DNA from: an uncultured Spirochaetales bacterium
Lineage (GTDB): Bacteria; Spirochaetota; Spirochaetia; Sphaerochaetales; Sphaerochaetaceae
Length of the DNA stretch: 64,000 nt
NCBI GenBank assembly: GCA_949293595.1
Contig: CASFDW010000001.1
Coordinates: forward strand, 558,001-622,000
Reading direction: 5' to 3'
Below the pieces are notes generated by a model. That model was not told where the DNA came from, searched no databases, and saw only the letters and a list, made by a program, of their open reading frames with translations. The stretch's first letter is position 1. Each line of letters starts with the position of its first letter. The position numbers and the translations under genes are program-made. This document shows, one piece after another, positions 1 through 64,000 of this stretch.

Positions 1-179
1 AGGGACCGGTTGAGTACGAGACGTTCGGCGAATGGGGGTATTTCATCAACTTCGGAATACTGGCAAAAACCGGGGATTCCTATTTCAAGCTCGGAGGCAC
101 ATTCGCCCAGAAGCTGAACTACGGCACACCCGTGTTCGACGCAGCCCTGTTCGCAACATTCGGTTTCATAATAGATTAA
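1..179 (+). CDS. C-terminal end of an outer-membrane beta-barrel-like protein (5' truncated)
   Basis: The reading frame is open from position 3 to the TAA at 177-179 and encodes the last 58 residues of a protein that starts before the window. The visible part alternates aromatic and small or polar residues (for example EWGYFINFGILAKTG and YFKLGGTFAQKLNYG) and ends in an amphipathic strand with phenylalanines (FATFGFIID). That pattern fits the closing strands of a bacterial outer-membrane barrel or a secreted beta-sandwich protein of spirochaetes. The rest of the gene is missing, so family and function cannot be given. Confidence 0.45.
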   Translation, partial: GPVEYETFGEWGYFINFGILAKTGDSYFKLGGTFAQKLNYGTPVFDAALFATFGFIID

Positions 180-290
180 TCGTTCCGTCTGAAAGAATAA
201 CGATAAAAATATAAAAAAAACACGCAGAAAGCGGAAGAAACGTTTATCAATGGGTGAAAATAGCATATCATTTTTCCAAGGAGAACAGAA

Positions 291-956
291 ATGTATACCA
301 TCGGACAGCTATTCGATCTGGAGCACACCCAGGCGGCGGCGTATCTCAGCCGGTTCACATACCCGCATGAGGCATTGAAGGGGATAAAGGACATGATCAT
401 CGAGACGGGACGCGGCCTGCCTGCCGACCAGTACTACGTGTACGGGGACGACATATGGGTACACAAAAGCGCCAGGGTCGCGCAGTCGGCATCCATAACA
501 GGTCCTTGCATCATCGGCGAGAACACCGAGGTCCGCCATTGCGCATTCATAAGGGGAAGCGCGATGATCGGAAGCAACTGCGTCGTTGGAAACTCGTGCG
601 AGCTGAAGAACGTCATCCTGTTCGACAACGTCCAGACACCGCACTACAACTATGTCGGGGACAGCATCCTTGGCTACAGGGCCCACATGGGGGCAGGAAG
701 CATAACATCCAATGTCAAGGCGGACAAGAAACCGGTGGTGATCCGGGACGAGGAGGGACGCCTGATCGGGACGGGAATCAAAAAGGTGGGTGCATTTCTC
801 GGCGACGGGGCGGAGATAGGCTGCAACAGCGTGCTGAATCCGGGAACCGTCATAGGCAGGAACAGCAACGTCTACCCCCTTTCATCCGTGAGGGGCACAG
901 TGGCGGAAAACCATATCTACAAGGACAAGGACCACATCGTGGAAAAGGAGGTCTGA
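291..956 (+). CDS. GlmU-type left-handed beta-helix (hexapeptide repeat) protein
   Basis: This 221-residue protein consists mainly of hexapeptide repeats forming a left-handed beta-helix (about residues 50-210: SITGPCIIGENTEV, SAMIGSNCVVGNSCEL, AEIGCNSVLNPGTVIG). It resembles the acetyltransferase half of GlmU and the standalone proteins often annotated as UDP-N-acetylglucosamine pyrophosphorylase-like. There is no N-terminal nucleotidyltransferase domain. An AAGGAG ribosome-binding site lies just before the ATG. The stop codon is one base from the start of glmM, so the two are an operon and a role in activated amino-sugar synthesis for the cell wall is likely. A sugar-phosphate acyltransferase or a sugar-nucleotide-binding regulatory role cannot be separated from sequence alone. 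Confidence 0.75.
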   Translation: MYTIGQLFDLEHTQAAAYLSRFTYPHEALKGIKDMIIETGRGLPADQYYVYGDDIWVHKSARVAQSASITGPCIIGENTEVRHCAFIRGSAMIGSNCVVGNSCELKNVILFDNVQTPHYNYVGDSILGYRAHMGAGSITSNVKADKKPVVIRDEEGRLIGTGIKKVGAFLGDGAEIGCNSVLNPGTVIGRNSNVYPLSSVRGTVAENHIYKDKDHIVEKEV

Positions 957-957
957 C

Positions 958-2343
958 ATGGGCAGATATTTCGGAACGGACGGCTTCAGGGGCAAGGCGA
1001 ATGTCGGTCTGACCGCGGAGCATGCATACAGGATCGGGCGTTTCCTCGGCTGGTACTTCACCGAGAAGAACAAGGACGATGCAAAACACAGGACCAGGAT
1101 CGTGATCGGCAAGGACACCAGAAGATCGAGCTACATGTTCGAATACAACCTTGTCGGAGGAATCACCGCAAGCGGAGCCGACGCCTGCATAATGCACGTC
1201 ACCACCACCCCGTCGGTCGCCTACATAACAAGGACTGACGAGTTCGACTGCGGAATCATGATAAGCGCAAGCCACAACCCTTACTTCGACAACGGGATAA
1301 AGCTCTTGAACGGCAGGGGCGAGAAGATGGACGACGAGACGATTGCCCTGGTGGAGGACTATCTGGACGGCAGGCTCGAGGTGTTCGGAAGGAAATGGGA
1401 CGAGATCCCCTACGCCACCGGTGCCGACGTCGGGGTCGCCGTGGACTATGTGTCGGGAAGGAACAGGTACATCGGATACCTGATCTCCCTTGGCATGTAC
1501 TCGTTCCGTGGCATGAAGGTCGCCCTTGACTGCGCAAACGGCAGCGCATGGACAATCGCACGGGTCGTCTTCGAGGCACTCGGAGCGAAGGTCATGATGA
1601 TAAACGCGGATCCGAACGGAGAGAACATCAACCTCAACGCAGGCTCCACCCACATCGAGGGGCTTCAGAAGTTCGTGGTCGAGAACAGGTGCGACGTCGG
1701 CTTCGCATACGACGGGGATGCGGACCGCTGCCTGTGCGTGGACGAGAACGGCAAGGTCGTCGACGGTGACCTGATCATATACATCTATGCCAAGTACATG
1801 AAGGACCGTGGAAAGCTTCTGACGAACAAGGTCGTCACGACGGTGATGTCGAACTTCGGACTGTACAAGGCGCTCGATGCGGCCGGCATAGAATATGCGA
1901 AGACTCCCGTAGGTGACAAGAACGTCTACGACTACATGGTAAGGAACGGCAACAGGATCGGAGGCGAGCAGTCCGGACACATCATATTCATAAAATACGC
2001 CACCACGGGCGACGGAATACTCACAAGTCTCAAGATCATGGAGGTCATGCTGGCGAGGAAGGAAAAACTTTCCAAGCTTGCCGAGCCGGTGAAGATATAC
2101 CCGCAGGTGCTGAAGAATGTCAGGGTGAAGGACAAGGGGGCCGTGATGAACGATCCGGAGATCAAGTCCGCCATCGGAGAGGTTGCGGCAGGACTCGGGG
2201 ATACTGGGAGGATCCTCGTGAGGGAATCCGGCACCGAGCCCGTCATCAGGGTAATGGTCGAGGCGGAGGACACGGAGATATGCGACAGGAACGTCGCAAG
2301 GATCGTCGGTCTGATGGAGCGCAAGAACTATATCGCAGACTGA
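958..2343 (+). CDS. glmM: Phosphoglucosamine mutase
   Basis: This cytoplasmic phosphohexomutase of 461 residues converts glucosamine-6-phosphate to glucosamine-1-phosphate on the way to UDP-GlcNAc. The N-terminal RYFGTDGFRG is typical of GlmM. The phosphoserine loop is SASHNP (active serine about residue 105), the metal loop is DGDADR (about 252-257), the sugar-binding loop is GGEQSGH (about 335-341) and the phosphate loop is RESGTEPVIRV (about 420-430). Length matches the family (about 445-460). It starts one base after the hexapeptide-repeat gene and was probably co-transcribed with it. All catalytic motifs are present, so function is close to certain; a general phosphomannomutase activity is the only serious alternative. 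Confidence 0.9.
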   Translation: MGRYFGTDGFRGKANVGLTAEHAYRIGRFLGWYFTEKNKDDAKHRTRIVIGKDTRRSSYMFEYNLVGGITASGADACIMHVTTTPSVAYITRTDEFDCGIMISASHNPYFDNGIKLLNGRGEKMDDETIALVEDYLDGRLEVFGRKWDEIPYATGADVGVAVDYVSGRNRYIGYLISLGMYSFRGMKVALDCANGSAWTIARVVFEALGAKVMMINADPNGENINLNAGSTHIEGLQKFVVENRCDVGFAYDGDADRCLCVDENGKVVDGDLIIYIYAKYMKDRGKLLTNKVVTTVMSNFGLYKALDAAGIEYAKTPVGDKNVYDYMVRNGNRIGGEQSGHIIFIKYATTGDGILTSLKIMEVMLARKEKLSKLAEPVKIYPQVLKNVRVKDKGAVMNDPEIKSAIGEVAAGLGDTGRILVRESGTEPVIRVMVEAEDTEICDRNVARIVGLMERKNYIAD

Positions 2344-2352
2344 ATGCCTGCA

Positions 2353-2380
2353 TTCGGAGGGGCTTCCGAAGGACGCCCCT
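2353..2380 (+). other. Two mutually exclusive hairpins between glmM and rhaM
   Basis: In the 56-base gap the segment TTCGGA (2353-2358) pairs with TCCGAA (2365-2370), giving a 6-bp hairpin whose loop is GGGGCT. Part of that loop can instead pair with a downstream copy: AGGGGC (2358-2363) with GCCCCT (2375-2380). Both cannot form fully at once. The rhaM ribosome-binding site AAGGAGG (2386-2392) follows within six bases, so the fold could influence rhaM translation or read-through from glmM. No T-run follows, so it is not an intrinsic terminator. Confidence 0.35.
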
Positions 2381-2399
2381 GCAACAAGGAGGACGCACG

Positions 2400-2717
2400 A
2401 TGGAGAAACGCCAGGCTTTCAAGATGCACCTGAAAAAGGGATTCGAGGAAGAATACGAATACAGGCACGCACATATCTGGCCGGAAGTGAGGAAGCTTCT
2501 GGAGGACAGCGGGGTTTACGACTATTCGATATATCTGGACAAGGAGACGGGAACGCTCTTCGCATTCCAGAAGAACCGCGGACAATCGGGCTCACAGGAC
2601 CTGGGACAGGAGGAGGCGATCAGAAGATGGTGGGCCTTCATGGCCGACATAATGGAGACGAACCCGGACGGATCGCCCGTGTCGATACCGTTGGACGAAG
2701 TCTTTCACATGGATTGA
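2400..2717 (+). CDS. rhaM: L-rhamnose mutarotase
   Basis: This 105-residue protein matches RhaM in length and motifs: the N-terminal KRQAFKMHLKKGFEEEYEYRHAHIWPEV with the catalytic-type Tyr/His region, the central YDYSIYLDKETGTLFAF and the tryptophan pair RRWWAFMADIMETNPDGSP. RhaM interconverts alpha- and beta-L-rhamnopyranose, supplying the anomer used by the isomerase. The ATG at 2400 follows AAGGAGG by seven bases; the upstream in-frame ATG at 2280 lies inside glmM and is not used. The gene is separated from rhaBAD by a convergent regulator with which its 3' end overlaps by 13 bases. Confidence 0.88.
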   Translation: MEKRQAFKMHLKKGFEEEYEYRHAHIWPEVRKLLEDSGVYDYSIYLDKETGTLFAFQKNRGQSGSQDLGQEEAIRRWWAFMADIMETNPDGSPVSIPLDEVFHMD

Positions 2718-3628
2718 GCTTCCTTCCTGTACTCGCCGGGGCTCCTGCCGAAGTACGAACGGAATATGCGGGTGAAATGCTCCTGGGAGAAGTAGCCAAC
2801 CTCATAGGCTATCTCCTTGCAGGACATTTTCCCACCCCTCAGCAGTGCGGCGGAGGCCTCCATACGGAATCTTTTGATAAGCCCGGAGTAGTTTTCTCCG
2901 AGCTTTTCCCTTATAAGGCGGGATGCATACTGCCCGCTTATCCCGAAATGTTCCGCAAGGGCCCCTAGGTCGCAGGTCCTGAAATTTCTGCCGATGTACT
3001 CGAGCAGACGGTAGGCCTCGTCACCCTCCTGCCTGTTTCCTACCCTCAGGACAGCGCACGAACGCCTGATGTGGACCACCATCCCTGAAAGCAGGAGTCC
3101 CAGCATATGGACCGAGTATCCGTCGGGATCCTCCTGCTCGGCAAGGATCCTTTCCAGGGTGTCCGCCACGCCCGGTCCATCATCATGGACAAGCATGAAC
3201 TTCTTGTTGGTGATGAACGTGTCGCCGAGATTGCCGCACACATCGGCAAACAACCTGTTCTCCACAAGAAGATCCAGCACGACGGCCCCGTCCTCGAAAA
3301 CCCCTATCGAATGGTAGTGGCCCGGATTGATCAGAAGCAGGTCACCCTTGCCCATCACGAACAAGCCACCCTCCACATTCTGACGCACATTCCTTCCTGA
3401 AAGCACATAGATGATTTCCACGAACTCGTGCGAGTGCAGGTACTCGGGCATGTAGCACGGATGTTTCATGAGCCTGGCCGGAAGCATTCCTACGCTGAGA
3501 TAGTACTTTGCAGGAAGGGTTACCCGAAGATCGGCCATGACCTTGTCCCTAAGCTGCACGGGCAGCTCGGGGATGGTGCGCTCCTTTTCAAGGTACGCCC
3601 TCCTGTACTCCTCCTCTTCTTTCGTCAT
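2705..3628 (-). CDS. AraC-family transcriptional regulator, probably RhaR/RhaS-like
   Basis: An N-terminal cupin-type sensor (YLHSHEFVEIIYVLSG, then PGHYHSIGVFEDG) is followed by two C-terminal AraC helix-turn-helix motifs (LGALAEHFGISGQYASRLIREKLG and CKEIAYEVGYFSQEHFTRIFRSYFG). It is divergent from rhaB, so it is the obvious activator of the rhamnose genes, with L-rhamnose as presumed inducer. I prefer the ATG at 3628, preceded by GAGG eleven bases upstream; an in-frame ATG at 3658 would add ten residues but has no ribosome-binding site and sits almost on a predicted start site. Its 3' end overlaps the end of rhaM on the other strand. Confidence 0.8.
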   Translation of the reverse strand: MTKEEEEYRRAYLEKERTIPELPVQLRDKVMADLRVTLPAKYYLSVGMLPARLMKHPCYMPEYLHSHEFVEIIYVLSGRNVRQNVEGGLFVMGKGDLLLINPGHYHSIGVFEDGAVVLDLLVENRLFADVCGNLGDTFITNKKFMLVHDDGPGVADTLERILAEQEDPDGYSVHMLGLLLSGMVVHIRRSCAVLRVGNRQEGDEAYRLLEYIGRNFRTCDLGALAEHFGISGQYASRLIREKLGENYSGLIKRFRMEASAALLRGGKMSCKEIAYEVGYFSQEHFTRIFRSYFGRSPGEYRKEAQSM

Positions 3629-3723
3629 GGTATAAAAAACCTCAAGCTTATTCCCCATATTTCTGATTTTATATCATCAAAAGCTAAAAAACATCAAATA
3701 ATACCGAAAACTATCAATTGCGT

Positions 3724-3754
3724 GGAAAGGTTTTCCGGGCGATGATTCAATCAT
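3724..3754. promoter_or_regulatory. Two small inverted repeats ahead of and across the rhaB start
   Basis: GGAAA-GGT-TTTCC (3724-3736) and a perfect odd-centred repeat ATGATT-C-AATCAT (3742-3754), the second running into the rhaB ATG at 3753, lie in the 124-base divergent region between the AraC gene and rhaB. They could be regulator sites or translation-control elements. AraC proteins usually bind direct repeats, so assignment to the neighbouring regulator is uncertain. Confidence 0.3.
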
Positions 3755-5120
3755 GGAATACATTGCTGTCGACATCGGGGCGTCAAGCGGTAAGATGCTG
3801 AAGGGTAACCTCAGGGGAAAAAGGCTGGCGACGGAGGTTGTCCACCGTTTCAAAAATACGCTGGAGGAAAGGAACGGACATCTGTGCTGGAGCCTCGACA
3901 GTCTCTTCGGTTCGATTCTCGAGGGCCTTGGGAAATCGGGGGACGCATCATTTGTCTCCATCGACACCTGGGGGGTTGATTTCGTCCTGCTCGACAAACA
4001 GGGAAGGCTCGTGACGGACAGCACAAGCTACCGCGACAAAAGGACGAAAGGCATATCATGTCCCGTGTCACAGGAGGAGCTTTATGCAAGAACCGGAATA
4101 CAGAAACAGGAATTCAACACCATCTACCAGCTTCTTGCGATAAAGAATGAGGAGCCGGAGGCACTGATGAAGGCGGACAGGCTCCTGTTCATTCCCGACT
4201 ATCTCAATTACCTGCTGACAGGCGTCATGAGGCAGGAATACACGATCGCATCCACCTCCAACCTCCTGGATGCGCAAAAAAAGGATTGGGACAGGGACCT
4301 GATAGAAAGGCTCGGGATAAAAGAGGATCTGTTCCTGCCCGTATCGATGCCTGGAGAGGTGCTGGGGCCGCTTAAAGAGGATATCATGCGTCAGACAGGA
4401 TGCAAGGCCTCAGTGGTGCTCGCTCCGGGACACGACACGGCATGCGCCGTGATCGGAGCCCCCCTGGATGACCGAAGCCTGTTCCTCTCCTCCGGCACCT
4501 GGTCGCTTGTCGGTGCCCTGGAGGAGGCGCCCGTGCTCAACGCGAGGGCTCAGGAGGAGAACCTCACAAACGAGGGAGGGGCGTACGGGGACATCAGGCT
4601 TCTGAAGAACATAATGGGGACATGGATGATACAGTGTCTGGGAAGGGAATGCGGCAAGAGCTTCGACGAGATGGAAAAGGCCGCACGGGAAACGGATCCG
4701 CCTGGCCTGGTGGATCCGGGAGACGCACGCTTCCTGTCCCCATCCAGCATGACGGAGGAAATCGGCCATGCGCTGGAGGAATCCGGTTACAGGACATGCC
4801 GCGACTGGGAGGAATGCGCGGCCGTGGTCTACCATTCGCTTGCCAAAGCCTATGCGGATGCGGCTTCTGCCATTGAAAACGCGACAGGAAGGACGTTCGA
4901 CCATATCGCGATAGTCGGAGGAGGTTCGAAGGACGGATATCTGAACCTGCTCACGGCCATGCATACGAGAAAAAAGATTTCAGCAGGCCCCGCGGAGGGG
5001 ACGTCCGTCGGCAACCTGCTCTTCTCGATGGCTGCTACGGGCACCATGGAAACGAGGGAGAAGAACGAGGTGTTGAGGAACTCGGCGGACATCACATACA
5101 TCAGGAGGACGGACATATGA
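3753..5120 (+). CDS. rhaB: L-rhamnulokinase
   Basis: This 455-residue FGGY-family sugar kinase phosphorylates L-rhamnulose to rhamnulose-1-phosphate in the cytoplasm. It opens with the ATP-binding AVDIGASSGK, contains STWGVDFVLLD-type substrate-domain segments (IDTWGVDFVLLD), the second-domain SSGTWSLVG, and the adenosine motif IVGGGSKDGYLNLLTA near the C-terminus; these are the RhaB-specific forms of the family motifs. It begins the rhaBAD operon and overlaps rhaA by four bases (ATGA). The ribosome-binding site is weak, consistent with a regulated start overlapping an inverted repeat. Confidence 0.92.
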   Translation: MEYIAVDIGASSGKMLKGNLRGKRLATEVVHRFKNTLEERNGHLCWSLDSLFGSILEGLGKSGDASFVSIDTWGVDFVLLDKQGRLVTDSTSYRDKRTKGISCPVSQEELYARTGIQKQEFNTIYQLLAIKNEEPEALMKADRLLFIPDYLNYLLTGVMRQEYTIASTSNLLDAQKKDWDRDLIERLGIKEDLFLPVSMPGEVLGPLKEDIMRQTGCKASVVLAPGHDTACAVIGAPLDDRSLFLSSGTWSLVGALEEAPVLNARAQEENLTNEGGAYGDIRLLKNIMGTWMIQCLGRECGKSFDEMEKAARETDPPGLVDPGDARFLSPSSMTEEIGHALEESGYRTCRDWEECAAVVYHSLAKAYADAASAIENATGRTFDHIAIVGGGSKDGYLNLLTAMHTRKKISAGPAEGTSVGNLLFSMAATGTMETREKNEVLRNSADITYIRRTDI

Positions 5121-6355
5121 ACTATCAGGACGCCAGGATGGAATACGAGGCATACGGAGTGGATACGGAGAAGGCTATCGAAAGGCTTTCATCCACTCCG
5201 ATAAGCATACACTGCTGGCAGGGCGACGACGTTGAAGGCTTCGAAAACGGAGGCAGGAAGCCGAGCGGAGGCATACAAGCCACGGGAAATCACATCGGAA
5301 AGGCGAGGACCCCGCAGGAGCTGATGGACGATTTCAGGATGGCCATTTCGCTTATTCCTGGCAAGAAGAGGCTCAACCTGCATGCAAGCTACCTTGTGAC
5401 GGACCGCAGCTGTGACAGGGACTGCATAGAGGAAGAGGATTTCGAAGCCTGGGTGGAATATGCGGTGGAAAACGGGCTAGGACTTGATTTCAACCCGACA
5501 TTCTTCTCCCATCCGATGGTGAGGGACAACCTTACGCTCTCCAGCCCGGACCGGGAGGTCCGCGACTTCTGGATCTCCCATGCCAGGGCATCAAGGAGGA
5601 TAGCAGCATATTTCGCAAGGGAACTGGGCACTTACTGCACATGCAATTTGTGGATACCCGACGGCTTCAAGGACGCGCCGGCGGACAGGCTCTCACCACG
5701 TCTCAGGCTCAAGGACAGTCTGGACAGGATATACGACGGCAAGCTGGACGGGGTTGTCGACTGTCTCGAAAGCAAGGTCTTCGGGATAGGCCTCGAGTCC
5801 TTCACGGTCGGAAGCAGCGAATTCTACATGGGATATGCGGCCTCGCACAAGGACCTGTACCTGCTTCTGGACGCAGGGCACTACCACCCCACCGAGCACA
5901 TATCCGACAAGATTTCAGCCCTGCTCTGCACCTTCGACAAGATACCGCTCCATGTGACGCGCCCGGTGAGATGGGACAGCGACCATGTGGTCCGGCTCGA
6001 CGACGAGACTATCGAGATTGCAAAAGAGATCGTGAGGAACGACGCACTGGACAAGGTGCTCGTCGGACTGGATTATTTCGATGCGTCCATAAACAGGATA
6101 GCCGCCTGGGTGGTCGGGACCAGGAACATGCAGAAGGCCCTGCTCATCGCGCTTCTGGAGCCGGCCGGAAAAATGAGGAGTCTGCAGGAGCAAAGCGATT
6201 TCACCGGGCTTCTTGCACTTTCTGAGGACACGAAGGAGCTGCCGTGGCAGGCGGTCTGGAAGGAATACCTGCGCCGCCAGGGTCTGGACGACGGTCCGTC
6301 CTGGTACGGCAAGGTCATGGAATACGAGAAGAAAACACTTTCAAAGAGGGGATGA
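5117..6355 (+). CDS. rhaA: L-rhamnose isomerase
   Basis: This 412-residue TIM-barrel isomerase converts L-rhamnose to L-rhamnulose with divalent metal. Recognisable RhaA features are SIHCWQGDDVEGFE near residue 30, LNLHASYL, DFNPTFFSHP, LWIPDGFKD, LDAGHYHPTEHISDKISA and the metal and substrate segment VRWDSDHVV. Length is close to the usual 415-420 residues. It is translationally coupled to rhaB (ATGA overlap) and is followed after four bases by rhaD. All expected metal-binding segments are present. Confidence 0.93.
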   Translation: MNYQDARMEYEAYGVDTEKAIERLSSTPISIHCWQGDDVEGFENGGRKPSGGIQATGNHIGKARTPQELMDDFRMAISLIPGKKRLNLHASYLVTDRSCDRDCIEEEDFEAWVEYAVENGLGLDFNPTFFSHPMVRDNLTLSSPDREVRDFWISHARASRRIAAYFARELGTYCTCNLWIPDGFKDAPADRLSPRLRLKDSLDRIYDGKLDGVVDCLESKVFGIGLESFTVGSSEFYMGYAASHKDLYLLLDAGHYHPTEHISDKISALLCTFDKIPLHVTRPVRWDSDHVVRLDDETIEIAKEIVRNDALDKVLVGLDYFDASINRIAAWVVGTRNMQKALLIALLEPAGKMRSLQEQSDFTGLLALSEDTKELPWQAVWKEYLRRQGLDDGPSWYGKVMEYEKKTLSKRG

Positions 6356-6359
6356 AGAG

Positions 6360-7169
6360 ATGGGAGAGACTGCGATAGACAGGTTTGCAAGGATGTGCTA
6401 CGACGGCTTCCTGCAGGGATGGCACGAAAGGAACGGGGGCAACCTCAGCTACAGGATGGATGAAAACGAGATGAAGGAGGTATCCGCCCTCTTTTCCACG
6501 GAGCCCAGGCACATGGACCTGCCGATGACTTTTGAGGATCTCGCTGATGAGTGCTTCATCGTCACAGGGTCGGGCCGGTACATGCGCAATATCCCGCTTG
6601 CCCCGGAAAAGAACATGGGTATCATAAGAATCGACGGGACCGGAAGCGGATACAGCATACTATGGGGTCTCGAGGACGGTGCAAAGCCGACCAGCGAGCT
6701 TCCGACCCACCTTCTGAACCATCAGGTCAGGAGCAAGGCTACAGGAGGAAGGTGCAGGGTTGTCTACCATGCCCATCCGGCGAACATCACCGCCCTCACC
6801 TACACCATCGCCCCGGATGCCAGGACGCTTTCCCGCATACTCTGGCAGAGCGAGACGGAATGCGCAGTCGTCTTCCCGGACGGTGTCGGCATGGTGGACT
6901 GGATGGTCCCGGGAGGGACGGAGATCGCGAAGGCGACCGCAATGCAGATGGACAGATACAGCGCGGTCGTATGGGCGTTCCACGGGATCTTCGGAACCGG
7001 AAGCGATTTCGACGAGACATTCGGCCTTGTGCATACGATCGAGAAGGCTGCGGAGATATACCTCAAGGCAAAGGGTGCCGGAATCGTCAGGACGATAACG
7101 GACGAGGAGCTGCAGGAACTTGCAAAGGCCTTCAATGTAAGGCTCAACAGGGACTTTCTCAACGTATGA
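6360..7169 (+). CDS. rhaD: Rhamnulose-1-phosphate aldolase
   Basis: This class II (zinc) aldolase of 269 residues splits L-rhamnulose-1-phosphate into dihydroxyacetone phosphate and L-lactaldehyde. The zinc histidines are seen in YHAHPANITAL and in WAFHGIFGTGSDFDE; GWHERNGGNLSYR and FIVTGSGRYMRN form the phosphate-binding part. The ATG at 6360 follows a GAGGGGATGAAGAG region and lies four bases after the rhaA stop; the longer frame back to 6213 lies inside rhaA and is not used. It is the last gene of rhaBAD. No lactaldehyde reductase or rhamnose transporter follows in this window. Confidence 0.92.
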   Translation: MGETAIDRFARMCYDGFLQGWHERNGGNLSYRMDENEMKEVSALFSTEPRHMDLPMTFEDLADECFIVTGSGRYMRNIPLAPEKNMGIIRIDGTGSGYSILWGLEDGAKPTSELPTHLLNHQVRSKATGGRCRVVYHAHPANITALTYTIAPDARTLSRILWQSETECAVVFPDGVGMVDWMVPGGTEIAKATAMQMDRYSAVVWAFHGIFGTGSDFDETFGLVHTIEKAAEIYLKAKGAGIVRTITDEELQELAKAFNVRLNRDFLNV

Positions 7170-7180
7170 GGACCAAATAT

Positions 7181-7209
7181 TTGACTGCCGCCACCTTTTT
7201 TGGCATATT
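7181..7209 (+). promoter_or_regulatory. Predicted promoter giving an almost leaderless transcript
   Basis: TTGACT (7181-7186), a 17-base spacer and CATATT (7204-7209) resemble a sigma-70 promoter. The expected transcription start is about 7215-7218, at or just before the ATG at 7218. No ribosome-binding site fits between, so the downstream gene may be translated from a leaderless mRNA. Confidence 0.45.
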
Positions 7210-7217
7210 CTAGAAGT

Positions 7218-8024
7218 ATGAATGATTATTTTCAGAAGATGGTCGTGCTCATAGACGCCGACAACACCCAGCTCTCCAAGCTGGAGGAGGTGTTGCACGA
7301 GGTCTCGACATATGGAAGGATCATCGTCAAGAAAGCATACGGGAACTGGAAGAAGGCCACCCTTTCCAAGTGGGAGGACCAGATAAAACGCCTTGCAATC
7401 AAGGCCGAGCAGCAGTTCGATTACGTGGCGGGCAAGAACACCACCGACATCGCCATGGTCATAGACGCCATGGATCTCCTGCACACAGGCATGTACGATG
7501 CCGTGGTGCTGGTATCCAGCGACAGCGATTTCACACCGCTTGCCGTACGGCTCAAGGAATCCGGGATATACGTGATCGGTGTGGGTGAGAAAAAGACTCC
7601 GGAGGCATTCTGCAACGCATGCGACGACTTCATATATCTCGAATACCTCACCTCCTCGACCAAGAGCAGCAAAAGGAATCAGGAAAAACAGAAGAACCAA
7701 GCTCAGAACCAGATCGCGCCCAAGAAGATCCAGCAGGAGGACGAACCGGAGGAGAAGGAGATCGAGAAGCTTCCGGACATATACGAGATCCACAGCCTGC
7801 TGAGGATAGCTTATGAGAAATACCAGGAGGACGACGACGATTTCGTAAACGTGAGCGCCGCAGGAGCCTACATCAAGCGCGTCAGGCCGGAATTCAATCC
7901 ATACGTGTACGGATACTCAAAACTCTCGGAGATAATCAGGAGCTTTCCAGAGCTGTACGAAATAAGGAAAACCGGCGGAAAGGGCAGATCCAGCGTGCTT
8001 AGCTACAGATGCAAGGACAGGTGA
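7218..8024 (+). CDS. NYN-domain (PIN-like) protein with C-terminal OST-HTH/LOTUS domain
   Basis: The protein has 268 residues. The N-terminal half is a NYN domain of the DUF88/LabA type: VVLIDADNTQ near residue 10, KNTTDIAMVIDAMDLL, and VVLVSSDSDFTPLAVRLKESG, which supply the acidic residues of the PIN-like active site. After a charged and glutamine-rich linker (about 150-190) comes a winged-helix OST-HTH/LOTUS domain (about 190-265: HSLLRIAYEKYQEDDDDFVNVSAAGAYIKRVRPEFNPYVYGYSKLSEII). NYN domains are metal-dependent RNases; LOTUS domains bind RNA, including G-quadruplex RNA. An RNA-processing role is therefore likely. The frame extends to TTG 7200, but ATG 7218 starts the conserved domain. 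A 12-bp palindrome (TGATGCGCATCA, 8022-8033) overlaps the stop codon. Confidence 0.82.
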   Translation: MNDYFQKMVVLIDADNTQLSKLEEVLHEVSTYGRIIVKKAYGNWKKATLSKWEDQIKRLAIKAEQQFDYVAGKNTTDIAMVIDAMDLLHTGMYDAVVLVSSDSDFTPLAVRLKESGIYVIGVGEKKTPEAFCNACDDFIYLEYLTSSTKSSKRNQEKQKNQAQNQIAPKKIQQEDEPEEKEIEKLPDIYEIHSLLRIAYEKYQEDDDDFVNVSAAGAYIKRVRPEFNPYVYGYSKLSEIIRSFPELYEIRKTGGKGRSSVLSYRCKDR

Positions 8025-8135
8025 TGCGCATCATGCGGTCGTTTTGACCCTTCGATCCTTTCTGCGTCTGTATTTTTGATGAACCTTCATACCCTGCGAT
8101 GCTTTTGCATCCGGGGCTTGTTATCTTCTTGCCAC

Positions 8136-8150
8136 AGGGCAATGCGCCCT
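8136..8150 (+). promoter_or_regulatory. Leader hairpin ahead of the first lipocalin gene
   Basis: AGGGC (8136-8140) and GCCCT (8146-8150) form a 5-bp stem with an AATGC loop, ending two bases before the GGAG ribosome-binding site (8152-8155). The second lipocalin gene has an analogous hairpin in the same place, suggesting a 5' mRNA stabiliser or translation control. Confidence 0.35.
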
Positions 8151-8160
8151 TGGAGAGAAG

Positions 8161-8685
8161 ATGAAGAAGAAAATGCTGGCCGTTCTTGCGGCCCTATCCG
8201 TACTGTTGCTGCTTGCCGGATGCGCGAGCATACCCAAGAAGGCCACTGCGGTCAAGAACTTCCGCGTGAGCCGGTATCTCGGGACATGGTACGAGATAGC
8301 AAGGATCGACAACGAATACGAGGAGGACCTGAACAACGTCACCGCGACATACATCCTGGCAACAGGGGGGCTCAAGATCGTCAACGAGGGCTACGATGTC
8401 CGGACCGGATCCTGGAAAGTGGCGGAAGGAAAGGCATCGTTCAGGGGTGATCCATCCGTCGGAGAGCTCAAGGTATCGTTCTTCGGACCATATTATGCGG
8501 GATACAACATAATCGCCCTGAGCGACGACTATAACTATGCCATGGTGGCAGGGGAAAGTCTCGACTACCTGTGGATACTCTCAAGGGATAAGACAATCCC
8601 GGACGAAATCCTTTCCACGTTCCTTTCGACTGCGGAGGAAATAGGCTTCGATACAGGAAGCCTGATATGGGTCCACCATGACTGA
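8161..8685 (+). CDS. blc: Blc-like bacterial lipocalin lipoprotein
   Basis: The protein has 174 residues, with a lipoprotein signal peptide ending in the lipobox LLLAGC (Cys about 21). The lipocalin hallmark GTWYEIAR follows, then YEEDLNNVTATYIL, GKASF, ELKVSFFGPYYAGYNIIALS and YAMVAGESLDYLWILSR, the standard Blc order. Members bind lipids or other hydrophobic molecules in an eight-stranded calyx and are anchored in the envelope membrane. The ATG follows GGAGAGAAG. A close paralogue lies at 27910-28440, sharing the CASIPxKA and VSFFGPxYA segments. No operon partner is visible; the leftward glucarate operon converges on it through a terminator. Confidence 0.9.
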   Translation: MKKKMLAVLAALSVLLLLAGCASIPKKATAVKNFRVSRYLGTWYEIARIDNEYEEDLNNVTATYILATGGLKIVNEGYDVRTGSWKVAEGKASFRGDPSVGELKVSFFGPYYAGYNIIALSDDYNYAMVAGESLDYLWILSRDKTIPDEILSTFLSTAEEIGFDTGSLIWVHHD

Positions 8686-8691
8686 TGAAAC

Positions 8692-8723
8692 AAAAAAAAC
8701 GGCCATGGAACCGCCCATGGCCG
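8692..8723 (-). terminator. Rho-independent terminator of the glucarate operon
   Basis: CGGCCATGG (8700-8708) pairs with CCATGGCCG (8715-8723) around a 6-base loop. Read leftward, the stem is followed by a run of eight T (A-run 8692-8699 on the plus strand). It lies 24 bases after the gudD stop codon. Confidence 0.88.
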
Positions 8724-8746
8724 GAACTTCGGGATTTGAAACATTG

Positions 8747-10033
8747 TCAGAACACGTGTTCGCTGAATTTCCACCCTGGCACTACCTTCTGCATCTCAAT
8801 TTCATCATTCCGTTCTGTGATGCCACATCTGAGATAATTCTGATGTAGTTTCTCGAGCATCTCATAATCGAGTTCGACCCCGAGTCCGGGTTCATTCGAA
8901 ACCCTTATCGCGCCGTCTTCGAATTGAATACGACCGCCTTTGATGATTTCTTCCTTCTGCCAGGGATAGTGCGTGTCCATGGCATAGCATATCTCCGGAC
9001 AGGCCACGCCGAGGTGGGCCATCGCCATCAATGAAATACCAAGATGGCTGTTTGAATGCATGCTCAGCTTACGGTTGAAAGTACTGCAGATCTTCCCCAG
9101 CTGCATCGTCGCCTCGATACCACCCCAATAATGGGGATCCGCAAGGATGATATCCTCGCTACCGAGCGTATAGCCGGAAGGAATCTCGTCGAAACTTGTC
9201 GTACACATGTTGGTGGCTCTTGGTATCGAGACATGCTTTGCCAGTTCGGCCATAGCCTCCTGACCCTTGCATGGATCCTCGTAATACTCAAGATATGGCT
9301 CGAGCATCTTCCCGTATCTGATGCTTGTATCCAATGTCCAACAGGCATTCGGATCAATCCTCAGCGGTACGTCCTTGCCAAAGGCCTTGGACAGGGCGAT
9401 GATAGTATCACATTCAACCTGTGGCTCGAACACACCTCCCTTCAGCTTCAGGCTCTTGAATCCGAACTCACCACACATCGCCTTTGCTTCCTCAACGATC
9501 TCATCAGGACTGAGGAACCGTCCTTCCTTGAACTTATGCCATCCGGAAGCAGATGGATCATGCCCGCCTAGCCCGTACTCACCACCTGCACCTTCATACT
9601 TATAGAAAAGATAGGCGGAGAAATCTATCTTATCGCGTACACGTCCTCCAATGACATCGCAGACAGGCCTCTCCACAGCCTTGCCGATGATATCCAACAA
9701 GGCAATGTTGATCGCCGAGTACATCCTGTTGGCGACATTCTTGGGCGCATATCCGGTATTCAGGGTGTCCTTGACCTCTGAAAAACCTTTTTCAATGGCA
9801 AGCCTTATCTTGTTTCTTTCAAACGGATCCATTCCCATCAGGAAGCTTTTCGCCTTTGCAAGACCGTCCAATGCGGCGGAACCTCCGGCAATTTCACCCA
9901 CACCGTTTATGTTCTCATCCGTCCTGATGTCGATGATTATCCTCAGCGCATAGGGAGCGTGCAGTCCGGCCGCATTCAAAAGCGGCGGGTCGGTAAAAGC
10001 GATAGGCGTGACTATCATATCGGTTATTTTCAT
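8747..10033 (-). CDS. gudD: Glucarate dehydratase (enolase superfamily)
   Basis: This 428-residue enolase-superfamily enzyme has the glucarate dehydratase signature. The N-terminal cap is IVTPIAFTDPPLLNAAGLH; the KxK-type base region is SLKLKGG (about residues 195-201); metal ligands lie in RIDPNACW, YEDPCKGQEA and the TNMCTTSFDEI loop; and the catalytic His segment is SMHSNSHLGISLMAMAH. GudD dehydrates D-glucarate (and L-idarate) to 5-dehydro-4-deoxyglucarate. It is the last gene of a leftward operon that also encodes an ABC importer, a DapA-family lyase and a tartronate semialdehyde reductase. AGGAGG precedes the ATG. Galactarate or another aldarate as true substrate cannot be excluded. Confidence 0.85.
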   Translation of the reverse strand: MKITDMIVTPIAFTDPPLLNAAGLHAPYALRIIIDIRTDENINGVGEIAGGSAALDGLAKAKSFLMGMDPFERNKIRLAIEKGFSEVKDTLNTGYAPKNVANRMYSAINIALLDIIGKAVERPVCDVIGGRVRDKIDFSAYLFYKYEGAGGEYGLGGHDPSASGWHKFKEGRFLSPDEIVEEAKAMCGEFGFKSLKLKGGVFEPQVECDTIIALSKAFGKDVPLRIDPNACWTLDTSIRYGKMLEPYLEYYEDPCKGQEAMAELAKHVSIPRATNMCTTSFDEIPSGYTLGSEDIILADPHYWGGIEATMQLGKICSTFNRKLSMHSNSHLGISLMAMAHLGVACPEICYAMDTHYPWQKEEIIKGGRIQFEDGAIRVSNEPGLGVELDYEMLEKLHQNYLRCGITERNDEIEMQKVVPGWKFSEHVF

Positions 10034-10049
10034 ATCAAACCTCCTCTTA

Positions 10050-10913
10050 TCAGCTCTTCACTCCGCCGGAGGCAAGTCCTCCGACAAGATACTTCTGCAG
10101 GAACAGGAACACCAGGACCACAGGCAGCGCACTGAAAATTGCAGCGGCCATCACCCCGTTCCATGGTGTCGCATCGCCGGAAACCAGCGAAAGGAATCCT
10201 ATGGACACAAGCTTCTTCGTCTCATCTGTTATGAATGACAGCGGATAAATGACATTGGACCATCCGAGAACGAAAGTATATGTTATCGTTGCAACAATTC
10301 CAGGCAGGGCCAGAGGCATCATTATCCTCCTGATGGCACCTATTCTCGTGCATCCGTCGACCATCGCCGCCTCCTCAAGCTCCTTGGGTAGTGTCTGGAA
10401 ATACGACCGCATCATCCAGATCGAATAAGGAAGACTGAATGTGCAGAACACAAGTATCAGGGACCACAAGCTGTTGTACAACCCGAGCTTGATTACCAAA
10501 ACCAAAAGAGGTGTGGTGAGCAGCATCTGCGGAAACATGTAGACGTACAGGATTCCCTGGGCGATCCCTTCCCTCCTCTTATACTTGAATCTGGCAAGAG
10601 AGTATCCTGCGAGTGTTGCCAGCACTATGGATATTCCGGAGCTGACAAGCACTACAATGAACGAATTGGCCATGTACTGTTTGAAATGCAGCTGGCTTGC
10701 GAAACCGGTGCCGGACCATACCTGCCTGTATGCGGAAGTATCCACCTCCGTGATGGCAAGAGAAACATCACGTGTCATTATCTGATCGACATCTGTCAGG
10801 GAGCATTTGAGCATCCAATAGATCGGGAAATCCAATATGCATATCACAAGAATCAGGACGGCATAGAAAACAACGCTCTTGATGATTCTCGTTTTTTTCA
10901 TTCCTAAAGACAT
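10050..10913 (-). CDS. CUT1-type ABC sugar permease (MalG-like)
   Basis: The protein has 287 residues with about six membrane segments and the permease coupling motif EEAAMVDGCTRIGAIRRIMMPLALPG, which docks on the ATPase. The start is set by AAGGAGG at 10923-10929: the ATG at 10922 would touch it, whereas the ATG at 10913 lies nine bases away and one base after the upstream permease stop. It pairs with the preceding permease and binding protein as the aldarate importer. No ATPase gene is in the operon, so a shared MsmK/MalK-type ATPase encoded elsewhere is likely. Confidence 0.87.
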   Translation of the reverse strand: MSLGMKKTRIIKSVVFYAVLILVICILDFPIYWMLKCSLTDVDQIMTRDVSLAITEVDTSAYRQVWSGTGFASQLHFKQYMANSFIVVLVSSGISIVLATLAGYSLARFKYKRREGIAQGILYVYMFPQMLLTTPLLVLVIKLGLYNSLWSLILVFCTFSLPYSIWMMRSYFQTLPKELEEAAMVDGCTRIGAIRRIMMPLALPGIVATITYTFVLGWSNVIYPLSFITDETKKLVSIGFLSLVSGDATPWNGVMAAAIFSALPVVLVFLFLQKYLVGGLASGGVKS

Positions 10914-10914
10914 G

Positions 10915-11832
10915 TCAGTCATCCTCCTTTTTCATCTTGGAATAAATGAACAGGAATACAGCGAGGAACACCAGGATAATGACACTCATGGCTGCACCAA
11001 GGTCGTATCTCATGTTTATGAAAGAGAATTCATAAGCCAATGTATTCATTGTATGGGTTCCGCTGCCACCTCTTGTCATGAGCCATATGACATTGAAAGA
11101 ATTGAATGTCCATATGATGGACAGGATTATCGTCATCGACAGCACATTTGCCAATGACGGGAGGGTGATTCTGAAAAAAGTTGTCACAGGTCCGGCTCCC
11201 TCCACCTTCGCAGCCTCATACATCTCGGTCGGAATGGATTGAAGCCCGGCCAAAAGCATCATCATCATCTGCGGATAACCCATCCAAATGCCCACGATCA
11301 GGACACACACCAGGGCCAGACCCTTCTGTCCAAGGAAATTCACATATGTATCTATCAATCCCAGACGGAAAAGAATTACGTTGAATATTCCGTACATCCC
11401 GTCGAACATCCAGTTCCATGCTGTCACGCTTGCTGTGACTGGAAACACCCAGGGAAGCATCAGAAGAACCCTGGCCACGGATCTGCCACGGAATTTCTTA
11501 TTCATCATCATGGCCAATCCCATGCCTATGACAACTTTGAAGCAGGCTCCTACAATCGCATACACAAAAGTGTTCCCTATGGACTGCAGGAATCTGGAAT
11601 CGGTTATCACTCGCACATAATTGGCAAGCCCCACAAAAGCCCTGTTGTTGTCGATAGGTCTCCAACGATGGAAACTCATCACCACGGAATAGCAGAGCGG
11701 ATATGCGACTATGACAAGCAATACAAAAATGGCTGGAAGTAGGAAGTAAATGCCAATACGGTTATCTCTCCTTTCAAGGGACGGATATCCAGCCGCACTT
11801 CCATCTGATTTCATGATCTTAACTATTGACAT
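10915..11832 (-). CDS. CUT1-type ABC sugar permease (MalF/UgpA-like)
   Basis: The protein has 305 residues with six predicted membrane segments, beginning with GIYFLLPAIFVLLVIVAYPLCYSVVMSF, and the coupling motif YEAAKVEGAGPVTTFFRITLPSLANV. I place the start at ATG 11832, eight bases after GGAG; the open frame back to a TTG at 11859 would run into the intercistronic stem-loop. It is the first permease after the binding protein in the glucarate operon and is followed after one base by its partner permease. Confidence 0.86.
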   Translation of the reverse strand: MSIVKIMKSDGSAAGYPSLERRDNRIGIYFLLPAIFVLLVIVAYPLCYSVVMSFHRWRPIDNNRAFVGLANYVRVITDSRFLQSIGNTFVYAIVGACFKVVIGMGLAMMMNKKFRGRSVARVLLMLPWVFPVTASVTAWNWMFDGMYGIFNVILFRLGLIDTYVNFLGQKGLALVCVLIVGIWMGYPQMMMMLLAGLQSIPTEMYEAAKVEGAGPVTTFFRITLPSLANVLSMTIILSIIWTFNSFNVIWLMTRGGSGTHTMNTLAYEFSFINMRYDLGAAMSVIILVFLAVFLFIYSKMKKEDD

Positions 11833-11859
11833 TTCTAAACTCCAATCATATTGAAACAA

Positions 11860-11882
11860 GGCCGCCGCAAGAAACGGCGGCC
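11860..11882 (-). promoter_or_regulatory. Intercistronic stem-loop after the binding-protein gene (glucarate importer)
   Basis: GGCCGCCG (11860-11867) and CGGCGGCC (11875-11882) form a perfect 8-bp stem with a 7-base loop, 16 bases after the binding-protein stop codon and 28 bases before the permease start. There is no T-run, so it most likely acts as an mRNA stability or partial-attenuation element. Four other binding-protein genes in this window have an equivalent hairpin. Confidence 0.7.
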
Positions 11883-11898
11883 AAATTCCATCTTCGGT

Positions 11899-13239
11899 CT
11901 ATTCGAAAAGCATCTCGGAAGCCTTCTGCTCCATCTCTTCGATTATCTGGTCCGTCGTCCATCCATCGACCGCAATGCGGGAAAGGATGTCGTCATAGAA
12001 ATAGGAAGCATACAAAGCCGACAGCTTGGCATCAGGTTCGCCGGGGAAGCAGGATCCGACATACTGGTCGCCGCTGTTGAGAAGGACCTTCTCATTGTCT
12101 GAAAGCGAGCTGAACATGGGATCGTTCATCACATCTTTCTTAAGCGGGCTGTAATAACCGAACCCCATCGTCTCGAACATCTTCAGCTGAACATCGCTTC
12201 TGAGCAGATACTCCGCAAAAAGCTTGGAAGATTCCAGATTCTTTGTCTTGAAAACCGTGATTGATTCCGGATTTGCCTGCATCCATGCCTTTCCGGAAGG
12301 TCCTTTGGGCAACGGCAGCATGATGAGATCCTCAGGTTTCACAGCTGTCGTCTCATCAAGCTTGCCCATTATGGAATTGGAATTGATCACCATGCCGATA
12401 TCTCCAGCGATAAAGAACTGGTTGTTGCTGTTTCCATCCCACGTCGTAGCCGCAGCCGGTACCGCACCACTATCCCATATTTTCCTGAGCATGTCCAAGG
12501 CTTCCCTCATCTCAGGTGTGTCGATGCAGAGATTTCCATCATCGTCGACAATCCTCGCATCATAGCTGACAATGAGTGAGAATGCATATCCGGCACTATC
12601 CCCGAAAGCCTTGCGGGAATGGGCGAATCCAAGACCGTACTTTCCATTGGATACATCTGTGATCTTCTTACCAGCCTCGATTATGTCGTCCCAGGTCTCA
12701 AGTCCTTCGATATAGTACTTGCCGTTTTCATCAATCTGGAGCGTAAGATCATATCCGGCGGCTTCAAGCCAATCCCTTCTTGCATGAAGTCCCGCAGGAC
12801 GCACCATGAAAGGAGCCTCATAAAGCACACCATCGACGCTGAACATCGAAAGCGTTCCCTCACCAAACTGATCCCGGCCAACGGAATCGATTATCCCATC
12901 CATCGGTTCGACCATGCCAGTCGAACAGAACTCGATTCCAGGGGCGCTGTTCCAGATGATGACATCGGGATAGATTCCGGCGCTCACGCTTGTGACAAGC
13001 TTCGAATGGAAGTCGTTTGTCGGTGTTCTGATGAAATTAACCTTTATTCCGGTTTCGGCCTCAAAATCGGCACCTACCTGGTCAAAAGCCGAAATGATCT
13101 TCTCATCCGGATTTGAAATCATCCAGACCTCGATTGATTTGGATGAAGACGCCGATGATTCACTGGAACCTCCGGCAAAAATACAAGCGGACGCAAATAT
13201 GACAACGCAGCAGACCGCAATGATTTTCTTGATGTTCAT
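11899..13239 (-). CDS. ABC importer solute-binding protein (family 1, aldarate/sugar-acid type)
   Basis: The protein has 446 residues. It has a signal peptide followed by FAGGSSESSASSSKSIEVW, the spirochaete-style spacer; a cysteine in FASAC may allow lipidation. The body is a family 1 extracellular binding protein (FEAETGIKVNFIRTP, YPDVIIWNSAPGIEF, GKYGLGFAHSRKAFG, FIAGDIGMVINS, ESSKLFAEYLLRSDVQ). It sits between garR and two permeases in the glucarate operon, so the ligand is probably glucarate, galactarate or an oligouronide-derived acid. A strong stem-loop follows its stop codon. Confidence 0.85.
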   Translation of the reverse strand: MNIKKIIAVCCVVIFASACIFAGGSSESSASSSKSIEVWMISNPDEKIISAFDQVGADFEAETGIKVNFIRTPTNDFHSKLVTSVSAGIYPDVIIWNSAPGIEFCSTGMVEPMDGIIDSVGRDQFGEGTLSMFSVDGVLYEAPFMVRPAGLHARRDWLEAAGYDLTLQIDENGKYYIEGLETWDDIIEAGKKITDVSNGKYGLGFAHSRKAFGDSAGYAFSLIVSYDARIVDDDGNLCIDTPEMREALDMLRKIWDSGAVPAAATTWDGNSNNQFFIAGDIGMVINSNSIMGKLDETTAVKPEDLIMLPLPKGPSGKAWMQANPESITVFKTKNLESSKLFAEYLLRSDVQLKMFETMGFGYYSPLKKDVMNDPMFSSLSDNEKVLLNSGDQYVGSCFPGEPDAKLSALYASYFYDDILSRIAVDGWTTDQIIEEMEQKASEMLFE

Positions 13240-13261
13240 AATACCTCCTTATGCACATTCC

Positions 13262-14146
13262 TTATTTTTCGATGACAACGTCACCGAGTTTTTCATAATA
13301 CTTTGCCAATGCGCTATGGTCGTCCTTATCGCATCCATATGCTTTCAAGGACTGCATCATTTCCATTACCTGGCAGGTAAGAGGAACTGGAGCCGTTACG
13401 GAATGGGCCGCATTCAATGCATTTGTCAGATCCTTGATATGCAATTCAATCCTGAATCCCGGCTTGAAATTTCCAGAAAGCATCATCGGAGCCTTGGCAT
13501 CCATGACAGTGGAGCCGGCAAGACCTCCTCGGATGGCTTTGTAAACCAGCTCGGGATCGGCTCCACACTTCTTTGAGAATGTCAGTGCCTCGGCAACCGC
13601 AGCTATGTTGCAGGCAACAACAATCTGATTGGCCAGCTTTGCAATATTTCCTGCCCCGAGACCACCGACATAGGTGACAGAACCCGCCATGGACATCAGA
13701 ACATCGTAATATCTGTCAAAAACATCCTTTTCACCACCGACCATGACGGACAGTGTGCCATCTATGGCTTTCGGCTCACCTCCTGAAACAGGCGCATCCA
13801 GCATGACTATGCCTTTCTGGGAAAGTGCCTCCCCTATTTTTTTGCTTTCGACCGGATCGATCGAGCTCATGTCGATCAAAACCGTTCCGGGCTTTGCGGT
13901 TTCGATTATTCCGCCCTCTCCCAATGCCACCTGTCTCACATGGGGGCTGTTCGGCAGCATTGTAATTATCTGGTTGCACGATGCAGCGACCTGAGCTCCG
14001 TTATCGGCGCTTTTGGCACCGAGTGAAACAAGTTCCTCCACGGCCTGCTTGTTGAAATCACATACAACAAGCTCATGCCCCGCCTTGATCAGGTTCTTGC
14101 TCATGGGACGGCCCATGATTCCCAATCCGATAAAACCGATTTTCAT
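13262..14146 (-). CDS. garR: Tartronate semialdehyde reductase (2-hydroxy-3-oxopropionate reductase)
   Basis: This 294-residue beta-hydroxyacid dehydrogenase has the Rossmann motif GFIGLGIMGRPMSKNL at the N-terminus, the substrate motif DAPVSGGEPKA, and the catalytic lysine segment GAGNIAKLANQIVVA. The family includes 3-hydroxyisobutyrate dehydrogenase, but in an operon with glucarate dehydratase the NAD(P)H-dependent reduction of tartronate semialdehyde to D-glycerate is the natural role. The ATG at 14146 has GGAGGA eight bases upstream; the longer frame to 14230 overlaps the upstream gene and is not used. No glycerate kinase is present in the operon. Confidence 0.82.
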   Translation of the reverse strand: MKIGFIGLGIMGRPMSKNLIKAGHELVVCDFNKQAVEELVSLGAKSADNGAQVAASCNQIITMLPNSPHVRQVALGEGGIIETAKPGTVLIDMSSIDPVESKKIGEALSQKGIVMLDAPVSGGEPKAIDGTLSVMVGGEKDVFDRYYDVLMSMAGSVTYVGGLGAGNIAKLANQIVVACNIAAVAEALTFSKKCGADPELVYKAIRGGLAGSTVMDAKAPMMLSGNFKPGFRIELHIKDLTNALNAAHSVTAPVPLTCQVMEMMQSLKAYGCDKDDHSALAKYYEKLGDVVIEK

Positions 14147-14163
14147 ATTTTTCCTCCAAATTC

Positions 14164-15072
14164 TTATTTGAGAATACCGGCTTCGACCAACCTCGCCTTC
14201 AAGCCCGAAAGCTGTTGCGTTGTCGAGCATTTTGATGGTTTAAGAGGCAATCCGACACAATGTCCCAGAAGATTGCAGTAATCTTTCGTTGCAACGGGGA
14301 AAGAAGACTTGTCCATCTGCAATCTGATTGGATTGAGGACGAACTGTGCTTTCAACGATTCCTCATATTCGCCACCCTCAAACAGGTTGTAGATGGAACA
14401 GACCAGCTCGGGCAGGAAGTTTGCCGTGCTACAGACCGCACCGACACACCCCACGCAAAGTCCCGAATATATCAACGTATCCTTTCCACAGAGCACCTTG
14501 AAGCCTACATCCGAATTGCGTCGGATGAATTCCTCCGTCTGTGTCATGTCTCCACTGCTGTCCTTCATTCCTACAATGTTTTCAATTTCATGGGCAAGCC
14601 TTCCGACCAGGTCCTGGCCCAATGGATAACCCGTACGACCCGGGTTGTTATAAAGGAGGACAGGGTGATCTGGGACGCACGAGGCTATTTCTGAAAAATG
14701 CGAGAAGAGCTCATCGTCGGACGGTTTGAGAAACATCGGCTGGAGTATGGATACCCCGCTGCAGCCATGTTCCACCCCGTATCTTGCAAGACGCATGCAT
14801 TTCTTCGTACTAATCGCACCTATGCCCATGTAGACCGGAATCCTGCCTGCGACCTGGGAAACAATGATATCCAGAATGGCATGCATCTCTTCCTCGTCGA
14901 ACGCATAGAACTCACCGTTCGAACCAAATGCAAGGATGCCGTCAACTCCCCCTTCTATCACAAAATCAACATGTTTTCTCAACAGCTTTTCATCCACATG
15001 TTCATCTTCTGCAACAGGAATGACTATTGGGATGATAATACCTTTTATGAAATCCGTCTTAATTTTATTCAT
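14164..15072 (-). CDS. DapA-family lyase, candidate 5-dehydro-4-deoxyglucarate aldolase or dehydratase
   Basis: This 302-residue TIM-barrel class I lyase has the family residues GSNGEFYAF (Thr/Ser pocket), LLYNNPGRTGYPL (catalytic Tyr) and IVGMKDSSGDM (Schiff-base Lys). It is the first gene of the glucarate operon. The usual class II aldolase GarL is absent while the downstream tartronate semialdehyde reductase is present, so this enzyme may do the retro-aldol step giving pyruvate and tartronate semialdehyde. The alternative is dehydration to 2-oxoglutarate semialdehyde, but then garR would have no obvious substrate. The ATG at 15072 is nine bases from AAGG; the ATG at 15081 lies too close to it. 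Confidence 0.75.
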   Translation of the reverse strand: MNKIKTDFIKGIIIPIVIPVAEDEHVDEKLLRKHVDFVIEGGVDGILAFGSNGEFYAFDEEEMHAILDIIVSQVAGRIPVYMGIGAISTKKCMRLARYGVEHGCSGVSILQPMFLKPSDDELFSHFSEIASCVPDHPVLLYNNPGRTGYPLGQDLVGRLAHEIENIVGMKDSSGDMTQTEEFIRRNSDVGFKVLCGKDTLIYSGLCVGCVGAVCSTANFLPELVCSIYNLFEGGEYEESLKAQFVLNPIRLQMDKSSFPVATKDYCNLLGHCVGLPLKPSKCSTTQQLSGLKARLVEAGILK

Positions 15073-15093
15073 TTTACGCATCCTTCATGAATA

Positions 15094-15121
15094 ATCTTAA
15101 ATTCAATTATAAAATTGTCAA
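15094..15121 (-). promoter_or_regulatory. Predicted promoter of the glucarate operon
   Basis: Read leftward, TTGACA (15121-15116) is followed after 16 bases by TAAGAT (15099-15094). It lies in an AT-rich 215-base region shared with the divergent IclR gene, which is the likely place of operator binding. Confidence 0.45.
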
Positions 15122-15287
15122 GAAAATTCTTTAAAAATATAAAACTATTAGATTTTTTATAAACAAACTACAAAAAATATGCTTCAAGAAGAACATGCTC
15201 GAAAGAATAAAATAAATTTTATATTCAACTTATAATAATTATGGTTTACAATAATCCATGGGTAGAAAAACAACCAAGGAGCTGTTT

Positions 15288-16070
15288 ATGGGGAATAACA
15301 ATGAATCATACAATATAAAGGGAGTTGAAAGAGCGTTCCAGATTCTGGATCTTGCTTGCGAAAAGGGAAGTCCAATTTCAATTTCAGAAGTTTGTGACGC
15401 TTTGGGATGCAACAGCAATATGGCGTTCCGGCTTCTTTCAAGCATCCAGAATTCCGGATATCTTGACAAGGATCCGTATACCGGACTCTATTTCATTTCA
15501 ATAAAGTCTCTCAGGCTGTCCACAAACGTTCTCCAATCCATGGAATTGAGAAAGATGGCCATGCCCTATCTGGAGCTTCTGTGGACCCAATACCCAAAAG
15601 CAAACGTCAATCTTGCGGTGATACGCCAGCAGGACATCATCATGCTGGAAAGGATTGAAGCACAGACGGTTCCACGTACTTTTTTCACCCCGGGAAGGGT
15701 TGTGCCGTTTCATTGCACCGGAATAGGGAAAATACTAACATGCAATCTGCCTGACGAAGAGATTGACGAATTGATCAGGAACAAAGGATTGCGAAAGTTT
15801 ACGGAGAAAACGATCTGCACACCGGAAGGGATAAAGGAAGAACTGAAGAAGGTGCGTGCGGAGCGGATAGGAAGAGACAGGAATGAATTCATCGAGGGAG
15901 ACAACTGCTCCGCCGCACCGATTCTCAACAAGGACAATCAGACAATCGCGGCAATAAGCATGAGCGCCCTTGAACCAAACATGACGGCGGAGGAGATCGA
16001 GGCTGCAATACCAAAACTCAAGGAGACAGCGGCGCGGATAAGTTCGATGCTGGGGTGCATCAGTGCCTGA
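15288..16070 (+). CDS. IclR-family transcriptional regulator of the glucarate operon
   Basis: The protein has 260 residues. The winged helix-turn-helix is at about residues 8-75 (VERAFQILDLACEKGSPISISEVCDALGCNSNMAFRLLSSIQNSGYL) and the C-terminal IclR effector domain contains RVVPFHCTGIGKILTC, FIEGDNCSAAPILNKDNQTIAAIS. It is divergent from the glucarate operon and is therefore its likely regulator, sensing a pathway intermediate. The ATG at 15288 follows AAGGAG by six bases; an in-frame ATG at 15258 has no ribosome-binding site. KdgR-type regulators of uronate and aldarate catabolism belong to this family, which fits. Confidence 0.85.
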   Translation: MGNNNESYNIKGVERAFQILDLACEKGSPISISEVCDALGCNSNMAFRLLSSIQNSGYLDKDPYTGLYFISIKSLRLSTNVLQSMELRKMAMPYLELLWTQYPKANVNLAVIRQQDIIMLERIEAQTVPRTFFTPGRVVPFHCTGIGKILTCNLPDEEIDELIRNKGLRKFTEKTICTPEGIKEELKKVRAERIGRDRNEFIEGDNCSAAPILNKDNQTIAAISMSALEPNMTAEEIEAAIPKLKETAARISSMLGCISA

Positions 16071-16176
16071 TCCAATTGGCACAACAGTTTGATATCGTTT
16101 GGAACATTTTGGTGCAGGATGCAGTCCTGCACGTTTTTTTCAAATACGTCGAAGGTACGATACGCCGTGAGGCTGC

Positions 16177-16201
16177 AAAAAAAAAGCGGTCCGAAGACCG
16201 C
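16177..16201 (-). terminator. Rho-independent terminator of the AfuABC-like operon
   Basis: GCGGTC (16186-16191) pairs with GACCGC (16196-16201). Read leftward the loop is TTCG and the stem is followed by nine T (A-run 16177-16185). It lies 19 bases after the permease stop. Confidence 0.85.
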
Positions 16202-16220
16202 CTGTACAGAATCATCCGGT

Positions 16221-17960
16221 TCAACCCATCTTGAATGCGGATGCGAACTTGTTTCCCTGAAGCTTGTTCATCGTGAAGACGATTATGAACACGACCACAA
16301 GGAGCACCACCGACAATGCGCTGGCCTCGCCAAGCTTGCCGTCCGATACGGCACCGTATATCTGGATCGGAACCGTTCTCGTCTTTCCGCTGTAGAGGAG
16401 GATCGTCGTGCTCAGCTCCTGCAGCAGGGTCGTAAGCGTCAGGATCGAACCCGATATGATCGCGGGAAGGATCAGAGGCACGCTGACCTTGCGGAACGTA
16501 TGGAACCACGAGGCTCCCATGATCGTGCTTGCCTCCTCCAGCGACGGATTGAGCTGGGTCAGGCTTGCCGCCACAGACCTGTACACGTACGGTGTCCTTC
16601 TGATCATGTACGAAATGACTATTATCGTATATGTTCCGGTGAGCCTTATCGCGCTGTTGCCGCTGAATGCGGACAGGAGGGCGATGGAGACGACCGTTCC
16701 CGGAAGGATGAACGGAGCCATAACCGAAAGATCCAGCAGGGCGGCCCCCTTTGGCTTCTTCCTTTCGGTTATGTAGGCCACAAGACTTCCAAGGATGGCG
16801 CAGAGCACCGTTGCGAGTATCGAAAGATAGAAGCTGTTGAAAAGCTCCCTGTGGGAATAGCTCGGGATCCTGGTGTAATTCGAAAGCGTGAAGCCTTCCG
16901 GAAAAAGCCCGACCCATTTCTTGAAGAAGCTCATCACGATGATGGTCACCTGAGGAAGGAGCGAGAACACGAGGATCACAAGACAGTATATGATTGCGAA
17001 GATCCTTATCCCCCTGCCCTCGTTCAGCTTCATCGCGGAACGGGATGCGGAGATCGTCTCGTACTCATGCTTGCTCACAACATACTTCTGCAGCCAGAGG
17101 ACGAACGCGGTTATGAGGACGTTGACGACCGCGATCGACGAGGCGCCGTTGATGTTCCAGAACCCGTTCACCTCGAAATAGATCAATGTCGGAAGAACGT
17201 AGCTGTCTCCGCCTATCATCGCAGGGATTCCGAAGTTTCCGATCGCGCGGACGAAAACGAGGAGCGCGGCGGCACCTATGCTCGGAAGCACAAGGGGGAA
17301 CGTCACCGTGCGCAGTATGTGCCCCTTCTTGGCACCCATGAGCATGGCGGCCTCCTCCAGGAGCGGGTTCGCGGATGCGAACGCACCATATGCCAGCTGG
17401 AACACGAACGGATAGTACGTGAGCGTCATGCAGAGTATCATGCCGAACATGCCGTATATGCTTGGCACCTCGATGTGGAACGGTGACAGGAGCCAGTTGA
17501 GGAACACCCTCACGATTCCGTTGCGGCCAAGGAGGATGACCCAGGTGAACGCGCCGACGAACGACGGCATGATCACAGGAAGGATTCCGAGGGAGAGGAT
17601 CAGGTTCTTGCAAGGCATCTTCACCCTGGCGACGAAGTATCCCATCGGTATTCCGATCAGCATCGTGAAGAATGTGACGCTGATGGAGACAACGAACGAA
17701 TTGACAAGGCTCTTCCTATAAAGCCTGGATGTCGCGAACTGTCTGAATCCCTCCAGGCTGAAGCCGTGGAACGCCAGGTCGTCGGCAGGTGCCATGAAGG
17801 CCCTTACCAGCGTCGTGAGCATGGGATACAGAAGGAAGATCGCAAGGAACACCATCGGTACCGCAAATATAATGTACTGGCTGAAATCCTTTTGGAAAAA
17901 ACGTCTGACCTTACCTTCCCCGGCCAGGACGTCCATGGCTTTCTCTTCACTCTTTCTCAT
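16221..17960 (-). CDS. Fused ABC permease of the ferric/sugar-phosphate type (AfuB-like)
   Basis: The protein has 579 residues and is a tandem fusion of two permease domains, about 12 membrane segments in total. Each half has its own coupling motif: EEAAMLMGAKKGHILRTVTF (about residue 215) and EEASTIMGASWFHTFRKVSV (about 490). This architecture is shared by FbpB-type iron permeases and by AfuB of Actinobacillus pleuropneumoniae, which imports hexose phosphates. GGAGG at 17967-17971 fits the ATG at 17960 (six bases) and not the ATG at 17966. It is the last gene of the operon and overlaps the ATPase gene by 14 bases. Confidence 0.85.
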   Translation of the reverse strand: MRKSEEKAMDVLAGEGKVRRFFQKDFSQYIIFAVPMVFLAIFLLYPMLTTLVRAFMAPADDLAFHGFSLEGFRQFATSRLYRKSLVNSFVVSISVTFFTMLIGIPMGYFVARVKMPCKNLILSLGILPVIMPSFVGAFTWVILLGRNGIVRVFLNWLLSPFHIEVPSIYGMFGMILCMTLTYYPFVFQLAYGAFASANPLLEEAAMLMGAKKGHILRTVTFPLVLPSIGAAALLVFVRAIGNFGIPAMIGGDSYVLPTLIYFEVNGFWNINGASSIAVVNVLITAFVLWLQKYVVSKHEYETISASRSAMKLNEGRGIRIFAIIYCLVILVFSLLPQVTIIVMSFFKKWVGLFPEGFTLSNYTRIPSYSHRELFNSFYLSILATVLCAILGSLVAYITERKKPKGAALLDLSVMAPFILPGTVVSIALLSAFSGNSAIRLTGTYTIIVISYMIRRTPYVYRSVAASLTQLNPSLEEASTIMGASWFHTFRKVSVPLILPAIISGSILTLTTLLQELSTTILLYSGKTRTVPIQIYGAVSDGKLGEASALSVVLLVVVFIIVFTMNKLQGNKFASAFKMG

Positions 17961-19077
17961 GTCCATCCTCCGCTAAGAACAGATGTGCCAGCCCTTTCTT
18001 GACCGTCACATACACATCGTCGTGCTCGTGTATGTCGGAAAGATAGAACGGCATGTCCACCTCGAAGATCGTATCCGAGATCGAAGACGGAAGCTCGACC
18101 TCGTAACGCACGAACTGTCCGAGGTGCTGTATGATCCTGACCTTTCCCTTCACGCAATCCGCTCCGGCATTTCTGGATATCTCCAGCATCTCCGGCCTTG
18201 CACCGACGAGCACGTCGCGCGACGACGAGCCTTCCGGAATATGGCATCTCGCCTTGTCCACCTCGACAACCATGTCCGTGCCCGCGATCCGGCATGCAAC
18301 AGACCCGGCATTATCAGAGCAGACCGACGCATGGAAGAAATTCATCTTTCCGATGAAGTTGGAAACGAACGCGTTTCTCGGCCTGGTGTAAAGCTCGTCG
18401 GATGTGCCGATCTGCTCCACCACACCTTTCCTGAGCACCGCAAGCCTGTCGCCAACGGCCATGGCCTCCTCCTGGTCATGCGTGACGAAGATGGTGGTTA
18501 TGTTGGTCGCCTTCTGGATCCTTCTGATCTCGGCCCTCATGTACCTCCTGAGTTTCGCATCAAGGTTCGCCAGAGGCTCGTCGAGGAGAAGGATGTCAGG
18601 ATCGTATACGAGGGCACGGGCGATGGCCACCCTCTGCTGCTGTCCGCCGGAAAGACCCGTGGGGCTCGGATTCCTCTTGAGCTCCTCCTGGAGACCTACC
18701 AGTTCCATGACCTCGGTGACCTTCTTCTTGATCTCCTCCTCCGGAGCCTTCCTTACCCTGAGACCGTAAGCCACGTTCTCGAATATGGACATATGGGGAT
18801 AGAGGGCGAAGCTCTGGAAAACCATGCCTATGTTCCTCTTGTACGGGGGGATTGTCGAAATATCGACATCGCCATAGAGCATTTTTCCAGATGAGATGCT
18901 CTCAAGACCGGCGGTGCTCCTGAGAAGGGTCGTCTTTCCGCAACCCGAAGGTCCGAGAAGGCAGAACAGCTCCCCTTCCTTGATCGTGAAGGACACATCC
19001 TTCAGGGCATGCACCGGGTTCTTTCCCTTTTCGTCGTATATCTTGTTTACTGATTCATATGTCAAATCGTGGCTCAT
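17947..19077 (-). CDS. ABC transporter ATP-binding protein (AfuC/FbpC/PotA type)
   Basis: The protein has 376 residues. It shows Walker A GPSGCGKTT, the Q-loop segment NIGMVFQSFALYPHMSI, the ABC signature LSGGQQQRVAIARAL, Walker B DILLLDEPLANLD and the switch histidine in IFVTHDQEEAM, followed by a TOBE-like C-terminal domain (about 250-370: VLVGARPEMLEIS). It energises the fused permease encoded downstream. A GGAAGGAAG ribosome-binding site precedes the ATG, just after an intercistronic stem-loop. Substrate is set by the binding protein, not by this subunit. Confidence 0.9.
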   Translation of the reverse strand: MSHDLTYESVNKIYDEKGKNPVHALKDVSFTIKEGELFCLLGPSGCGKTTLLRSTAGLESISSGKMLYGDVDISTIPPYKRNIGMVFQSFALYPHMSIFENVAYGLRVRKAPEEEIKKKVTEVMELVGLQEELKRNPSPTGLSGGQQQRVAIARALVYDPDILLLDEPLANLDAKLRRYMRAEIRRIQKATNITTIFVTHDQEEAMAVGDRLAVLRKGVVEQIGTSDELYTRPRNAFVSNFIGKMNFFHASVCSDNAGSVACRIAGTDMVVEVDKARCHIPEGSSSRDVLVGARPEMLEISRNAGADCVKGKVRIIQHLGQFVRYEVELPSSISDTIFEVDMPFYLSDIHEHDDVYVTVKKGLAHLFLAEDGHEKE

Positions 19078-19104
19078 AATCTTCCTTCCTATCTAAAATA
19101 AATG

Positions 19105-19122
19105 GCCTGCCTGATGGCAGGC
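19105..19122 (-). promoter_or_regulatory. Intercistronic stem-loop after the binding-protein gene (AfuA-like)
   Basis: GCCTGCC (19105-19111) and GGCAGGC (19116-19122) form a perfect 7-bp stem with a 4-base loop, 24 bases after the binding-protein stop codon and 27 bases before the ATPase start. No T-run follows. Its position matches the hairpins after the other four binding-protein genes in the window. Confidence 0.7.
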
Positions 19123-19146
19123 AGGTCAGTTGCAGCCGGACGCGGA

Positions 19147-20157
19147 TCAAAGCATCCCGTTGAAATCGGTTACCAGCTGCTTCTTCACATCCGCCGCTTT
19201 GACGGCATCGTACTCGAAGAACTTGATGTCCTTGAGATCGGGCAGGTGCTCTGGACCGGAGATCTCGTTGGAGATCGGGCGGCGGAAGCACTCGTCCCTG
19301 ACGATGAGCATGGCGTCCGTGCTTGTCATGAAGTCGATGAACTTCCTGGCCGAGTCAAGGTTGGCGCAGTTGGCGAGTATGGCGCTGCCCTCGATCCTGT
19401 GGCCCGTTCCCTCCTCGGGAAGCACGTATGCAACCGGATCGCCCTCGTCTATCTTCTTTGCGATGTTGGCCTCGCCTGTAACCGTGATGGCGTATTCGCC
19501 GCGTGCCACGGAATCAGGACCCGATGTCGAGGATGCGACATATGTCGAGTTGGCAACCACGTCTTCGATGAAATCGAGTCCGTAGAGCTCGTTCATCATG
19601 AAAAGCTGTGCATAAGAGGAACCGGAGGATGCCGGGTTGCCAAGCACGATCTCACCCTTGTATTTGGGATCGGCAAGATCCTTCCAGGACTTGGGTGCAT
19701 CGTCCTCGGAAAGGATGTTGGTGTTATACATGATCGCCTGCAGGGGCATCGAAGTACCATAATATCTCGGAATGTCGGCCGAATCCCTGTTCTCGGGGGC
19801 GAACGCGTCATGGTTGGCCGCCTTGTACGGCTCGAGCATGTCATAAATCTGGTCGAGGTTTTCCTGGGCCATGAGAAGGATCACGTCCCCTTCCGGCTTC
19901 GGCCACTCGGTCTTGACCCTTGTGACAAGGTCTCCCGACCCGGCACGTATGATGGTCACGCTGATATCCGGATAAAGCTCGTTGAATTTGGCAACGAGGC
20001 TTTCGGCCTCGCCCTCGCTTGCGGCACTGTATATGACAAGCTTGCCGGTCGGGACGGGATTACCGGATGCGTCGACCGCGGCTTCCTTGCTTCCCTGGGC
20101 CCAAACAGAGCCGAGGACCAACAAAAGGACCAATAATACTGATATGGATTTTTTCAT
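19147..20157 (-). CDS. Periplasmic binding protein of the ferric/sugar-phosphate ABC class (AfuA-like)
   Basis: The protein has 336 residues with a signal peptide ending GSVWAQGSKEAA. The mature part starts with the family 1/ferric-type strand GKLVIYSAASEGEAESLVAKF, then YPDISVTIIRAGSGDLVTRVK, GDVILLMAQENLDQIYD, YYGTSMPLQAIMYNTN and FIDFMTSTDAMLIVRDECFRRP. Proteins of this class bind iron, 2-aminoethylphosphonate or, in AfuA, hexose phosphates. The neighbouring phosphohexomutase, sugar isomerase and DeoR regulator favour a phosphorylated sugar. I do not see the paired tyrosines (YY near the C-terminus) usual for iron-binding members. The ATG at 20157 has AGGAGG; the open frame to 20181 has none. 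Confidence 0.78.
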   Translation of the reverse strand: MKKSISVLLVLLLVLGSVWAQGSKEAAVDASGNPVPTGKLVIYSAASEGEAESLVAKFNELYPDISVTIIRAGSGDLVTRVKTEWPKPEGDVILLMAQENLDQIYDMLEPYKAANHDAFAPENRDSADIPRYYGTSMPLQAIMYNTNILSEDDAPKSWKDLADPKYKGEIVLGNPASSGSSYAQLFMMNELYGLDFIEDVVANSTYVASSTSGPDSVARGEYAITVTGEANIAKKIDEGDPVAYVLPEEGTGHRIEGSAILANCANLDSARKFIDFMTSTDAMLIVRDECFRRPISNEISGPEHLPDLKDIKFFEYDAVKAADVKKQLVTDFNGML

Positions 20158-20279
20158 AAAACCTCCTATAAAAAATCGCATAAACCGTTATTTTCAGTGT
20201 AGTTCAGGATTTTCCAATACGCAAGAAAAATTTTCCATTAACTTTCTTATTTCGAAAGAAACGAAAGGAAATCAAAAAC

Positions 20280-21167
20280 TCATCCGCATATTTCATGCAG
20301 GTATCTCGTGTTCTCCACTGGATTTCCAACAGTCTCGAGCACAAGATTCACATCGCGGCCTCCGACCATGGAAACAATCTGCCGGGAAGGAAAGCCCGGA
20401 GCAAGAAAATCATTGTGTCCGTCCTCGAGGATCGTCCCGTCGGACCTGTTGGAATGCAGATGCATCGACACAAGCCTTTTGTCGGAGACATATCTTGCGA
20501 CAGCATCGAGGAAATCGAAATCGAAGACGAAATGGGATATCCACAGATGTCCGACATCCAGGCACAGGGAAACACAGGAAGGAAGCAGATCCAGCTCGTC
20601 AGGACTCATGTTCAGATATCCGGCCCGTGGATTCAGGTTCTCCACCGCAATCCTGACACCATAGCGTCTTCCGAGGACCTCCTGCAGCTCGCCGAGTTCC
20701 TCGGCCATATGTGAAAAACGACTCTTGTACCCCGGCATTCCGAGCAAATCGCTCCTTGCGATGCTGCCCTCGGTCCTGCCCACGTACGGGGCGAACTCCG
20801 GACCGTTCATGAGCCTGGAACGCTCCTCGTACCGTGAGCCGACCCTTTTGTCGGTAAGGTACCCTGGATGCAGGACAATGATGTCGGCACCATAGCGGAC
20901 GGCGGTCCGTGCGGTCCTTTCAACCGCATCCCTGCTTTCAGCAAGCACCTCGGGATCGAAACTTCCGAAATTGGGGAAACAAGGCTCGGACGGCACGCAG
21001 GCGTGCAGGGACATCACCCTGCCCCTGACAAGAGGCTCCACCTCGTCCAAAAAACATTTGGACATGTTGTAGGAGAGCTCGAAACGCGCATCGGGACACA
21101 GCTCGATGTACGAGGCGATCTCGGCCGCCGTCTTGAAGCCGACCAGCGACATTCCCTTCCGAGACAT
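20280..21167 (-). CDS. Sugar phosphate isomerase/epimerase (AP endonuclease 2-like TIM barrel)
   Basis: This 295-residue xylose-isomerase-like TIM barrel has metal-ligand segments at the expected strand ends: VLHPGYLTD, IAVENLNP (Glu), CLDVGHLWI (Asp, His), SMHLHSNRSDG (His) and LVLETVG (Glu). Members isomerise or epimerise keto sugars, hydrolyse abasic DNA or dehydrate inosose. Its stop-to-start overlap region with the phosphohexomutase gene (three bases apart) and position before the binding protein indicate a role in handling the imported sugar. The actual substrate cannot be read from sequence. Confidence 0.72.
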   Translation of the reverse strand: MSRKGMSLVGFKTAAEIASYIELCPDARFELSYNMSKCFLDEVEPLVRGRVMSLHACVPSEPCFPNFGSFDPEVLAESRDAVERTARTAVRYGADIIVLHPGYLTDKRVGSRYEERSRLMNGPEFAPYVGRTEGSIARSDLLGMPGYKSRFSHMAEELGELQEVLGRRYGVRIAVENLNPRAGYLNMSPDELDLLPSCVSLCLDVGHLWISHFVFDFDFLDAVARYVSDKRLVSMHLHSNRSDGTILEDGHNDFLAPGFPSRQIVSMVGGRDVNLVLETVGNPVENTRYLHEICG

Positions 21168-21170
21168 GGC

Positions 21171-22730
21171 CTACTCCCCGTAATGCGCACAGCCGGAAGC
21201 GACGTATCTGTCGGTTATCTTCCTTATCTCGTCGTTCATCGCCCTGCACATCGACTCGTCGGAGGATACGACCTCCCAGCGTGTCATGGCATCCTCGCTG
21301 CGGGATATCCTCTCCGCGACCTGGCACCATGTGCCGTCCAACCTGGTCTCTGGAGTGATGCTTTCGGGAAGGTTGAACCTCATGAGCACCGCATCCAGAT
21401 CGCTTCCGTCGTCCATTCTCTTTACGACGGCCGCACCCTTTGCCGCCATCAGGGCCTCGACCTCGTCCATTATCTCCTGCATGCGGCCGAAGCTGTTGTC
21501 GAAATAAAGCGGCCATTCCTTGACCCTGTAAAAGCTTCTCTGCATCGCACGCATGTGCTCGTATTTCCCGGGATTCTCCATCCAGGCCCTCGCAGTCAGG
21601 AGGGAGAAGAACAGCGTGTTCTCCGAAGCCACCGCCCCTTTGCCCCAGTCGTCAGGATCCACGGGGAAATTCATGTAGTAGTGGGCGCTCTCCTCCTCCG
21701 AGGCCAGATAGCATGATGAGAAGTTCTCCATCAGCTTTGCCTTGATGAACGAATGCCCGTTGCGGATCATGTGGACGTCGATCCCGGCGCCCGCTATCTC
21801 CGCAAGCGCGGTCGGGATGGCCTTCACATCCGCATAGAATTTCGGCCTGAACGAGCTCTTGAAAGCAGGACGGAAGATATCGAGTATGTAAGGGATGAGC
21901 ACGGCGATGTTGAAACCCGGAACAATCTGGTTTCCGGTCCCGTCCATGAGGTCCATCCGGTCCCCGTCCCCGTCGAAACAGAAGCCGAGGTCGAAATCAC
22001 CGCTCTTCATCGCAAGCCTTGCCGGAGCTATGCTTGATTCGATTATCGGATTGGGATCACCTGCAGGGAACAGCCCGTTGGGTATGAGGTTCCTCGCCTG
22101 GAACGACGCGCCGGCAAGCCCGAATGCGGCGGAAACCTCGGCCCCCGCCGAGCCGCAGAGGAACTCACCCATGACCTTCAGTCCCTTGAGGGAATCCTTC
22201 CCCACCCCGGCCAAAGACATGGAATACCTGATGAAATCCTCCATGTACGAGATGATGGAGACCCTGCCCCTGGATGCCGCGACACAAGGCCTGTGGTCCT
22301 CGAGATAGTATCGCTTGATCGCATCGATACCGCCTGACGGGCCGTATCCGGATGCAAGAGGCACGTTGTGCATCGCCATCAGCTTGAAGCCGACATACTC
22401 CTTTGGATTGTGGCTGGCGGTGACCATGATGCCGGCGCTCGACGGATGACGCATGCATGAATAATAGAACTGGCATGTCGAGACCTGCAGCGGATTGACC
22501 AGCACGTCCAGCCCGATGGACGGAAAGATGTCTACTATCCTGTCAAGAACCGCCGGGGCGCCGATACGGGCATCCCTGCACACCACGACGCTGCCGCACC
22601 TGAGATCCTCAAGCATGTACCTGCCGATGCTGTAGACCAGCCGCTCCAGAAGCGGACCGTCAAGCTTTTCCATCTTCGTCCTTATATCATATGCCTTGAA
22701 CATTCCCAAATTGAGCTCGTTATTATCCAT
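21171..22730 (-). CDS. Phosphohexomutase (phosphomannomutase/phosphoglucomutase family)
   Basis: The protein has 519 residues. The phosphoserine loop is GIMVTASHNPKEYVGFK, the metal loop is CFDGDGDRMDLMD and the sugar loop is a divergent SEEESAHYYM in place of GEESGH. The C-terminal phosphate-binding segment is not clearly of the RxSxTEP type (RFNLPESITPETRL stands in its place), so substrate preference may be unusual. It opens with NLGMFKAYDIRTK, as in ManB/AlgC-type enzymes. The ATG at 22730 is nine bases from GAGGTG; a GTG at 22742 coincides with that site. As the first enzyme gene of an importer operon, it probably interconverts an imported hexose phosphate. Confidence 0.8.
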   Translation of the reverse strand: MDNNELNLGMFKAYDIRTKMEKLDGPLLERLVYSIGRYMLEDLRCGSVVVCRDARIGAPAVLDRIVDIFPSIGLDVLVNPLQVSTCQFYYSCMRHPSSAGIMVTASHNPKEYVGFKLMAMHNVPLASGYGPSGGIDAIKRYYLEDHRPCVAASRGRVSIISYMEDFIRYSMSLAGVGKDSLKGLKVMGEFLCGSAGAEVSAAFGLAGASFQARNLIPNGLFPAGDPNPIIESSIAPARLAMKSGDFDLGFCFDGDGDRMDLMDGTGNQIVPGFNIAVLIPYILDIFRPAFKSSFRPKFYADVKAIPTALAEIAGAGIDVHMIRNGHSFIKAKLMENFSSCYLASEEESAHYYMNFPVDPDDWGKGAVASENTLFFSLLTARAWMENPGKYEHMRAMQRSFYRVKEWPLYFDNSFGRMQEIMDEVEALMAAKGAAVVKRMDDGSDLDAVLMRFNLPESITPETRLDGTWCQVAERISRSEDAMTRWEVVSSDESMCRAMNDEIRKITDRYVASGCAHYGE

Positions 22731-22833
22731 AAAAAGAAACACCTCAAAATAAGGATATCATAATCTGGGACAAACGCAAGAAAAAAGAAAACAAAAGAAA
22801 GCAAAACGAAAACCATGCTTTTTAAAAGCAAAG

Positions 22834-23586
22834 TCAAGCTATTATCACGGACACACCCTTCGCCTCCAGCTCCTCCCTGAGGCCGTCCGGAATCGAATCG
22901 GTGATGAAGTAATCTATGTCCGCCCATGACGAGACGTTCGCAAATGCCTTCTTCCCGAATTTGCTGGAATCGGCGATCAGACATATCCTGTCCGCGCTCC
23001 TCATCATGGCCTGCTTTGTCTCGGCCTCCACCAGGTTGGAGCAGAATATCTGATCCCCCGTATAGCCGGATGCTCCCATGAAATAGATATCGGCATGTAT
23101 CTGCTCGAGGTTGTTTCTGGCAAAACCACCTATGGCACCCATGGAGGCACGGCGGAGCATCCCGCCGAGCACCACGACCTCGATCGATTCGTCGCTTGCG
23201 GCCTCGTTGACTGCAATAAGGCTTCCCGTGACCATCGTTACGCGCCGGCCGGAAAGATGCTTGACCATGTGCACCGTGGTGCTGCCGGAGTCGACGATCA
23301 CGGTCTGGTCCGCCTGCACCATGGCGGCGGCCCTCTTGGCGATGCGCATCTTCTCCTCGCGGAATTCGTTCAGAGTGTTGCTCACGATCCTGGACAGGGA
23401 TTTCCTCTCCGTTATTGTGGCACCTCCGTGGACCCGCACAAGCTCACCCTTTGCCTCAAGGGCCGTAAGGTCGGACCTTATCGTGACCTTCGTCACATCG
23501 AGCATCTCCGACAGCTCCTCGACCGTGATGAACTCCTTCTCATTAAGGATCGATAAAATCAGGGACTGCCTTTCCCGTATGTTCAT
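22834..23586 (-). CDS. DeoR-family transcriptional regulator
   Basis: The protein has 250 residues. The N-terminal helix-turn-helix is about residues 5-57 (RQSLILSILNEKEFITVEELSEMLDVTKVTIRSDL, then ELVRVHGGA). The C-terminal sugar-phosphate-sensing DeoRC domain contains IVDSGSTTVHMVKHL, GAIGGFARNNLEQIHADIYFMGASG and KQAMMRSADRICLIADSSKFG. DeoR proteins usually respond to phosphorylated sugars. It lies 103 bases upstream of the phosphohexomutase gene on the same strand and is divergent from the FucI-like operon, so it could control either. GGGGAG precedes its ATG. Confidence 0.86.
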   Translation of the reverse strand: MNIRERQSLILSILNEKEFITVEELSEMLDVTKVTIRSDLTALEAKGELVRVHGGATITERKSLSRIVSNTLNEFREEKMRIAKRAAAMVQADQTVIVDSGSTTVHMVKHLSGRRVTMVTGSLIAVNEAASDESIEVVVLGGMLRRASMGAIGGFARNNLEQIHADIYFMGASGYTGDQIFCSNLVEAETKQAMMRSADRICLIADSSKFGKKAFANVSSWADIDYFITDSIPDGLREELEAKGVSVIIA

Positions 23587-23608
23587 AAAACTCCCCTAAG
23601 ACAAGAAA

Positions 23609-23634
23609 ATGGGTTCCGCATTCCGGATTCCCAT
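23609..23634. promoter_or_regulatory. Imperfect inverted repeat in the deoR leader
   Basis: ATGGG-T-TCCG-CATTC-CGGA-TT-CCCAT (23609-23634) lies just downstream of a leftward TATTAT box (23645-23640) and ahead of the DeoR start. It could be an autoregulatory operator. The pairing is seen directly; the function is a guess. Confidence 0.3.
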
Positions 23635-23741
23635 TGAAAATAATAAACGGAAAGAAACAAGTAAGTCCACTTTTTTAGTAACATATGCGCAAATTCGGTC
23701 CTTCCAAGCCTTCAAAAGACTGTCTTGAAAAGAAAAACCAT

Positions 23742-23770
23742 TTGACAATATGCGATTCCCATAAAATACT
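23742..23770 (+). promoter_or_regulatory. Predicted promoter of the FucI-like/LacI/XylB operon
   Basis: TTGACA (23742-23747), a 17-base spacer and AATACT (23765-23770) form a good sigma-70 promoter, with the start site expected about 23777. A perfect 14-bp palindrome follows immediately. Confidence 0.6.
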
Positions 23771-23780
23771 GGGAATAGGA

Positions 23781-23794
23781 CGTGCTCGAGCACG
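23781..23794. promoter_or_regulatory. Perfect 14-bp palindrome, candidate LacI-family operator
   Basis: CGTGCTCGAGCACG reads the same on both strands and has the central CpG usual in LacI-family operators. It sits right after the predicted start site and 23 bases before the isomerase ATG, ideal for repression by the LacI protein encoded in the same operon. Confidence 0.6.
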
Positions 23795-23816
23795 GAACGG
23801 AAGGAGAGCAAAGGAA

Positions 23817-25298
23817 ATGAACAACATCCCAAGTGTGAAACTGGGCCTCATCGCGGTGAGCAGGGACTGCTTCGTCATATCCATAAGCGAGCAGAGAAGG
23901 AAGAACATAATCGAAGAGACTGAAAAGCTGGGGCTGGACGTATACGAATGTCCGACCGTGGTGGAGAACGAGAAGGACGCGTTGAAGGCGCTCGGACAGG
24001 CAAAGGAGGCAGGCTGCAACGCGCTTGCCGTGTTCCTGGGCAATTTCGGACCAGAGACACCGGAGACATTGATCGCAAAATATTTCGACGGCCCCGTGAT
24101 GTACATGGCCGCGGCCGAGGAGAGGGGTGACAACCTGCTCAACGGCAGGGGCGACGCCTACTGCGGCATGCTCAACTGCTCCTACAATCTGGGACTCAGA
24201 AAGCTGCAGGCGCATATTCCGGAGTATCCGGTCGGGGATGCGCGCGAATGCGCGGCGATGATCGGCGACTTCATACCGGTGGCGCGTACCATAATAGGCC
24301 TCAGGAACCTCAAGCTCATCACGTTCGGGCCGCGTCCGCAGGACTTCTTCGCATGCAACGCCCCGATAAAGGCGCTATACGACCTCGGGATCGAGATAGA
24401 AGAAAACAGCGAGCTCGACCTCCTGGTCTCATACAGGAAGCACGAAGGCGACAAAAGAATCGGTGCAATCGTGGGAGAGATGACCGCGGAGCTCGGCGGA
24501 AACGGCAACACCTACCCCGACCTGCTCGAAAGAATGGCGCAGTTCGAGCTTACCCTCCTTGACTGGGCGGAGGAGCATAAAGGTGCCAGGAAATACGTGG
24601 CGTTCGCGAACAAATGCTGGCCGGCATTCCCGGAACAGTTCGGATTCGAGCCATGCTACGTCAACAGCAGGCTCGCATCGAAGGGCATACCCGTCGCATG
24701 CGAGGTCGACATCTACGGAGCCCTCTCCGAATACATCGGCACCTGCATAACAGGGGAAAGCGTGACACTTCTGGACATAAACAACACCGTTCCGAAGGAC
24801 ATGTGGGAGCAGAGCATAAGGAAAGCATATCCCTATGCGCTCAGGGATACGTTCATGGGCTTCCACTGCGGCAACACGCCCTTCTGCAGGCTTTCCGCGG
24901 GAGCCGTGAAATACCAGATGATCCAGAACAGGCTGCTCGAGAACGGGAACACGCCTGACTTCACACGCGGGACGCTCGAGGGGGACATCGCACCTGGAGA
25001 GATCACGTTCTTCCGCCTGCATTCAAATGCGGATACGTCTCTGCAGGCCTACGTATGCCAGGGCGAGATCCTCCCGGTCGCGACGAAGAGCTTCGGAGGG
25101 ATCGGCATTTTCGCCATTCCCGACATGGAGCGCTTCTACCGCCATGTGCTTGTTGGAAAGCACTTCCCCCATCACGGGGCGGTCGCATTCGGGCACATAG
25201 GCAGAAGCCTCTATGCGGTCCTTTCGTACCTCGGGGTTGAAGACGTCTCGTTCAACAGGCCGAAGGGGATGCTTTATGATGGCGAGTGCCCGTTCTGA
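23817..25298 (+). CDS. L-fucose/L-arabinose isomerase-family protein
   Basis: The protein has 493 residues. The fold is that of FucI/AraA-type ketol isomerases. The N-terminal domain carries KLGLIAVSRDCFVISISEQRR and CNALAVFLGNFGPETPE. The metal-ligand candidates lie in GIPVACEVDIYGALSEYI (Glu, Asp), in FMGFHCGNTPF and in GKHFPHHGAVAFGHIG (His). The start at 23817 follows GGAGAGCAAAGGAA; the longer frame to 23685 runs through the promoter. The gene overlaps the LacI gene by 23 bases and precedes a XylB-like kinase, giving an isomerase, regulator, kinase operon for an unidentified pentose or 6-deoxyhexose. L-fucose is possible, but no fuculose aldolase is present. Confidence 0.78.
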   Translation: MNNIPSVKLGLIAVSRDCFVISISEQRRKNIIEETEKLGLDVYECPTVVENEKDALKALGQAKEAGCNALAVFLGNFGPETPETLIAKYFDGPVMYMAAAEERGDNLLNGRGDAYCGMLNCSYNLGLRKLQAHIPEYPVGDARECAAMIGDFIPVARTIIGLRNLKLITFGPRPQDFFACNAPIKALYDLGIEIEENSELDLLVSYRKHEGDKRIGAIVGEMTAELGGNGNTYPDLLERMAQFELTLLDWAEEHKGARKYVAFANKCWPAFPEQFGFEPCYVNSRLASKGIPVACEVDIYGALSEYIGTCITGESVTLLDINNTVPKDMWEQSIRKAYPYALRDTFMGFHCGNTPFCRLSAGAVKYQMIQNRLLENGNTPDFTRGTLEGDIAPGEITFFRLHSNADTSLQAYVCQGEILPVATKSFGGIGIFAIPDMERFYRHVLVGKHFPHHGAVAFGHIGRSLYAVLSYLGVEDVSFNRPKGMLYDGECPF

Positions 25299-26310
25299 CA
25301 GGAAAGAGCCGACGATAAACGACATAGCGGACGCCCTGGGGATATCCCGGGGCACCGTCGACCGCGTGATACACGGACGCAAGGGAGTGTCCGGACAGGT
25401 TCGCGCCAACGTGCTGGAAATGGCGGAGAAGCTTGGGTACAGGCCAAACCGTGCAGCAAGGATGCTTGCGGCGCGGAAGACACCCAGAAAGATAGGTGTG
25501 CTCCTTCCCTCCTGCGACAATCCGTTCTTCGACGACGTGATCCGCGGCATGGAGAAGGCCACGCAGGAATACCACGACCTGGGATTCTCCCTTGTGCTGA
25601 AGCAGGTGTCGGGATACGACGAGACTGTGCATTCGCAGGGAATTGCCGAGCTTGTCGGGGAAAAAGTCGACGCACTGGTTCTTGCAACGCTGGACAGCCA
25701 GTCTGTCAAGCGTCTGGCCGAGGATTCGGGCCTCCCGTTTGCGGCCGTCAACTCCGACCTGACGTCGGACAAGAAGCTTTTCTACACGGGTCCGGACTAT
25801 CGCAAAAAGGGAGAGCTCCACGCCGCCATGCTCGACCTGTGCCACAAAGGCAGGGCCGACATCCTCGTCTTAAAGGGATCCAGCGGGCTCAGGGGCCACG
25901 ACGAGATAGTGGAGGGCTTTTTGTCCGGGCTTGGTAAAACAGGTCTGGAGTTTTCAATCAGAGGCATTCTTGAGACTGGCGACAGTGATGGAAAGGCGGA
26001 AAAGTTGGTAAGACAAACGATGTCCGGACAAGATGGAATAAATGTTCTTTTCATAGCCACAGCCGGTGCACGCGGTGCCATCCGGGGTCTTGACGGTGCT
26101 TCCGTACTTTCATTTGCAAACGATGACACGGAGGATGTGAGGGATCTTGTCAGGGAAGGAAAGCTGTACTGGACCATAACCCAGGAGCCGTTCAGGCAGG
26201 GATATGAGAGCATCAGAAGGATGCAGGACTACTTCATAGACAACCAGAGGCCATCCGATCTTGTGACGAAGAACATAATAAAGATAAGGCAGAACATCGG
26301 GGAGGATTGA
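25276..26310 (+). CDS. LacI-family transcriptional regulator
   Basis: The protein has 344 residues. The DNA-binding headpiece (about 13-65) reads TINDIADALGISRGTVDRVIHGRKGVSGQVRANV with the hinge region NRAARMLAARKTPRKIGVLLPS. The periplasmic-binding-protein-like sensor follows (CDNPFFDDVIRGMEKATQEY, VDALVLATLDSQSV, LYWTITQEPFRQGYESI). It is embedded between the isomerase and kinase genes, overlapping the first by 23 bases and the second by one, so it is an in-operon autoregulated repressor. The palindrome at 23781-23794 is its probable operator. The ATG at 25276 is seven bases after AAGGGG. Confidence 0.88.
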   Translation: MMASARSDRKEPTINDIADALGISRGTVDRVIHGRKGVSGQVRANVLEMAEKLGYRPNRAARMLAARKTPRKIGVLLPSCDNPFFDDVIRGMEKATQEYHDLGFSLVLKQVSGYDETVHSQGIAELVGEKVDALVLATLDSQSVKRLAEDSGLPFAAVNSDLTSDKKLFYTGPDYRKKGELHAAMLDLCHKGRADILVLKGSSGLRGHDEIVEGFLSGLGKTGLEFSIRGILETGDSDGKAEKLVRQTMSGQDGINVLFIATAGARGAIRGLDGASVLSFANDDTEDVRDLVREGKLYWTITQEPFRQGYESIRRMQDYFIDNQRPSDLVTKNIIKIRQNIGED

Positions 26311-27779
26311 TGCATACATTGGGTATTGATGCGGGAACGCAGAGCATCAAGGTCGTGATCTACGACAGCGATGAAAAAAGGATAACATCGGAAAGCTCGT
26401 GTCCGCTCGAGCTTGCAAGCAGGGACGGAGGAATCAGGGAGCAGGAGGCGTCCTGGTGGATCGAGGCATTGAAAAAATGTTTCTCAAAACTCGATCCGGA
26501 TGAGAAAAGGAAGGTCTCTTCCATTTCCGTCTCGGGACAGCAGCACGGGTTCGTGCCCGTCGCTTCGGACGGGAGCGTTCTGCATCCCGTGAAGCTTTGG
26601 TGCGACACGTCGACGGCAAAGGAATGCGCCGAGCTCACAAAGGCGTACGGGGGCGAGCAGAAACTGATAGAAAGGCTCGGCAACCCAATCCTTCCGGGCT
26701 ATACGGCGAGCAAGATACTTCATCTGAAGAAGAACCATCCGGACATTTATGGGAAGATGGCATACGTGCTTCTCCCCCACGACTACATAAACTACTATCT
26801 CACGGGGGTTTTCTGCATGGAGTACGGGGATGCCTCCGGAACCGGGCTGCTTCGCATGGACGACAGGAAATGGGATGCGGAGCTGTGCGCTCTCATCTCC
26901 CCGGACCTGGTTGGGAAGCTTCCACCCCTGTCCCCCTCCGACGGATTCATTGGTACCGTGAAAAAGGAGACGGCCGCCGAGCTTGGCCTTGGCGACGGGG
27001 TCAGGGTCGCGAAAGGCGGCGGGGACAACATGATGAGCGCCATAGGCACCGCCGCCGTCGAACCAGGCAGCATCACGATAAGCCTGGGCACGTCGGGGAC
27101 CGTTTTCGGATCCAGCCATGCCCCCGCACACGATGCAAAAAAGCGTCTGGCGTCCTTCTCATCCAGCCACGGACCGTACCTGCCCCTGCTCTGCACGATG
27201 AACTGCACGGTATCCAGCGAGATAATGCGCCACTACATGGGAATGGATGTGAAAGCCTTCGACGCCCTTGCGGAAAAGGCTCCGGCCGGCTCGGAGGGAT
27301 TGTTCATGCTGCCGTTCTTCAACGGGGAGAGGACTCCGAATTTTCCAAACGGGAAAGGGGCGATCATCGGATTCACGCCGGACAACGTCAAAGATGCCAA
27401 TATCGCACGTGCGACGCTCGAGGGCGTCACATACAGCCTGCTGCTTGCGCTCGACGCGTTCAGGGAAGCCGGGGTGACCCCTTCGCATATCACGCTGACA
27501 GGAGGCGGGAGCAAAAGCTCTTTCTGGAGAAAGCTTGTCGCGGACATGACCGGATTGGACGTAAGGGTCCCGGTTATCGGCGAGGCTGCGGCCTTCGGGG
27601 CCGCACTCCAGGCATTATGGGCGGAAAGCGGAAAGGATATTTCGGACATAGTCTCCGGACATGTCGCGTTCAACGACAGCATGGGCGTTGCGGCGGATGA
27701 GGATACACATGAAAGATACATGGAGCTCTACCACGTCTGGCTGGCTTATGTCGACGCGCTCTCAGGAATGTTTTCCTGA
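26310..27779 (+). CDS. xylB: FGGY carbohydrate kinase, xylulokinase-like
   Basis: This 489-residue kinase has the XylB-style N-terminus TLGIDAGTQSIKVVIYD, the substrate segment ISVSGQQHGFVPV and VKLWCDTSTAKE, the second-domain GDNMMSAIGTAAVEPGSITISLGTSGTV and the adenosine motif ITLTGGGSKSSFWRKLVADMTG. It phosphorylates the ketose made by the FucI-like isomerase, D-xylulose or a related sugar. Its ATG overlaps the LacI stop (TGATG) with GGAGGA just upstream. It is the last gene of the operon and is followed by a strong terminator. Confidence 0.8.
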   Translation: MHTLGIDAGTQSIKVVIYDSDEKRITSESSCPLELASRDGGIREQEASWWIEALKKCFSKLDPDEKRKVSSISVSGQQHGFVPVASDGSVLHPVKLWCDTSTAKECAELTKAYGGEQKLIERLGNPILPGYTASKILHLKKNHPDIYGKMAYVLLPHDYINYYLTGVFCMEYGDASGTGLLRMDDRKWDAELCALISPDLVGKLPPLSPSDGFIGTVKKETAAELGLGDGVRVAKGGGDNMMSAIGTAAVEPGSITISLGTSGTVFGSSHAPAHDAKKRLASFSSSHGPYLPLLCTMNCTVSSEIMRHYMGMDVKAFDALAEKAPAGSEGLFMLPFFNGERTPNFPNGKGAIIGFTPDNVKDANIARATLEGVTYSLLLALDAFREAGVTPSHITLTGGGSKSSFWRKLVADMTGLDVRVPVIGEAAAFGAALQALWAESGKDISDIVSGHVAFNDSMGVAADEDTHERYMELYHVWLAYVDALSGMFS

Positions 27780-27789
27780 TTCTTCAAAG

Positions 27790-27824
27790 CACGGTCCTCT
27801 CCTTCAGGGCAGGACCGTGTTTTT
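27790..27824 (+). terminator. Rho-independent terminator after the kinase gene
   Basis: CACGGTCCT (27790-27798) pairs with AGGACCGTG (27811-27819) around a 12-base loop, followed by TTTTT (27820-27824). Confidence 0.88.
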
Positions 27825-27882
27825 CCAACAAAAACCACATCCTGCTGTTTCTTTATTCCTCCGACGGTATTATCTTTGGCTT

Positions 27883-27900
27883 GGGGAGGAAAGCCTCCCC
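27883..27900 (+). promoter_or_regulatory. Leader hairpin ahead of the second lipocalin gene
   Basis: GGGGAGG (27883-27889) and CCTCCCC (27894-27900) form a perfect 7-bp stem with an AAAG tetraloop, directly abutting the GGAGG ribosome-binding site (27901-27905). A TATTAT box at 27868-27873 would start transcription about 27880, placing the hairpin at the very 5' end of the mRNA. The stem also contains a sequestered second Shine-Dalgarno-like GGAGG. Confidence 0.5.
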
Positions 27901-27909
27901 GGAGGCAAA

Positions 27910-28440
27910 ATGAAAAAATTCAGTGGATTGCTCATGTCATTATGTGCGGTCCTCACACTCGCAGGTTGCGCGACAATACCGGAAAAGGCAAGCGCAGTAA
28001 AGGATTTCGATCTTGAAAGGTATCTTGGCAGATGGTACGAGATCGCCAGAATGGATTTCAGATTCGAAAGAAACATGAACAACACCACGGCCGACTACAG
28101 CCTTAACAGCGACGGAACCGTCAAGGTGGTGAACAGCGGCTACAATTATGTGAAAAACGAATTCTCCTCTGCCGTCGGCAAGGCCAAATTCAGGGGAAGT
28201 TCCGATATCGCGGAACTGAAGGTATCCTTCTTCGGTCCTTTCTATGCATCATACAATGTCATTGCATTGGACCCCGGATACAAATACGCACTGGTCGCTG
28301 GAAAGAATACGGACTATCTCTGGATACTGTCCAGAACGCCGGACATACCGGACGATGTCAGGGACAGATATCTTGAAATAGCCATCCAGGCAGGCTATGA
28401 CGTCTCGAAACTCGTATGGGTTGAGCACAAAGATATATAG
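27910..28440 (+). CDS. blc: Blc-like bacterial lipocalin lipoprotein (second copy)
   Basis: The protein has 176 residues with a lipoprotein signal ending LTLAGC (Cys about 20). The lipocalin GRWYEIAR motif, NMNNTTADYSLN, KAKFRG, ELKVSFFGPFYASYNVIALD and YALVAGKNTDYLWILSR follow in order. It is clearly a paralogue of the lipocalin at 8161-8685, sharing the mature N-terminus CAxIPxKAxAVK and most strand motifs but diverged throughout. It probably binds lipid or hydrophobic ligands at the membrane. It stands alone between a terminator and a small barrel-protein gene. The start at 27910 is four bases after GGAGG; the open frame back to 27661 is a shadow of the kinase. Confidence 0.9.
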   Translation: MKKFSGLLMSLCAVLTLAGCATIPEKASAVKDFDLERYLGRWYEIARMDFRFERNMNNTTADYSLNSDGTVKVVNSGYNYVKNEFSSAVGKAKFRGSSDIAELKVSFFGPFYASYNVIALDPGYKYALVAGKNTDYLWILSRTPDIPDDVRDRYLEIAIQAGYDVSKLVWVEHKDI

Positions 28441-28495
28441 AAATATATAATTCCGATTTCGGATTCTAAAATACAAACTTTATAATGAGGACAAA

Positions 28496-29158
28496 ATGAA
28501 AAGAAAGCTTCTCATCCTTATCGCAGTGATATGTCTTTCATCCACGGCGGTCTTCGCAGGAGTGCACACGGAATACAAGCTCGGCTACGGGTACAAGATG
28601 CAGACACAGCGTTTCGACCTTCCCTCGGACGGAGGGAAGGTGGAGATCAAGGAGAACCTGCAGACAGCATTCGCTGCATTCGATCTTTATTTCGATGACG
28701 GAAAGACATTCGGGCTCGGCTTCGAATACATGAACGACTATCCCGGAGTGCTGATCGCATACGGCGGGGCCGAAGCAAGGGAGCGTGGTTTTTCCAACTC
28801 AATAGGTCTGTCGTTGATCTACAACTGGGATTTTGCATCCGTTTTCGCCCTGCACTCATCTGTCGGATTCGGAACAACTTTCCGCAACAGTCCGGCAGGA
28901 ACCTATGTTCCGTCCTATGACGGATACACCGACTATGGCGAGATCGATCTAAAGATCATAACTGACATAGCCCTTTCCCTGGACATCGCGTCGACAGTGT
29001 ATGTCAATGCGGGCATGAAGACCAACTTCATGTTCATGAAGTACGTCACACCGATGGAAAAGAGCGGATCTGTGACCGTGAGACACGACCCTGTCAGGCT
29101 CGGCGGAACATTCGGTTACGAATTGATTCCGTATGTCAGCCTCTCACTTCTTTTCTGA
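28496..29158 (+). CDS. Small outer-membrane beta-barrel protein
   Basis: The protein has 220 residues. A signal peptide (KRKLLILIAVICLSSTAVFAG) is followed by a beta-rich mature part with alternating aromatic and polar residues (VHTEYKLGYGYKMQTQRFDL, TFGLGFEYMNDY, NSIGLSLIYNWDF, SSVGFGTTFRN, GGTFGYELIPYVSLSLLF) and a C-terminal phenylalanine, the signal for outer-membrane insertion. About eight to ten strands are possible. Spirochaetes carry many such family-specific barrels without known function. TGAGGAC precedes the ATG and a bidirectional terminator follows directly after the stop. Confidence 0.65.
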   Translation: MKRKLLILIAVICLSSTAVFAGVHTEYKLGYGYKMQTQRFDLPSDGGKVEIKENLQTAFAAFDLYFDDGKTFGLGFEYMNDYPGVLIAYGGAEARERGFSNSIGLSLIYNWDFASVFALHSSVGFGTTFRNSPAGTYVPSYDGYTDYGEIDLKIITDIALSLDIASTVYVNAGMKTNFMFMKYVTPMEKSGSVTVRHDPVRLGGTFGYELIPYVSLSLLF

Positions 29159-29163
29159 ATGAA

Positions 29164-29191
29164 AAAAACCATCGGCAGTCCGATGGTTTTT
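29164..29191. terminator. Bidirectional Rho-independent terminator
   Basis: AAAAACCATCGG (29164-29175) pairs perfectly with CCGATGGTTTTT (29180-29191) around a 4-base loop, with T-runs in both directions. It separates the barrel-protein gene from the convergent symporter gene. Confidence 0.92.
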
Positions 29192-29212
29192 CAATTTCCG
29201 CATCATTTTGTT

Positions 29213-30610
29213 TCAGATGCCTTGACCGTCGCTTTCGGGAATTGTTCCCCCCACTCCCTCGGTCCTCTCGCCGAAGTACTCCCTGGTCAGGGAAACGACC
29301 TCGCCGCTAAGCAGTATCAACCCGATGAGGTTTGGAATTATCATCAGTCCGTTGAACGTGTCCGCAAGATCCCAGGCAAATCCCAGCGTGGTCTGCGAGC
29401 CTATGAAAATGGTCACGACCCAAAGGGCCTTTATAACTGGTTTGCAGCGGGAGCCGAAGAGGTATTCCCCTGCACGCTCTGCATAATTGTAATAGCTTAT
29501 GAGACAGGAGAAGCCGAAAAGGATCACGCAGCCGAAACATATGATCCCGCCCAAGGAACCCGGAAGCAGGACCTCGAACGCACGCATCGTGAGCACGGCG
29601 CCGTCAAGCCCGGAATCCCACAATCCGGAAAGGACGATCGCGAGACTTGTTATGGTACAGATCACGATCGTGTCAAGGAACACCTCCACCGGTCCCCACA
29701 TCGCCTGTTCAACAGGATGCTCCACCTTCGCGGAGGAATGGACCATGGCTGCCGTTCCGAGTCCTGCCTCGTTCGAATAGAGTCCGCGTGCAATTCCAGC
29801 CCTCATGCATACGAATATCGATCCCACGATTCCGCCGGTTGCGGCCTCAGGAGAGAAAGCCGACGAGAATATCTCGGCAACAGCCGAAGGGATGCTGGAG
29901 ATATGCAGGATGATTATCAGCAGTCCCGCAATTATGTAGGCACCGCCCATGAACGGCGAAATCACCTCGCAGGCGTGTCCTATGCGTTTTATTCCGCCGA
30001 AGATTATCACTGCCGTCACGACTGCGAGAAACAGTCCGGTAGCCCATGTCGGAACACCCATGCGTTCATCCACGACGGCTGCGATAGTGTTCGTATCGAC
30101 AATGCCGGATATGACGAAAGCGAACGGAATGACGAGGATAGACATCAGGATACCGAGCCACTTCTGTCCAAGCCCTTTTTCCAAATAATACATCGCACCA
30201 CCGACGACCGTACCGTCCTCACGCTTTTCCCTGTACCTGATTCCGAGAGCTATTTCCGCATATTTGCTCGGCATCCCGATCAGGGCGGCAAGGATCATCC
30301 ATACGAGCGCCCCGGGACCGCCAAGCACCAGAGCCGTCGCAACCCCTGCGATGTTTCCTGAACCGACTATGGCGGAAACGGACACCATCGCCGCCTGGAA
30401 CGATGTAAGTTCCCCCGGCACGTGCTCGACATCCTTCTTCTTGAAAGCGGCGACAATCGTGCTCCTCACGAAGTACCCGGCTTTTCTGAAATGTATGAAG
30501 CGGAGACGGAACGAATACAAGAGTCCGACGAAAAGAATAAGAACTATGATGGGAACCCCCCAGACGAACGAATTCACCCTGTCGTTCACCGCGACCAGAA
30601 AATCCATCAT
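29213..30610 (-). CDS. AGCS-family sodium:amino-acid (alanine) symporter
   Basis: This 465-residue membrane protein with about 10-11 helices has the AGCS signatures SAIVGSGNIAGVATALVLGGPGALVWM near residue 80, MYYLEKGLG and the highly conserved GIARGLYSNEAGLGTAAMVHSSA around residue 270. The family takes up alanine or glycine with sodium. It is a single-gene unit facing a bidirectional terminator, with AGGAGG before the ATG pair at 30610/30607. No amino-acid catabolic gene adjoins it. Confidence 0.9.
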   Translation of the reverse strand: MMDFLVAVNDRVNSFVWGVPIIVLILFVGLLYSFRLRFIHFRKAGYFVRSTIVAAFKKKDVEHVPGELTSFQAAMVSVSAIVGSGNIAGVATALVLGGPGALVWMILAALIGMPSKYAEIALGIRYREKREDGTVVGGAMYYLEKGLGQKWLGILMSILVIPFAFVISGIVDTNTIAAVVDERMGVPTWATGLFLAVVTAVIIFGGIKRIGHACEVISPFMGGAYIIAGLLIIILHISSIPSAVAEIFSSAFSPEAATGGIVGSIFVCMRAGIARGLYSNEAGLGTAAMVHSSAKVEHPVEQAMWGPVEVFLDTIVICTITSLAIVLSGLWDSGLDGAVLTMRAFEVLLPGSLGGIICFGCVILFGFSCLISYYNYAERAGEYLFGSRCKPVIKALWVVTIFIGSQTTLGFAWDLADTFNGLMIIPNLIGLILLSGEVVSLTREYFGERTEGVGGTIPESDGQGI

Positions 30611-30898
30611 GGGCCAATCCTCCTACCATGCATGTGATAAGGCCATGATATAACACACCACGCATATGGAAAAGGGTTTGAAATGCCATTATCCGAATTT
30701 AATCGAATTTTCCCGGAAATACCAAACAGGAATGGAATCAGGAGAAGTGCTGGAAAAGTGTCCAAAGAGATTAATCAGGACGACTTACAAAAAGCGTTGC
30801 GAGCAAAAAGAACCAACCCCCATGAGCAAACATGATATCCTTTTTCTCAAATCAAACAGCAAAAATACACCAAACTGACAGATGTATGCAATCAATAC

Positions 30899-31189
30899 CT
30901 ATTTTTCACAATCGAAAATGGCCTTCATCTCAATCAGATCGGAATAATCCTTCTTCCAACGTTTATGTATCATGCTGTCGTCGTAATCATCGAGGGCGTC
31001 CCTCTCCATGTCGATGACGATCATCAAATCATACCTGTTGCTTCTGTCGATACAGTTCTTATGCACGGACACGTCGTTTATTCCGGGCACAGTGCCCACC
31101 AGTCCGCTGAAAAGTATCTCCGCCTCTTTTGCAAATGCATCCTTGTCTTTCACGGAATTATTGTATTTGACCAATATATGATGAAGCAT
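30899..31189 (-). CDS. Dabb (stress-responsive alpha/beta-barrel) domain protein
   Basis: This 96-residue single-domain protein carries the Dabb pattern: the N-terminal strand MLHHILVKYNNSV, LVGTVPGINDVSVHKNCIDRSNRYDLMIVIDM, and the DDYDDSMIHKRWKKDYSDLI helix. Dabb proteins are dimeric ferredoxin-like barrels; a few cyclise polyketides, most are uncharacterised. A strong GAGAGGGGG ribosome-binding site precedes the ATG. It sits apart from the cupin gene by 133 bases containing a terminator, so it has its own transcript or relies on read-through. Confidence 0.8.
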   Translation of the reverse strand: MLHHILVKYNNSVKDKDAFAKEAEILFSGLVGTVPGINDVSVHKNCIDRSNRYDLMIVIDMERDALDDYDDSMIHKRWKKDYSDLIEMKAIFDCEK

Positions 31190-31280
31190 GTATCCCCCTC
31201 TCTTCCACTATATATTAAAGACGGTGAAAAAAGCTACAGATACGTAAGCACTAATATCCACGGCTATTTAAGGAAAAGAC

Positions 31281-31305
31281 AAAAAAATGCACGCCGAAGC
31301 GTGCA
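31281..31305 (-). terminator. Rho-independent terminator after the cupin gene
   Basis: TGCACGC (31288-31294) pairs with GCGTGCA (31299-31305); read leftward the loop is TTCG and a run of seven T follows (A-run 31281-31287). Confidence 0.85.
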
Positions 31306-31322
31306 ATGAGAAGCTACAATTA

Positions 31323-31658
31323 TTATTTGAGGAAATCCTTCCTCTCCGGAGTAAAGATGTCAAGAAGAACACCTTCCTCGAGACAGACGGCACCATGCAC
31401 CACGTCGGGCTGCTTGTATGTGGTGTCTCCGGCAGAAACGATCTGCTTCTTTCCGCCGATGTCGAATTCGAACTTCCCGCTCTTGACGTAGCTGATCTGT
31501 TCGTGCGGATGCTTGTGGAGATTGCCGCGGGCACCCTTCTGGAAATGAAGCTCGCAAACCATGAGATTGTCGCTGTGGGCAAGAACCTTCCTTGTCACCC
31601 CCGGATCGACCTCCACAGCTTCGATTTCATCCGTGTAAAAGAAATTCTGAATATCCAT
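31323..31658 (-). CDS. Small cupin protein
   Basis: This 111-residue single cupin domain has metal-ligand motif 1 as HKHPHEQISYVKSGKFEF and motif 2 as DTTYKQPDVVHGAVCLEEG. The N-terminal GVTRKVLAHSDNLMVCELHFQKGA matches cupins found in sugar-acid and pectin catabolic loci (KdgF-like). Its gene lies 15 bases downstream of the aldose epimerase gene on the same strand, so they are co-transcribed. A KdgF-like ring-opening or a metal-dependent sugar isomerase role is possible; the exact reaction is unknown. GGAGGA lies six bases before the ATG. Confidence 0.75.
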   Translation of the reverse strand: MDIQNFFYTDEIEAVEVDPGVTRKVLAHSDNLMVCELHFQKGARGNLHKHPHEQISYVKSGKFEFDIGGKKQIVSAGDTTYKQPDVVHGAVCLEEGVLLDIFTPERKDFLK

Positions 31659-31673
31659 ATGTATCCTCCAACT

Positions 31674-32519
31674 TTAATTGAATCTCAGACTGAAACCATG
31701 CTCAAGCACGGCTCCCGGTACGGCGGTTATCAAACCCGATTCCTCCGCATACCCCTTATTATACAGATTATGGGCATCGGTTGAACAGCTCTGGGGCTCG
31801 ACGCATATGAACGGTCTGTCGGGAGAGGTGTACACAACCACATGCTCAAAACCGCCGTAGGAATCCATGTCGATGCGGTAGCATCCGAAATCCAATGATG
31901 CGCGCATGGCACCGTCCGTAATGAACACGGAATCGGTGTCAATCAAGGAAACCTGTGTCGGTTTCCTGAAATCAAGCGCGCTTCCGGAGACATCCTCGAC
32001 CTTTCCCGAAGGAATCTTGTCATCATCCGAGAGCATGAGGGAGACAACGTTGGCGCTGAACACGCCACCGTCCCTCTTCAGAAAGAAAGGATGCAAAGCA
32101 AGGCCATATGCGAATGGACGCACACCTTCATTGCGTACTGTGAATGTCCAGGAAACAGCATCGTCCGCAATCCCAATTGCGATCCCAAGCCTCCCACAAT
32201 ATGGGAAATACTTGTCAGAAGGATCGAAGCCGCATTCGGCATAAACATGGTCCGGCGACATCTGCCTAACGGAAAACACCTTATGCCGGAAGGGCCCGTG
32301 CATGACGGCGGGTATGGTCAGTCCGTCGAAGTCGAACGAACCGCCGGATACCCTGTTCGGCGTCGGGAAAAGCAGAGGTATGCCGTATGTGGCACCGCTT
32401 TTCCTGCGTTCCTGATCAAACTGTACGGTCTCCATACCTTTATAAAGGATGGAGGTCACGGTCATACCGTCATCGGGATCCACAACAAGGACCAAATCAT
32501 CTTTTTCCAATCTGACCAT
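31674..32519 (-). CDS. Aldose 1-epimerase-family protein (galactose-mutarotase-like)
   Basis: This 281-residue beta-sandwich mutarotase has the characteristic TYGIPLLFPTPNRVSGGSFDF, the substrate histidines in MHGPFRH and YGLALHPFFLKRDG, and the late segment VEPQSCSTDAHNLY. Enzymes of this family interconvert sugar anomers in the cytoplasm. It is followed by the cupin gene and preceded by AGGAGGAAGAAAGG. No sugar-specific neighbour fixes the substrate. Confidence 0.8.
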   Translation of the reverse strand: MVRLEKDDLVLVVDPDDGMTVTSILYKGMETVQFDQERRKSGATYGIPLLFPTPNRVSGGSFDFDGLTIPAVMHGPFRHKVFSVRQMSPDHVYAECGFDPSDKYFPYCGRLGIAIGIADDAVSWTFTVRNEGVRPFAYGLALHPFFLKRDGGVFSANVVSLMLSDDDKIPSGKVEDVSGSALDFRKPTQVSLIDTDSVFITDGAMRASLDFGCYRIDMDSYGGFEHVVVYTSPDRPFICVEPQSCSTDAHNLYNKGYAEESGLITAVPGAVLEHGFSLRFN

Positions 32520-33004
32520 GGGAAACCTTTCTTCCTCCTATTGCAAAACCAGATTACCAGATTCATTATTCAATAAAATAATATGCAATAACGAATATCT
32601 CCGGATCTGAACCCGGATAAATTCCATTACAGTAAGAAAACAACAAACCAGCCCCTTGGATTTCGATAATCATATTACATCATTTTTACATGAAAGCAAA
32701 CAACAAGGGCAGCTTCCGCTGAGCCACCCAGTATTTGTACAATCATACCTTACAATTCCCAAGTCATATGATTCCTCCGAATACAACATTACATCATTGA
32801 TTGCAGGTACTACATTTTTGTCCCCATCCGCTCCACATACACAAATCCAAGTCCAAACAGTTTATAATACATGGCCAAAGATAATCACTAATAGTCTGGA
32901 TTAGCATATACCATTCAAACTATTTATTTACATTTAAAGAAATATGTATATAATAACCCACAGTGTAACCATACTTTTTTGCTTGCATTAACAGAGGAGT
33001 GTAT
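32520..33004. other. AT-rich intergenic region (485 bases)
   Basis: No convincing coding sequence is present. One open frame of 82 codons (32656-32904, plus) has no ribosome-binding site, no recognisable domain and a composition unlike the neighbours. The only clear element is the chrA promoter at its right end (32927-32954). The rest shows no repeat or stable hairpin that I can support. Confidence 0.6.
32927..32954 (+). promoter_or_regulatory. Strong predicted promoter of the chrA pair
   Basis: TTTACA (32927-32932), a 16-base spacer and a consensus TATAAT (32949-32954) lie about 50 bases ahead of the first ChrA start codon. Confidence 0.65.
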
Positions 33005-33586
33005 ATGAGTGAAAACAAAGGCAACAGGACAACCTATGCGAAGCTGTTTGCAACCTTTGCAAAGATAGGTGTCACCACATTTGGCGGCGGGTATGCCATG
33101 CTTCCGATGTTGCAAAGGGAAATAGTTATCAACAATGGCTGGTGCACGGACACGGACCTGTTGGATTATTTTGCAGTCGGACAGTGCACACCGGGCATAA
33201 TCGCAATCAACACTGCAACGTTCATAGGATACAAGCAACGCGGGATAGCGGGTGGAATCGTCGCAACCCTCGGCATGGTATTCCCGTCGATTGTGATAAT
33301 AACGATAGTATTCTCCATTTTGGAGGCTTTTCAAGAGAACTTTTATGTCCAGTCAGCGCTTAAAGGCATACAAACAGCCGTATGCGCACTGATTACGCTC
33401 AGCGTGATCAAGCTGGCAAAAAAGAGCATAGTAGACATTCCTACGCTCATAATCTGTATCGCAACGCTTCTGGGTATGATACTCTTTTCGCTTTCGCCAG
33501 TATTATTCATCATAGCGGGAGCCGTGCTTGGAATCGCAATCTCCATCATCAAGACAAAAAAGGAGGACGTAAATGATTCTGTTTGA
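33005..33586 (+). CDS. chrA: ChrA-family transporter, N-terminal-type half
   Basis: This 193-residue membrane protein with about six helices has the ChrA domain motif FAKIGVTTFGGGYAMLPMLQREIV at residues 15-38 and GQCTPGIIAINTATFIGYKQRGIAGGIVATLGMVFPSIVII. Members of the CHR family export chromate or transport related oxyanions; short forms work as pairs of oppositely oriented subunits. The next gene encodes the partner and overlaps it by 14 bases. AGAGGAG precedes the ATG at 33005. Confidence 0.88.
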   Translation: MSENKGNRTTYAKLFATFAKIGVTTFGGGYAMLPMLQREIVINNGWCTDTDLLDYFAVGQCTPGIIAINTATFIGYKQRGIAGGIVATLGMVFPSIVIITIVFSILEAFQENFYVQSALKGIQTAVCALITLSVIKLAKKSIVDIPTLIICIATLLGMILFSLSPVLFIIAGAVLGIAISIIKTKKEDVNDSV

Positions 33587-34118
33587 ACTTTATTATGAGT
33601 TTTTCAAAATCGGACTCTTTGCAATAGGTGGTGGACTTGCCACGCTTCCATTTCTTTTCCATCTTTCCGATTCTCATCCGGCATGGCTCAGTTACACGGA
33701 CATAAGCAACATGATCGCAATCAGCGAATCGACCCCGGGCCCGATGGGCATAAACATGGCAACGTTCGCAGGCAACAACACATTCGGCGTGATGGGAGGA
33801 ATTGTAGCCACGTTGGGACTTGTCAGTCCATCGATAATAATTATTCTCATAATCGCGAAAATACTGGAGAAATTCAAAAATAACAGATTTGTGGCCTATG
33901 CGTTCTACGGGCTTAGAGCCACCGTAATAGCGCTAATTGCATATGCGGGACTCCAGGTATACCAGATAGCCCTGTTCAATGGAACATCCATAAGAATCAA
34001 GGAAACGGTGGTGTTTGCAATACTGCTTGCATGCATGCTCAAGTTTAAGAAAGTGCACCCGATAATCTGGATTGCCATAGCGGGCATAGTCGGAATACTG
34101 CTCAGCCTGCCGGCCTGA
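33573..34118 (+). CDS. chrA: ChrA-family transporter, second half
   Basis: This 181-residue partner of the preceding protein has the same domain: FFKIGLFAIGGGLATLPFLFHLSD, then SESTPGPMGINMATFAGNNTFGVMGGIVATLGLVSPSIIII. Two short CHR proteins encoded together form a heterodimer in known systems. Chromate is the classical substrate, but in anaerobic bacteria another oxyanion such as sulfate could be the physiological one. An AAAAGGAGG site inside the end of the first gene drives translation. Confidence 0.88.
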   Translation: MILFELYYEFFKIGLFAIGGGLATLPFLFHLSDSHPAWLSYTDISNMIAISESTPGPMGINMATFAGNNTFGVMGGIVATLGLVSPSIIIILIIAKILEKFKNNRFVAYAFYGLRATVIALIAYAGLQVYQIALFNGTSIRIKETVVFAILLACMLKFKKVHPIIWIAIAGIVGILLSLPA

Positions 34119-34208
34119 TCATCCTAACGCACAACCAAGCGCATATGCATACAAAAACCTGTAAGATGCCAACATGGTTAAAAACCTTTTACAGACTTTT
34201 GCAATAGA

Positions 34209-34257
34209 AAATCCAATCCAATACCTGATGGGATTGAATTTCATCTGACATCTTTTT
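34209..34257 (+). terminator. Weak candidate terminator after the chrA pair
   Basis: An 11-bp stem with one mismatch (34209-34219 with 34231-34241) has an 11-base loop, but the T-run (34252-34257) is ten bases downstream, so efficiency is doubtful. Confidence 0.3.
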
Positions 34258-34333
34258 TATTCAAAAAACGTGGAAATAAATGCTACCACCATTTCATAAA
34301 AGCAAACAGGTCTGTGACTGAAACCGGAAATAC

Positions 34334-34363
34334 AAAAAAAGCGGGTCCCTATCAAGGCCCCGC
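34334..34363 (-). terminator. Rho-independent terminator of the YesMN-linked importer operon
   Basis: GCGGGTCC (34341-34348) pairs with GGCCCCGC (34356-34363) with one mismatch; read leftward seven T follow (A-run 34334-34340). It lies 37 bases after the stop of the 797-residue protein. Confidence 0.75.
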
Positions 34364-34400
34364 AATCTTTTGTTTGATGATTCAATCAATCCAAATTGAG

Positions 34401-36794
34401 TCAGACATATTGAGTATCGTCATGTCCAGGAACGGCCGTCATGAATGCCTTTTTATCCGCATACACGGTCAAAGAATCTGGATCGAATGATATCTCCTTA
34501 CGTTTGAATGCATCCATGAAGGCATCAAACGAACCGTGGTCCGATATTCTCCCAACCTCGAGGAAAAAGGCGTTGAGAACACCATAGAACCTGAGCTCCG
34601 CATTTGCAACCACATCGTCATAAGCGACAGCATTCGTGCTGGACCAAAGAGCCAGGCAGCCATCACCTTTTCTAGCAAAGCAATAACCGTCTTCAATCAC
34701 GATCTCATCGAACTTGCATGCCGGAATATAGGCGTGTACAAACCTGATGGGATGATCGTTCCCGATATCATATATCAGGGCCAACCGATTTTCCTCTTGT
34801 TTGATAGCCGGCATGACTCCGTTTCCATACCAATAACCAGGCCTCATCGAGCTGTCGTCGCAGCTGGAACCCGGATGGTTGATGAACAGCACCGCATCCT
34901 TGTCCAGAGCGGTCATCCACATATGCTGCTGATAGCCGTAGACACCAGGCTGGAAGAAGGTGGTACCATGGAAACGCTCGTTGAACGACTTGGTGTAGAT
35001 ATGCGTGTTCTCATACTTCGACACGTCGTCATGAAGCGTTATGTTCTCCCAGCGTTTGAACCCGTCGGTGCGTGGGGACTGCACGGAAGTGAGGATATAA
35101 GCGTCGTTCTTGACGATCCTGACAAGCGCATCCCCCGTTGAATACTGCTCGTTCGCATCCGTCGTCATCAACCCGGCCACATCGGACGGAATCTTGTAGC
35201 TCGAAGTTGCAAAATAGGACAGCCATCCCTCTCCGAAGGATACCGGCACCGACGGATTGACAAGATTCATGAGCGCCTGCGCACCCTGCTTGGATGGATT
35301 GATGATTCCACGGTACACCCTGCCCATCGGAGCGATGATCACCCCGTCGAAAACATGCAGGGCAAGCATCCTGAGCATCCTATCAATGGTGGCGGAAGCC
35401 CTTTTCGAGATGCTTTCTTCAGCATAGTCGACGATGTTCAGGAGGCAGGCGAACGTAACGTTCATGTAGACGGTGCTCAAGAATTCCTCGAAACCGTACT
35501 CCTCAAGGTCGTCAAACCACTCCTCCGTGAGCCTCCTGCCAAATTCATGAAGCTCTCTGCCTGTCATGCCGGCAAGCGGGAAGTAGTCATCGGGATACAT
35601 TTCCCCAACAAGCATGGCGCTGGAATAGAACAGAAGGGAATGGTTCTCGCTCCAGAAGCACATGGCATCAGAGCCCTTCATCGTCATCCAGTACCTGTAA
35701 TTCAGCAACACATCCTTGATTTTTGCCTTGAGCTCGTCTGAAACCTCATAGTTCTTCATGTACCTGATAACTCCGGAGATGAGGAAATCAGAACAATCAT
35801 ACCTGTCGCTGATCTGCTGGAGTGTCGTAAGGAAATACTCCCCGTCCCTCGGGTTCACGATTCCGAGGGCTTTTCTGGCAAGAATGTTCTGGATATAGAA
35901 ACCGAACTTTCCACCTCTTGAAAGACCTTCGGCGGAAGCTATCCTATTGAGCATCCTGCGGTAGTTGTCCTCGAACCCGGAACATCCTGAATACTCCGGA
36001 TGGATCATCGAGCAGAACTCGAACCTTCTGACGAGCTCCTGGCTTCCGCATGAAACCTTCACCAGGACGTACGGATGTCCGTCCTCGACCTTGAACGACG
36101 AGCCCTCGGACCAATCCTTCCAACTTATGCGCGTCGGCTCATCCGCGAAGTCGGGGCTGTTCGAATCATATCCGATCCTGTATGCGACAGAATCCGACGG
36201 GAAGAAAAGCTCGGCCTCCCCCATCCTTATCCCATCGAGGAATCCTTTCGCCTTAAGGAACTCAACGGAATGCTCCACGGCCGGGATTGTGCAGGAAAGC
36301 CCGGATGTATCGAGGCATTCAAGCGCGAAAAGGTTCCTCGTGTCCCTTACGCCAAGGTTCTGGAGCACAACATAGATCTCGTTGCGGCCCGCCTTCAGAT
36401 GCAGATCGAATTCCTTCTTGATGATTGGCTTGTACACGGGGCGGTCCACCTCGCATACCTTCTTCCCGTTGCAGAAAACAGTCACGGCGCCATACGTCCA
36501 AAGGATGAACCTACGCTCGGAATCCGCTTCGGCCTCGATTGTCGAGACCGCATCGAACCTGACGTAGGTCAGCATCGAATAGAATGTGCTGAAATCGACA
36601 AAATCATTGTCATGCGAATAATAGAAACGCCAATTCGAGAAATCGACCCCGCTTCCGGGATAAACGATCTTCTTTGCGATCTTTCCCCTGAGCGTGCGCT
36701 CGTATCTCATCTGATCGGTATCCGACCCATCGTCCTTGAACAGGGTCTCGGTGACCGGAGTCACCAGGAAACAATCGAGAAAACCTTTTTCCAT
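34401..36794 (-). CDS. Large uncharacterised protein of an importer operon, probably carbohydrate-active
   Basis: The protein has 797 residues and no signal peptide, so it is cytoplasmic. Residues 1-300 look beta-rich (jelly-roll-like: FILWTYGAVTVFCNGKKVCEV, DLHLKAGRNEIYVVLQNLG). Residues about 300-600 are helical and contain MCFWSENHSLLFYSSAMLVGE at about 380, resembling the WSENH motif of large uncharacterised proteins with a presumed alpha/alpha-toroid fold, like heparinase-type lyases and family 127-type hydrolases. The C-terminal third is beta-rich again. It is the last gene after a CUT1 binding protein and two permeases, six bases from the second permease. I infer a glycoside hydrolase or lyase acting on the imported oligosaccharide. 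ATG 36794 is nine bases from AAGGG; ATG 36803 would overlap the permease stop. Confidence 0.55.
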   Translation of the reverse strand: MEKGFLDCFLVTPVTETLFKDDGSDTDQMRYERTLRGKIAKKIVYPGSGVDFSNWRFYYSHDNDFVDFSTFYSMLTYVRFDAVSTIEAEADSERRFILWTYGAVTVFCNGKKVCEVDRPVYKPIIKKEFDLHLKAGRNEIYVVLQNLGVRDTRNLFALECLDTSGLSCTIPAVEHSVEFLKAKGFLDGIRMGEAELFFPSDSVAYRIGYDSNSPDFADEPTRISWKDWSEGSSFKVEDGHPYVLVKVSCGSQELVRRFEFCSMIHPEYSGCSGFEDNYRRMLNRIASAEGLSRGGKFGFYIQNILARKALGIVNPRDGEYFLTTLQQISDRYDCSDFLISGVIRYMKNYEVSDELKAKIKDVLLNYRYWMTMKGSDAMCFWSENHSLLFYSSAMLVGEMYPDDYFPLAGMTGRELHEFGRRLTEEWFDDLEEYGFEEFLSTVYMNVTFACLLNIVDYAEESISKRASATIDRMLRMLALHVFDGVIIAPMGRVYRGIINPSKQGAQALMNLVNPSVPVSFGEGWLSYFATSSYKIPSDVAGLMTTDANEQYSTGDALVRIVKNDAYILTSVQSPRTDGFKRWENITLHDDVSKYENTHIYTKSFNERFHGTTFFQPGVYGYQQHMWMTALDKDAVLFINHPGSSCDDSSMRPGYWYGNGVMPAIKQEENRLALIYDIGNDHPIRFVHAYIPACKFDEIVIEDGYCFARKGDGCLALWSSTNAVAYDDVVANAELRFYGVLNAFFLEVGRISDHGSFDAFMDAFKRKEISFDPDSLTVYADKKAFMTAVPGHDDTQYV

Positions 36795-36799
36795 ACAAA

Positions 36800-37675
36800 T
36801 CATCCCTTGACGGCACCGGCCGTCATTCCCTTCATGAAGTATCTGCTGAAGCAGCAGTAAATGACGATCATCGGGATAATGGCCAAAGTCGCACCCGAGA
36901 AAAGTATGTTCCAAGCCGCGGCACCGTCGCCGTTGTTCTTGAGCATGTTGACGCCTACGGTCAGCGGGCGCATGCTTTCATTGGACATGGTGAACACCAA
37001 CGGAAGGATATAGTCGTTCCAACCGGTTCTGAACGAAAGCAGCGAGACGGTCGCCAGAATCGGCTTGAGAAGCGGAAGCAATATCTTGTAGTAGATCTGG
37101 AAGAACGTGCATCCGTCTATCTTTGCCGCCTCGTCGAGCTCCTTCGGAATCGAGTTGACGAACCCGCGGCAAAGGAATATGTAGGTGGCCTGCCCCGTTC
37201 CGGCAGTGATGAAAACCACTGACCACAGCGTCTTGTTGAGATGCACCTTGACGGCAAGCTCGAAAAGCGGGCGGAGAGTGACCGAACCGACGTTGACGAA
37301 CATGAACGCGACGAAGAGGCTGTATATGAATTCCTTGCCCTTGAAATCCTTACGTGCAAACACATACCCTGCCATGCTCGTGGCTATGACGGTCAGGAGC
37401 ATCACCCCGAAACCGAGGAAGAAGCTGTTCTTCGTGTATACGGAGAAATTCGCCTCATGCCACGCCTGTATGTAGTTGGTGACGACAAACTTCGACGGGA
37501 ATATGTTGGCCCCTCCCAAAAGGAGCTCCTTGTTCTCCTTGAAGGAGCCGAGGAAGATATACACCACCGGATAAAGCATCACTATGGCAAAGAATAATAC
37601 TATGCAGGTTATTATGAATGTGTAGACCTTCTGTTTTGTCGACTTGATGGCATGTACATTATCATTTTTACTCAT
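36800..37675 (-). CDS. CUT1-type ABC sugar permease (MalG/YtcP-like)
   Basis: The protein has 291 residues with about six helices, including VYTFIITCIVLFFAIVMLYPVVYIFLGSF, and the coupling motif DEAAKIDGCTFFQIYYKILLPLLKP. The C-terminal MKGMTAGAVKG is the usual end of permeases of LplC/YtcP type that work with YesMN-type regulators. The ATG at 37675 follows AGGAGG by seven bases; the longer frame to 37714 overlaps the upstream gene. It partners the next permease upstream and the binding protein at 38655-40040. Confidence 0.88.
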   Translation of the reverse strand: MSKNDNVHAIKSTKQKVYTFIITCIVLFFAIVMLYPVVYIFLGSFKENKELLLGGANIFPSKFVVTNYIQAWHEANFSVYTKNSFFLGFGVMLLTVIATSMAGYVFARKDFKGKEFIYSLFVAFMFVNVGSVTLRPLFELAVKVHLNKTLWSVVFITAGTGQATYIFLCRGFVNSIPKELDEAAKIDGCTFFQIYYKILLPLLKPILATVSLLSFRTGWNDYILPLVFTMSNESMRPLTVGVNMLKNNGDGAAAWNILFSGATLAIIPMIVIYCCFSRYFMKGMTAGAVKG

Positions 37676-37685
37676 GATCCACCTC

Positions 37686-38594
37686 CTAAACGACATCATC
37701 AAGCTTTCTGGCAAGCCTGAGGTATATTGCGGTGACAGAACCGATGATCAGGGCGGCCATGATGCTGAGCACCGTCGCGTATCCGATCTGCGGAGTGGTC
37801 GAAGAAGAGAATATGAGCTGGTAGATGTACGAGAACATGACGTGCGACCTGTGTCCGGGCCCTCCGTTAGTCATGACTATGATGGTCTCGTAATCCTTGA
37901 ACGCACCAGTCAACGCAAGAAGAAGGACGACCTTCAATATCGGGCTGAGCATCGGGAGCGTGATTCTAAAAAACGTCTGCCTCGAGTTCGCACCGTCGAT
38001 CATGCAGCTTTCATATATTTCGGTGGATATGCCCGTGAGTCCGGAGATGAAGTAGATCATGTAGTTACCGATCGCACCCCATACCGCCACGATCACGATG
38101 GATATCATGACCCAGTTCGGATCACCAAGCCAGTCGATAGGCGCGTCTATCAGATGTATGTTCATGAGCATCGTGTTCAGCGGACCGCGGAACACAGCGA
38201 AGATGAACGTGAAGATCAAGCTGTAGATGGCAGGGCTTATGACCGTCGGGAGGAAGAAGATGCCCTGGAACGCCTTGCTTCCCGGTATGTTGTTGCTGAT
38301 CAAGACAGCGATGATGAGAGAAACCGGTATGACTATTATCAGCTTCATGAAAGCATACTCGAACGTATGCAGGACACTCTGCCAGAATATCTCGTCATGG
38401 AACATCCTGACGATGTTGTAAGTACCGGTGAAATACGCAGTAAAACCGTTATAGTCGTAGCAGACATAACGGAAAAGCCAGAAAAACGGATAGATCGAAA
38501 CGATGATCAACATCAGAATCGAAGGTGAAAGCATAAAAAAAGCGGAGATATTACCCTCACCCTTCTTCATGAGCTTGTTTTTCCCCATTGCCAT
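37686..38594 (-). CDS. CUT1-type ABC sugar permease (MalF/LplB-like)
   Basis: The protein has 302 residues with six helices, SPSILMLIIVSIYPFFWLFRYVCYDYNGF near the start and the coupling motif YESCMIDGANSRQTFFRITLPMLSP. TNGGPGHRSHVMFSYIYQLIF is a segment typical of this permease type. It is transcribed from the binding-protein gene across an intercistronic stem-loop; GGGAGG precedes the ATG. No ATPase gene is in the operon. Confidence 0.88.
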   Translation of the reverse strand: MAMGKNKLMKKGEGNISAFFMLSPSILMLIIVSIYPFFWLFRYVCYDYNGFTAYFTGTYNIVRMFHDEIFWQSVLHTFEYAFMKLIIVIPVSLIIAVLISNNIPGSKAFQGIFFLPTVISPAIYSLIFTFIFAVFRGPLNTMLMNIHLIDAPIDWLGDPNWVMISIVIVAVWGAIGNYMIYFISGLTGISTEIYESCMIDGANSRQTFFRITLPMLSPILKVVLLLALTGAFKDYETIIVMTNGGPGHRSHVMFSYIYQLIFSSSTTPQIGYATVLSIMAALIIGSVTAIYLRLARKLDDVV

Positions 38595-38617
38595 GAATAC
38601 CTCCCTTGATGGAATAT

Positions 38618-38641
38618 GCCGGGCCGCATGAGCAGCCCAGC
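38618..38641 (-). promoter_or_regulatory. Intercistronic stem-loop after the binding-protein gene (YesMN-linked importer)
   Basis: On the transcribed (minus) strand GCTGGGCTGC and GCGGCCCGGC form a 10-bp stem with two G-U pairs and a TCAT loop. It begins 13 bases after the binding-protein stop and ends 23 bases before the permease start, without a T-run. It is one of five such elements in the window. Confidence 0.65.
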
Positions 38642-38654
38642 AGTTTTAAATGCA

Positions 38655-40040
38655 TTACTTGTCCAGATATACAGGAGTACCTGCCTCGGGGTTGAGCATG
38701 TCGAAATCCTCGATTACGATGCGCTTCACCTTTCCGATCGATACATCCCTGTCGAGTGCCTCGTTGTACCTCTTGTTGAGATCAGCGATGACTGCATCCA
38801 CATCGGAACCGCTGACGATGCAGTTCCAGAGAGCCTTTGCATAATCGTCGCCGGCGACCGTGACTGCAGGATAAGCAGGGAACATACCCTCGTAATCAAG
38901 AATGGCGAAATCGGCCATGCGTCCGATCTTGGACATATCGATCCTTTCGGCCATGTAGTTGGAGATCGGAAGGGCGAATCCGCTTTCGAGATATCCCTTG
39001 AGGAAATCCTCGCTGCTGAAGAACTTGATTACCTCCCATGCCGCATCCTTGTTCTTGGAGGACGAGAACATGCAGTAGGCCTTCTGAGGACGTGCCTCGA
39101 CGGCTCCCTTCACGGTTCCATCTATCGACGGCAGCTCTCCCACCACCCATTCGAAATCCTCGATCGGGAACTGGCTTGTGAAAACACCTGCTTCCTGGCT
39201 TGCGTTGCCCCAGATGGCAAAGGTGCCTGCTGCGAACTGGGCCCTCATCGCATCGACGCCCTGGTTGTTGGATCCCGGGAACATGCTGCCGTTCTTGAAG
39301 AACTGCTGTGCAATCTTCACAGGTTCCTTGAAGCCGTCGAAATTGAACTTGCCGGTCTTGAAATCATATGGATATGCGCCGCTCTTCGTGCATACGCCTT
39401 CAAGCCATCTCTCAAGCTGGGCGGACGAACATGTCGCGATTCCATAGTACTGGCCGTTTCCGGTCTTGGTGACCTTGTCCGCCACCTCGACGAGTTCCTG
39501 GAGCGTTGTCGGAAGTTCGGTGATTCCGGAAGCCTCGAGAAGATCCTTGTTGTAGATCATCCTGGATCCGCTCCTGAGGGCCGTGTAGATCATGTACGGA
39601 ACCCCGTCGATGGCGTTGATGCCCTCGATGATATGCTGGCTGGCCTCGGTGACCTTCTCGAATTCCTCATCTTTGATGTAATCGGTAAGAGGAACGAGCA
39701 TGCCGCCGTCGACAAACGTCTTGAGATCGAAACCTGTTCCTCTCGCATTGATTCCGAAAAGATCAGGTGCGTTTCCGGACGAATATGCCATCACGAGCAT
39801 GTTCGGATAATCCTCTACGACGGTTGTGAGGACGATTTCGATGTTCTTATCGTTTGTAGCATTGAATTCCGCTATTTTCTCTTCGACATATGCAAGGTCG
39901 TGACGGTCGTTCGTCCAAACATTGATGACGGTCTTGCCAGATGCGGAAGTTGTTCCTGTGGACTGTTCGGCGGAGCCGCCAGCAAAAACAGTTCCTACTG
40001 TAAAAATTGCAATCAACAAAATGAAAAAAGCTCTTTTCAT
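38655..40040 (-). CDS. ABC importer solute-binding protein (family 1) of the YesMN-linked system
   Basis: The protein has 461 residues with a signal peptide ending TVGTVFAGGSAEQSTGTTSASG. The body has the family 1 pattern: TVINVWTNDRHDLAYVEEKIAEFN, SGNAPDLFGINARG, VPYMIYTALRSGSRMIYNKDLLEASG, MRAQFAAGTFAIWGNASQEAGVF and AWEVIKFFSSEDFLKGYLESGFALP. It is the first gene of the importer operon and divergent from the YesN/YesM genes, so the ligand is probably an oligosaccharide sensed by that kinase. The ATG at 40040 has AAGGAGG seven bases upstream; the longer frame to 40088 has none. Confidence 0.87.
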   Translation of the reverse strand: MKRAFFILLIAIFTVGTVFAGGSAEQSTGTTSASGKTVINVWTNDRHDLAYVEEKIAEFNATNDKNIEIVLTTVVEDYPNMLVMAYSSGNAPDLFGINARGTGFDLKTFVDGGMLVPLTDYIKDEEFEKVTEASQHIIEGINAIDGVPYMIYTALRSGSRMIYNKDLLEASGITELPTTLQELVEVADKVTKTGNGQYYGIATCSSAQLERWLEGVCTKSGAYPYDFKTGKFNFDGFKEPVKIAQQFFKNGSMFPGSNNQGVDAMRAQFAAGTFAIWGNASQEAGVFTSQFPIEDFEWVVGELPSIDGTVKGAVEARPQKAYCMFSSSKNKDAAWEVIKFFSSEDFLKGYLESGFALPISNYMAERIDMSKIGRMADFAILDYEGMFPAYPAVTVAGDDYAKALWNCIVSGSDVDAVIADLNKRYNEALDRDVSIGKVKRIVIEDFDMLNPEAGTPVYLDK

Positions 40041-40121
40041 CTGTATCCTCCTTGATTTTGAAGTGTAAGGGCCATTTTCTGTGCCCACAAGGTTACTTTT
40101 TTACCTTTATGTAACACTTTT

Positions 40122-40152
40122 TTGGATTTTTTGAGTAAGATGGACGTATAAT
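40122..40152 (+). promoter_or_regulatory. Predicted promoter of the yesN-yesM-like pair
   Basis: A consensus TATAAT (40147-40152) lies 27 bases before the GTG start; TTGGAT (40122-40127) is a poor -35 at 19 bases. GTTAC and GTAAC half-sites form an inverted repeat at 40092-40115 in the middle of the divergent region and may bind the response regulator. Confidence 0.4.
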
Positions 40153-40178
40153 GGCTTAATGACAGGGAGATGATTCAG

Positions 40179-41711
40179 GTGCAGGATGAAGGCTTGTTTT
40201 CCGTTTTGATAGTCGATGACGAACCTACCATACGCTTCGGGCTGAAGAACTCGATAGACTGGAACGAGCTTGGGTGTTCGGTGGTTGGCCTTGCCTCGAC
40301 GGCAAAGGAGGCGCTCGCCATAGCATCCGCAGCCGCGCCTGACATAATGATAACGGACATACGCATGCCGGAGATGGACGGGCTCGAGCTGATAAGAAGG
40401 ATCAAGGCGGAACAAAGCCATACCAGATTCATCATCCTTTCCGGCTACGACGATTTCAACTATGCCAAGCAGGCGATAAGCCTCGGGGTGGAGAACTTTC
40501 TTCTCAAGCCGCTTTCCAAAACGGAGCTTTCGGAAACCATCAAGAAGGCCATAGACAAGATAAGGTCGACAAAGGACAACATGCATCCGGAGCTTTACGA
40601 GTTCCAGGAATCAGCAAGGATACTTTTTCTGCAGCAGCTTGCCAACGGCAACATCAGTTCCGACGACGAGGTGAAATCCGGAATCGGAAAATTCGGTCTC
40701 AACCTCAGGTTCCAGCCGGCGATCGCAATGGTGCTCATAATGCACGAGCAGATCGGCAAGGATACGCTGAAAAAGATAAGGAACACGCTTTCCGACGGAG
40801 GGTTCGACTATTTTGAAAAAGACGGCAACAGCATCGTGTGCATGTCGAACAACGATTTCTCCGTATGCATGCACGCAGCCAGGCTGATCTCCTCGCTTTC
40901 CCCCTCCATCACGATAGGAATCGGGGAAAAGGCCGGCAGTCCTGCCGACATCTCATCCTCGCTTCAGAAGGCCATGCTTGCAGTCTCATACAGCATATAC
41001 GACCAGAACAGGAAGATATACGATCCGGGCATAATCACCGACGGGGATCCACGGTTCCTTCCCTCCAACAGCAACCATGGCAAGCTCTCCGAAGCCATCC
41101 TCCGCGATGATCCAGACTCAAGCATAATGGAATTCATAAACTGGTTCTTCTCCCAGCTCATGTACATCCCCACCCCGCCGCCGAGCTACGTAAAGGGAAT
41201 GTGTTTCTCATTGTACGTCGACACGCTCAGGACCGTGCAGAACGCACTGCATGCCAATGAGAAGAGCTTCAAGGAGATCGATTATTCGCAGTTCAACAAC
41301 CTTTATTCCCTCGACAAGATCAAAAGGTACATGTACGAGCTGTTCGTGGATCTCAAGAACAGGCAGATACCCGAGATACGCCTTGCAAACGATCCGGTCA
41401 TCTATCAGGCGAAGAAATACATAGAGGACAACATCTCGCTCGACATCACCGCACAGGAGATAGCCGGGAAGCTGGATCTGAACGCGGCATATTTCTCGGC
41501 ATATTTCAAGCAGAAGACCGGAGACACATTCAGAAACTACATAAACAACAAGAAGAACGAGAGGGCGAAGGAGCTCCTGCAGGATTTCCAGCTGTCCATC
41601 GAGGAGATCGCCATTGCCCTGGGGTATTCGGACTACAGATCGTTCTGCCGCAACTTCAAGAAGATGAACGGACTCCCGCCTGCGGCATATAGAAAGACAT
41701 CGGGCATATGA
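40179..41711 (+). CDS. YesN-type response regulator with AraC DNA-binding domain
   Basis: The protein has about 510 residues. The N-terminal receiver domain (about 5-125) contains VLIVDDEP, the phospho-acceptor in DIMITDIRMPEMDG (Asp about 60) and the lysine of FLLKPLSK. The C-terminal AraC domain (about 405-505) contains LDITAQEIAGKLDLNAAYFSAYFKQKTG and LSIEEIAIALGYSDYRSFCRNFKKMNG. It should activate the divergent importer operon. AGGGAG (40164-40169) touches the ATG at 40170 but is nine bases from an in-frame GTG at 40179, which I therefore prefer. The kinase gene overlaps its stop codon. Confidence 0.88.
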   Translation: MQDEGLFSVLIVDDEPTIRFGLKNSIDWNELGCSVVGLASTAKEALAIASAAAPDIMITDIRMPEMDGLELIRRIKAEQSHTRFIILSGYDDFNYAKQAISLGVENFLLKPLSKTELSETIKKAIDKIRSTKDNMHPELYEFQESARILFLQQLANGNISSDDEVKSGIGKFGLNLRFQPAIAMVLIMHEQIGKDTLKKIRNTLSDGGFDYFEKDGNSIVCMSNNDFSVCMHAARLISSLSPSITIGIGEKAGSPADISSSLQKAMLAVSYSIYDQNRKIYDPGIITDGDPRFLPSNSNHGKLSEAILRDDPDSSIMEFINWFFSQLMYIPTPPPSYVKGMCFSLYVDTLRTVQNALHANEKSFKEIDYSQFNNLYSLDKIKRYMYELFVDLKNRQIPEIRLANDPVIYQAKKYIEDNISLDITAQEIAGKLDLNAAYFSAYFKQKTGDTFRNYINNKKNERAKELLQDFQLSIEEIAIALGYSDYRSFCRNFKKMNGLPPAAYRKTSGI

Positions 41712-43429
41712 TGAAGAAATTCAACGACCTCAAGCTGAAATACAAGATCATAATCTCCACCACCACGCTGACGCTGTTCCTATGCCTGTCCATAGCCGTG
41801 ATCTCCATGGTGCAGTTCGCCGGCCTTTATAAGAGCGACGCACAGGAAAGCGCCATGCAATGGCTGGACATCGCGAGGTCCACATTCGATCTGGAGATTG
41901 AGAAGATACAGGCAGGGATACAGAACATAACGGCCAAGACAAGGCTGCAGCAGACGATCAACCGTCTGTTCGAGGACGAAGAGGACTATTCGACATACCT
42001 CAGCACCAAGATAGCGTTGCAGACGGACATAGAGGAGATAACTGCAGTCTCCCCGTTGATATCCGATGCATATTTCATAGACAAGGGAAACAACATATAT
42101 ACGAAATACGACGTTACGATCAAGGACTACGTCTCGGAGTTGTTCGATTTCAAGAGCATGGCGGACAGCCACGGAATCACTTTCCAGGAAGCCCGCCCCT
42201 CCCCGTTCGATCTGAAGAAAAACATTATTCCCATGATCGTGCCGCTCAGGATGCTGGGAGCCCCCCAATACATATCGATCGCGAACGGGAATGCGGAAAT
42301 AATTTTGGTCGTGCTCCTCGATCACGCGACACTGTCTGCGGAGCTGAACAAGGGAAGCTCGAGCTATTTCGAAAACTATTGCTTTTTGAGCCTCGACGGC
42401 AAGCCGTTATACATCGGTGACGAGGCATATCTGGGCAACAAGCTGTATTTCACGAACACAGTCGGCACGCTGCGGCCAGACATATCCATAACCATCGCGG
42501 TACAGAAAAGCACATACATCACAAAGCGGAACAATCTTCTGCTGCTGCCGATACTCCTATCGCTCGGTGTGCTGGCAACAGGCATAGTGCTGCTTTTGTA
42601 CATATCCAATTTCCTCACCCGTCCGTTCGGACTGATGATGAAGATAATCGAGCAGATAAAGCACAATACCTACGACCTTGCCGTGCAGCCAAAATACAAC
42701 GACGAGATCGGAGTCCTGATCAACGCTTTGAACTCGATGTACGTGACGATCAACGGACAGATAGACTTCATCAGGAAGACGGAGAAGGAAAAGACACGGT
42801 ATCTAGAGCAGCTGCTCACCGAGCAGATAAACCCGCATTTCATCTACAACACCCTTGAAGCGATAAACATGGAGGTGCTGAACAGTCATACGGACAACGC
42901 ATCGATGATGATACAGGATTTCGCCAACATACTCAGATACACCTTGAACAAGGGTCTGGACATGACCTCGGTGGCCAACGAGATCGACCATGCAGCAGCC
43001 TACATAAGGATCATCAACAGAAGACTCAATACGAAAATCAGCTACAAGTCGGAATTCTCTCCATCCATAGCAGACTTCAAGATTCCGAAGGTGATGATCC
43101 AGCCGATGATAGAGAACGCCATCAAGCACGGATTCGACAACTGCATGCCGAACAACCCGATAATCGTGCAGCCGTCCATCCTTGTCGCCATCACCGACAC
43201 CGGGGATGGCAACATATCGATCTGCGTGACCGACAACGGGAAAGGCATGGACAAGGAGAAGGTCTTCGAGATAATAAGCAGCCCGGAGAAATCCGGGCAC
43301 ATAGGACTTCAGAACATATACAACAGGCTGAAGCTTTATTTCGAGACGGTCAACATAAACATAGAAAGCATACCGTATTACAAGAACACGATACAATTTG
43401 TGATAAGCCGGAAAGGAATAATCGAATAG
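41708..43429 (+). CDS. YesM-type sensor histidine kinase
   Basis: The protein has 573 residues. An N-terminal helix (about 15-35) and a second one (about 278-300) flank an extracytoplasmic dCache-like sensor. A HAMP-like segment follows (RPFGLMMKIIEQIKHNTYDL). The His_kinase domain has LTEQINPHFIYNTLEAINME with the phospho-acceptor His at about 377, and the ATPase domain has VMIQPMIENAIKHGFD, ICVTDNGKGMDKEKV and GHIGLQNIYNRLKLYF. It pairs with the response regulator (ATG overlaps its TGA) and probably senses an extracellular oligosaccharide or the loaded binding protein. Confidence 0.9.
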   Translation: MMKKFNDLKLKYKIIISTTTLTLFLCLSIAVISMVQFAGLYKSDAQESAMQWLDIARSTFDLEIEKIQAGIQNITAKTRLQQTINRLFEDEEDYSTYLSTKIALQTDIEEITAVSPLISDAYFIDKGNNIYTKYDVTIKDYVSELFDFKSMADSHGITFQEARPSPFDLKKNIIPMIVPLRMLGAPQYISIANGNAEIILVVLLDHATLSAELNKGSSSYFENYCFLSLDGKPLYIGDEAYLGNKLYFTNTVGTLRPDISITIAVQKSTYITKRNNLLLLPILLSLGVLATGIVLLLYISNFLTRPFGLMMKIIEQIKHNTYDLAVQPKYNDEIGVLINALNSMYVTINGQIDFIRKTEKEKTRYLEQLLTEQINPHFIYNTLEAINMEVLNSHTDNASMMIQDFANILRYTLNKGLDMTSVANEIDHAAAYIRIINRRLNTKISYKSEFSPSIADFKIPKVMIQPMIENAIKHGFDNCMPNNPIIVQPSILVAITDTGDGNISICVTDNGKGMDKEKVFEIISSPEKSGHIGLQNIYNRLKLYFETVNINIESIPYYKNTIQFVISRKGIIE

Positions 43430-43440
43430 ACGGCAGACAA

Positions 43441-43923
43441 CTATATCCGTGTATCCATTATTTCTGCAACAAGTTCGATTTCCACAGAAAGGCTGAACGG
43501 CAGGCTTGCCACACCTATGGCAGATCTTGCATGCCTTCCATTATCACCAAAAATATCCACAAGGACTTCGGAAGCCCCATCTATCACCTTTGCCTGCTGG
43601 ATGAAATCCGGTTCACTGTTGACATACCCTGTCAACTTCAGAATCCTAAGATTCCTTATATCCTCGCCAATCACAGAATATATGTTTGAAATATTATTCA
43701 AAACCGCCCAATATGCCGATTTGCGGGCATCTTCCAAAGTAACGGTACCACCAACCTTGCCTGTATACAACCTTTGTCCGTTGATGTTAGCCCCCGTCCC
43801 CGATGTGAATATAAGATTCCCATACCTCGCGACAGGGAGATAAACACCTTTGGCCGAAGGTGGTTCGGGCAATGTGATTCCCAGGGAGGAAACATGCTCC
43901 TTGAAATTTTTTTTATCGTCCAT
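43441..43923 (-). CDS. ridA: RidA-family reactive enamine/imine deaminase
   Basis: This 160-residue YjgF/YER057c/UK114-family protein has the catalytic arginine in GRHARSAIGVASLPF, the mid-segment FTSGTGANINGQRLYTGKVGGTVTLEDARKSAYWAVLNNI and the C-terminal VEIELVAEI. It is longer than typical RidA (about 130) by an N-terminal extension (KEHVSSLGITLPEPPSAKGVYLP), as in the related subgroup of about 155 residues. RidA hydrolyses 2-aminoacrylate and similar enamines to keto acids. It is the last gene of an operon with a PLP lyase of the D-serine dehydratase class, exactly the enzyme type that releases such enamines. The ATG at 43923 has GGAGGG eight bases upstream. Confidence 0.85.
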   Translation of the reverse strand: MDDKKNFKEHVSSLGITLPEPPSAKGVYLPVARYGNLIFTSGTGANINGQRLYTGKVGGTVTLEDARKSAYWAVLNNISNIYSVIGEDIRNLRILKLTGYVNSEPDFIQQAKVIDGASEVLVDIFGDNGRHARSAIGVASLPFSLSVEIELVAEIMDTRI

Positions 43924-44809
43924 TATCAAAACCCTCCACATCTATGATTGTCTTCAGTTTTTCCATTTCACTACCATCAAGGCCGCATAACGGTGCCCTT
44001 GGCCTTCCAACTTTTATTCCCATGAGTTCCAATGCCGCTTTCACGACACTCAAAGGAGTATGGGATACTACGAAACGTCTGTACCGCATAACCGCATCCT
44101 GCATTTTTCTGGCTTTTTCAAAATCATTTTGCACGTATCCTGCCATTGAAGTCACAAAACCAGGAAAAGCACAAGCTGCGGCCGAAACAGCACCGGAAGC
44201 CCCCCACTTGATGGCAGGAACAATCTGGGCATCGTTTCCTGTGAAGAACATGAAATCAGGAATGTCTACAGCTTCCATGTATTCCTGCAGATGCAGGAAA
44301 TCCATGCTACTGTCCTTCACGCCTTTTACAACAGGAAAGGAAGTTCCAAGCCGTTTTAAGAAACCAGGAGTAAGAACGTTTTTGACATTTCCCGGAATAT
44401 TATAAATCAATACAGGAAGATGCACATGACACAGAATCCTGGAAAAATACTCATACATGCCTTCTTCACTATAGTTATAATAGTAAGGCATTATGATCGA
44501 GAGCGCATCGACACCGGCCTTTTCCGCCCAATTTGCATATGCAACAACCTCATCGACCAAAAGAGAACTGACATGCATTATTACAGGAACCCTACCTGAT
44601 GCCACATTGACAGCCACTTCCGCTGCTTTTTTCCGTTCATCCATGGACAACAGAGGCCATTCACCTGTAGAACCTCCGACGAAAATCCCATCGACACCAT
44701 TCTGCAAAAGATATTCGTAATATCGCTCCAATCTGGTGCCGCTCACATTTCCCTCATCATCATAAGCTACAACCGCAGCAGGTATCACACCTTTGATACT
44801 TTCACTCAT
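43913..44809 (-). CDS. DapA-family lyase in the D-amino-acid operon
   Basis: This 298-residue class I lyase of the dihydrodipicolinate synthase family has GGSTGEWPLLSMDE, the catalytic Tyr in LIYNIPGNV and the Schiff-base Lys in VKGVKDSSMDFLH. The Arg of true DapA that binds the semialdehyde carboxylate is not evident. The gene lies between the PLP lyase and RidA genes, so it probably cleaves or forms a 2-keto-acid aldol derived from the imported compound, for example a 4-hydroxy-2-keto acid. I place the start at ATG 44809 (GGAG six bases away); ATG 44821 abuts the upstream stop and is also possible. Confidence 0.78.
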   Translation of the reverse strand: MSESIKGVIPAAVVAYDDEGNVSGTRLERYYEYLLQNGVDGIFVGGSTGEWPLLSMDERKKAAEVAVNVASGRVPVIMHVSSLLVDEVVAYANWAEKAGVDALSIIMPYYYNYSEEGMYEYFSRILCHVHLPVLIYNIPGNVKNVLTPGFLKRLGTSFPVVKGVKDSSMDFLHLQEYMEAVDIPDFMFFTGNDAQIVPAIKWGASGAVSAAACAFPGFVTSMAGYVQNDFEKARKMQDAVMRYRRFVVSHTPLSVVKAALELMGIKVGRPRAPLCGLDGSEMEKLKTIIDVEGFDNGR

Positions 44810-44821
44810 AAGCCTCTCCAT

Positions 44822-45931
44822 TTATTCAGTAAGTCCCCTGCAGAGCACAGGTTCCAAAACATAGTCCCCACCGCTCTTCAAATAAACCTTATCGGTAAGA
44901 TTGACCACCGGACAGGCATGTGCAGGAATCACCTCCAAAACATCCCCGACTTTAAGCTCGAACCTTTTCCGATATGACGATATATCGACAATGCCATGCT
45001 CCTCGGATAACCCGGAAAGACAGACATCGACCTGATCCTTGAGAACACCATGCAATATCCTATGGCCGAAAACGATTCCCGGGCAACAATATGAGAATGT
45101 CTTCGCCCCACCATCAACAACGGCATAACTCTTGTCAGCCGATATGCTTATCACCGTCGTAAGAACAGAAAGCGCACAATCGGAGAAAGAGGCACCGGAA
45201 CGCGATACCGTTGCCGCATCATTGAAAACATACACACCGGGTCGCAGTTCGGTTATCTGTCCACAACGTGCAAGCAAATTGAAGGCAGGAGATCCGCCCA
45301 CGCTGATTTCCTCCACATGGATTCCTTCCGCCTCCATGCGTCCGCGACAAGAAACAAGCGCTTTGAGAACCTCGTCCAACCGGCTTTTTTCCATTTCCGC
45401 CCCGCTGCAATGGAATATCGAACCGCCGAATGTTTCGATTCCCAAAAAGGAGAGCCCCGGTGATGCTTCAATCCTCTTTGCAAGGGAAACTGCAACATCC
45501 TCCGTCGCACCGCATCTTTTGTCTCCGGTTTCAAGTTCCACATATACGCCGATATGCACGCCGTGTTTTGCAACCATGTCGGCAAGGGGCAGAAGCGTTT
45601 CAAAGCTGTCGACAAGAACAGACAGATCAATACGTCCGGCCAAGGCCATAACCCGTTCAAGCTTGGCTTCTCCTACAATCTCGTTTGCTATCAGTATATC
45701 GCCGATTCCATGCTCAGCCATCACTTCCGCCTCTGATACCTTGGCCGTACATATGCCGACGGCCCCGTGTTCAATCTGTTTCAAAGCCAAAGACGGAATC
45801 TTGTGCGTCTTGATATGCGGACGAAGTTTTTTGGAACATGCTTCCGCAACATCCGCCGCCCTTTCCAAATTGCGTTCCACGACCTGCATGTCGATGATTA
45901 CTGCAGGTGTCTGAATATCAGTCAATCTCAT
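44822..45931 (-). CDS. D-threonine aldolase/D-serine dehydratase (DSD1)-family PLP enzyme
   Basis: This 369-residue alanine-racemase-fold enzyme has the PLP-lysine motif RPHIKTHK at residues 37-44, SVLVDSFETLLPLA, VYVELETGDKRCGA, the phosphate-binding region ISVGGSPAF and the metal motif IPAHACPVVNL (His and Cys about 335-340) that defines the DSD1/D-threonine aldolase group. These enzymes act on D-hydroxyamino acids, either splitting them to glycine and an aldehyde or eliminating water to give an enamine. Start and stop overlap the D-aminoacylase gene by four bases (ATGA). With the deacylase upstream and RidA downstream, dehydratase or deaminase chemistry on a freed D-amino acid is the simplest reading. 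Confidence 0.82.
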   Translation of the reverse strand: MRLTDIQTPAVIIDMQVVERNLERAADVAEACSKKLRPHIKTHKIPSLALKQIEHGAVGICTAKVSEAEVMAEHGIGDILIANEIVGEAKLERVMALAGRIDLSVLVDSFETLLPLADMVAKHGVHIGVYVELETGDKRCGATEDVAVSLAKRIEASPGLSFLGIETFGGSIFHCSGAEMEKSRLDEVLKALVSCRGRMEAEGIHVEEISVGGSPAFNLLARCGQITELRPGVYVFNDAATVSRSGASFSDCALSVLTTVISISADKSYAVVDGGAKTFSYCCPGIVFGHRILHGVLKDQVDVCLSGLSEEHGIVDISSYRKRFELKVGDVLEVIPAHACPVVNLTDKVYLKSGGDYVLEPVLCRGLTE

Positions 45932-47541
45932 TTCTTTCCTTTAAGCAGATAACTGCCGTTGCATATTATTTTTCCCTGTCCGTTCCAATCGAAAGCCGGT
46001 TTTCCTTCCAAATACACCTGTTTGATTCCTTCAGCATATTCGAATGGATCATCGTATGTAGCCTTGTCCTTTATTCTTTGTCCATCGAAAATAACAATAT
46101 CGGCCACATATCCTTCTTTTAATAGACCCCTGCCCCTCAACCTCATTTTCCCTGCCGGCATCGAGGTCATCTTCTTTATGGCTTTCTCCAAAGAAAGAAT
46201 ACCCTTTTCCCGGACATACAGGCCCAGGATTCTTGCGAATGTTCCGAACGATCTAGGATGAGGCCTTCCTTTGTTGATCCGCTTTCCCTTGTCCATGGCA
46301 AATCCGTCGGATCCGACAATTCCGAAATCGGATCTCATCGCAAGTTCGAGTTCTTCCTCCAATTGCTGGAACATGAGCATCTCGACCTTCCCGTAAGAAA
46401 CCTCCATCAACCTGCAGCAGGCCTCGGGGATATCCGTTCCCATCCCTTCTGCCACCTGCTCGAAACTCTTACCGCAGAAATCTTTCAATTCGTCAGGTGC
46501 AGACGAGATGAAAAGCTTGCCCTCCATACCTGTTAGAAAACTGTACCAGCCTTCAAAGCCGGCAAGCATCTGGGTTTTTATCAATTTCCTGGTTCCGGCA
46601 TCGCCAAGCCTTTTCAACAAACCGTCAACACCACCTTCATGTGTCCACGGAGGGAATACCAGCCCGAGATAGGCATTTCCTGCAGTATATGGATATTGGT
46701 CGAAATTGACCCGGACCCCTTCATCCCTTGCTTCCTCAATCATTTTCAAAAGCTCGTGCATGCGCCCGATATTCGAAACATGTCCACATTTCAAATGAGA
46801 TATCTCTATCTCCGCACCTGTACGTCTTCCAACATCTATGGCTTCGGCAACCGCTTTGAAAAGAGTTGCCCGTTCACCTCGCACATGGAAGCTGAAACAA
46901 CCGTCATTGCTTGCAACAACCTCGGCCAAAGCACAAAGCTCATCCTCGTCGCTGTAGAAGTCGGGGGCATAACCGAGTCCGGTGCTCAATCCGAACATTC
47001 CAATATCGAAATGTCTCTGGACCATATCCTGCATACGTCTGAGCCCGGCCTTGTCGGCCTTCACATTGCCATAGCCCAATACAGCCGCCCTTATGCCGCC
47101 ATGCCCCATCAGCTGCGCGACATTGACTGCAGGCTTCAATTTTGAATATAGGCCGACGTACTCTTCCGAGCACGTCCAGGTCCAATCCAGTCCGGGTACA
47201 TCTATGAACCCCAACGAGCTCCTGCGATGCGCATCCGAGATCGGAAAGGCAGTAAGTCCACAGTTGCCGACAACCTCTGTCGTGACCCCCTGGTACAATT
47301 TGCTCTCTCCGGCTGGATTCCTCATCAACGTCAGATCCGAGTGGGAATGGATGTCGATGAACCCCGGGGAGACACATAGTCCTCCCGCATCGACCTCATC
47401 CAATGCCTTCAAGCCCGCAGCATCACCTATCCTGGCAATCCGCCCATCTTTTATGGCAATATCGCCATGGAATCCAGGACTACCGCTTCCATCCACGATG
47501 AAACAATTGCGTATAATAAGATCATGCATATCGACATCCAT
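45928..47541 (-). CDS. N-acyl-D-amino-acid deacylase (D-aminoacylase, amidohydrolase superfamily)
   Basis: The protein has 537 residues. A small N-terminal beta domain (LIIRNCFIVDGSGSPGFHGDIAIKDGRI) leads to the metal motif FIDIHSHSDLTLM, the cysteine ligand in VVGNCGLTAFP, LMGHGG, ISHLKCGHVSN (His) and the late GSDGFAM with its conserved Asp, then the C-terminal ADIVIFDGQRI. This is the D-aminoacylase pattern. The enzyme removes an acyl group from N-acyl-D-amino acids; the same family also holds D-hydantoinase-like members. It follows the tctC gene across a stem-loop, so the TctBAC importer may bring in the N-acyl-D-amino acid. The start at 47541 is tentative; ATG 47529 has a better-placed GGATG. 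Confidence 0.85.
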   Translation of the reverse strand: MDVDMHDLIIRNCFIVDGSGSPGFHGDIAIKDGRIARIGDAAGLKALDEVDAGGLCVSPGFIDIHSHSDLTLMRNPAGESKLYQGVTTEVVGNCGLTAFPISDAHRRSSLGFIDVPGLDWTWTCSEEYVGLYSKLKPAVNVAQLMGHGGIRAAVLGYGNVKADKAGLRRMQDMVQRHFDIGMFGLSTGLGYAPDFYSDEDELCALAEVVASNDGCFSFHVRGERATLFKAVAEAIDVGRRTGAEIEISHLKCGHVSNIGRMHELLKMIEEARDEGVRVNFDQYPYTAGNAYLGLVFPPWTHEGGVDGLLKRLGDAGTRKLIKTQMLAGFEGWYSFLTGMEGKLFISSAPDELKDFCGKSFEQVAEGMGTDIPEACCRLMEVSYGKVEMLMFQQLEEELELAMRSDFGIVGSDGFAMDKGKRINKGRPHPRSFGTFARILGLYVREKGILSLEKAIKKMTSMPAGKMRLRGRGLLKEGYVADIVIFDGQRIKDKATYDDPFEYAEGIKQVYLEGKPAFDWNGQGKIICNGSYLLKGKK

Positions 47542-47546
47542 CAAAA

Positions 47547-47565
47547 TCGCCGGTCATCCCGGCGA
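47547..47565 (-). promoter_or_regulatory. Stem-loop after the tctC gene
   Basis: TCGCCGG (47547-47553) pairs with CCGGCGA (47559-47565) around a 5-base loop. It begins seven bases after the tctC stop codon and is followed, reading leftward, by only four T, so it could attenuate transcription into the D-aminoacylase gene rather than end it. It is one of five binding-protein-linked hairpins. Confidence 0.65.
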
Positions 47566-47572
47566 CTAATAA

Positions 47573-48595
47573 TCAGGTCTTGCTTGCAATGAGCTCTGCA
47601 AACATCGCAGACTCGCTGGCTATCTTGTCGAGCAGTTCATCCGGTGACAGATAGTCCACTGTGGAACCGATGACGTCAAAAGCTTCAGCCACCTCCGGAT
47701 TGGCGAATATTTCGGCAAAACCGTCGACAAGAGTATCATACACGTCATCAGGAGTGTCGGCAGGCACAGCAAGACCGTTCCATATGCTCACAACCATGTC
47801 AACTCCGATTTCCTTGGCCGTAGGAGTATCAGGAAGGGTCGGATATCTTTCAGCTTCAAAGATCAGGATCGGAATCAGGTCGCCCGATTCTATATACTGA
47901 TAGATGTTTGTCGGGTGGACTCCTGCGACCTGCACCTGGTTTCCTAGCACGTTGGTAATGGCGGGAGTGGCCCCCTCTACCGGAACGTTCAGCATCTCTA
48001 TGCCAGCTTTTTCCGCAAAAGCCTGGATTGCAAGATCGATTGCCCCGTTTGCTGCACAGCTGTAGAAAATGGTATCATTTTTCCCAGCGGCAATCAGATC
48101 ATCGACATTCTTGATCGAACCTTTTGCATTCACGGCGAGTACAATCGGAGAATTTGAGTACTGGCAGATATATCTGAAACTGTCGGATGTGTACGTTGTC
48201 TGACCATAACCAGGCATGATGGATACTCCTCCGGTATATGGGACTCCGATTGTATACCCGTCCGGACTGCTGTCGGCAAGCTGTGTCATGCCAATTGTTC
48301 CGGACCCTCCGGGAACAGCAACCGGAATGAGCTCCTTGCCAAACTTCTTACTGAAGAATGGTGCCACAGCCCTGATCTGCAGATCTGTTCCTCCCCCAGC
48401 AGATGCAGCCATGATACACTCAACTGCTTTTGTAGGGTATGCCTGTTTGGCCGCAGCGGCAGTCCCTGTTGTCGATACCGTCGCAGATCCTGCGGCCGTC
48501 TGATTATCCGTACTTGTCGATTTGGAACAACCGACCAGCATCAACACGGAAAGACACAGTACCAATGCAACTGCAATCCATTTCGTTTTAAACAT
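47573..48595 (-). CDS. tctC: TctC-type tripartite tricarboxylate transporter binding protein
   Basis: This 340-residue lipoprotein (signal ending LMLVGCSKS) has the Bug/TctC pattern YPTKAVECIMAASAGGGTDLQIRAVAPFF near residue 55, VAVPGGSGTIGMTQLADSSPDGYTIGVPYTG, and WNGLAVPADTPDDVYDTL. Such receptors bind carboxylates. It is encoded after tctA and tctB and just before the D-aminoacylase gene, so an N-acyl amino acid is a plausible ligand. The ATG at 48595 has GAGGAGG; the open frame to 48661 does not. Confidence 0.88.
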   Translation of the reverse strand: MFKTKWIAVALVLCLSVLMLVGCSKSTSTDNQTAAGSATVSTTGTAAAAKQAYPTKAVECIMAASAGGGTDLQIRAVAPFFSKKFGKELIPVAVPGGSGTIGMTQLADSSPDGYTIGVPYTGGVSIMPGYGQTTYTSDSFRYICQYSNSPIVLAVNAKGSIKNVDDLIAAGKNDTIFYSCAANGAIDLAIQAFAEKAGIEMLNVPVEGATPAITNVLGNQVQVAGVHPTNIYQYIESGDLIPILIFEAERYPTLPDTPTAKEIGVDMVVSIWNGLAVPADTPDDVYDTLVDGFAEIFANPEVAEAFDVIGSTVDYLSPDELLDKIASESAMFAELIASKT

Positions 48596-48596
48596 C

Positions 48597-50105
48597 TCAA
48601 ACCTCCTCGACGTTCTGTTTTCTTCTCTTCCTGATGAAAGAGGAAGCAAACGAATAAACAAGATAAATTAATGTCAGAGCAAGTATGGTCCCGGAAATCG
48701 GTCTGGTGAAGAACATTGCAAAATCACCTTTGCTCATGACAAGTCCCCTTCTCAACGACGCTTCCATCTCCGGGCCAAGAACAAGACCGACAATCAACGG
48801 TGCGGCATCGTAACCGGCCAGTTTCATAAATACGCCGACCGCCCCAAAAATAATCAGCAACCACAAGTCAAAAGTGCTGTTGTTCATGCTGTAGGCACCA
48901 CAGAAAGCTATTACGGTGACTATGGGCAGCAATATCCTTGCTGGTATTTTCACCAAAGAGGCAAAGACAGGAACCAGTGGCAGATTCAACACGAGCAACA
49001 TGACATTGCCGATATACATGCTTGCAATGAGCGTCCAGAACAAAAGCGGATTCTGCGTGATGAACAACGGTCCGGGCGTTATTCCCTGTATCGTCAACCC
49101 ACTCAATAGAATCGCAGCAGCCGGAGCGAACGGCAAACCAAGGGCCAGAAGAGGCACGAACGCTCCGGAGCTGGCTGCATTGTTTGCTGATTCAGGACCG
49201 GCAACACCCTCTATCGCCCCATGCCCGAACTCTTCAGGATGCTTCGACACCTTCTTTTCCACGGCATAGGAGGCCAGTGTGGACATTATGGCGGCAGGTC
49301 CGGGAATCAGCCCGATAAAAAACCCGATCAAGCTACCACGCAATATCGGCATCACGGACTTCTTCAACTCCTCCTTGTTCGGATACATCTCCCGTATTTT
49401 CACTTTGATCAGATCCGCTGAATCCTGCCTTTCCGCCGCGGTCAGGAGTATTTCCGTCAGACCGAATACGGCTATTGTCACAACAGACATCTCGATGCCA
49501 CGGCTTAGCTCCGTCACTCCGAAAATGAACCGTTGCCACCCCTCGATGGGATCGATACCTATCGTTCCAAGCATCACCCCAACAAAAACCATAAGGAGTG
49601 ATTTCATGAATGATTTACCGGTAAGATTGCTCAACAACACAAAGCCGAGAACCGAGATTGCAAAAAACTCCGGAGGGCCGAAGGCCAATGCCGCATTCGC
49701 AAGTATCGGGGAGAAAAGCATTATCCCGACAACGCCTATCGTACCGGCGAAGAAGGATCCGTAAGCAGAGATTGCCAACGCAGCCCCGGCCCTTCCCTTC
49801 TTTGCCATCTTGTATCCGTCAAAGGTGGTAACCATCGCGGGAGACTCCCCCGGCATGTTCATCAATATCGCTGTCGTGGATCCACCGTACATGGATCCGT
49901 AGTAAACACCGGCAAGCATGATCAATGCCGTGGACGAGCCCATCGTATATGTCAGAGGGAGCAATAATACCATGGTGGTCACACCACCGAGTCCGGGAAG
50001 GACTCCGACAATGGTTCCCAAAAGAACTCCGATGAAACAATAGAGAAGATTCTGGGCACCAAAGGCAACAGAGAAACCGGAAAAAAGATTCATCAATACA
50101 TCCAT
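48597..50105 (-). CDS. tctA: TctA-type large membrane subunit
   Basis: This 502-residue protein with about 11-12 helices has the TctA signatures GTIVGVLPGLGGVTTMVLLLPLTY (about 35-58), YYGSMYGGSTTAILMNMPGESPAMVTTFDGY and the internal repeat GFFIGLIPGPAAIMSTLASYAVEKKVSK. It forms the sodium-coupled permease of the tripartite tricarboxylate transporter family with TctB and TctC. GAGAGG lies six bases before the ATG at 50105; the TTG at 50111 is not needed. Its stop is one base from the tctC start. Confidence 0.92.
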   Translation of the reverse strand: MDVLMNLFSGFSVAFGAQNLLYCFIGVLLGTIVGVLPGLGGVTTMVLLLPLTYTMGSSTALIMLAGVYYGSMYGGSTTAILMNMPGESPAMVTTFDGYKMAKKGRAGAALAISAYGSFFAGTIGVVGIMLFSPILANAALAFGPPEFFAISVLGFVLLSNLTGKSFMKSLLMVFVGVMLGTIGIDPIEGWQRFIFGVTELSRGIEMSVVTIAVFGLTEILLTAAERQDSADLIKVKIREMYPNKEELKKSVMPILRGSLIGFFIGLIPGPAAIMSTLASYAVEKKVSKHPEEFGHGAIEGVAGPESANNAASSGAFVPLLALGLPFAPAAAILLSGLTIQGITPGPLFITQNPLLFWTLIASMYIGNVMLLVLNLPLVPVFASLVKIPARILLPIVTVIAFCGAYSMNNSTFDLWLLIIFGAVGVFMKLAGYDAAPLIVGLVLGPEMEASLRRGLVMSKGDFAMFFTRPISGTILALTLIYLVYSFASSFIRKRRKQNVEEV

Positions 50106-50115
50106 AATCAACCTC

Positions 50116-50568
50116 TCAGCCTAGAATCCCTTTGGGAAGCGGGACAGCCAACAAAGAGAAAACCAAAAAGAACGCAATTCCGGTACAAATCGAAATAATC
50201 GCCGCCGACCTGATCCTGTTGCCCATTATCAAACACAAAAGAAACGTGAAGACGACGGTTGAGATAACATACCCCACAGGTTTGAAAATCAAGGCATAGC
50301 CGATGAAACAAACTATGAACAAAAGAATTTTCACAGGATAATCCATATCAGCTTCCGGACGGGATTTCTTCAAATAGTCGGAGATAAAAAGTCCACAGGA
50401 TACGACACATGTGGCAACCCCGACTATTCTCGGTATGAATCCCGGGCCAGGAGACCTGAAAGTTCCGAAAGAAAGCTTGAATGCATTGAATGTATAAAAG
50501 ACCGACAAGATGAAAACAAATATCAGAAACACTAAATTCAAAGGTATTTTCTTAAGCTGGGATTTCAT
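50116..50568 (-). CDS. tctB: TctB-type small membrane subunit
   Basis: This 150-residue protein with four hydrophobic helices has the TctB pattern SFGTFRSPGPGFIPRIVGVATCVVSCGLFI and FKPVGYVISTVVFTFLLCLIMGNR. It is the first gene of the leftward operon with AGGAGG before its ATG, ten bases from tctA. It completes the three-part carboxylate importer. Confidence 0.88.
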   Translation of the reverse strand: MKSQLKKIPLNLVFLIFVFILSVFYTFNAFKLSFGTFRSPGPGFIPRIVGVATCVVSCGLFISDYLKKSRPEADMDYPVKILLFIVCFIGYALIFKPVGYVISTVVFTFLLCLIMGNRIRSAAIISICTGIAFFLVFSLLAVPLPKGILG

Positions 50569-50620
50569 GTTGCCTCCTCTTGTATAAATTTCAAATATAA
50601 AACACTATTCTATATATAAA

Positions 50621-50649
50621 ATCCTATTATGCTAGAATCTAATTGTCAA
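50621..50649 (-). promoter_or_regulatory. Predicted promoter of the tctBAC operon with flanking inverted repeat
   Basis: Read leftward, TTGACA (50649-50644) is followed after 17 bases by TAGGAT (50626-50621). The half-sites ATTCTA (50607-50612) and TAGAAT (50633-50638) flank the -10 region and may be the operator of the divergent IclR protein. Confidence 0.45.
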
Positions 50650-50777
50650 ACTTTTTTATAAAAAAAATAATTTCTATACAGCAAAAATAATTATGTTATT
50701 CTTTTGCCTTGACTTTACAGTTGAAGAATGCAATAGTAATATTATATATTTTATATATGAAATGATATGAGGCTACC

Positions 50778-51557
50778 ATGTCCGAACAAGTAGAATACAA
50801 AGAACAGAATACAAATTCAAATCCGCTCAAGGCTATCGATATCTTGGAGGGCCTGGCCCAAAATCCATCAGGACTTGTATTGCATGAGCTTGCCGCAATT
50901 ACAAAACTCAACAAAAGCACAGTCTACCGCATTACAAACAGTCTCATCGAAAGACATTATGTGATAAGGGACGAAACAACCAAAAAATACAGACTGACGT
51001 TCAAAATACTCGGAATAGGCAGTTCCATTCTTGATACGATTGAAATTGCAAAAATGGCAAAGCCATATCTCCGGAAATTGGCGGACATATCCCAAGAAAC
51101 CGTACACCTCATCTGCAGGGACGGATACGAGGCAATATATCTGGACAAGATCGATACTCCTAACACAATCGGACTGAAATCACAAATCGGTAAACGCATT
51201 CCTCTATATTGCACGGGAGGAGGAAAAACCCTTCTTGCTTACAGTGAGGCAGAATTCAAAATTTCTTTTTTTGAAAAAACCAAACTGGAAGCATTCACTT
51301 CAAACACAATCACAAGCAAGGACAAGCTTCTACTTGAGCTTGAACAAATCAAAGAGAACGGATTTGCCTTGGATGACCAGGAACACCACGATAATATTAC
51401 ATGCATTGCCGTCCCGATTTTGAACAAGCAAGGAAAAATAGAGGCAAGCATAAGCATCGCCGCGCCAACCTACCGCTTTTCAACAGATCTGGCAAAAACA
51501 TTCATACCTTCGATGAAAAAAAATGCGGAACTCATCGCCCAGAATCTGCCATACTAG
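50778..51557 (+). CDS. IclR-family transcriptional regulator of the D-amino-acid operon
   Basis: The protein has 259 residues. The winged helix (about 14-80) reads NPLKAIDILEGLAQNPSGLVLHELAAITKLNKSTVYRITNSLIERHYV, and the IclR effector domain contains ETVHLICRDGYEAIYLDKIDT, GKRIPLYCTGGGKTLLAY and GFALDDQEHHDNITCIAVPILN. It is divergent from tctBAC and therefore the probable regulator of that operon. The start lies in an AT-rich region with weak ribosome-binding signal (TGAGGCTACC). It is followed after nine bases by a small membrane-protein gene. Confidence 0.86.
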   Translation: MSEQVEYKEQNTNSNPLKAIDILEGLAQNPSGLVLHELAAITKLNKSTVYRITNSLIERHYVIRDETTKKYRLTFKILGIGSSILDTIEIAKMAKPYLRKLADISQETVHLICRDGYEAIYLDKIDTPNTIGLKSQIGKRIPLYCTGGGKTLLAYSEAEFKISFFEKTKLEAFTSNTITSKDKLLLELEQIKENGFALDDQEHHDNITCIAVPILNKQGKIEASISIAAPTYRFSTDLAKTFIPSMKKNAELIAQNLPY

Positions 51558-51566
51558 GAGACTACG

Positions 51567-51962
51567 ATGCCATTTATACAATGCCCTTCATGCAAGAAAA
51601 TAACTTTTATCAAACGCTTATCATTGCGGGATAAGGATTTCCCTTTTGTGTCATGCCCAAGATGCTCATATACCCACATCCCCGAATACCTGGCAAAACG
51701 TACGGAAAAAGAATATGCACCTCCGCGAAAATGGCAGATACCGCTTTGCGGTCTACCCGCCGGAATAGCCGGAGCATTACTGGTTGTCATCGGATGTTTG
51801 ATAAACAATATGTTTGTTTCTCTCCTTGGAGGCATACTTTTATCTTTCTGGATTCTTTTGATTGCAATGGCTCTTTCCCTGTGGAAAGAAATAACCAGGA
51901 ATTCCGAACAAGAATATCAGTTGATAATCTCTGCGAAAGAAGGAAAAAAAGAAACAACTTAA
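51567..51962 (+). CDS. Small zinc-ribbon membrane protein
   Basis: This 131-residue protein starts with two CxxC pairs (FIQCPSCKKI and FVSCPRCSY, residues 6-33), a rubredoxin-like zinc ribbon, followed by two hydrophobic helices (about 57-80 and 85-105) and a charged tail. GGAG precedes the ATG, nine bases after the IclR stop, so it is probably co-transcribed. I do not recognise a named family. A role sensing or chaperoning at the membrane is only a guess. Confidence 0.65.
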   Translation: MPFIQCPSCKKITFIKRLSLRDKDFPFVSCPRCSYTHIPEYLAKRTEKEYAPPRKWQIPLCGLPAGIAGALLVVIGCLINNMFVSLLGGILLSFWILLIAMALSLWKEITRNSEQEYQLIISAKEGKKETT

Positions 51963-51988
51963 TGCACAATGGTATCACCAAGGGAAAC

Positions 51989-52300
51989 TCAGTGCGGCAA
52001 ACCAGTCAGGACCGTATCAATTTTTTTCCCCTTTATCCTGCAGGATGGAGGAAAATCGATCTCCTTCCATTTCTTCTTTTCGTTTGGAACAAAGCACCTT
52101 GCATCGCACATGCTGCAGGCATGCTTGCTGCAATATCTCGTGCAACCGTTTTTTTTGATGCTTTTCTTGTGGAGGACAAAACCACGGGGGCAGAACACCC
52201 TGTCGTTCACCACGTCCCGCACGAAAAAACCTTTCAAGGCAAGAGCCACCAGCTCTTCCTCACACATGTTGTCTATCAGCCCATCATACTTTTCTTTCAT
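51989..52300 (-). pseudogene. Cys-rich 103-residue frame, probable remnant of an IS1182-type transposase
   Basis: The frame encodes RVFCPRGFVLHKKSIKKNGCTRYCSKHACSMCDARCF followed by KKWKEIDFPPSC. The pattern CPxG(x)LxxKxxKKNGxxRYxxKxACxxC, then WKEIDF, resembles the cysteine-rich insertion before the last part of IS1182-family transposases, but no DDE catalytic region surrounds it. A GGGGG site lies five bases before the ATG, so it may still be translated as a small zinc-binding protein. The identification rests on pattern memory only. Confidence 0.42.
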
Positions 52301-52338
52301 TCATACCCCCATGCTTACGGACATCATCACTCTTGATG

Positions 52339-53604
52339 TCAATCAGTCTCATCCCACGTATCCAACAGCTCTATGATTTTAAGATAATCCCTCATGATAT
52401 GGAACGGATCCTTCACAGGGAGGGCCACAACCTTGTCCTCCGGACATCCGTTGCGTTTCCGTATCTGTATCCATTCCCTATCAGTTCCTTCAGGAAATGT
52501 CGAATACACATAAGAGCGCACCTTGCCGTACATTTCCTCATAACAGTCCCTTCCCGTGATCCTATGAAGGAGCAACGAGATGTAAAGGGCCTCGGAATGC
52601 GGCCACCAGAGCTTCATGTCCCAGGTATCCGCAATCAGCTTCTCATACGGCGTTCCGAAAAGCTCTCCATGGGGCGCGCCTTTGTCGCAATCGACGAATC
52701 TGAACAGTCCGCCATATTCATCATCCCAGCCCAATTCGAAAGTGCTGGAAACAATCCTTTCTATGCGTGCAAGCCTCTCCTCAAGACCTCCGTATCTTTC
52801 AAGATGTTCGATCCAGAACCAGGCATCCTCAAGGACATGCCCGGGATTCACGTGCCTGTCGATAAGGCGGACATCACTATTTGCAACACTTGAGACATGC
52901 TCCCGGATCACGCCATGGGCATCGTCATACAAACAGTCAAGGATGAAAGAAAGCTCCCTGGAAGCCAACGAAACGGCAGCGGAGGAATCAAGGCCGAAGG
53001 ATTCCCGCATCATGGCATACTCATCCAGGGTATTGATCATTATCATGGGAACTCCATGGACCTTGTATCCCGGGGGAATCGGATAAGGATCGGTAAGATA
53101 ATCCCCCGTTCCCAATCTTTCGACGATGCTCGAGCACAGCCTGTCAGCAAGCACAACTTCCTCCGCATCATGCGTCACCCTGATGTATGCGGATATCCCG
53201 ATAAGGGCAAAACAATCGGCATAGATAGAAAGGTCGGTACGTCCGGAGTCATTGCCGGCAATCGCATTGCCGTACCTATCAAGGAGGAAATGGCATCGGC
53301 CGGAAGAGGAAATCGAACAGTTTTTGATGAAGCCGTATGTCCCCCTCATCAAGGAAAGGATACTCTTCCTTTCAACCGAAGCAAGCACCCCTTTCCCCGC
53401 AAGCTCATATACCGTGGACAAAACCCAGAGCCACCTGCCCTGCGACCAGGTGAACTTGTTGTAACTCAAAAGCCTTCCACCATCGTTCGATATGCAGTTC
53501 AGCAGACCTCCGTATTCCTCGTCGGCATATTCAAGCCAGTAAGGCAGGAAATTGTTCCCGACCTCAGAAATATAGAAATCCTTTATACTTTTATAATCCA
53601 TCAT
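52339..53604 (-). CDS. AGE-family (N-acylglucosamine 2-epimerase/cellobiose epimerase) protein
   Basis: The protein has 421 residues and an alpha6/alpha6-barrel. N-terminal FLPYWLEYADEEYGGLLNCISNDGGRLLSYNKFTWSQGRWLWVLS is the AGE hallmark; catalytic histidine candidates occur in DRHVNPGHVLEDAW, WWPHSEALYISLLLHRI and in FHIMRDY. Members epimerise GlcNAc to ManNAc, mannose to glucose, or the reducing end of cellobiose and mannobiose. No sialic-acid gene is nearby, so the substrate is open. Start assignment is weak: ATGs at 53604/53601 begin the conserved region and the ATG at 53622 also lacks a ribosome-binding site. A leftward TATAAT (53658-53653) lies upstream. Confidence 0.82.
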   Translation of the reverse strand: MMDYKSIKDFYISEVGNNFLPYWLEYADEEYGGLLNCISNDGGRLLSYNKFTWSQGRWLWVLSTVYELAGKGVLASVERKSILSLMRGTYGFIKNCSISSSGRCHFLLDRYGNAIAGNDSGRTDLSIYADCFALIGISAYIRVTHDAEEVVLADRLCSSIVERLGTGDYLTDPYPIPPGYKVHGVPMIMINTLDEYAMMRESFGLDSSAAVSLASRELSFILDCLYDDAHGVIREHVSSVANSDVRLIDRHVNPGHVLEDAWFWIEHLERYGGLEERLARIERIVSSTFELGWDDEYGGLFRFVDCDKGAPHGELFGTPYEKLIADTWDMKLWWPHSEALYISLLLHRITGRDCYEEMYGKVRSYVYSTFPEGTDREWIQIRKRNGCPEDKVVALPVKDPFHIMRDYLKIIELLDTWDETD

Positions 53605-53719
53605 AAGAACATGTAATGACATGGTTGCTTGTCATTCTCTTTCCATTATGGAATTATAAATCAAAACAGAAAGCAATTGATGCAAAACAATATAAAGTTA
53701 TAATGGATAAAAGCGATAA

Positions 53720-54016
53720 TCACGTACCTACCTTATTTTGCTCCTGCTTTTCAATCGTGATATTCCTAAAAAAAAGAACCACATCCATCAATACCATGAC
53801 TAAATTCAAGAAATAGAAAAATAATACGTACCACTTATAATTTCCAGAAATGAGCTTTCCCATAATGCCGAATACATATCCTAAAGAAATAAGCAACAAG
53901 AAAACCAAACTCTTACCTTTTGCCGTTCTACTTTTATATGATTTCATGACATTTACAGGCCAAGAACACCCAAAAAGGATAATCATAAGTATTTCAAAAA
54001 GCTCCGAAATCACCAT
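53720..54016 (-). CDS. Small PQ-loop (SemiSWEET-like) membrane protein
   Basis: This 98-residue protein with three predicted helices has the PQ-loop-like segment FGCSWPVNVMKSYKSRTAKGKS at residues 15-36, typical of short bacterial MtN3/PQ-loop proteins. SemiSWEETs dimerise to form a sugar channel, but many members of this short subtype are uncharacterised. GGGG precedes the ATG by ten bases. The next gene upstream is a cupin on the same strand. Confidence 0.72.
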   Translation of the reverse strand: MVISELFEILMIILFGCSWPVNVMKSYKSRTAKGKSLVFLLLISLGYVFGIMGKLISGNYKWYVLFFYFLNLVMVLMDVVLFFRNITIEKQEQNKVGT

Positions 54017-54052
54017 AATTCAGCAACCCCTTTTTCATACCACATGTTGTAA

Positions 54053-54409
54053 TCATTGCTTCGGATAAACTATCAAAGCAATGATTTCTACAGGTTGCTC
54101 CCCGGAATTCCTGATCCCATGTCCCGTACCAACCGGAGTGAAAGTAACATCACCAGGGCCAACAGTGCGTATTGAACCATTATCATTATATTCAGCTGTT
54201 CCACTGTATATATAGTAGATTTCCATATCCTTATCATGGACGTGATATCCAATCTCACATCCAGGATTAAGTGTGGTATGTGCAAATACACGGCCTTTAT
54301 TATTCAGCTCTTCATCACTTGTTATTAAATTACGTACCAAAATATATCCATCCCCACCAAATTTATTGTCAAATCGCTCAGGCAGAATGTTTTCAGATTT
54401 TCTTATCAT
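54053..54409 (-). CDS. Small cupin protein
   Basis: This 118-residue cupin has motif 1 GYHVHDKDMEIYYIYSGTAEY and motif 2 GDVTFTPVGTGHGIRNSGEQPVEIIALIVYP, so both metal-binding histidine sets are present. Its N-terminus (IRKSENILPERFDNKFGGDGYILVRNLI) matches short cupins often found beside sugar isomerase or epimerase genes. Function is unknown. The ATG at 54409 follows GGAGG by six bases. It is divergent from the LacI gene, with a LacI-like operator in between. Confidence 0.78.
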   Translation of the reverse strand: MIRKSENILPERFDNKFGGDGYILVRNLITSDEELNNKGRVFAHTTLNPGCEIGYHVHDKDMEIYYIYSGTAEYNDNGSIRTVGPGDVTFTPVGTGHGIRNSGEQPVEIIALIVYPKQ

Positions 54410-54450
54410 ATTTACCTCCAATAAAAGAATATCACGGTTTCAATAAAATT

Positions 54451-54462
54451 GGAAACGATTTC
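54451..54462. promoter_or_regulatory. LacI-family operator-like site
   Basis: GGAAACGATTTC (54451-54462) contains GAAA-CGA-TTTC, the form of CcpA/LacI operators. It lies between the divergent cupin and LacI genes, 67 bases before the LacI start codon and 42 bases before the cupin start. Confidence 0.5.
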
Positions 54463-54488
54463 ATATTTTTTTGAAAGAAAAACATCCT

Positions 54489-54516
54489 TTGATTGCAATA
54501 ATGAGATAATTATATT
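54489..54516 (+). promoter_or_regulatory. Predicted promoter of the second lacI gene, near-leaderless
   Basis: TTGATT (54489-54494), a 16-base spacer and TATATT (54511-54516) predict a transcription start about 54523-54527, only a few bases before the ATG at 54529. No ribosome-binding site is present. Confidence 0.45.
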
Positions 54517-54528
54517 ATATGTAATTAT

Positions 54529-55515
54529 ATGACTATTAATGAAATTGCAGAAAAAGCCAATGTATCTCCAGCAACCGTCTCAAGAGTAATAAACAACTAT
54601 CCATATGTACAAAAGAACACAAGAGCCCGAGTATTACAGGTCTTGGCAGAATGCAATTTCGTTCCCAATGCAACAGCGCAAAGTTTGGTGACAAATGCCT
54701 CAAAAATGATAGGCATACTCATTGCCGACATACGCACAACACAACATACAGATGGAATATACTACATAGAAAAGGAATTTACCAAAAATGGGTATTCATG
54801 CCTCATCTATAACACAGGAACAGATCCAGAGAAACAAGCATACTACATACAAATGCTTAGCCAAAGGAAAATAGATGCAGTTGTCTTGATGGGATCTGTA
54901 TATCAGAATGAGAGTGTGCAGAATGCAATCATGATTTATTTACCTAATATTCCTGTTGCCATCTGCAACGGATATTTGGCAGGTCCTAATATTTATGGAG
55001 TGGTTACAGACGAGAGAACCGGGCTAAAGGAATGCGTGAAAATGCTTTGTGAAAAAGGCCATAAAAATATGGCATTCATAGCAAACCACTTTACTCCAAG
55101 CAATAATGATAAAGTATTAGGATTTGAGGAAGGATTCAAGCTTTACTCAAAAAATGGAAACTATGTAACAATCGTGGCCGGAGATGAAACGTCCGAAATA
55201 TATGCTGCGACACTGAATCTCGTCAAAGAAATTCCAGAAATAGATGCAATCATATATGCAGAGGATTTTTTAGCATTGATAGGAATACATGCATTGACAG
55301 AAGCGGGCATAAGTATTCCATCCCAAATTGCAGTTGTCGGAATCAATAATTCCAAGTATGCAGAAATCAGTAATCCCGCTTTAACAAGTATTGACAATAT
55401 GTTGTATGACACAAGTATGATTGCAGTGCGGAATTTGCTTAATGTCCTAGAAGGAGAGCGCGTCAATCATAAAATGATGATAAATGTGGAAATCATCGAA
55501 AGGGAAACAACCTAA
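54529..55515 (+). CDS. LacI-family transcriptional regulator
   Basis: The protein has 328 residues. The headpiece begins at residue 1 with TINEIAEKANVSPATVSRVINNYPYVQKNTRARVLQVLAECNFVPNATAQSL, followed by the sensor domain (KMIGILIADIRTTQHTDGIYYIEKEF, DAVVLMGSVYQNESVQ, IPSQIAVVGINNSKYAEISNPALTSID). Its gene is AT-rich like the TRAP operon beyond the terminator. It may control the divergent cupin/PQ-loop genes, the convergent TRAP operon, or both. The start lacks a Shine-Dalgarno sequence. Confidence 0.87.
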   Translation: MTINEIAEKANVSPATVSRVINNYPYVQKNTRARVLQVLAECNFVPNATAQSLVTNASKMIGILIADIRTTQHTDGIYYIEKEFTKNGYSCLIYNTGTDPEKQAYYIQMLSQRKIDAVVLMGSVYQNESVQNAIMIYLPNIPVAICNGYLAGPNIYGVVTDERTGLKECVKMLCEKGHKNMAFIANHFTPSNNDKVLGFEEGFKLYSKNGNYVTIVAGDETSEIYAATLNLVKEIPEIDAIIYAEDFLALIGIHALTEAGISIPSQIAVVGINNSKYAEISNPALTSIDNMLYDTSMIAVRNLLNVLEGERVNHKMMINVEIIERETT

Positions 55516-55621
55516 GAAGACAGATAAACAATGCTTTTCAAATTAGTAATCAAACATTAAGAACCTCTTCTTCCTTAGTCATTTTCTATAATTGTTTCTC
55601 GATAGCAATCACCAAGATATG

Positions 55622-55656
55622 AAATCTCCTATGCCAAAACAACATAGGAGATTTTT
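55622..55656. terminator. Bidirectional Rho-independent terminator
   Basis: AAATCTCCTATG (55622-55633) pairs perfectly over 12 bp with CATAGGAGATTT (55643-55654) around a 9-base loop, with T-runs in both directions (TTTTT 55652-55656). It ends both the LacI gene and the leftward TRAP operon. Confidence 0.9.
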
Positions 55657-55678
55657 GAGACAAACTCAGACTCCTAAC

Positions 55679-56602
55679 TTATTTTTCATCTTTTGGTAAG
55701 AACGCACCCGCAAATTTCAGCTGAGAGTGGTCACTGAACGATGCACCCAAACCCAACCAATCATTTGCTCCAAACATCTGATGATTACCGAAGGCTGTCA
55801 TATGTTCCCCGTTTGGAAGATAAGAATGTTCCACAGAATAGATATCGCTCATATCCTGCTTTGAGTGCAACCCATACTCCCACATATATTCATTCGCACC
55901 AGCCATGGCAAATTCCATGGTAATCACATCAATACCTGCTGAAACAAGCTGTTCATATGAGGCAACCTTTTTTTCATTCATTTCAAACATCTTATGTCCT
56001 TGGACCGCTTTGGAGAAACTTTCTATTTCATCGAAACATTCAATTTCCCCAATACAAACAACGTCAACACCAAGTTCATGGGCCATCTTACAACGCTCTA
56101 TCGCTTCTTCCAACCCGGCAATCTTTTTGGAAAAGGTTTTCGCAACAAGCATGCATCCGGTACTATCTGTAATATATTTTGCCGCTTTCAATTTGGACAA
56201 ATACTCTTCACGAGGAACAATTTTACGTCCTTCTATAAATGTCGGCTGGAATACGGTATCATCCAAAACAATCGCAGAAGCACCTGCTTTAACCATTCTT
56301 TCGCAACTTCTTAATACATTTATCTCATTGCCAAACCCACACCCAAGATCAACCATCAACGGTAGCGGACTCATATTATCAATATGATCAACAACAGTCA
56401 AAAACTCCTCGAAATCGAGCATTCCCAAATCCGGGAAGCCAACAAGACTGGCCGCAACATTTTTGTATGGGATATTCAAAGCGGCAAAGCCTACCATTTC
56501 CATTGTTTTTGCGGAAACACAATCAAAGACATTGGACAGAAGTACCGGCCCCGCCTTAAATAAACTATTGAAATCAACATGTCTTTTTCCATTGAATAAC
56601 AT
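55679..56602 (-). CDS. Isocitrate lyase/PEP mutase superfamily protein with degenerate active site
   Basis: The protein has 307 residues with the same TIM-barrel layout as the next gene: AGPVLLSNVFDCVSAKTMEMVGF, LPLMVDLGCGFGNEINVLRSCERMVKAGASAIVLDD. The usual metal-binding DxDTGxGN is DLGCGFGN here, the Glu of the ED pair is Asp, and the catalytic loop KxCGH is replaced by TFIEGRKIV. Key residues for lyase or mutase chemistry are thus missing. It is ten bases downstream of an intact homologue, so it may form a regulatory or structural heteromer with it, or carry a changed activity. It is the last gene before the terminator. Confidence 0.75.
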   Translation of the reverse strand: MLFNGKRHVDFNSLFKAGPVLLSNVFDCVSAKTMEMVGFAALNIPYKNVAASLVGFPDLGMLDFEEFLTVVDHIDNMSPLPLMVDLGCGFGNEINVLRSCERMVKAGASAIVLDDTVFQPTFIEGRKIVPREEYLSKLKAAKYITDSTGCMLVAKTFSKKIAGLEEAIERCKMAHELGVDVVCIGEIECFDEIESFSKAVQGHKMFEMNEKKVASYEQLVSAGIDVITMEFAMAGANEYMWEYGLHSKQDMSDIYSVEHSYLPNGEHMTAFGNHQMFGANDWLGLGASFSDHSQLKFAGAFLPKDEK

Positions 56603-56612
56603 ATTCGCCTCC

Positions 56613-57497
56613 TTACTTTAAAGTTACCTTAGCAACATATTCTTCCCACTTTTTCAAATCCGTTAAAGCCTCAGGGGAAGATAGACTATCCTTGAAATAT
56701 TTTGCATGATCGATAGCGTAAAAATTGTTTTTATTTCTCAAGCATTCCTTACCATAAGCTATCATTCCTGTTACCATAGCCATCATTGTCCAATGGAATG
56801 TCACAAGATTAAACCCCATATCAACCATATCCTTGAATGTAACTTTCGGGCTTGCTCCATAAGAAGCCATGCCAAACATTTTCCAACCTGGCACGCGTCT
56901 TCCAATTTCTTCCATTGCTTTCACAGAATCGATGGCCTCGGTAAAAGAAACTTCCGCTCCAGCTTCTATTGCAGCATTATTTCTCCAAATAGCCTCCTCG
57001 ATCCCAAGAATATTATACGAATCAGTTCTGGCAATTATAATCACATCCGTTCCTTTAAATATTTCATGTGCAGCTCTGATCTTTCTAATATATTCCTCCC
57101 TGCTAATGACTTCCTTACCTGCCAGGTGTCCACATCTTTTGGGGAACTTCTGATCTTCAAGATGTATGGCCTTAGCACCAGAAGCAACAATACGCTCACA
57201 AGTCCGCATTACGTTGTATTCATTGCCCCATCCCGTATCAACATCCACAATCATTGGCAAAGGACATATACTTGTAATATGTTCGATTGTGGTACAAAGT
57301 TCGGTGAAAGTACCTAAACCTATATCAGGTAACCCAGAACGCGTTCGGGCTGTTTCAGAACCGGAAAGGCATGTAGCGGTAAAACCCAAATCATACGCCA
57401 TTCTTGCCGAAATTGCATCATATACACATGGTGCAAAAACAGGTCCTACTTCCAGAAGTTCTTTCAAAGATTTTTTTTCTTCTTTTTTCGCAAACAT
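56613..57497 (-). CDS. Isocitrate lyase/PEP mutase family C-C lyase (2-methylisocitrate lyase-like)
   Basis: This 294-residue TIM-barrel enzyme has all family motifs: FAPCVYDAISARMAYDLGFTATCLSGS, the metal motif MIVDVDTGWGNE, the catalytic loop EDQKFPKRCGHLAGKEV and IIARTDSYNILGIEEAIWR. Members split 2-methylisocitrate, 2,3-dimethylmalate, oxaloacetate or carboxyphosphonoenolpyruvate. The lyase-type KRCGH loop favours cleavage of a substituted malate or isocitrate to pyruvate or succinate. Co-occurrence with a MmgE/PrpD protein (2-methylcitrate dehydratase family) and a TRAP carboxylate importer fits. A GGAGG site precedes the ATG; it lies 19 bases after dctM. Confidence 0.83.
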   Translation of the reverse strand: MFAKKEEKKSLKELLEVGPVFAPCVYDAISARMAYDLGFTATCLSGSETARTRSGLPDIGLGTFTELCTTIEHITSICPLPMIVDVDTGWGNEYNVMRTCERIVASGAKAIHLEDQKFPKRCGHLAGKEVISREEYIRKIRAAHEIFKGTDVIIIARTDSYNILGIEEAIWRNNAAIEAGAEVSFTEAIDSVKAMEEIGRRVPGWKMFGMASYGASPKVTFKDMVDMGFNLVTFHWTMMAMVTGMIAYGKECLRNKNNFYAIDHAKYFKDSLSSPEALTDLKKWEEYVAKVTLK

Positions 57498-57516
57498 TTT
57501 TATCCTCCATTTATTT

Positions 57517-58815
57517 TTAACCTACTAAATTAGGCAACCAAGTCACAATTCCCGGGCAAAACAACATCAAGATACAAAGCAAAATCATCACAGCAAGATA
57601 TGGCAATGACTCCTTGATAACTTCGCTTGCTGGACACTCCGCGATAGAAGCAGAAGCATAGATCAAATTACCGACAGGCGGAGTATTAAGACCAATATTT
57701 ATAACCAGGGAAGCTAATACAGAAAACCATACCAAATCAACATTTGCAGATATCAAAGCTGTTGCCATCATTGGCATAATGACCATATGCTGTACCACAG
57801 TTTCAAGCAACATACCTAAGATAAAGAAAATAATCATGCAAATACAAACCAACAGGAAAGGAGAACCAATATTGGCTGATGCCCAAGCTGAAATTACATT
57901 TGTCACTCCCATTGATGCAATAATCCAAGTGAAAATACCCGAAGTACAAATTATTGCAAGAATTCTTCCACCTGTTGCTGCTGCACGGGCAAGACATCCC
58001 AGTACTTTACGGAATGAGAAATTTCCATAAGCAATTAATAAGATTATTGCTATCAAGCAAGATACAGCTCCGATTTCAACAACCGTACCAATGCCCGCCA
58101 ACAAGAAAAAAATAGTTAAAGCAGGAAGCAATACTGCGCCGAATCCATATTTGAACTGTCTCCAAACATTTTTCCATCCACCCCATTCCGAACAGGGGAA
58201 ATGCCTTTTCTTTGCCAGAATAAAACTAATAACCAATTGAAAGACACCAAGCAATATTCCAGGTACTATTCCACCCAAAAACAACTTACGGACAGAAACA
58301 CCCAATACCATAGCACACATGATAAAACCATTTGATGGAGGAATAATAGGCCCAATAATTGAAGAAACTTCAGTAACAGCTGCAGAATATCCAGCAGAAT
58401 ACCCTTCCTTTTTCATCATTGGAATCATCATCGATCCAATAGATGCTGTATCTGCCGTAGAAGAACCAGACACACCAGCAAAAATCATTGAAGCCAAAAT
58501 ATTTATATGGCTCAAGCTACCTGGTATATGACCAACCAATGATTTCAAGAAGGCAATAAGCCTATCACCTAATTCAGTACTATTTAATAGCTCACCCAAA
58601 AAGAAATAAAAACAGATAGCCACGAATGTAGTGCTATTGATTCCACTGATGATTCCCGAACCGATTACAGACATTGGAAGTCTTCCTGGAAATACAAGTC
58701 CCCAAGTAGCACAGGCAAGAATCATACTGAAAAAGACGGGAAAACGGAATGCCATCATATAAATAAACAGAGAGCCAAAAAGGACCGCTAATCCTAAAAT
58801 TACTTGAGAACTCAT
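57517..58815 (-). CDS. dctM: TRAP transporter large membrane subunit
   Basis: The protein has 432 residues with about 12-14 helices. DctM signatures are FRFPVFFSMILACATWGL near the start, ILASMIFAGVSGSSTADTASIGSMMIPMMKKEGYSAGYSAAVTEVSSIIGPIIPPSNGFIM and the second-half VQHMVIMPMMATAL, INIGLNTPPVGNLIYASASIA. It couples sodium entry to substrate uptake with DctQ and DctP. The start at 58815 overlaps the dctQ stop (ATGA); the longer frame to 58902 lies within dctQ. Confidence 0.92.
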   Translation of the reverse strand: MSSQVILGLAVLFGSLFIYMMAFRFPVFFSMILACATWGLVFPGRLPMSVIGSGIISGINSTTFVAICFYFFLGELLNSTELGDRLIAFLKSLVGHIPGSLSHINILASMIFAGVSGSSTADTASIGSMMIPMMKKEGYSAGYSAAVTEVSSIIGPIIPPSNGFIMCAMVLGVSVRKLFLGGIVPGILLGVFQLVISFILAKKRHFPCSEWGGWKNVWRQFKYGFGAVLLPALTIFFLLAGIGTVVEIGAVSCLIAIILLIAYGNFSFRKVLGCLARAAATGGRILAIICTSGIFTWIIASMGVTNVISAWASANIGSPFLLVCICMIIFFILGMLLETVVQHMVIMPMMATALISANVDLVWFSVLASLVINIGLNTPPVGNLIYASASIAECPASEVIKESLPYLAVMILLCILMLFCPGIVTWLPNLVG

Positions 58816-59312
58816 AATTTCTTTTCTCCTTGTCGTGTAATTATTGGAATAACTGTTAATAAAAACTTGAAAACCGCTGCAATAAAAAGTAAAAATCCGC
58901 ACACAATCAATGGAACATAGCGAAAAGACTCATCATAACCTACAGCAGATTCTGTAAAACCTCTATTCAACCTAAATGTGTAGGTTCCCAATCGAACCAA
59001 TTGTATTGATGCATATACTGCTACAATTTGTAAAACAATATATAACGCTTTCTTCACTTTCTCAGAATAAAGATGATCTGTTATATCCATCTCCAAGTGC
59101 GTTCCTTTAAACCAAGCCAAGGGAACTCCCAACCCTGTAATCCATTGAATGCACAAGACAGACACATCTTCAACCCAAGTTACTTGTACAGCAATAAAAT
59201 ACCTTGTTATTACTTGTATGGTCATGGATAGAACCATAAACCCAAGAATCAATGCAATTATTAGTTCAATTATTCCGCAGATCAATGTTTCGATCTTCTG
59301 TATTTTTTCCAT
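58812..59312 (-). CDS. dctQ: TRAP transporter small membrane subunit
   Basis: This 166-residue, four-helix DctQ protein has TIQVITRYFIAVQVTWVEDVSVLCIQWITGLGVPLAWFKGTHLEMDI, in which WVED and the GTHLEMD segment are family hallmarks. The ATG at 59312 follows GAGGGTG; the frame open to a TTG at 59333 is not needed. It links the binding protein and the large subunit. Confidence 0.9.
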   Translation of the reverse strand: MEKIQKIETLICGIIELIIALILGFMVLSMTIQVITRYFIAVQVTWVEDVSVLCIQWITGLGVPLAWFKGTHLEMDITDHLYSEKVKKALYIVLQIVAVYASIQLVRLGTYTFRLNRGFTESAVGYDESFRYVPLIVCGFLLFIAAVFKFLLTVIPIITRQGEKKL

Positions 59313-59337
59313 AACACCCTCGACAAAAGGCAATAAA

Positions 59338-59378
59338 GAGGCTGTAAAAATTCAATACTATTGAAAGAATACAGCCTC
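59338..59378 (-). promoter_or_regulatory. Stem-loop after the dctP gene
   Basis: GAGGCTGTA (59338-59346) pairs with TACAGCCTC (59370-59378), and inside a 4/4 internal loop TTCAA (59351-59355) pairs with TTGAA (59361-59365). It starts seven bases after the dctP stop and ends 25 bases before the dctQ ATG. No T-run follows, so it is probably an mRNA-processing or stability element. Confidence 0.7.
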
Positions 59379-59385
59379 ATTTTCA

Positions 59386-60396
59386 TTAAATGCCAATGGC
59401 TGCAATTTTGTCATACAGACCCTTGGTCCACATAACACCATCAAGTTCCTTTGCTACTTCTGCTGCCTTTGCAATAAATCCGGATACATCGACATCATCA
59501 ATGAAAATAACCCCTTGATCTTTTGCTGTCTCTACCAAATCAGCATAGCTATCCTGCATCCAGTTATTAAATTCAACATGGGCCAATTCACGACCTTCTT
59601 CAAGCCACGCTTTCTGTTGGTCTGTAAGTTTATCATATGTAAGAGCAGACATATAAAGGATATTGCCCTGCTGAACATAGTCGATTGGCATAAAATACTT
59701 TGCGACTTCCAACCAACCATTATTAAAAGCTGTCTGCAAACTATTTTCCTGAGCATCGCACATGCCTGACTGCAGAGCGGTATACGTTTCTTTTGAAGCA
59801 ATTACCATCGGATTTGCTCCCCAAGCCTCCCATACCATCATCATGGACTTGGTTTCAGGAACACGTACTTTTAAGTTGTTGACGTCCTCAATACTATAAA
59901 TTGGGAATGTGGCAGAAAGACAACGTGGGAAATCGTTTCCCATGGGGCCAAGGTATTTAACCCCATTTTCCGGTTCAACTTTTGCCATCATCTCTTTGAG
60001 GACATCACTTTCAAGAAAGTCGGCATAATGCTTGGAATCCCTGAATAGATAGGGGACCACACACACTGCAAAATCCTCACCACCTTTCATTGTTGTTCCT
60101 GTATCCAATGCTGTGATAAAAATATCGAGTGAACCTTCCCTTAATTGAGCATAATGCTGTGCAGTTGTCCCCAGCGCTCCTGCGCCGATTACCTCAATTT
60201 TGATTTTCCCACCACTGACCTCTGCAACTTTTTCAGCATACTCAACGGCAGCCTTATAAAGAACACCTGTTGTTGCGCCTGTTGTGCCCATCTTCAGCGA
60301 AATAACACCATCTGCAGAACTCTCGGTAGTACCTCCAGCCATCAAGACCCCTACAACGATTGATAAGACAACAATCATAGCTATTATTCTTTTCAT
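59386..60396 (-). CDS. dctP: TRAP transporter substrate-binding protein
   Basis: The protein has 336 residues with a signal peptide ending GVLMAGGTTESSADG. The DctP fold shows VLYKAAVEYAEKVAEVSGGKIKIEVIGAGALG, LREGSLDIFITALD, the conserved carboxylate-binding arginine in NNLKVRVPET, and ALQSGMCDAQENSLQTAFNNGWLEVAKYF. TRAP receptors of this class bind organic acids through that arginine. A family-typical stem-loop follows the stop codon. Substrate is unknown but should match the downstream and upstream carboxylate enzymes. Confidence 0.92.
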   Translation of the reverse strand: MKRIIAMIVVLSIVVGVLMAGGTTESSADGVISLKMGTTGATTGVLYKAAVEYAEKVAEVSGGKIKIEVIGAGALGTTAQHYAQLREGSLDIFITALDTGTTMKGGEDFAVCVVPYLFRDSKHYADFLESDVLKEMMAKVEPENGVKYLGPMGNDFPRCLSATFPIYSIEDVNNLKVRVPETKSMMMVWEAWGANPMVIASKETYTALQSGMCDAQENSLQTAFNNGWLEVAKYFMPIDYVQQGNILYMSALTYDKLTDQQKAWLEEGRELAHVEFNNWMQDSYADLVETAKDQGVIFIDDVDVSGFIAKAAEVAKELDGVMWTKGLYDKIAAIGI

Positions 60397-60421
60397 ATAT
60401 ACCTCCTTTTATGAAAAAAAC

Positions 60422-61156
60422 TTACTTATTCTGTTTTGCAATGGTTACAGCTTCCAATAGGGAAGGAAGCGCATTTAACGAAACCTTATTACGCGCATCA
60501 CGATCTGTGCAATTTGCCATATCGTAATAAGCTTTTCTACCAATCCGGAACACTTCTTTATCAAAATGGGTTATATACCCAACATATTTCATGACTGTCG
60601 GCCAGAACTCTTCATCTTCTACGATTTCATTTAAAAATCCCATTTCAAGCGCTTCTTCGGCAGAAAACATTTCCCCAGAATAATAGGCCTTCAAGGCTTT
60701 CTTCTTTGGCATGACATCAATTGTCCTAGCTATCACAACCATTGGAAATGTACCATTCTTCGCTTCTGTAAAGCCAAACCTAACCCCTTTTCTTGCAATA
60801 GCAAAATCCGCATCTGCGACAAATCCCATTCCACCGGCCCTACAATCCCCTGAAACAGCAGCGATTATGGGCTTATCAAGTTTTTTTTGTGCAGTCTCTC
60901 TCCGGGACAAAGCTTTGTTGTATTTTAGCTTATCCTCGGCATCACCATACTTTACCCGTCCTCCTGTAAAAAAGAACTTATCATCACCGGTCATGATGAC
61001 AACACGGATATCATCGCGGGAATTTGCCTCATCAAATGCATCAGCCATAATCTCATAGGCCTGCCAATTCATCCCGTTTTCCTCTTCAGGCCTATTTGCT
61101 TTAATAAGCATGATCCCATCTTGCACCTCTACGATCAAAGGCTGTTCACTATTCAT
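60422..61156 (-). CDS. Enoyl-CoA hydratase/isomerase (crotonase)-family protein
   Basis: This 244-residue crotonase-fold protein has the CoA-binding and oxyanion-hole segments FFFTGGRVKYGD and IIAAVSGDCRAGGMGFVADADFAIA. The first catalytic glutamate of enoyl-CoA hydratases is kept (FGFTEAKNG), but the second aligns with lysine (KKALKAYYSG in place of the AMEMVLTG type), and the glycine loop is changed to TFPMVVIART. Straight hydratase activity is therefore doubtful; isomerase, decarboxylase or hydrolase activity is possible. It overlaps the MmgE/PrpD gene by eight bases. No CoA ligase or transferase gene is visible in the window. Confidence 0.82.
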   Translation of the reverse strand: MNSEQPLIVEVQDGIMLIKANRPEEENGMNWQAYEIMADAFDEANSRDDIRVVIMTGDDKFFFTGGRVKYGDAEDKLKYNKALSRRETAQKKLDKPIIAAVSGDCRAGGMGFVADADFAIARKGVRFGFTEAKNGTFPMVVIARTIDVMPKKKALKAYYSGEMFSAEEALEMGFLNEIVEDEEFWPTVMKYVGYITHFDKEVFRIGRKAYYDMANCTDRDARNKVSLNALPSLLEAVTIAKQNK

Positions 61157-62498
61157 TCATTTCCTCCTTTTTAACTGATAAGTAATCCAGCATTTGCGAG
61201 AAATTCTGGCAGCATGACAATTCACTGCATAGGTCCAATACCTGTCTTGTATTTTCCATGCCGATATAACCAGGCATATGCTTTAAAAAATTGCTTTCAA
61301 TTCCCTCTGCTGAAAGAGAGTAGAATTGGTCTGCCGTTGCAATGATATGCATACCATCATCAAGCATGACATCTATCTCAACAGCATCACGCATCTTTTT
61401 TTCTGTAAAGACTATCTCAATCATATCCATCAGGCTACGAACTCTGTCATCATAAGGAGGCATCCACTGAATATCTGTGCAGGCTCCCGATGATAATGTA
61501 GCTACCAGTCCAAATGGCATGCTCATGGATGCTTGGACAAGATTGCAAACATCATTTTTCCGAAAATACCACGGGCTGTCTTGCAACTGACTTGATACGA
61601 TCAAGCTGATTTTTTTAATTTTATTCAAATCAAAACGAACATCCGCTACAATTTTCTCAGCCGTCAAGCAAAGAGACTGTAATGCACGACAAGCTTTAAT
61701 TTGTTTATGCTTGGTCTCGATAATCGCATTAAAATGTTCCAAGTCCATCGTCATTAAATGACTGTTCCCCCTGGCTCCAAAGACATTAAGCAGGCCGAAA
61801 TCGCCTTCAAAGTTCCCTAATGTGACATCTGCACCCGCCTTGACAAGTGTCACACATGACAACCCATATAAAGCGGCATATGCATTTAGGAACACATCTT
61901 CGCCAGTACCTTCCATTCTCCATTCATTCAATCCTGAAATATAATGGCAGCTCATTGCAGCAGCTTTTGCAGTCATAACCCCATTCAACCCAAGAATCTT
62001 CGAAGCAGCAAAAGAAGATGCCAAAGCAATGCCCAACGATGTTTTCCTCAAAGATGCTGGAATCTTGCCGGAACCATCCAGCCCGATGGTCATACCAAAC
62101 CTTTTTAAAATCTCGTATCCGACAATGATCGCTTCAAGCACAGTTTTCCCGGAAACCGCATTTGCCTCTCCCAATGCCACAACCAACGGGACTATTGAAG
62201 CTCCCGGATGAGCATTGCCTTCGATATTCATATCATTTCTCGAGGATACGGAACCGGAAACAATATTGTAGAAGGTCGCACCTCTGACAGAGGATTTCTC
62301 ATTTCTGCCAAACAAAGTACATCCCCCTTTTTCTTCCAGGGCAACCTTAAGCGCAACTTGTACTCTTAAATCATTGAATGTATCAAAGCAACATTCTATC
62401 GAGTCCAGCAAACACAGCTGGGCCCACTTTATATGTTCTTGATCCAGACTCTCCAACCTGAGAGAACAAGTATAATCTGCCAAAACCTGGAGAATCAT
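61149..62498 (-). CDS. MmgE/PrpD-family protein
   Basis: The protein has 449 residues with the MmgE/PrpD layout: an all-helical N-terminal domain with GGCTLFGRNEKSSVRGATFYNIVSGSVSSRNDMN, GNAHPGASIVPLVVALGEANAVSGKTVLEAIIVGYEILKRFG, and a C-terminal alpha/beta lid. Family enzymes are 2-methylcitrate dehydratase, cis-aconitate decarboxylase and iminodisuccinate epimerase. The usual DxxDTH-type segment before the HPG motif reads SSRNDMNIEGNAHPG, so active-site residues differ. ATG 62498 overlaps the cyclase stop by one base. It probably dehydrates or isomerises the hydroxyacid imported by the TRAP system. Confidence 0.82.
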   Translation of the reverse strand: MILQVLADYTCSLRLESLDQEHIKWAQLCLLDSIECCFDTFNDLRVQVALKVALEEKGGCTLFGRNEKSSVRGATFYNIVSGSVSSRNDMNIEGNAHPGASIVPLVVALGEANAVSGKTVLEAIIVGYEILKRFGMTIGLDGSGKIPASLRKTSLGIALASSFAASKILGLNGVMTAKAAAMSCHYISGLNEWRMEGTGEDVFLNAYAALYGLSCVTLVKAGADVTLGNFEGDFGLLNVFGARGNSHLMTMDLEHFNAIIETKHKQIKACRALQSLCLTAEKIVADVRFDLNKIKKISLIVSSQLQDSPWYFRKNDVCNLVQASMSMPFGLVATLSSGACTDIQWMPPYDDRVRSLMDMIEIVFTEKKMRDAVEIDVMLDDGMHIIATADQFYSLSAEGIESNFLKHMPGYIGMENTRQVLDLCSELSCCQNFSQMLDYLSVKKEEMNE

Positions 62499-63181
62499 CA
62501 AAACCCCTCTAGACCTTCAATTGCATATACGCGAACCGGACACGAATCCAAACCTGATATATACATCGGTGCATAAGAAATAAAGAATGTTTCCTTATGT
62601 AATTCATCCAAATTCTTCAGAACCTCAAGAAACAAAATATTTTTTTCCATGCAGATATCGTGGAAAGGCTTAACATCTTCATTGCTGTTCTCAATTGACA
62701 CACCATCACCAAAACCCACGCACTTCACTTTATGAGATACCATCCACTCCGCTGTTTCCCCATTTACGAGTAATCGTAAATCTTCAGGGCCATTTGTTTT
62801 TGAAGTAAACGGTTCCAGCTTGAAACAGGAATCAAGGATGACAACATCGCCTTCACGGACTTTTGCACCCAGTGCCATATCCAAATCCTCGGCCGTGATA
62901 TGGCTTAATGGCTTAAGCTCTGTGAACTCATGGTAAATTCCACGACCAATGAAAGAGACCAAGGGAATAGCCCCTACATCCGGCCAGGAATCATCATGAT
63001 GATAAGGACATTCGCAGTGGGTTCCAAGATGACTCATTATATCAATATTCGTATGGAAATCTGGAATCGGACCACCTGTGTTGAATCGATGCAATTTGCA
63101 CCGCCGCGTTTCTTTCTCAGGAACAATACGCTTTGTCAAATCAATAACGCGAAGCCCATTCAAATTAAATACTTTTTCCAT
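62498..63181 (-). CDS. Cyclase-family metal hydrolase (kynurenine-formamidase-like)
   Basis: This 227-residue protein has the cyclase motif SHLGTHCECPYHHDD (His and acidic metal ligands, about residues 50-64) and the start LRVIDLTKRIVPEKETRR. Family members hydrolyse formamides, lactones or isatin-type amides with manganese or zinc. VREGDVVILDSCFK and KCVGFGDGVSIENSN follow the family pattern. Located between the ketopantoate-reductase-like and MmgE genes, it could open a lactone or cyclic amide before dehydration. AGGGGATAG precedes the ATG. Confidence 0.82.
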   Translation of the reverse strand: MEKVFNLNGLRVIDLTKRIVPEKETRRCKLHRFNTGGPIPDFHTNIDIMSHLGTHCECPYHHDDSWPDVGAIPLVSFIGRGIYHEFTELKPLSHITAEDLDMALGAKVREGDVVILDSCFKLEPFTSKTNGPEDLRLLVNGETAEWMVSHKVKCVGFGDGVSIENSNEDVKPFHDICMEKNILFLEVLKNLDELHKETFFISYAPMYISGLDSCPVRVYAIEGLEGF

Positions 63182-63183
63182 TT

Positions 63184-64000
63184 CTATCCCCTATTTTTTT
63201 CTTCGATTGCGTGAATGACCAAAACAAGCATTTCATGGTATGGAACAGGAATTCCTATTTCCCTGGCAACAGCGACAACACTCCCGCTGATTGTGTCAAC
63301 CTCGCTTACTCTGCCCTCCCGAACATCCTCATAGATTGATGTGAAAGCATTTTTTGCATTTGTGCATATTCCCTCTATCTCTTGGACCACTGTCTTATAA
63401 TCGAATTCAAGTCCAAGTGCATTGGCGACATTGACAGCTTCAAATGTAAGCAAATGCATAAGTTTCCTTGCATTTTTATTCTCTACAATAAAGCCCAAAG
63501 ATGATTGAAAAACAGCAGTCAATGCACTTGCGGATGTATTTATGAACAGCTTATCCCATATCTGTTTTCTTACAGAAGAAGAAACTTCACAGTCGAATCC
63601 ACACAGCTTGAAAGAAGATACAATCCCATATAAGACCGAAGGATCGCCATCCAATAATCCTATATAGCTTTTTCCGCAACCGCCATGCATTACTTTACCA
63701 AGAGAAAGGACAGAGCTGTTGTGCTGAGTGGAACCTATAACAATATGATCCTGCTTGGCGAATTGCTTAAGGAACTTTTCATGACCTATTCCGTTTTGCA
63801 AAGTCATAACATAGGTATTCGATCCGATGATACTCTTACATCTTGCCAAAGCAACCGTAGTGTACATGGATTTGACAAAAACTATAAGTAAATCCACAAC
63901 CGGGATATCCTGCGGATCAACAACCGCTTTCGGATGGAAAACTTTAGAGCTACCATCTTTCTCCTGTATGCTCACTCCATTATCAGTAATCTGATTGATC
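63184..64000 (-). CDS. Ketopantoate-reductase-like (PanE/ApbA) oxidoreductase, 5' truncated
   Basis: The frame stays open through the right window edge, so only the C-terminal 271 residues or so are visible. They show the second part of the Rossmann domain (VVDLLIVFVKSMYTTVALA, IIGSNTYVMTLQNGIGHE) and the all-helical ApbA C-terminal domain (KQIWDKLFINTSASALTAVFQSSLG, EVDTISGSVVAVAREIGIPVPYHEMLVLVIHAIEE). The GxGxxG nucleotide motif is beyond the edge. In a catabolic operon it more likely reduces or oxidises a 2-keto/2-hydroxy acid than makes pantoate. Its stop is three bases before the cyclase start. Confidence 0.82.
   Translation of the reverse strand, partial: INQITDNGVSIQEKDGSSKVFHPKAVVDPQDIPVVDLLIVFVKSMYTTVALARCKSIIGSNTYVMTLQNGIGHEKFLKQFAKQDHIVIGSTQHNSSVLSLGKVMHGGCGKSYIGLLDGDPSVLYGIVSSFKLCGFDCEVSSSVRKQIWDKLFINTSASALTAVFQSSLGFIVENKNARKLMHLLTFEAVNVANALGLEFDYKTVVQEIEGICTNAKNAFTSIYEDVREGRVSEVDTISGSVVAVAREIGIPVPYHEMLVLVIHAIEEKNRG

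Follow-up and report, generated by a model that had tools for sequence, protein, structure and literature searches.

The yiaKLMNO-lyxK-sgbHUE operon of E. coli, which serves 2,3-diketo-L-gulonate, is a sugar-acid operon that contains a TRAP importer, a YiaL/YhcH-family protein and a YiaK-family dehydrogenase. In the E. coli nan system, the anomerase YhcH (NanQ) converts cyclic sialic acid to the open form that the aldolase uses; here a ring-opening helper adjoins a lyase yielding a 2-oxo acid (PMC8141875). TRAP receptors also serve hexuronate uptake, STM3169 being one example (PMC7660916). Two other described systems are the 2-methylcitrate cycle (prpBCDE) and the lyase subfamily of 2,3-dimethylmalate lyase, oxaloacetate hydrolase and petal death protein.

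Here we analyse a gene cluster in a 64,000-nucleotide stretch of DNA from an uncultured Spirochaetales bacterium (the window; contig CASFDW010000001.1, positions 558,001 to 622,000). The cluster resembles the yia operon in its logic; its TRAP importer is of the same kind, and YiaL/YhcH-family genes and YiaK-family dehydrogenases recur in related loci. Unlike the yia operon, it has no visible kinase or decarboxylase, is built on a ketopantoate-reductase-family protein (KPR) and a cyclase-fold hydrolase (CYC), and contains C-C lyases. None of YiaK, YiaL, LyxK and SgbH matches a window protein; the window cluster has neither YhcH nor YiaK, and YiaK- and YiaL-like proteins are found only in its relatives. 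A ring-opening helper beside a lyase recalls the nan system, but NanA, NanK and NanE are missing and the lyase belongs to the isocitrate lyase (ICL)/PEP-mutase superfamily. The TRAP receptor is of the same family as the hexuronate receptors and Uxa genes neighbour some related loci; the window cluster, however, has no Uxa gene (UxaC lies on contig C2) and adds the chemistry of KPR, CYC and an ICL-type lyase. Distant PrpB and PrpD family members are present without PrpC or PrpE, with PrpD catalytic residues lost, a different regulator and TRAP import. Our preferred reading, to which we give a probability of about 0.5, is a catabolic cluster under LacI control that handles a sugar-acid-type carboxylate; the likeliest substrate is a uronic- or aldonic-type acid, or else the cyclic form or lactone of such an acid.

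Gene content and extent of the cluster

Nine open reading frames on the minus strand occupy positions 55679-64000, all matching their families above the Pfam cut-offs (PEP_mutase/ICL twice, DctM, DctQ, DctP, ECH_1, MmgE_PrpD_N, Cyclase and ApbA). This confirms the initial annotation, which had described nine contiguous leftward genes combining a TRAP importer with these enzyme families. KPR, an NAD(P) oxidoreductase of 318 residues counted from the first ATG (63184-64000, with its start 100-140 bp past the window end), is the first gene of the leftward operon. The operon had been expected to continue to the right, possibly with CoA transferase or ligase genes; the contig ends 560 bp past the window, and the only operon sequence found there is the N-terminus of KPR. 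The next same-strand ORF fragment upstream ends 275 bp away.

The cluster instead reaches leftward past a LacI-family gene to a second row of minus-strand genes (52339-54421). The first of these, a small cupin related to TM1287 (1o4t; 54053-54421), has relatives beside KPR, CYC, ICL or crotonase genes elsewhere (L040, L041, L042, L046, L049, L089, L094, L111, L122, L130 and L146). The row continues with a small membrane protein (53720-54016), which has no Pfam match, looks PQ-loop/SemiSWEET-like by eye and is probably co-transcribed with the cupin. It ends with a sugar isomerase/epimerase of the AGE (N-acylglucosamine 2-epimerase) family (52339-53622), which, judging from gene order, probably belongs to the same transcript. 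The TM1287 relationship also led us to consider a link to oxalate, which is a guess.

The conserved reductase-hydrolase core

KPR carries the nucleotide-binding motif GAGAMG; when its L040 orthologue is aligned with 5hws, the catalytic Lys, Asn and Glu positions prove to be kept. CYC (227 residues; 62498-63181, minus strand) is a PF04199 protein with the cyclase/kynurenine-formamidase metal-hydrolase fold (Pfam score 52.9 bits), bearing the metal-binding motif HLGTHCECPYHH and invariant H174 and E186. Along its full length, the AlphaFold model of CYC agrees in fold with 3krv/8hmo, isatin hydrolase and kynurenine formamidase (Z about 20); the arylformamidase model gives 34.2 bits against a cut-off of 223.05. 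One scan returned 311 loci encoding CYC relatives, and a plasmid search with CYC gave distant matches only. KPR lies within two genes of CYC on the same strand in 74 of 91 distinct loci from Spirochaetia, Clostridia and Synergistetes, and the two form a pair conserved across phyla in gut spirochaetes, Clostridia and Synergistetes. Cultured bacteria that carry the pair include Lachnoanaerobaculum orale and Hungatella hathewayi.

The recurring partners of this pair are YhcH/YiaL anomerase-family genes, TRAP or ABC importers, cupins and ICL/PEP-mutase lyases. YiaL-family genes are present in 48/103 loci and YiaK-like dehydrogenases, 38-46% identical to E. coli YiaK, in 10; other KPR-CYC loci carry RraA-, DapA-, HpcH- or KDPG-aldolase-type lyases. 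The uronate genes UxaC, UxaB, UxaA, KduI and KduD adjoin several loci. UxaC is found in all 46 CYC-bearing Spirochaetia genomes and in about 205 of 349 others, a co-occurrence that may reflect lifestyle and kinship, UxaC being common in this class. Treponema parvum depends on uronic acids; KPR-CYC as its sole uronate route was considered and dropped, as two UxaC genes are present.

The solved CYC relatives with a named activity, mostly kynurenine formamidases and isatin hydrolases, suggest another reading, in which CYC would be an amidohydrolase whose substrate is a cyclic amide or N-formyl compound, with KPR, the crotonase and the ICL-type lyase processing the acid so formed. Hydantoinase_A and M28 genes in some KPR-CYC clusters agree with it. 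Among the genes seen to recur at KPR-CYC loci, however, there is no aminotransferase, ammonia lyase or amino-acid gene, and the recurring partners are sugar-acid genes; we consider an amide or formamide route unlikely, though worth keeping in mind.

Lyases and the crotonase

The two ICL-superfamily paralogues differ in their active sites. ICLcan (56613-57497, minus strand) retains both DVDTG, the DxD metal motif, and KRCGH. Its nearest solved relatives are 2,3-dimethylmalate lyase and petal death protein, placing it closest to branched-malate lyases and not to sugar-acid lyases; it has KRCGH and DxD in common with the dimethylmalate lyase subfamily but differs from it in operon context. In ICLdeg, encoded by the last gene of the operon (55679-56602, minus strand), VDLGC replaces the DxD motif (DxD to DxG, one metal residue lost) and KRCGH is missing, so that of the two lyases proposed initially only ICLcan has an intact active site. 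Neither protein reaches the equivalog cut-off for methylisocitrate lyase (PrpB): ICLcan scores 215.7 and ICLdeg 107.8 bits, the cut-off being 354.4. In Spirochaetes and Clostridia, 10 distinct loci combine CYC with an ICL-superfamily lyase; related lyases at KPR-CYC loci mostly lack the KRCGH cysteine. ICLdeg is private to the source genome among the loci studied; a plasmid search with it returned distant matches only.

The crotonase-fold protein, of a TGGRV-motif subfamily (60422-61156, minus strand), has orthologues in the L040, L041 and L042 clusters, where they stand beside ICL genes. The presence of a crotonase normally implies CoA thioesters. Together with the similarity of ICLcan to 2,3-dimethylmalate lyase, this would fit a branched-acid pathway in which a CoA enzyme encoded elsewhere activates the imported acid, the crotonase acts on it as hydratase or isomerase, and a dimethylmalate-like acid is cleaved by ICLcan into pyruvate and a short acid. 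Of the two catalytic glutamates expected of an enoyl-CoA hydratase, however, the first is replaced by glycine in all four orthologues and only the second is kept, and most KPR-CYC loci have no crotonase. CoA ligase and transferase genes are absent from the operon and none was seen in the nearest relatives, nor is a class III CoA transferase present in the searched genome assembly. We therefore regard CoA-dependent breakdown as quite improbable.

The TRAP importer and the PrpD-like protein

The TRAP transporter set is complete, with DctP (59386-60396), DctQ (58812-59333) and DctM (57517-58902; its translation probably begins after the stretch shared with DctQ), all on the minus strand. By sequence reading, DctP carries the two Arg positions of acid-sugar binders, and SiaP- and hexuronate-type receptors are among its nearest solved relatives; many TRAP receptors match about equally, too evenly to name a ligand. 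One of these matches is 4nq8, which we take to be a pantoate-bound receptor. This match, and the ketopantoate-reductase catalytic positions kept by KPR, would suit degradation of a pantoate- or pantolactone-type compound, with CYC opening a 2-hydroxy-lactone, KPR oxidising the 2-hydroxyl and the PEP-mutase-fold lyase performing a retro-aldol step as in reversed PanB chemistry. KPR-family proteins, however, share only 22-29% identity with E. coli PanE, the DctP match is non-specific, and the partner genes (YhcH, AGE, uronate) speak for sugar acids; we hold this route to be very doubtful.

The MmgE/PrpD-like protein (450 residues; 61149-62501, minus strand) matches only the N-terminal Pfam domain, MmgE_PrpD_N. 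The Asp/His/Lys set of PrpD and cis-aconitate decarboxylase is incomplete in it: with residue roles presumed from ACOD1, Asp and the first His are kept, and the second His, Lys and third His are replaced (3 of 5 catalytic positions lost). Its gene occurs in no other KPR-cyclase locus and is private to the source genome among the loci studied. Searches turned up distant homologues only: proteins of 22-31% identity in 5 of 100 relatives, nothing in the genome-contig set, and plasmid-borne proteins of about 23-26% identity; these have no gene context in common with the window cluster. The weight initially placed on this family is thus not borne out. A methylcitrate cycle or nicotinate-type dimethylmalate pathway, suggested by the PrpD-, PrpB- and crotonase-like family names, is hardly credible, because the PrpD-like and second ICL proteins are private and lack catalytic residues, and in addition the cluster has no methylcitrate synthase (the single citrate synthase of the genome lies near aconitase on contig C8) and ICLcan falls far short of the methylisocitrate lyase cut-off.

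Proposed pathway

The favoured reading remains catabolism of a sugar-acid-type carboxylate. The sequences show the gene content, a shared operator and a core conserved across phyla, whereas we infer the chemistry, the step order and the substrate class. The TRAP transporter would import the acid; CYC would open its ring or hydrolyse a lactone, ester or amide bond; KPR would interconvert 2-hydroxy and 2-oxo acids with NADP(H); and ICLcan would split the C-C bond adjoining the 2-oxo/2-hydroxy carboxylate, so that one of the two products is a small 2-oxo acid of the pyruvate or glyoxylate type. Providing the correct anomer or isomer is the most likely task of the cupin and the AGE-family protein, as it seems to be of YhcH/YiaL proteins in related loci. 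The crotonase may carry out one extra step, and the PrpD-like protein and ICLdeg are lineage-specific additions with altered catalytic sites. Ring opening by the hydrolase, then redox chemistry, then lyase cleavage had been suggested in the initial annotation and is still the best scheme. Its view that the TRAP-linked set corresponds to neither of the two pathways, the methylcitrate cycle and dimethylmalate cleavage, is also supported. KPR, cyclase, TRAP, ICL, crotonase and cupin genes recur in other genera, as a search for conserved co-occurrence revealed; the idea that the enzymes are encoded together only in this genome holds solely for the PrpD-like and second ICL proteins.

More tentatively, the loci may represent a widespread, undescribed route of sugar-acid breakdown in the gut, built on a KPR and cyclase-fold core whose product passes to exchangeable C-C lyases. 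In the window type an ICL/PEP-mutase-superfamily enzyme would serve as the sugar-acid lyase, perhaps in a complex with its catalytically dead paralogue. A literature search combining cyclase and ketopantoate reductase found no paper on the KPR-CYC module. The cluster is otherwise of a familiar kind; its reductase-hydrolase core and regulatory switch fit no pathway that we found described. Identifying the substrate would name functions for subgroups of cyclases, ketopantoate reductases and crotonases and for several ICL-superfamily lyases.

A shared predicted LacI-type operator

The LacI-family gene (54529-55515, plus strand) lies tail-to-tail with the operon, and its product falls in the same sequence cluster as LacI proteins encoded beside KPR-CYC elsewhere. 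A predicted operator, TGNAANCGNTTNCA, occurs at 40 sites in 1.52 Mb of KPR-CYC loci and in 24 of the 29 loci that bear LacI. It stands just upstream of KPR, CYC, YhcH, LacI, ICL, cupin or YiaK-like genes at 37/40 sites, a sample that is not independent, as some of the loci counted had also supplied the pattern. Four control patterns treated in the same way gave 0-3 matches, none upstream of core genes. The source genome has six sites. Each of the two promoters of the window cluster has one: TGGAAACGATTTCA between LacI and the cupin (54450-54463, plus strand) and TGAAAGCGATTTCA at the start of KPR (126-139 bp past the window end). The shared predicted operator and the regulator of the same cluster thus define a putative LacI regulon with KPR-CYC. 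Because the pair and the operator recur in many gut genomes, the substrate of the module is probably a common acid, supplied by diet or host, for which no breakdown route is annotated, and the regulon offers a direct entry through whatever releases LacI.

The other four sites in the source genome were taken as chance occurrences, three being intragenic and one, on contig C14, lying ~130 bp before an unrelated gene. In relatives, extra operator sites, with no substrate-naming gene among their genes, are found at KPR-YhcH, ICL and a Dabb-like gene.

Extent of the operon

All nine minus-strand genes that the initial annotation had read as a TRAP-linked carboxylate pathway were found, with families given by Pfam above the cut-off. 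The genome comprises 2.08 Mb in 14 contigs, and the window (558001-622000 of contig C1) stops 560 bp short of the contig end. The ketopantoate-reductase-family NAD(P) oxidoreductase (KPR) is completed within these 560 bp, giving a protein of 318 aa if read from the first ATG and of 305 aa if translation begins at MKIAVLGAGAMG. The next ORF fragment on that strand ends 275 bp upstream, so KPR very probably heads the operon. Continuation beyond 64000 had been expected, with CoA transferase or ligase genes to be sought there; none is encoded past KPR in the remaining contig. The cluster instead reaches further left than the nine genes. A LacI gene (54529-55515, plus strand) lies tail-to-tail with the last operon gene, and divergent from it is a cupin gene (54053-54421), followed downstream by genes for a small membrane protein and then an AGE-family epimerase. 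Relatives of the cupin adjoin genes for KPR, the PF04199 cyclase-fold hydrolase (CYC), isocitrate lyase (ICL)-superfamily proteins and crotonase in other genomes. A separate cluster at 44001-51557, with DapA-like, alanine-racemase-like, N-acyl-D-amino-acid-deacylase-like (by eye) and TctA/TctB genes and an IclR regulator, probably serves catabolism of D-amino acids or related acids.

A widespread KPR-CYC core, probably under LacI control

Of more interest than the operon as first interpreted is how widely KPR and CYC recur as a core, probably controlled by LacI. CYC matches of at least 59% identity occur in 46 of 395 Spirochaetia genomes searched. A scan of genome contigs gave 311 loci encoding CYC relatives; the 80 retained belong to Lachnospiraceae, Oscillospiraceae, Synergistales and spirochaetes, their hosts including Treponema parvum, Hungatella hathewayi and Lachnoanaerobaculum orale. 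Counts were made on 103 CYC-bearing loci with 91 distinct CYC sequences. In 74 of the 91 distinct loci, KPR shares the strand of CYC and is no more than two genes away. Among the 103, YiaL-type genes are present in 48, LacI in 38, TRAP DctM in 31, ICL in 13 (10 distinct), cupin in 13 and YiaK-like genes in 10; the PrpD-like gene was found in no KPR-CYC locus compared other than that of the window. The full set nearest that of the window, in L040, comprises KPR, CYC, crotonase, TRAP, aldo/keto reductase, ICL and cupin; L041, L042 and L130 carry sets that differ little from it. No paper describing the KPR-CYC pair was found, which is weak evidence of novelty because the literature covered lacked most subscription journals.

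The window genome has four copies of the predicted operator TGRAANCGNTTTCA, two of them in the LacI-cupin gap and at the KPR start, so that both promoters of the cluster carry it. A looser pattern matches six places there, versus none for a reversed control; of the four further places, three are within genes and one, on contig C14, precedes a gene unrelated to the cluster. At relatives' loci the looser pattern has 40 matches, and 37 of these precede core genes. This tally characterises the loci counted and falls short of a fully independent test, the pattern having been read from the window genome and loosened after some relatives were viewed. For each of four scrambled patterns there were three matches or fewer at those loci, none upstream. 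Operators also precede ICL genes in L044 and L046 and an ICL cluster in genome G047, which links ICL genes to the same kind of regulon irrespective of CYC adjacency. A 96-aa Dabb-like protein (L241:6618-6908; L130:13099-13389) may be a further member, since an operator precedes its gene in genome G024 and the cupin adjoins it in L130. Matching LacI-type operators in two relatives (L237:5239, L239:5381), between a divergent molybdenum-hydroxylase-like enzyme set and a GltD-like gene (by eye), possibly serve a different LacI regulator.

Active sites and folds

The metal motif of CYC is kept with Glu replacing Asp (HLGTHCECPYHH), and His174 and Glu186 are invariant. In structural alignments of an AlphaFold model of CYC (mean pLDDT 85), Z is about 19-21 against 3krv (a metal-dependent hydrolase), isatin hydrolase and kynurenine formamidase. 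One ICL-superfamily protein (56613-57497, minus strand) has both VDVDTGWG and KRCGH; its closest solved relatives are 2,3-dimethylmalate lyase and petal death protein. The other (55679-56602, minus strand) has VDLGC and lacks KRCGH; no orthologue nearer than the canonical-type ICL genes of KPR-CYC loci was found. ICL proteins elsewhere at such loci mostly lack KRCGH, many with metal ligands kept. Paralogues with a broken metal motif also adjoin intact ones in L158 (4349-5302) and L043 (7433-10176 and 17271-18176), hinting that inactive partner subunits may recur among PEP-mutase-superfamily proteins. In the crotonase subgroup TGGRV is invariant, the first of the two catalytic glutamates of enoyl-CoA hydratase is replaced by Gly, and the second is retained. 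Of the active-site residues of its family, the PrpD-like protein has the Asp and first His and has lost the second His, Lys and third His.

Proposed function

The gene set combines an importer with enzymes of three kinds (metal hydrolase, 2-oxo/2-hydroxy acid oxidoreductase and lyase) and with small isomerase-like proteins. Gene content and residues both speak against the methylcitrate and nicotinate-type readings, which fail. The original observation stands, and its interpretation survives by half. In outline the cluster works like the yia, nan and hexuronate TRAP systems, its closest known counterparts, but by membership tests it belongs to none of them. Three observations suggest that the acid is a sugar acid able to form a ring. 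YhcH/YiaL proteins often accompany the core, and in E. coli YhcH opens cyclic sialic acid for the aldolase that acts on it (PMC8141875); genes for YiaK-like dehydrogenases and for uronate use lie nearby in related loci; and in the window the AGE-family gene sits behind the operator. UxaC is present in all 46 CYC-bearing Spirochaetia genomes versus about 205 of 349 others, which agrees with a sugar acid but is confounded by kinship. Lyases at CYC loci are of the ICL superfamily in some and RraA-, HpcH-, DapA- or KDPG-aldolase-type in others; this component seems exchangeable, on small counts and links by nearness only.

A second sugar-acid-like cluster in the window genome (C1:396000-409000) contains, by eye, DhaK/DhaL-like, GntR, IclR and YhcH/YiaL genes, DapA-like and HpcH/HpaI-like aldolases and a TctA-like transporter. 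One oral Lachnospiraceae species shares with gut Synergistales a cluster (L171:3981-11701, L196:113-7909, L205:2-8700) that encodes a membrane protein, a Hydantoinase_A protein, a protein outside the known Pfam families, a YiaK-like dehydrogenase, YhcH, CYC and KPR, a distribution that suggests spread by horizontal transfer.
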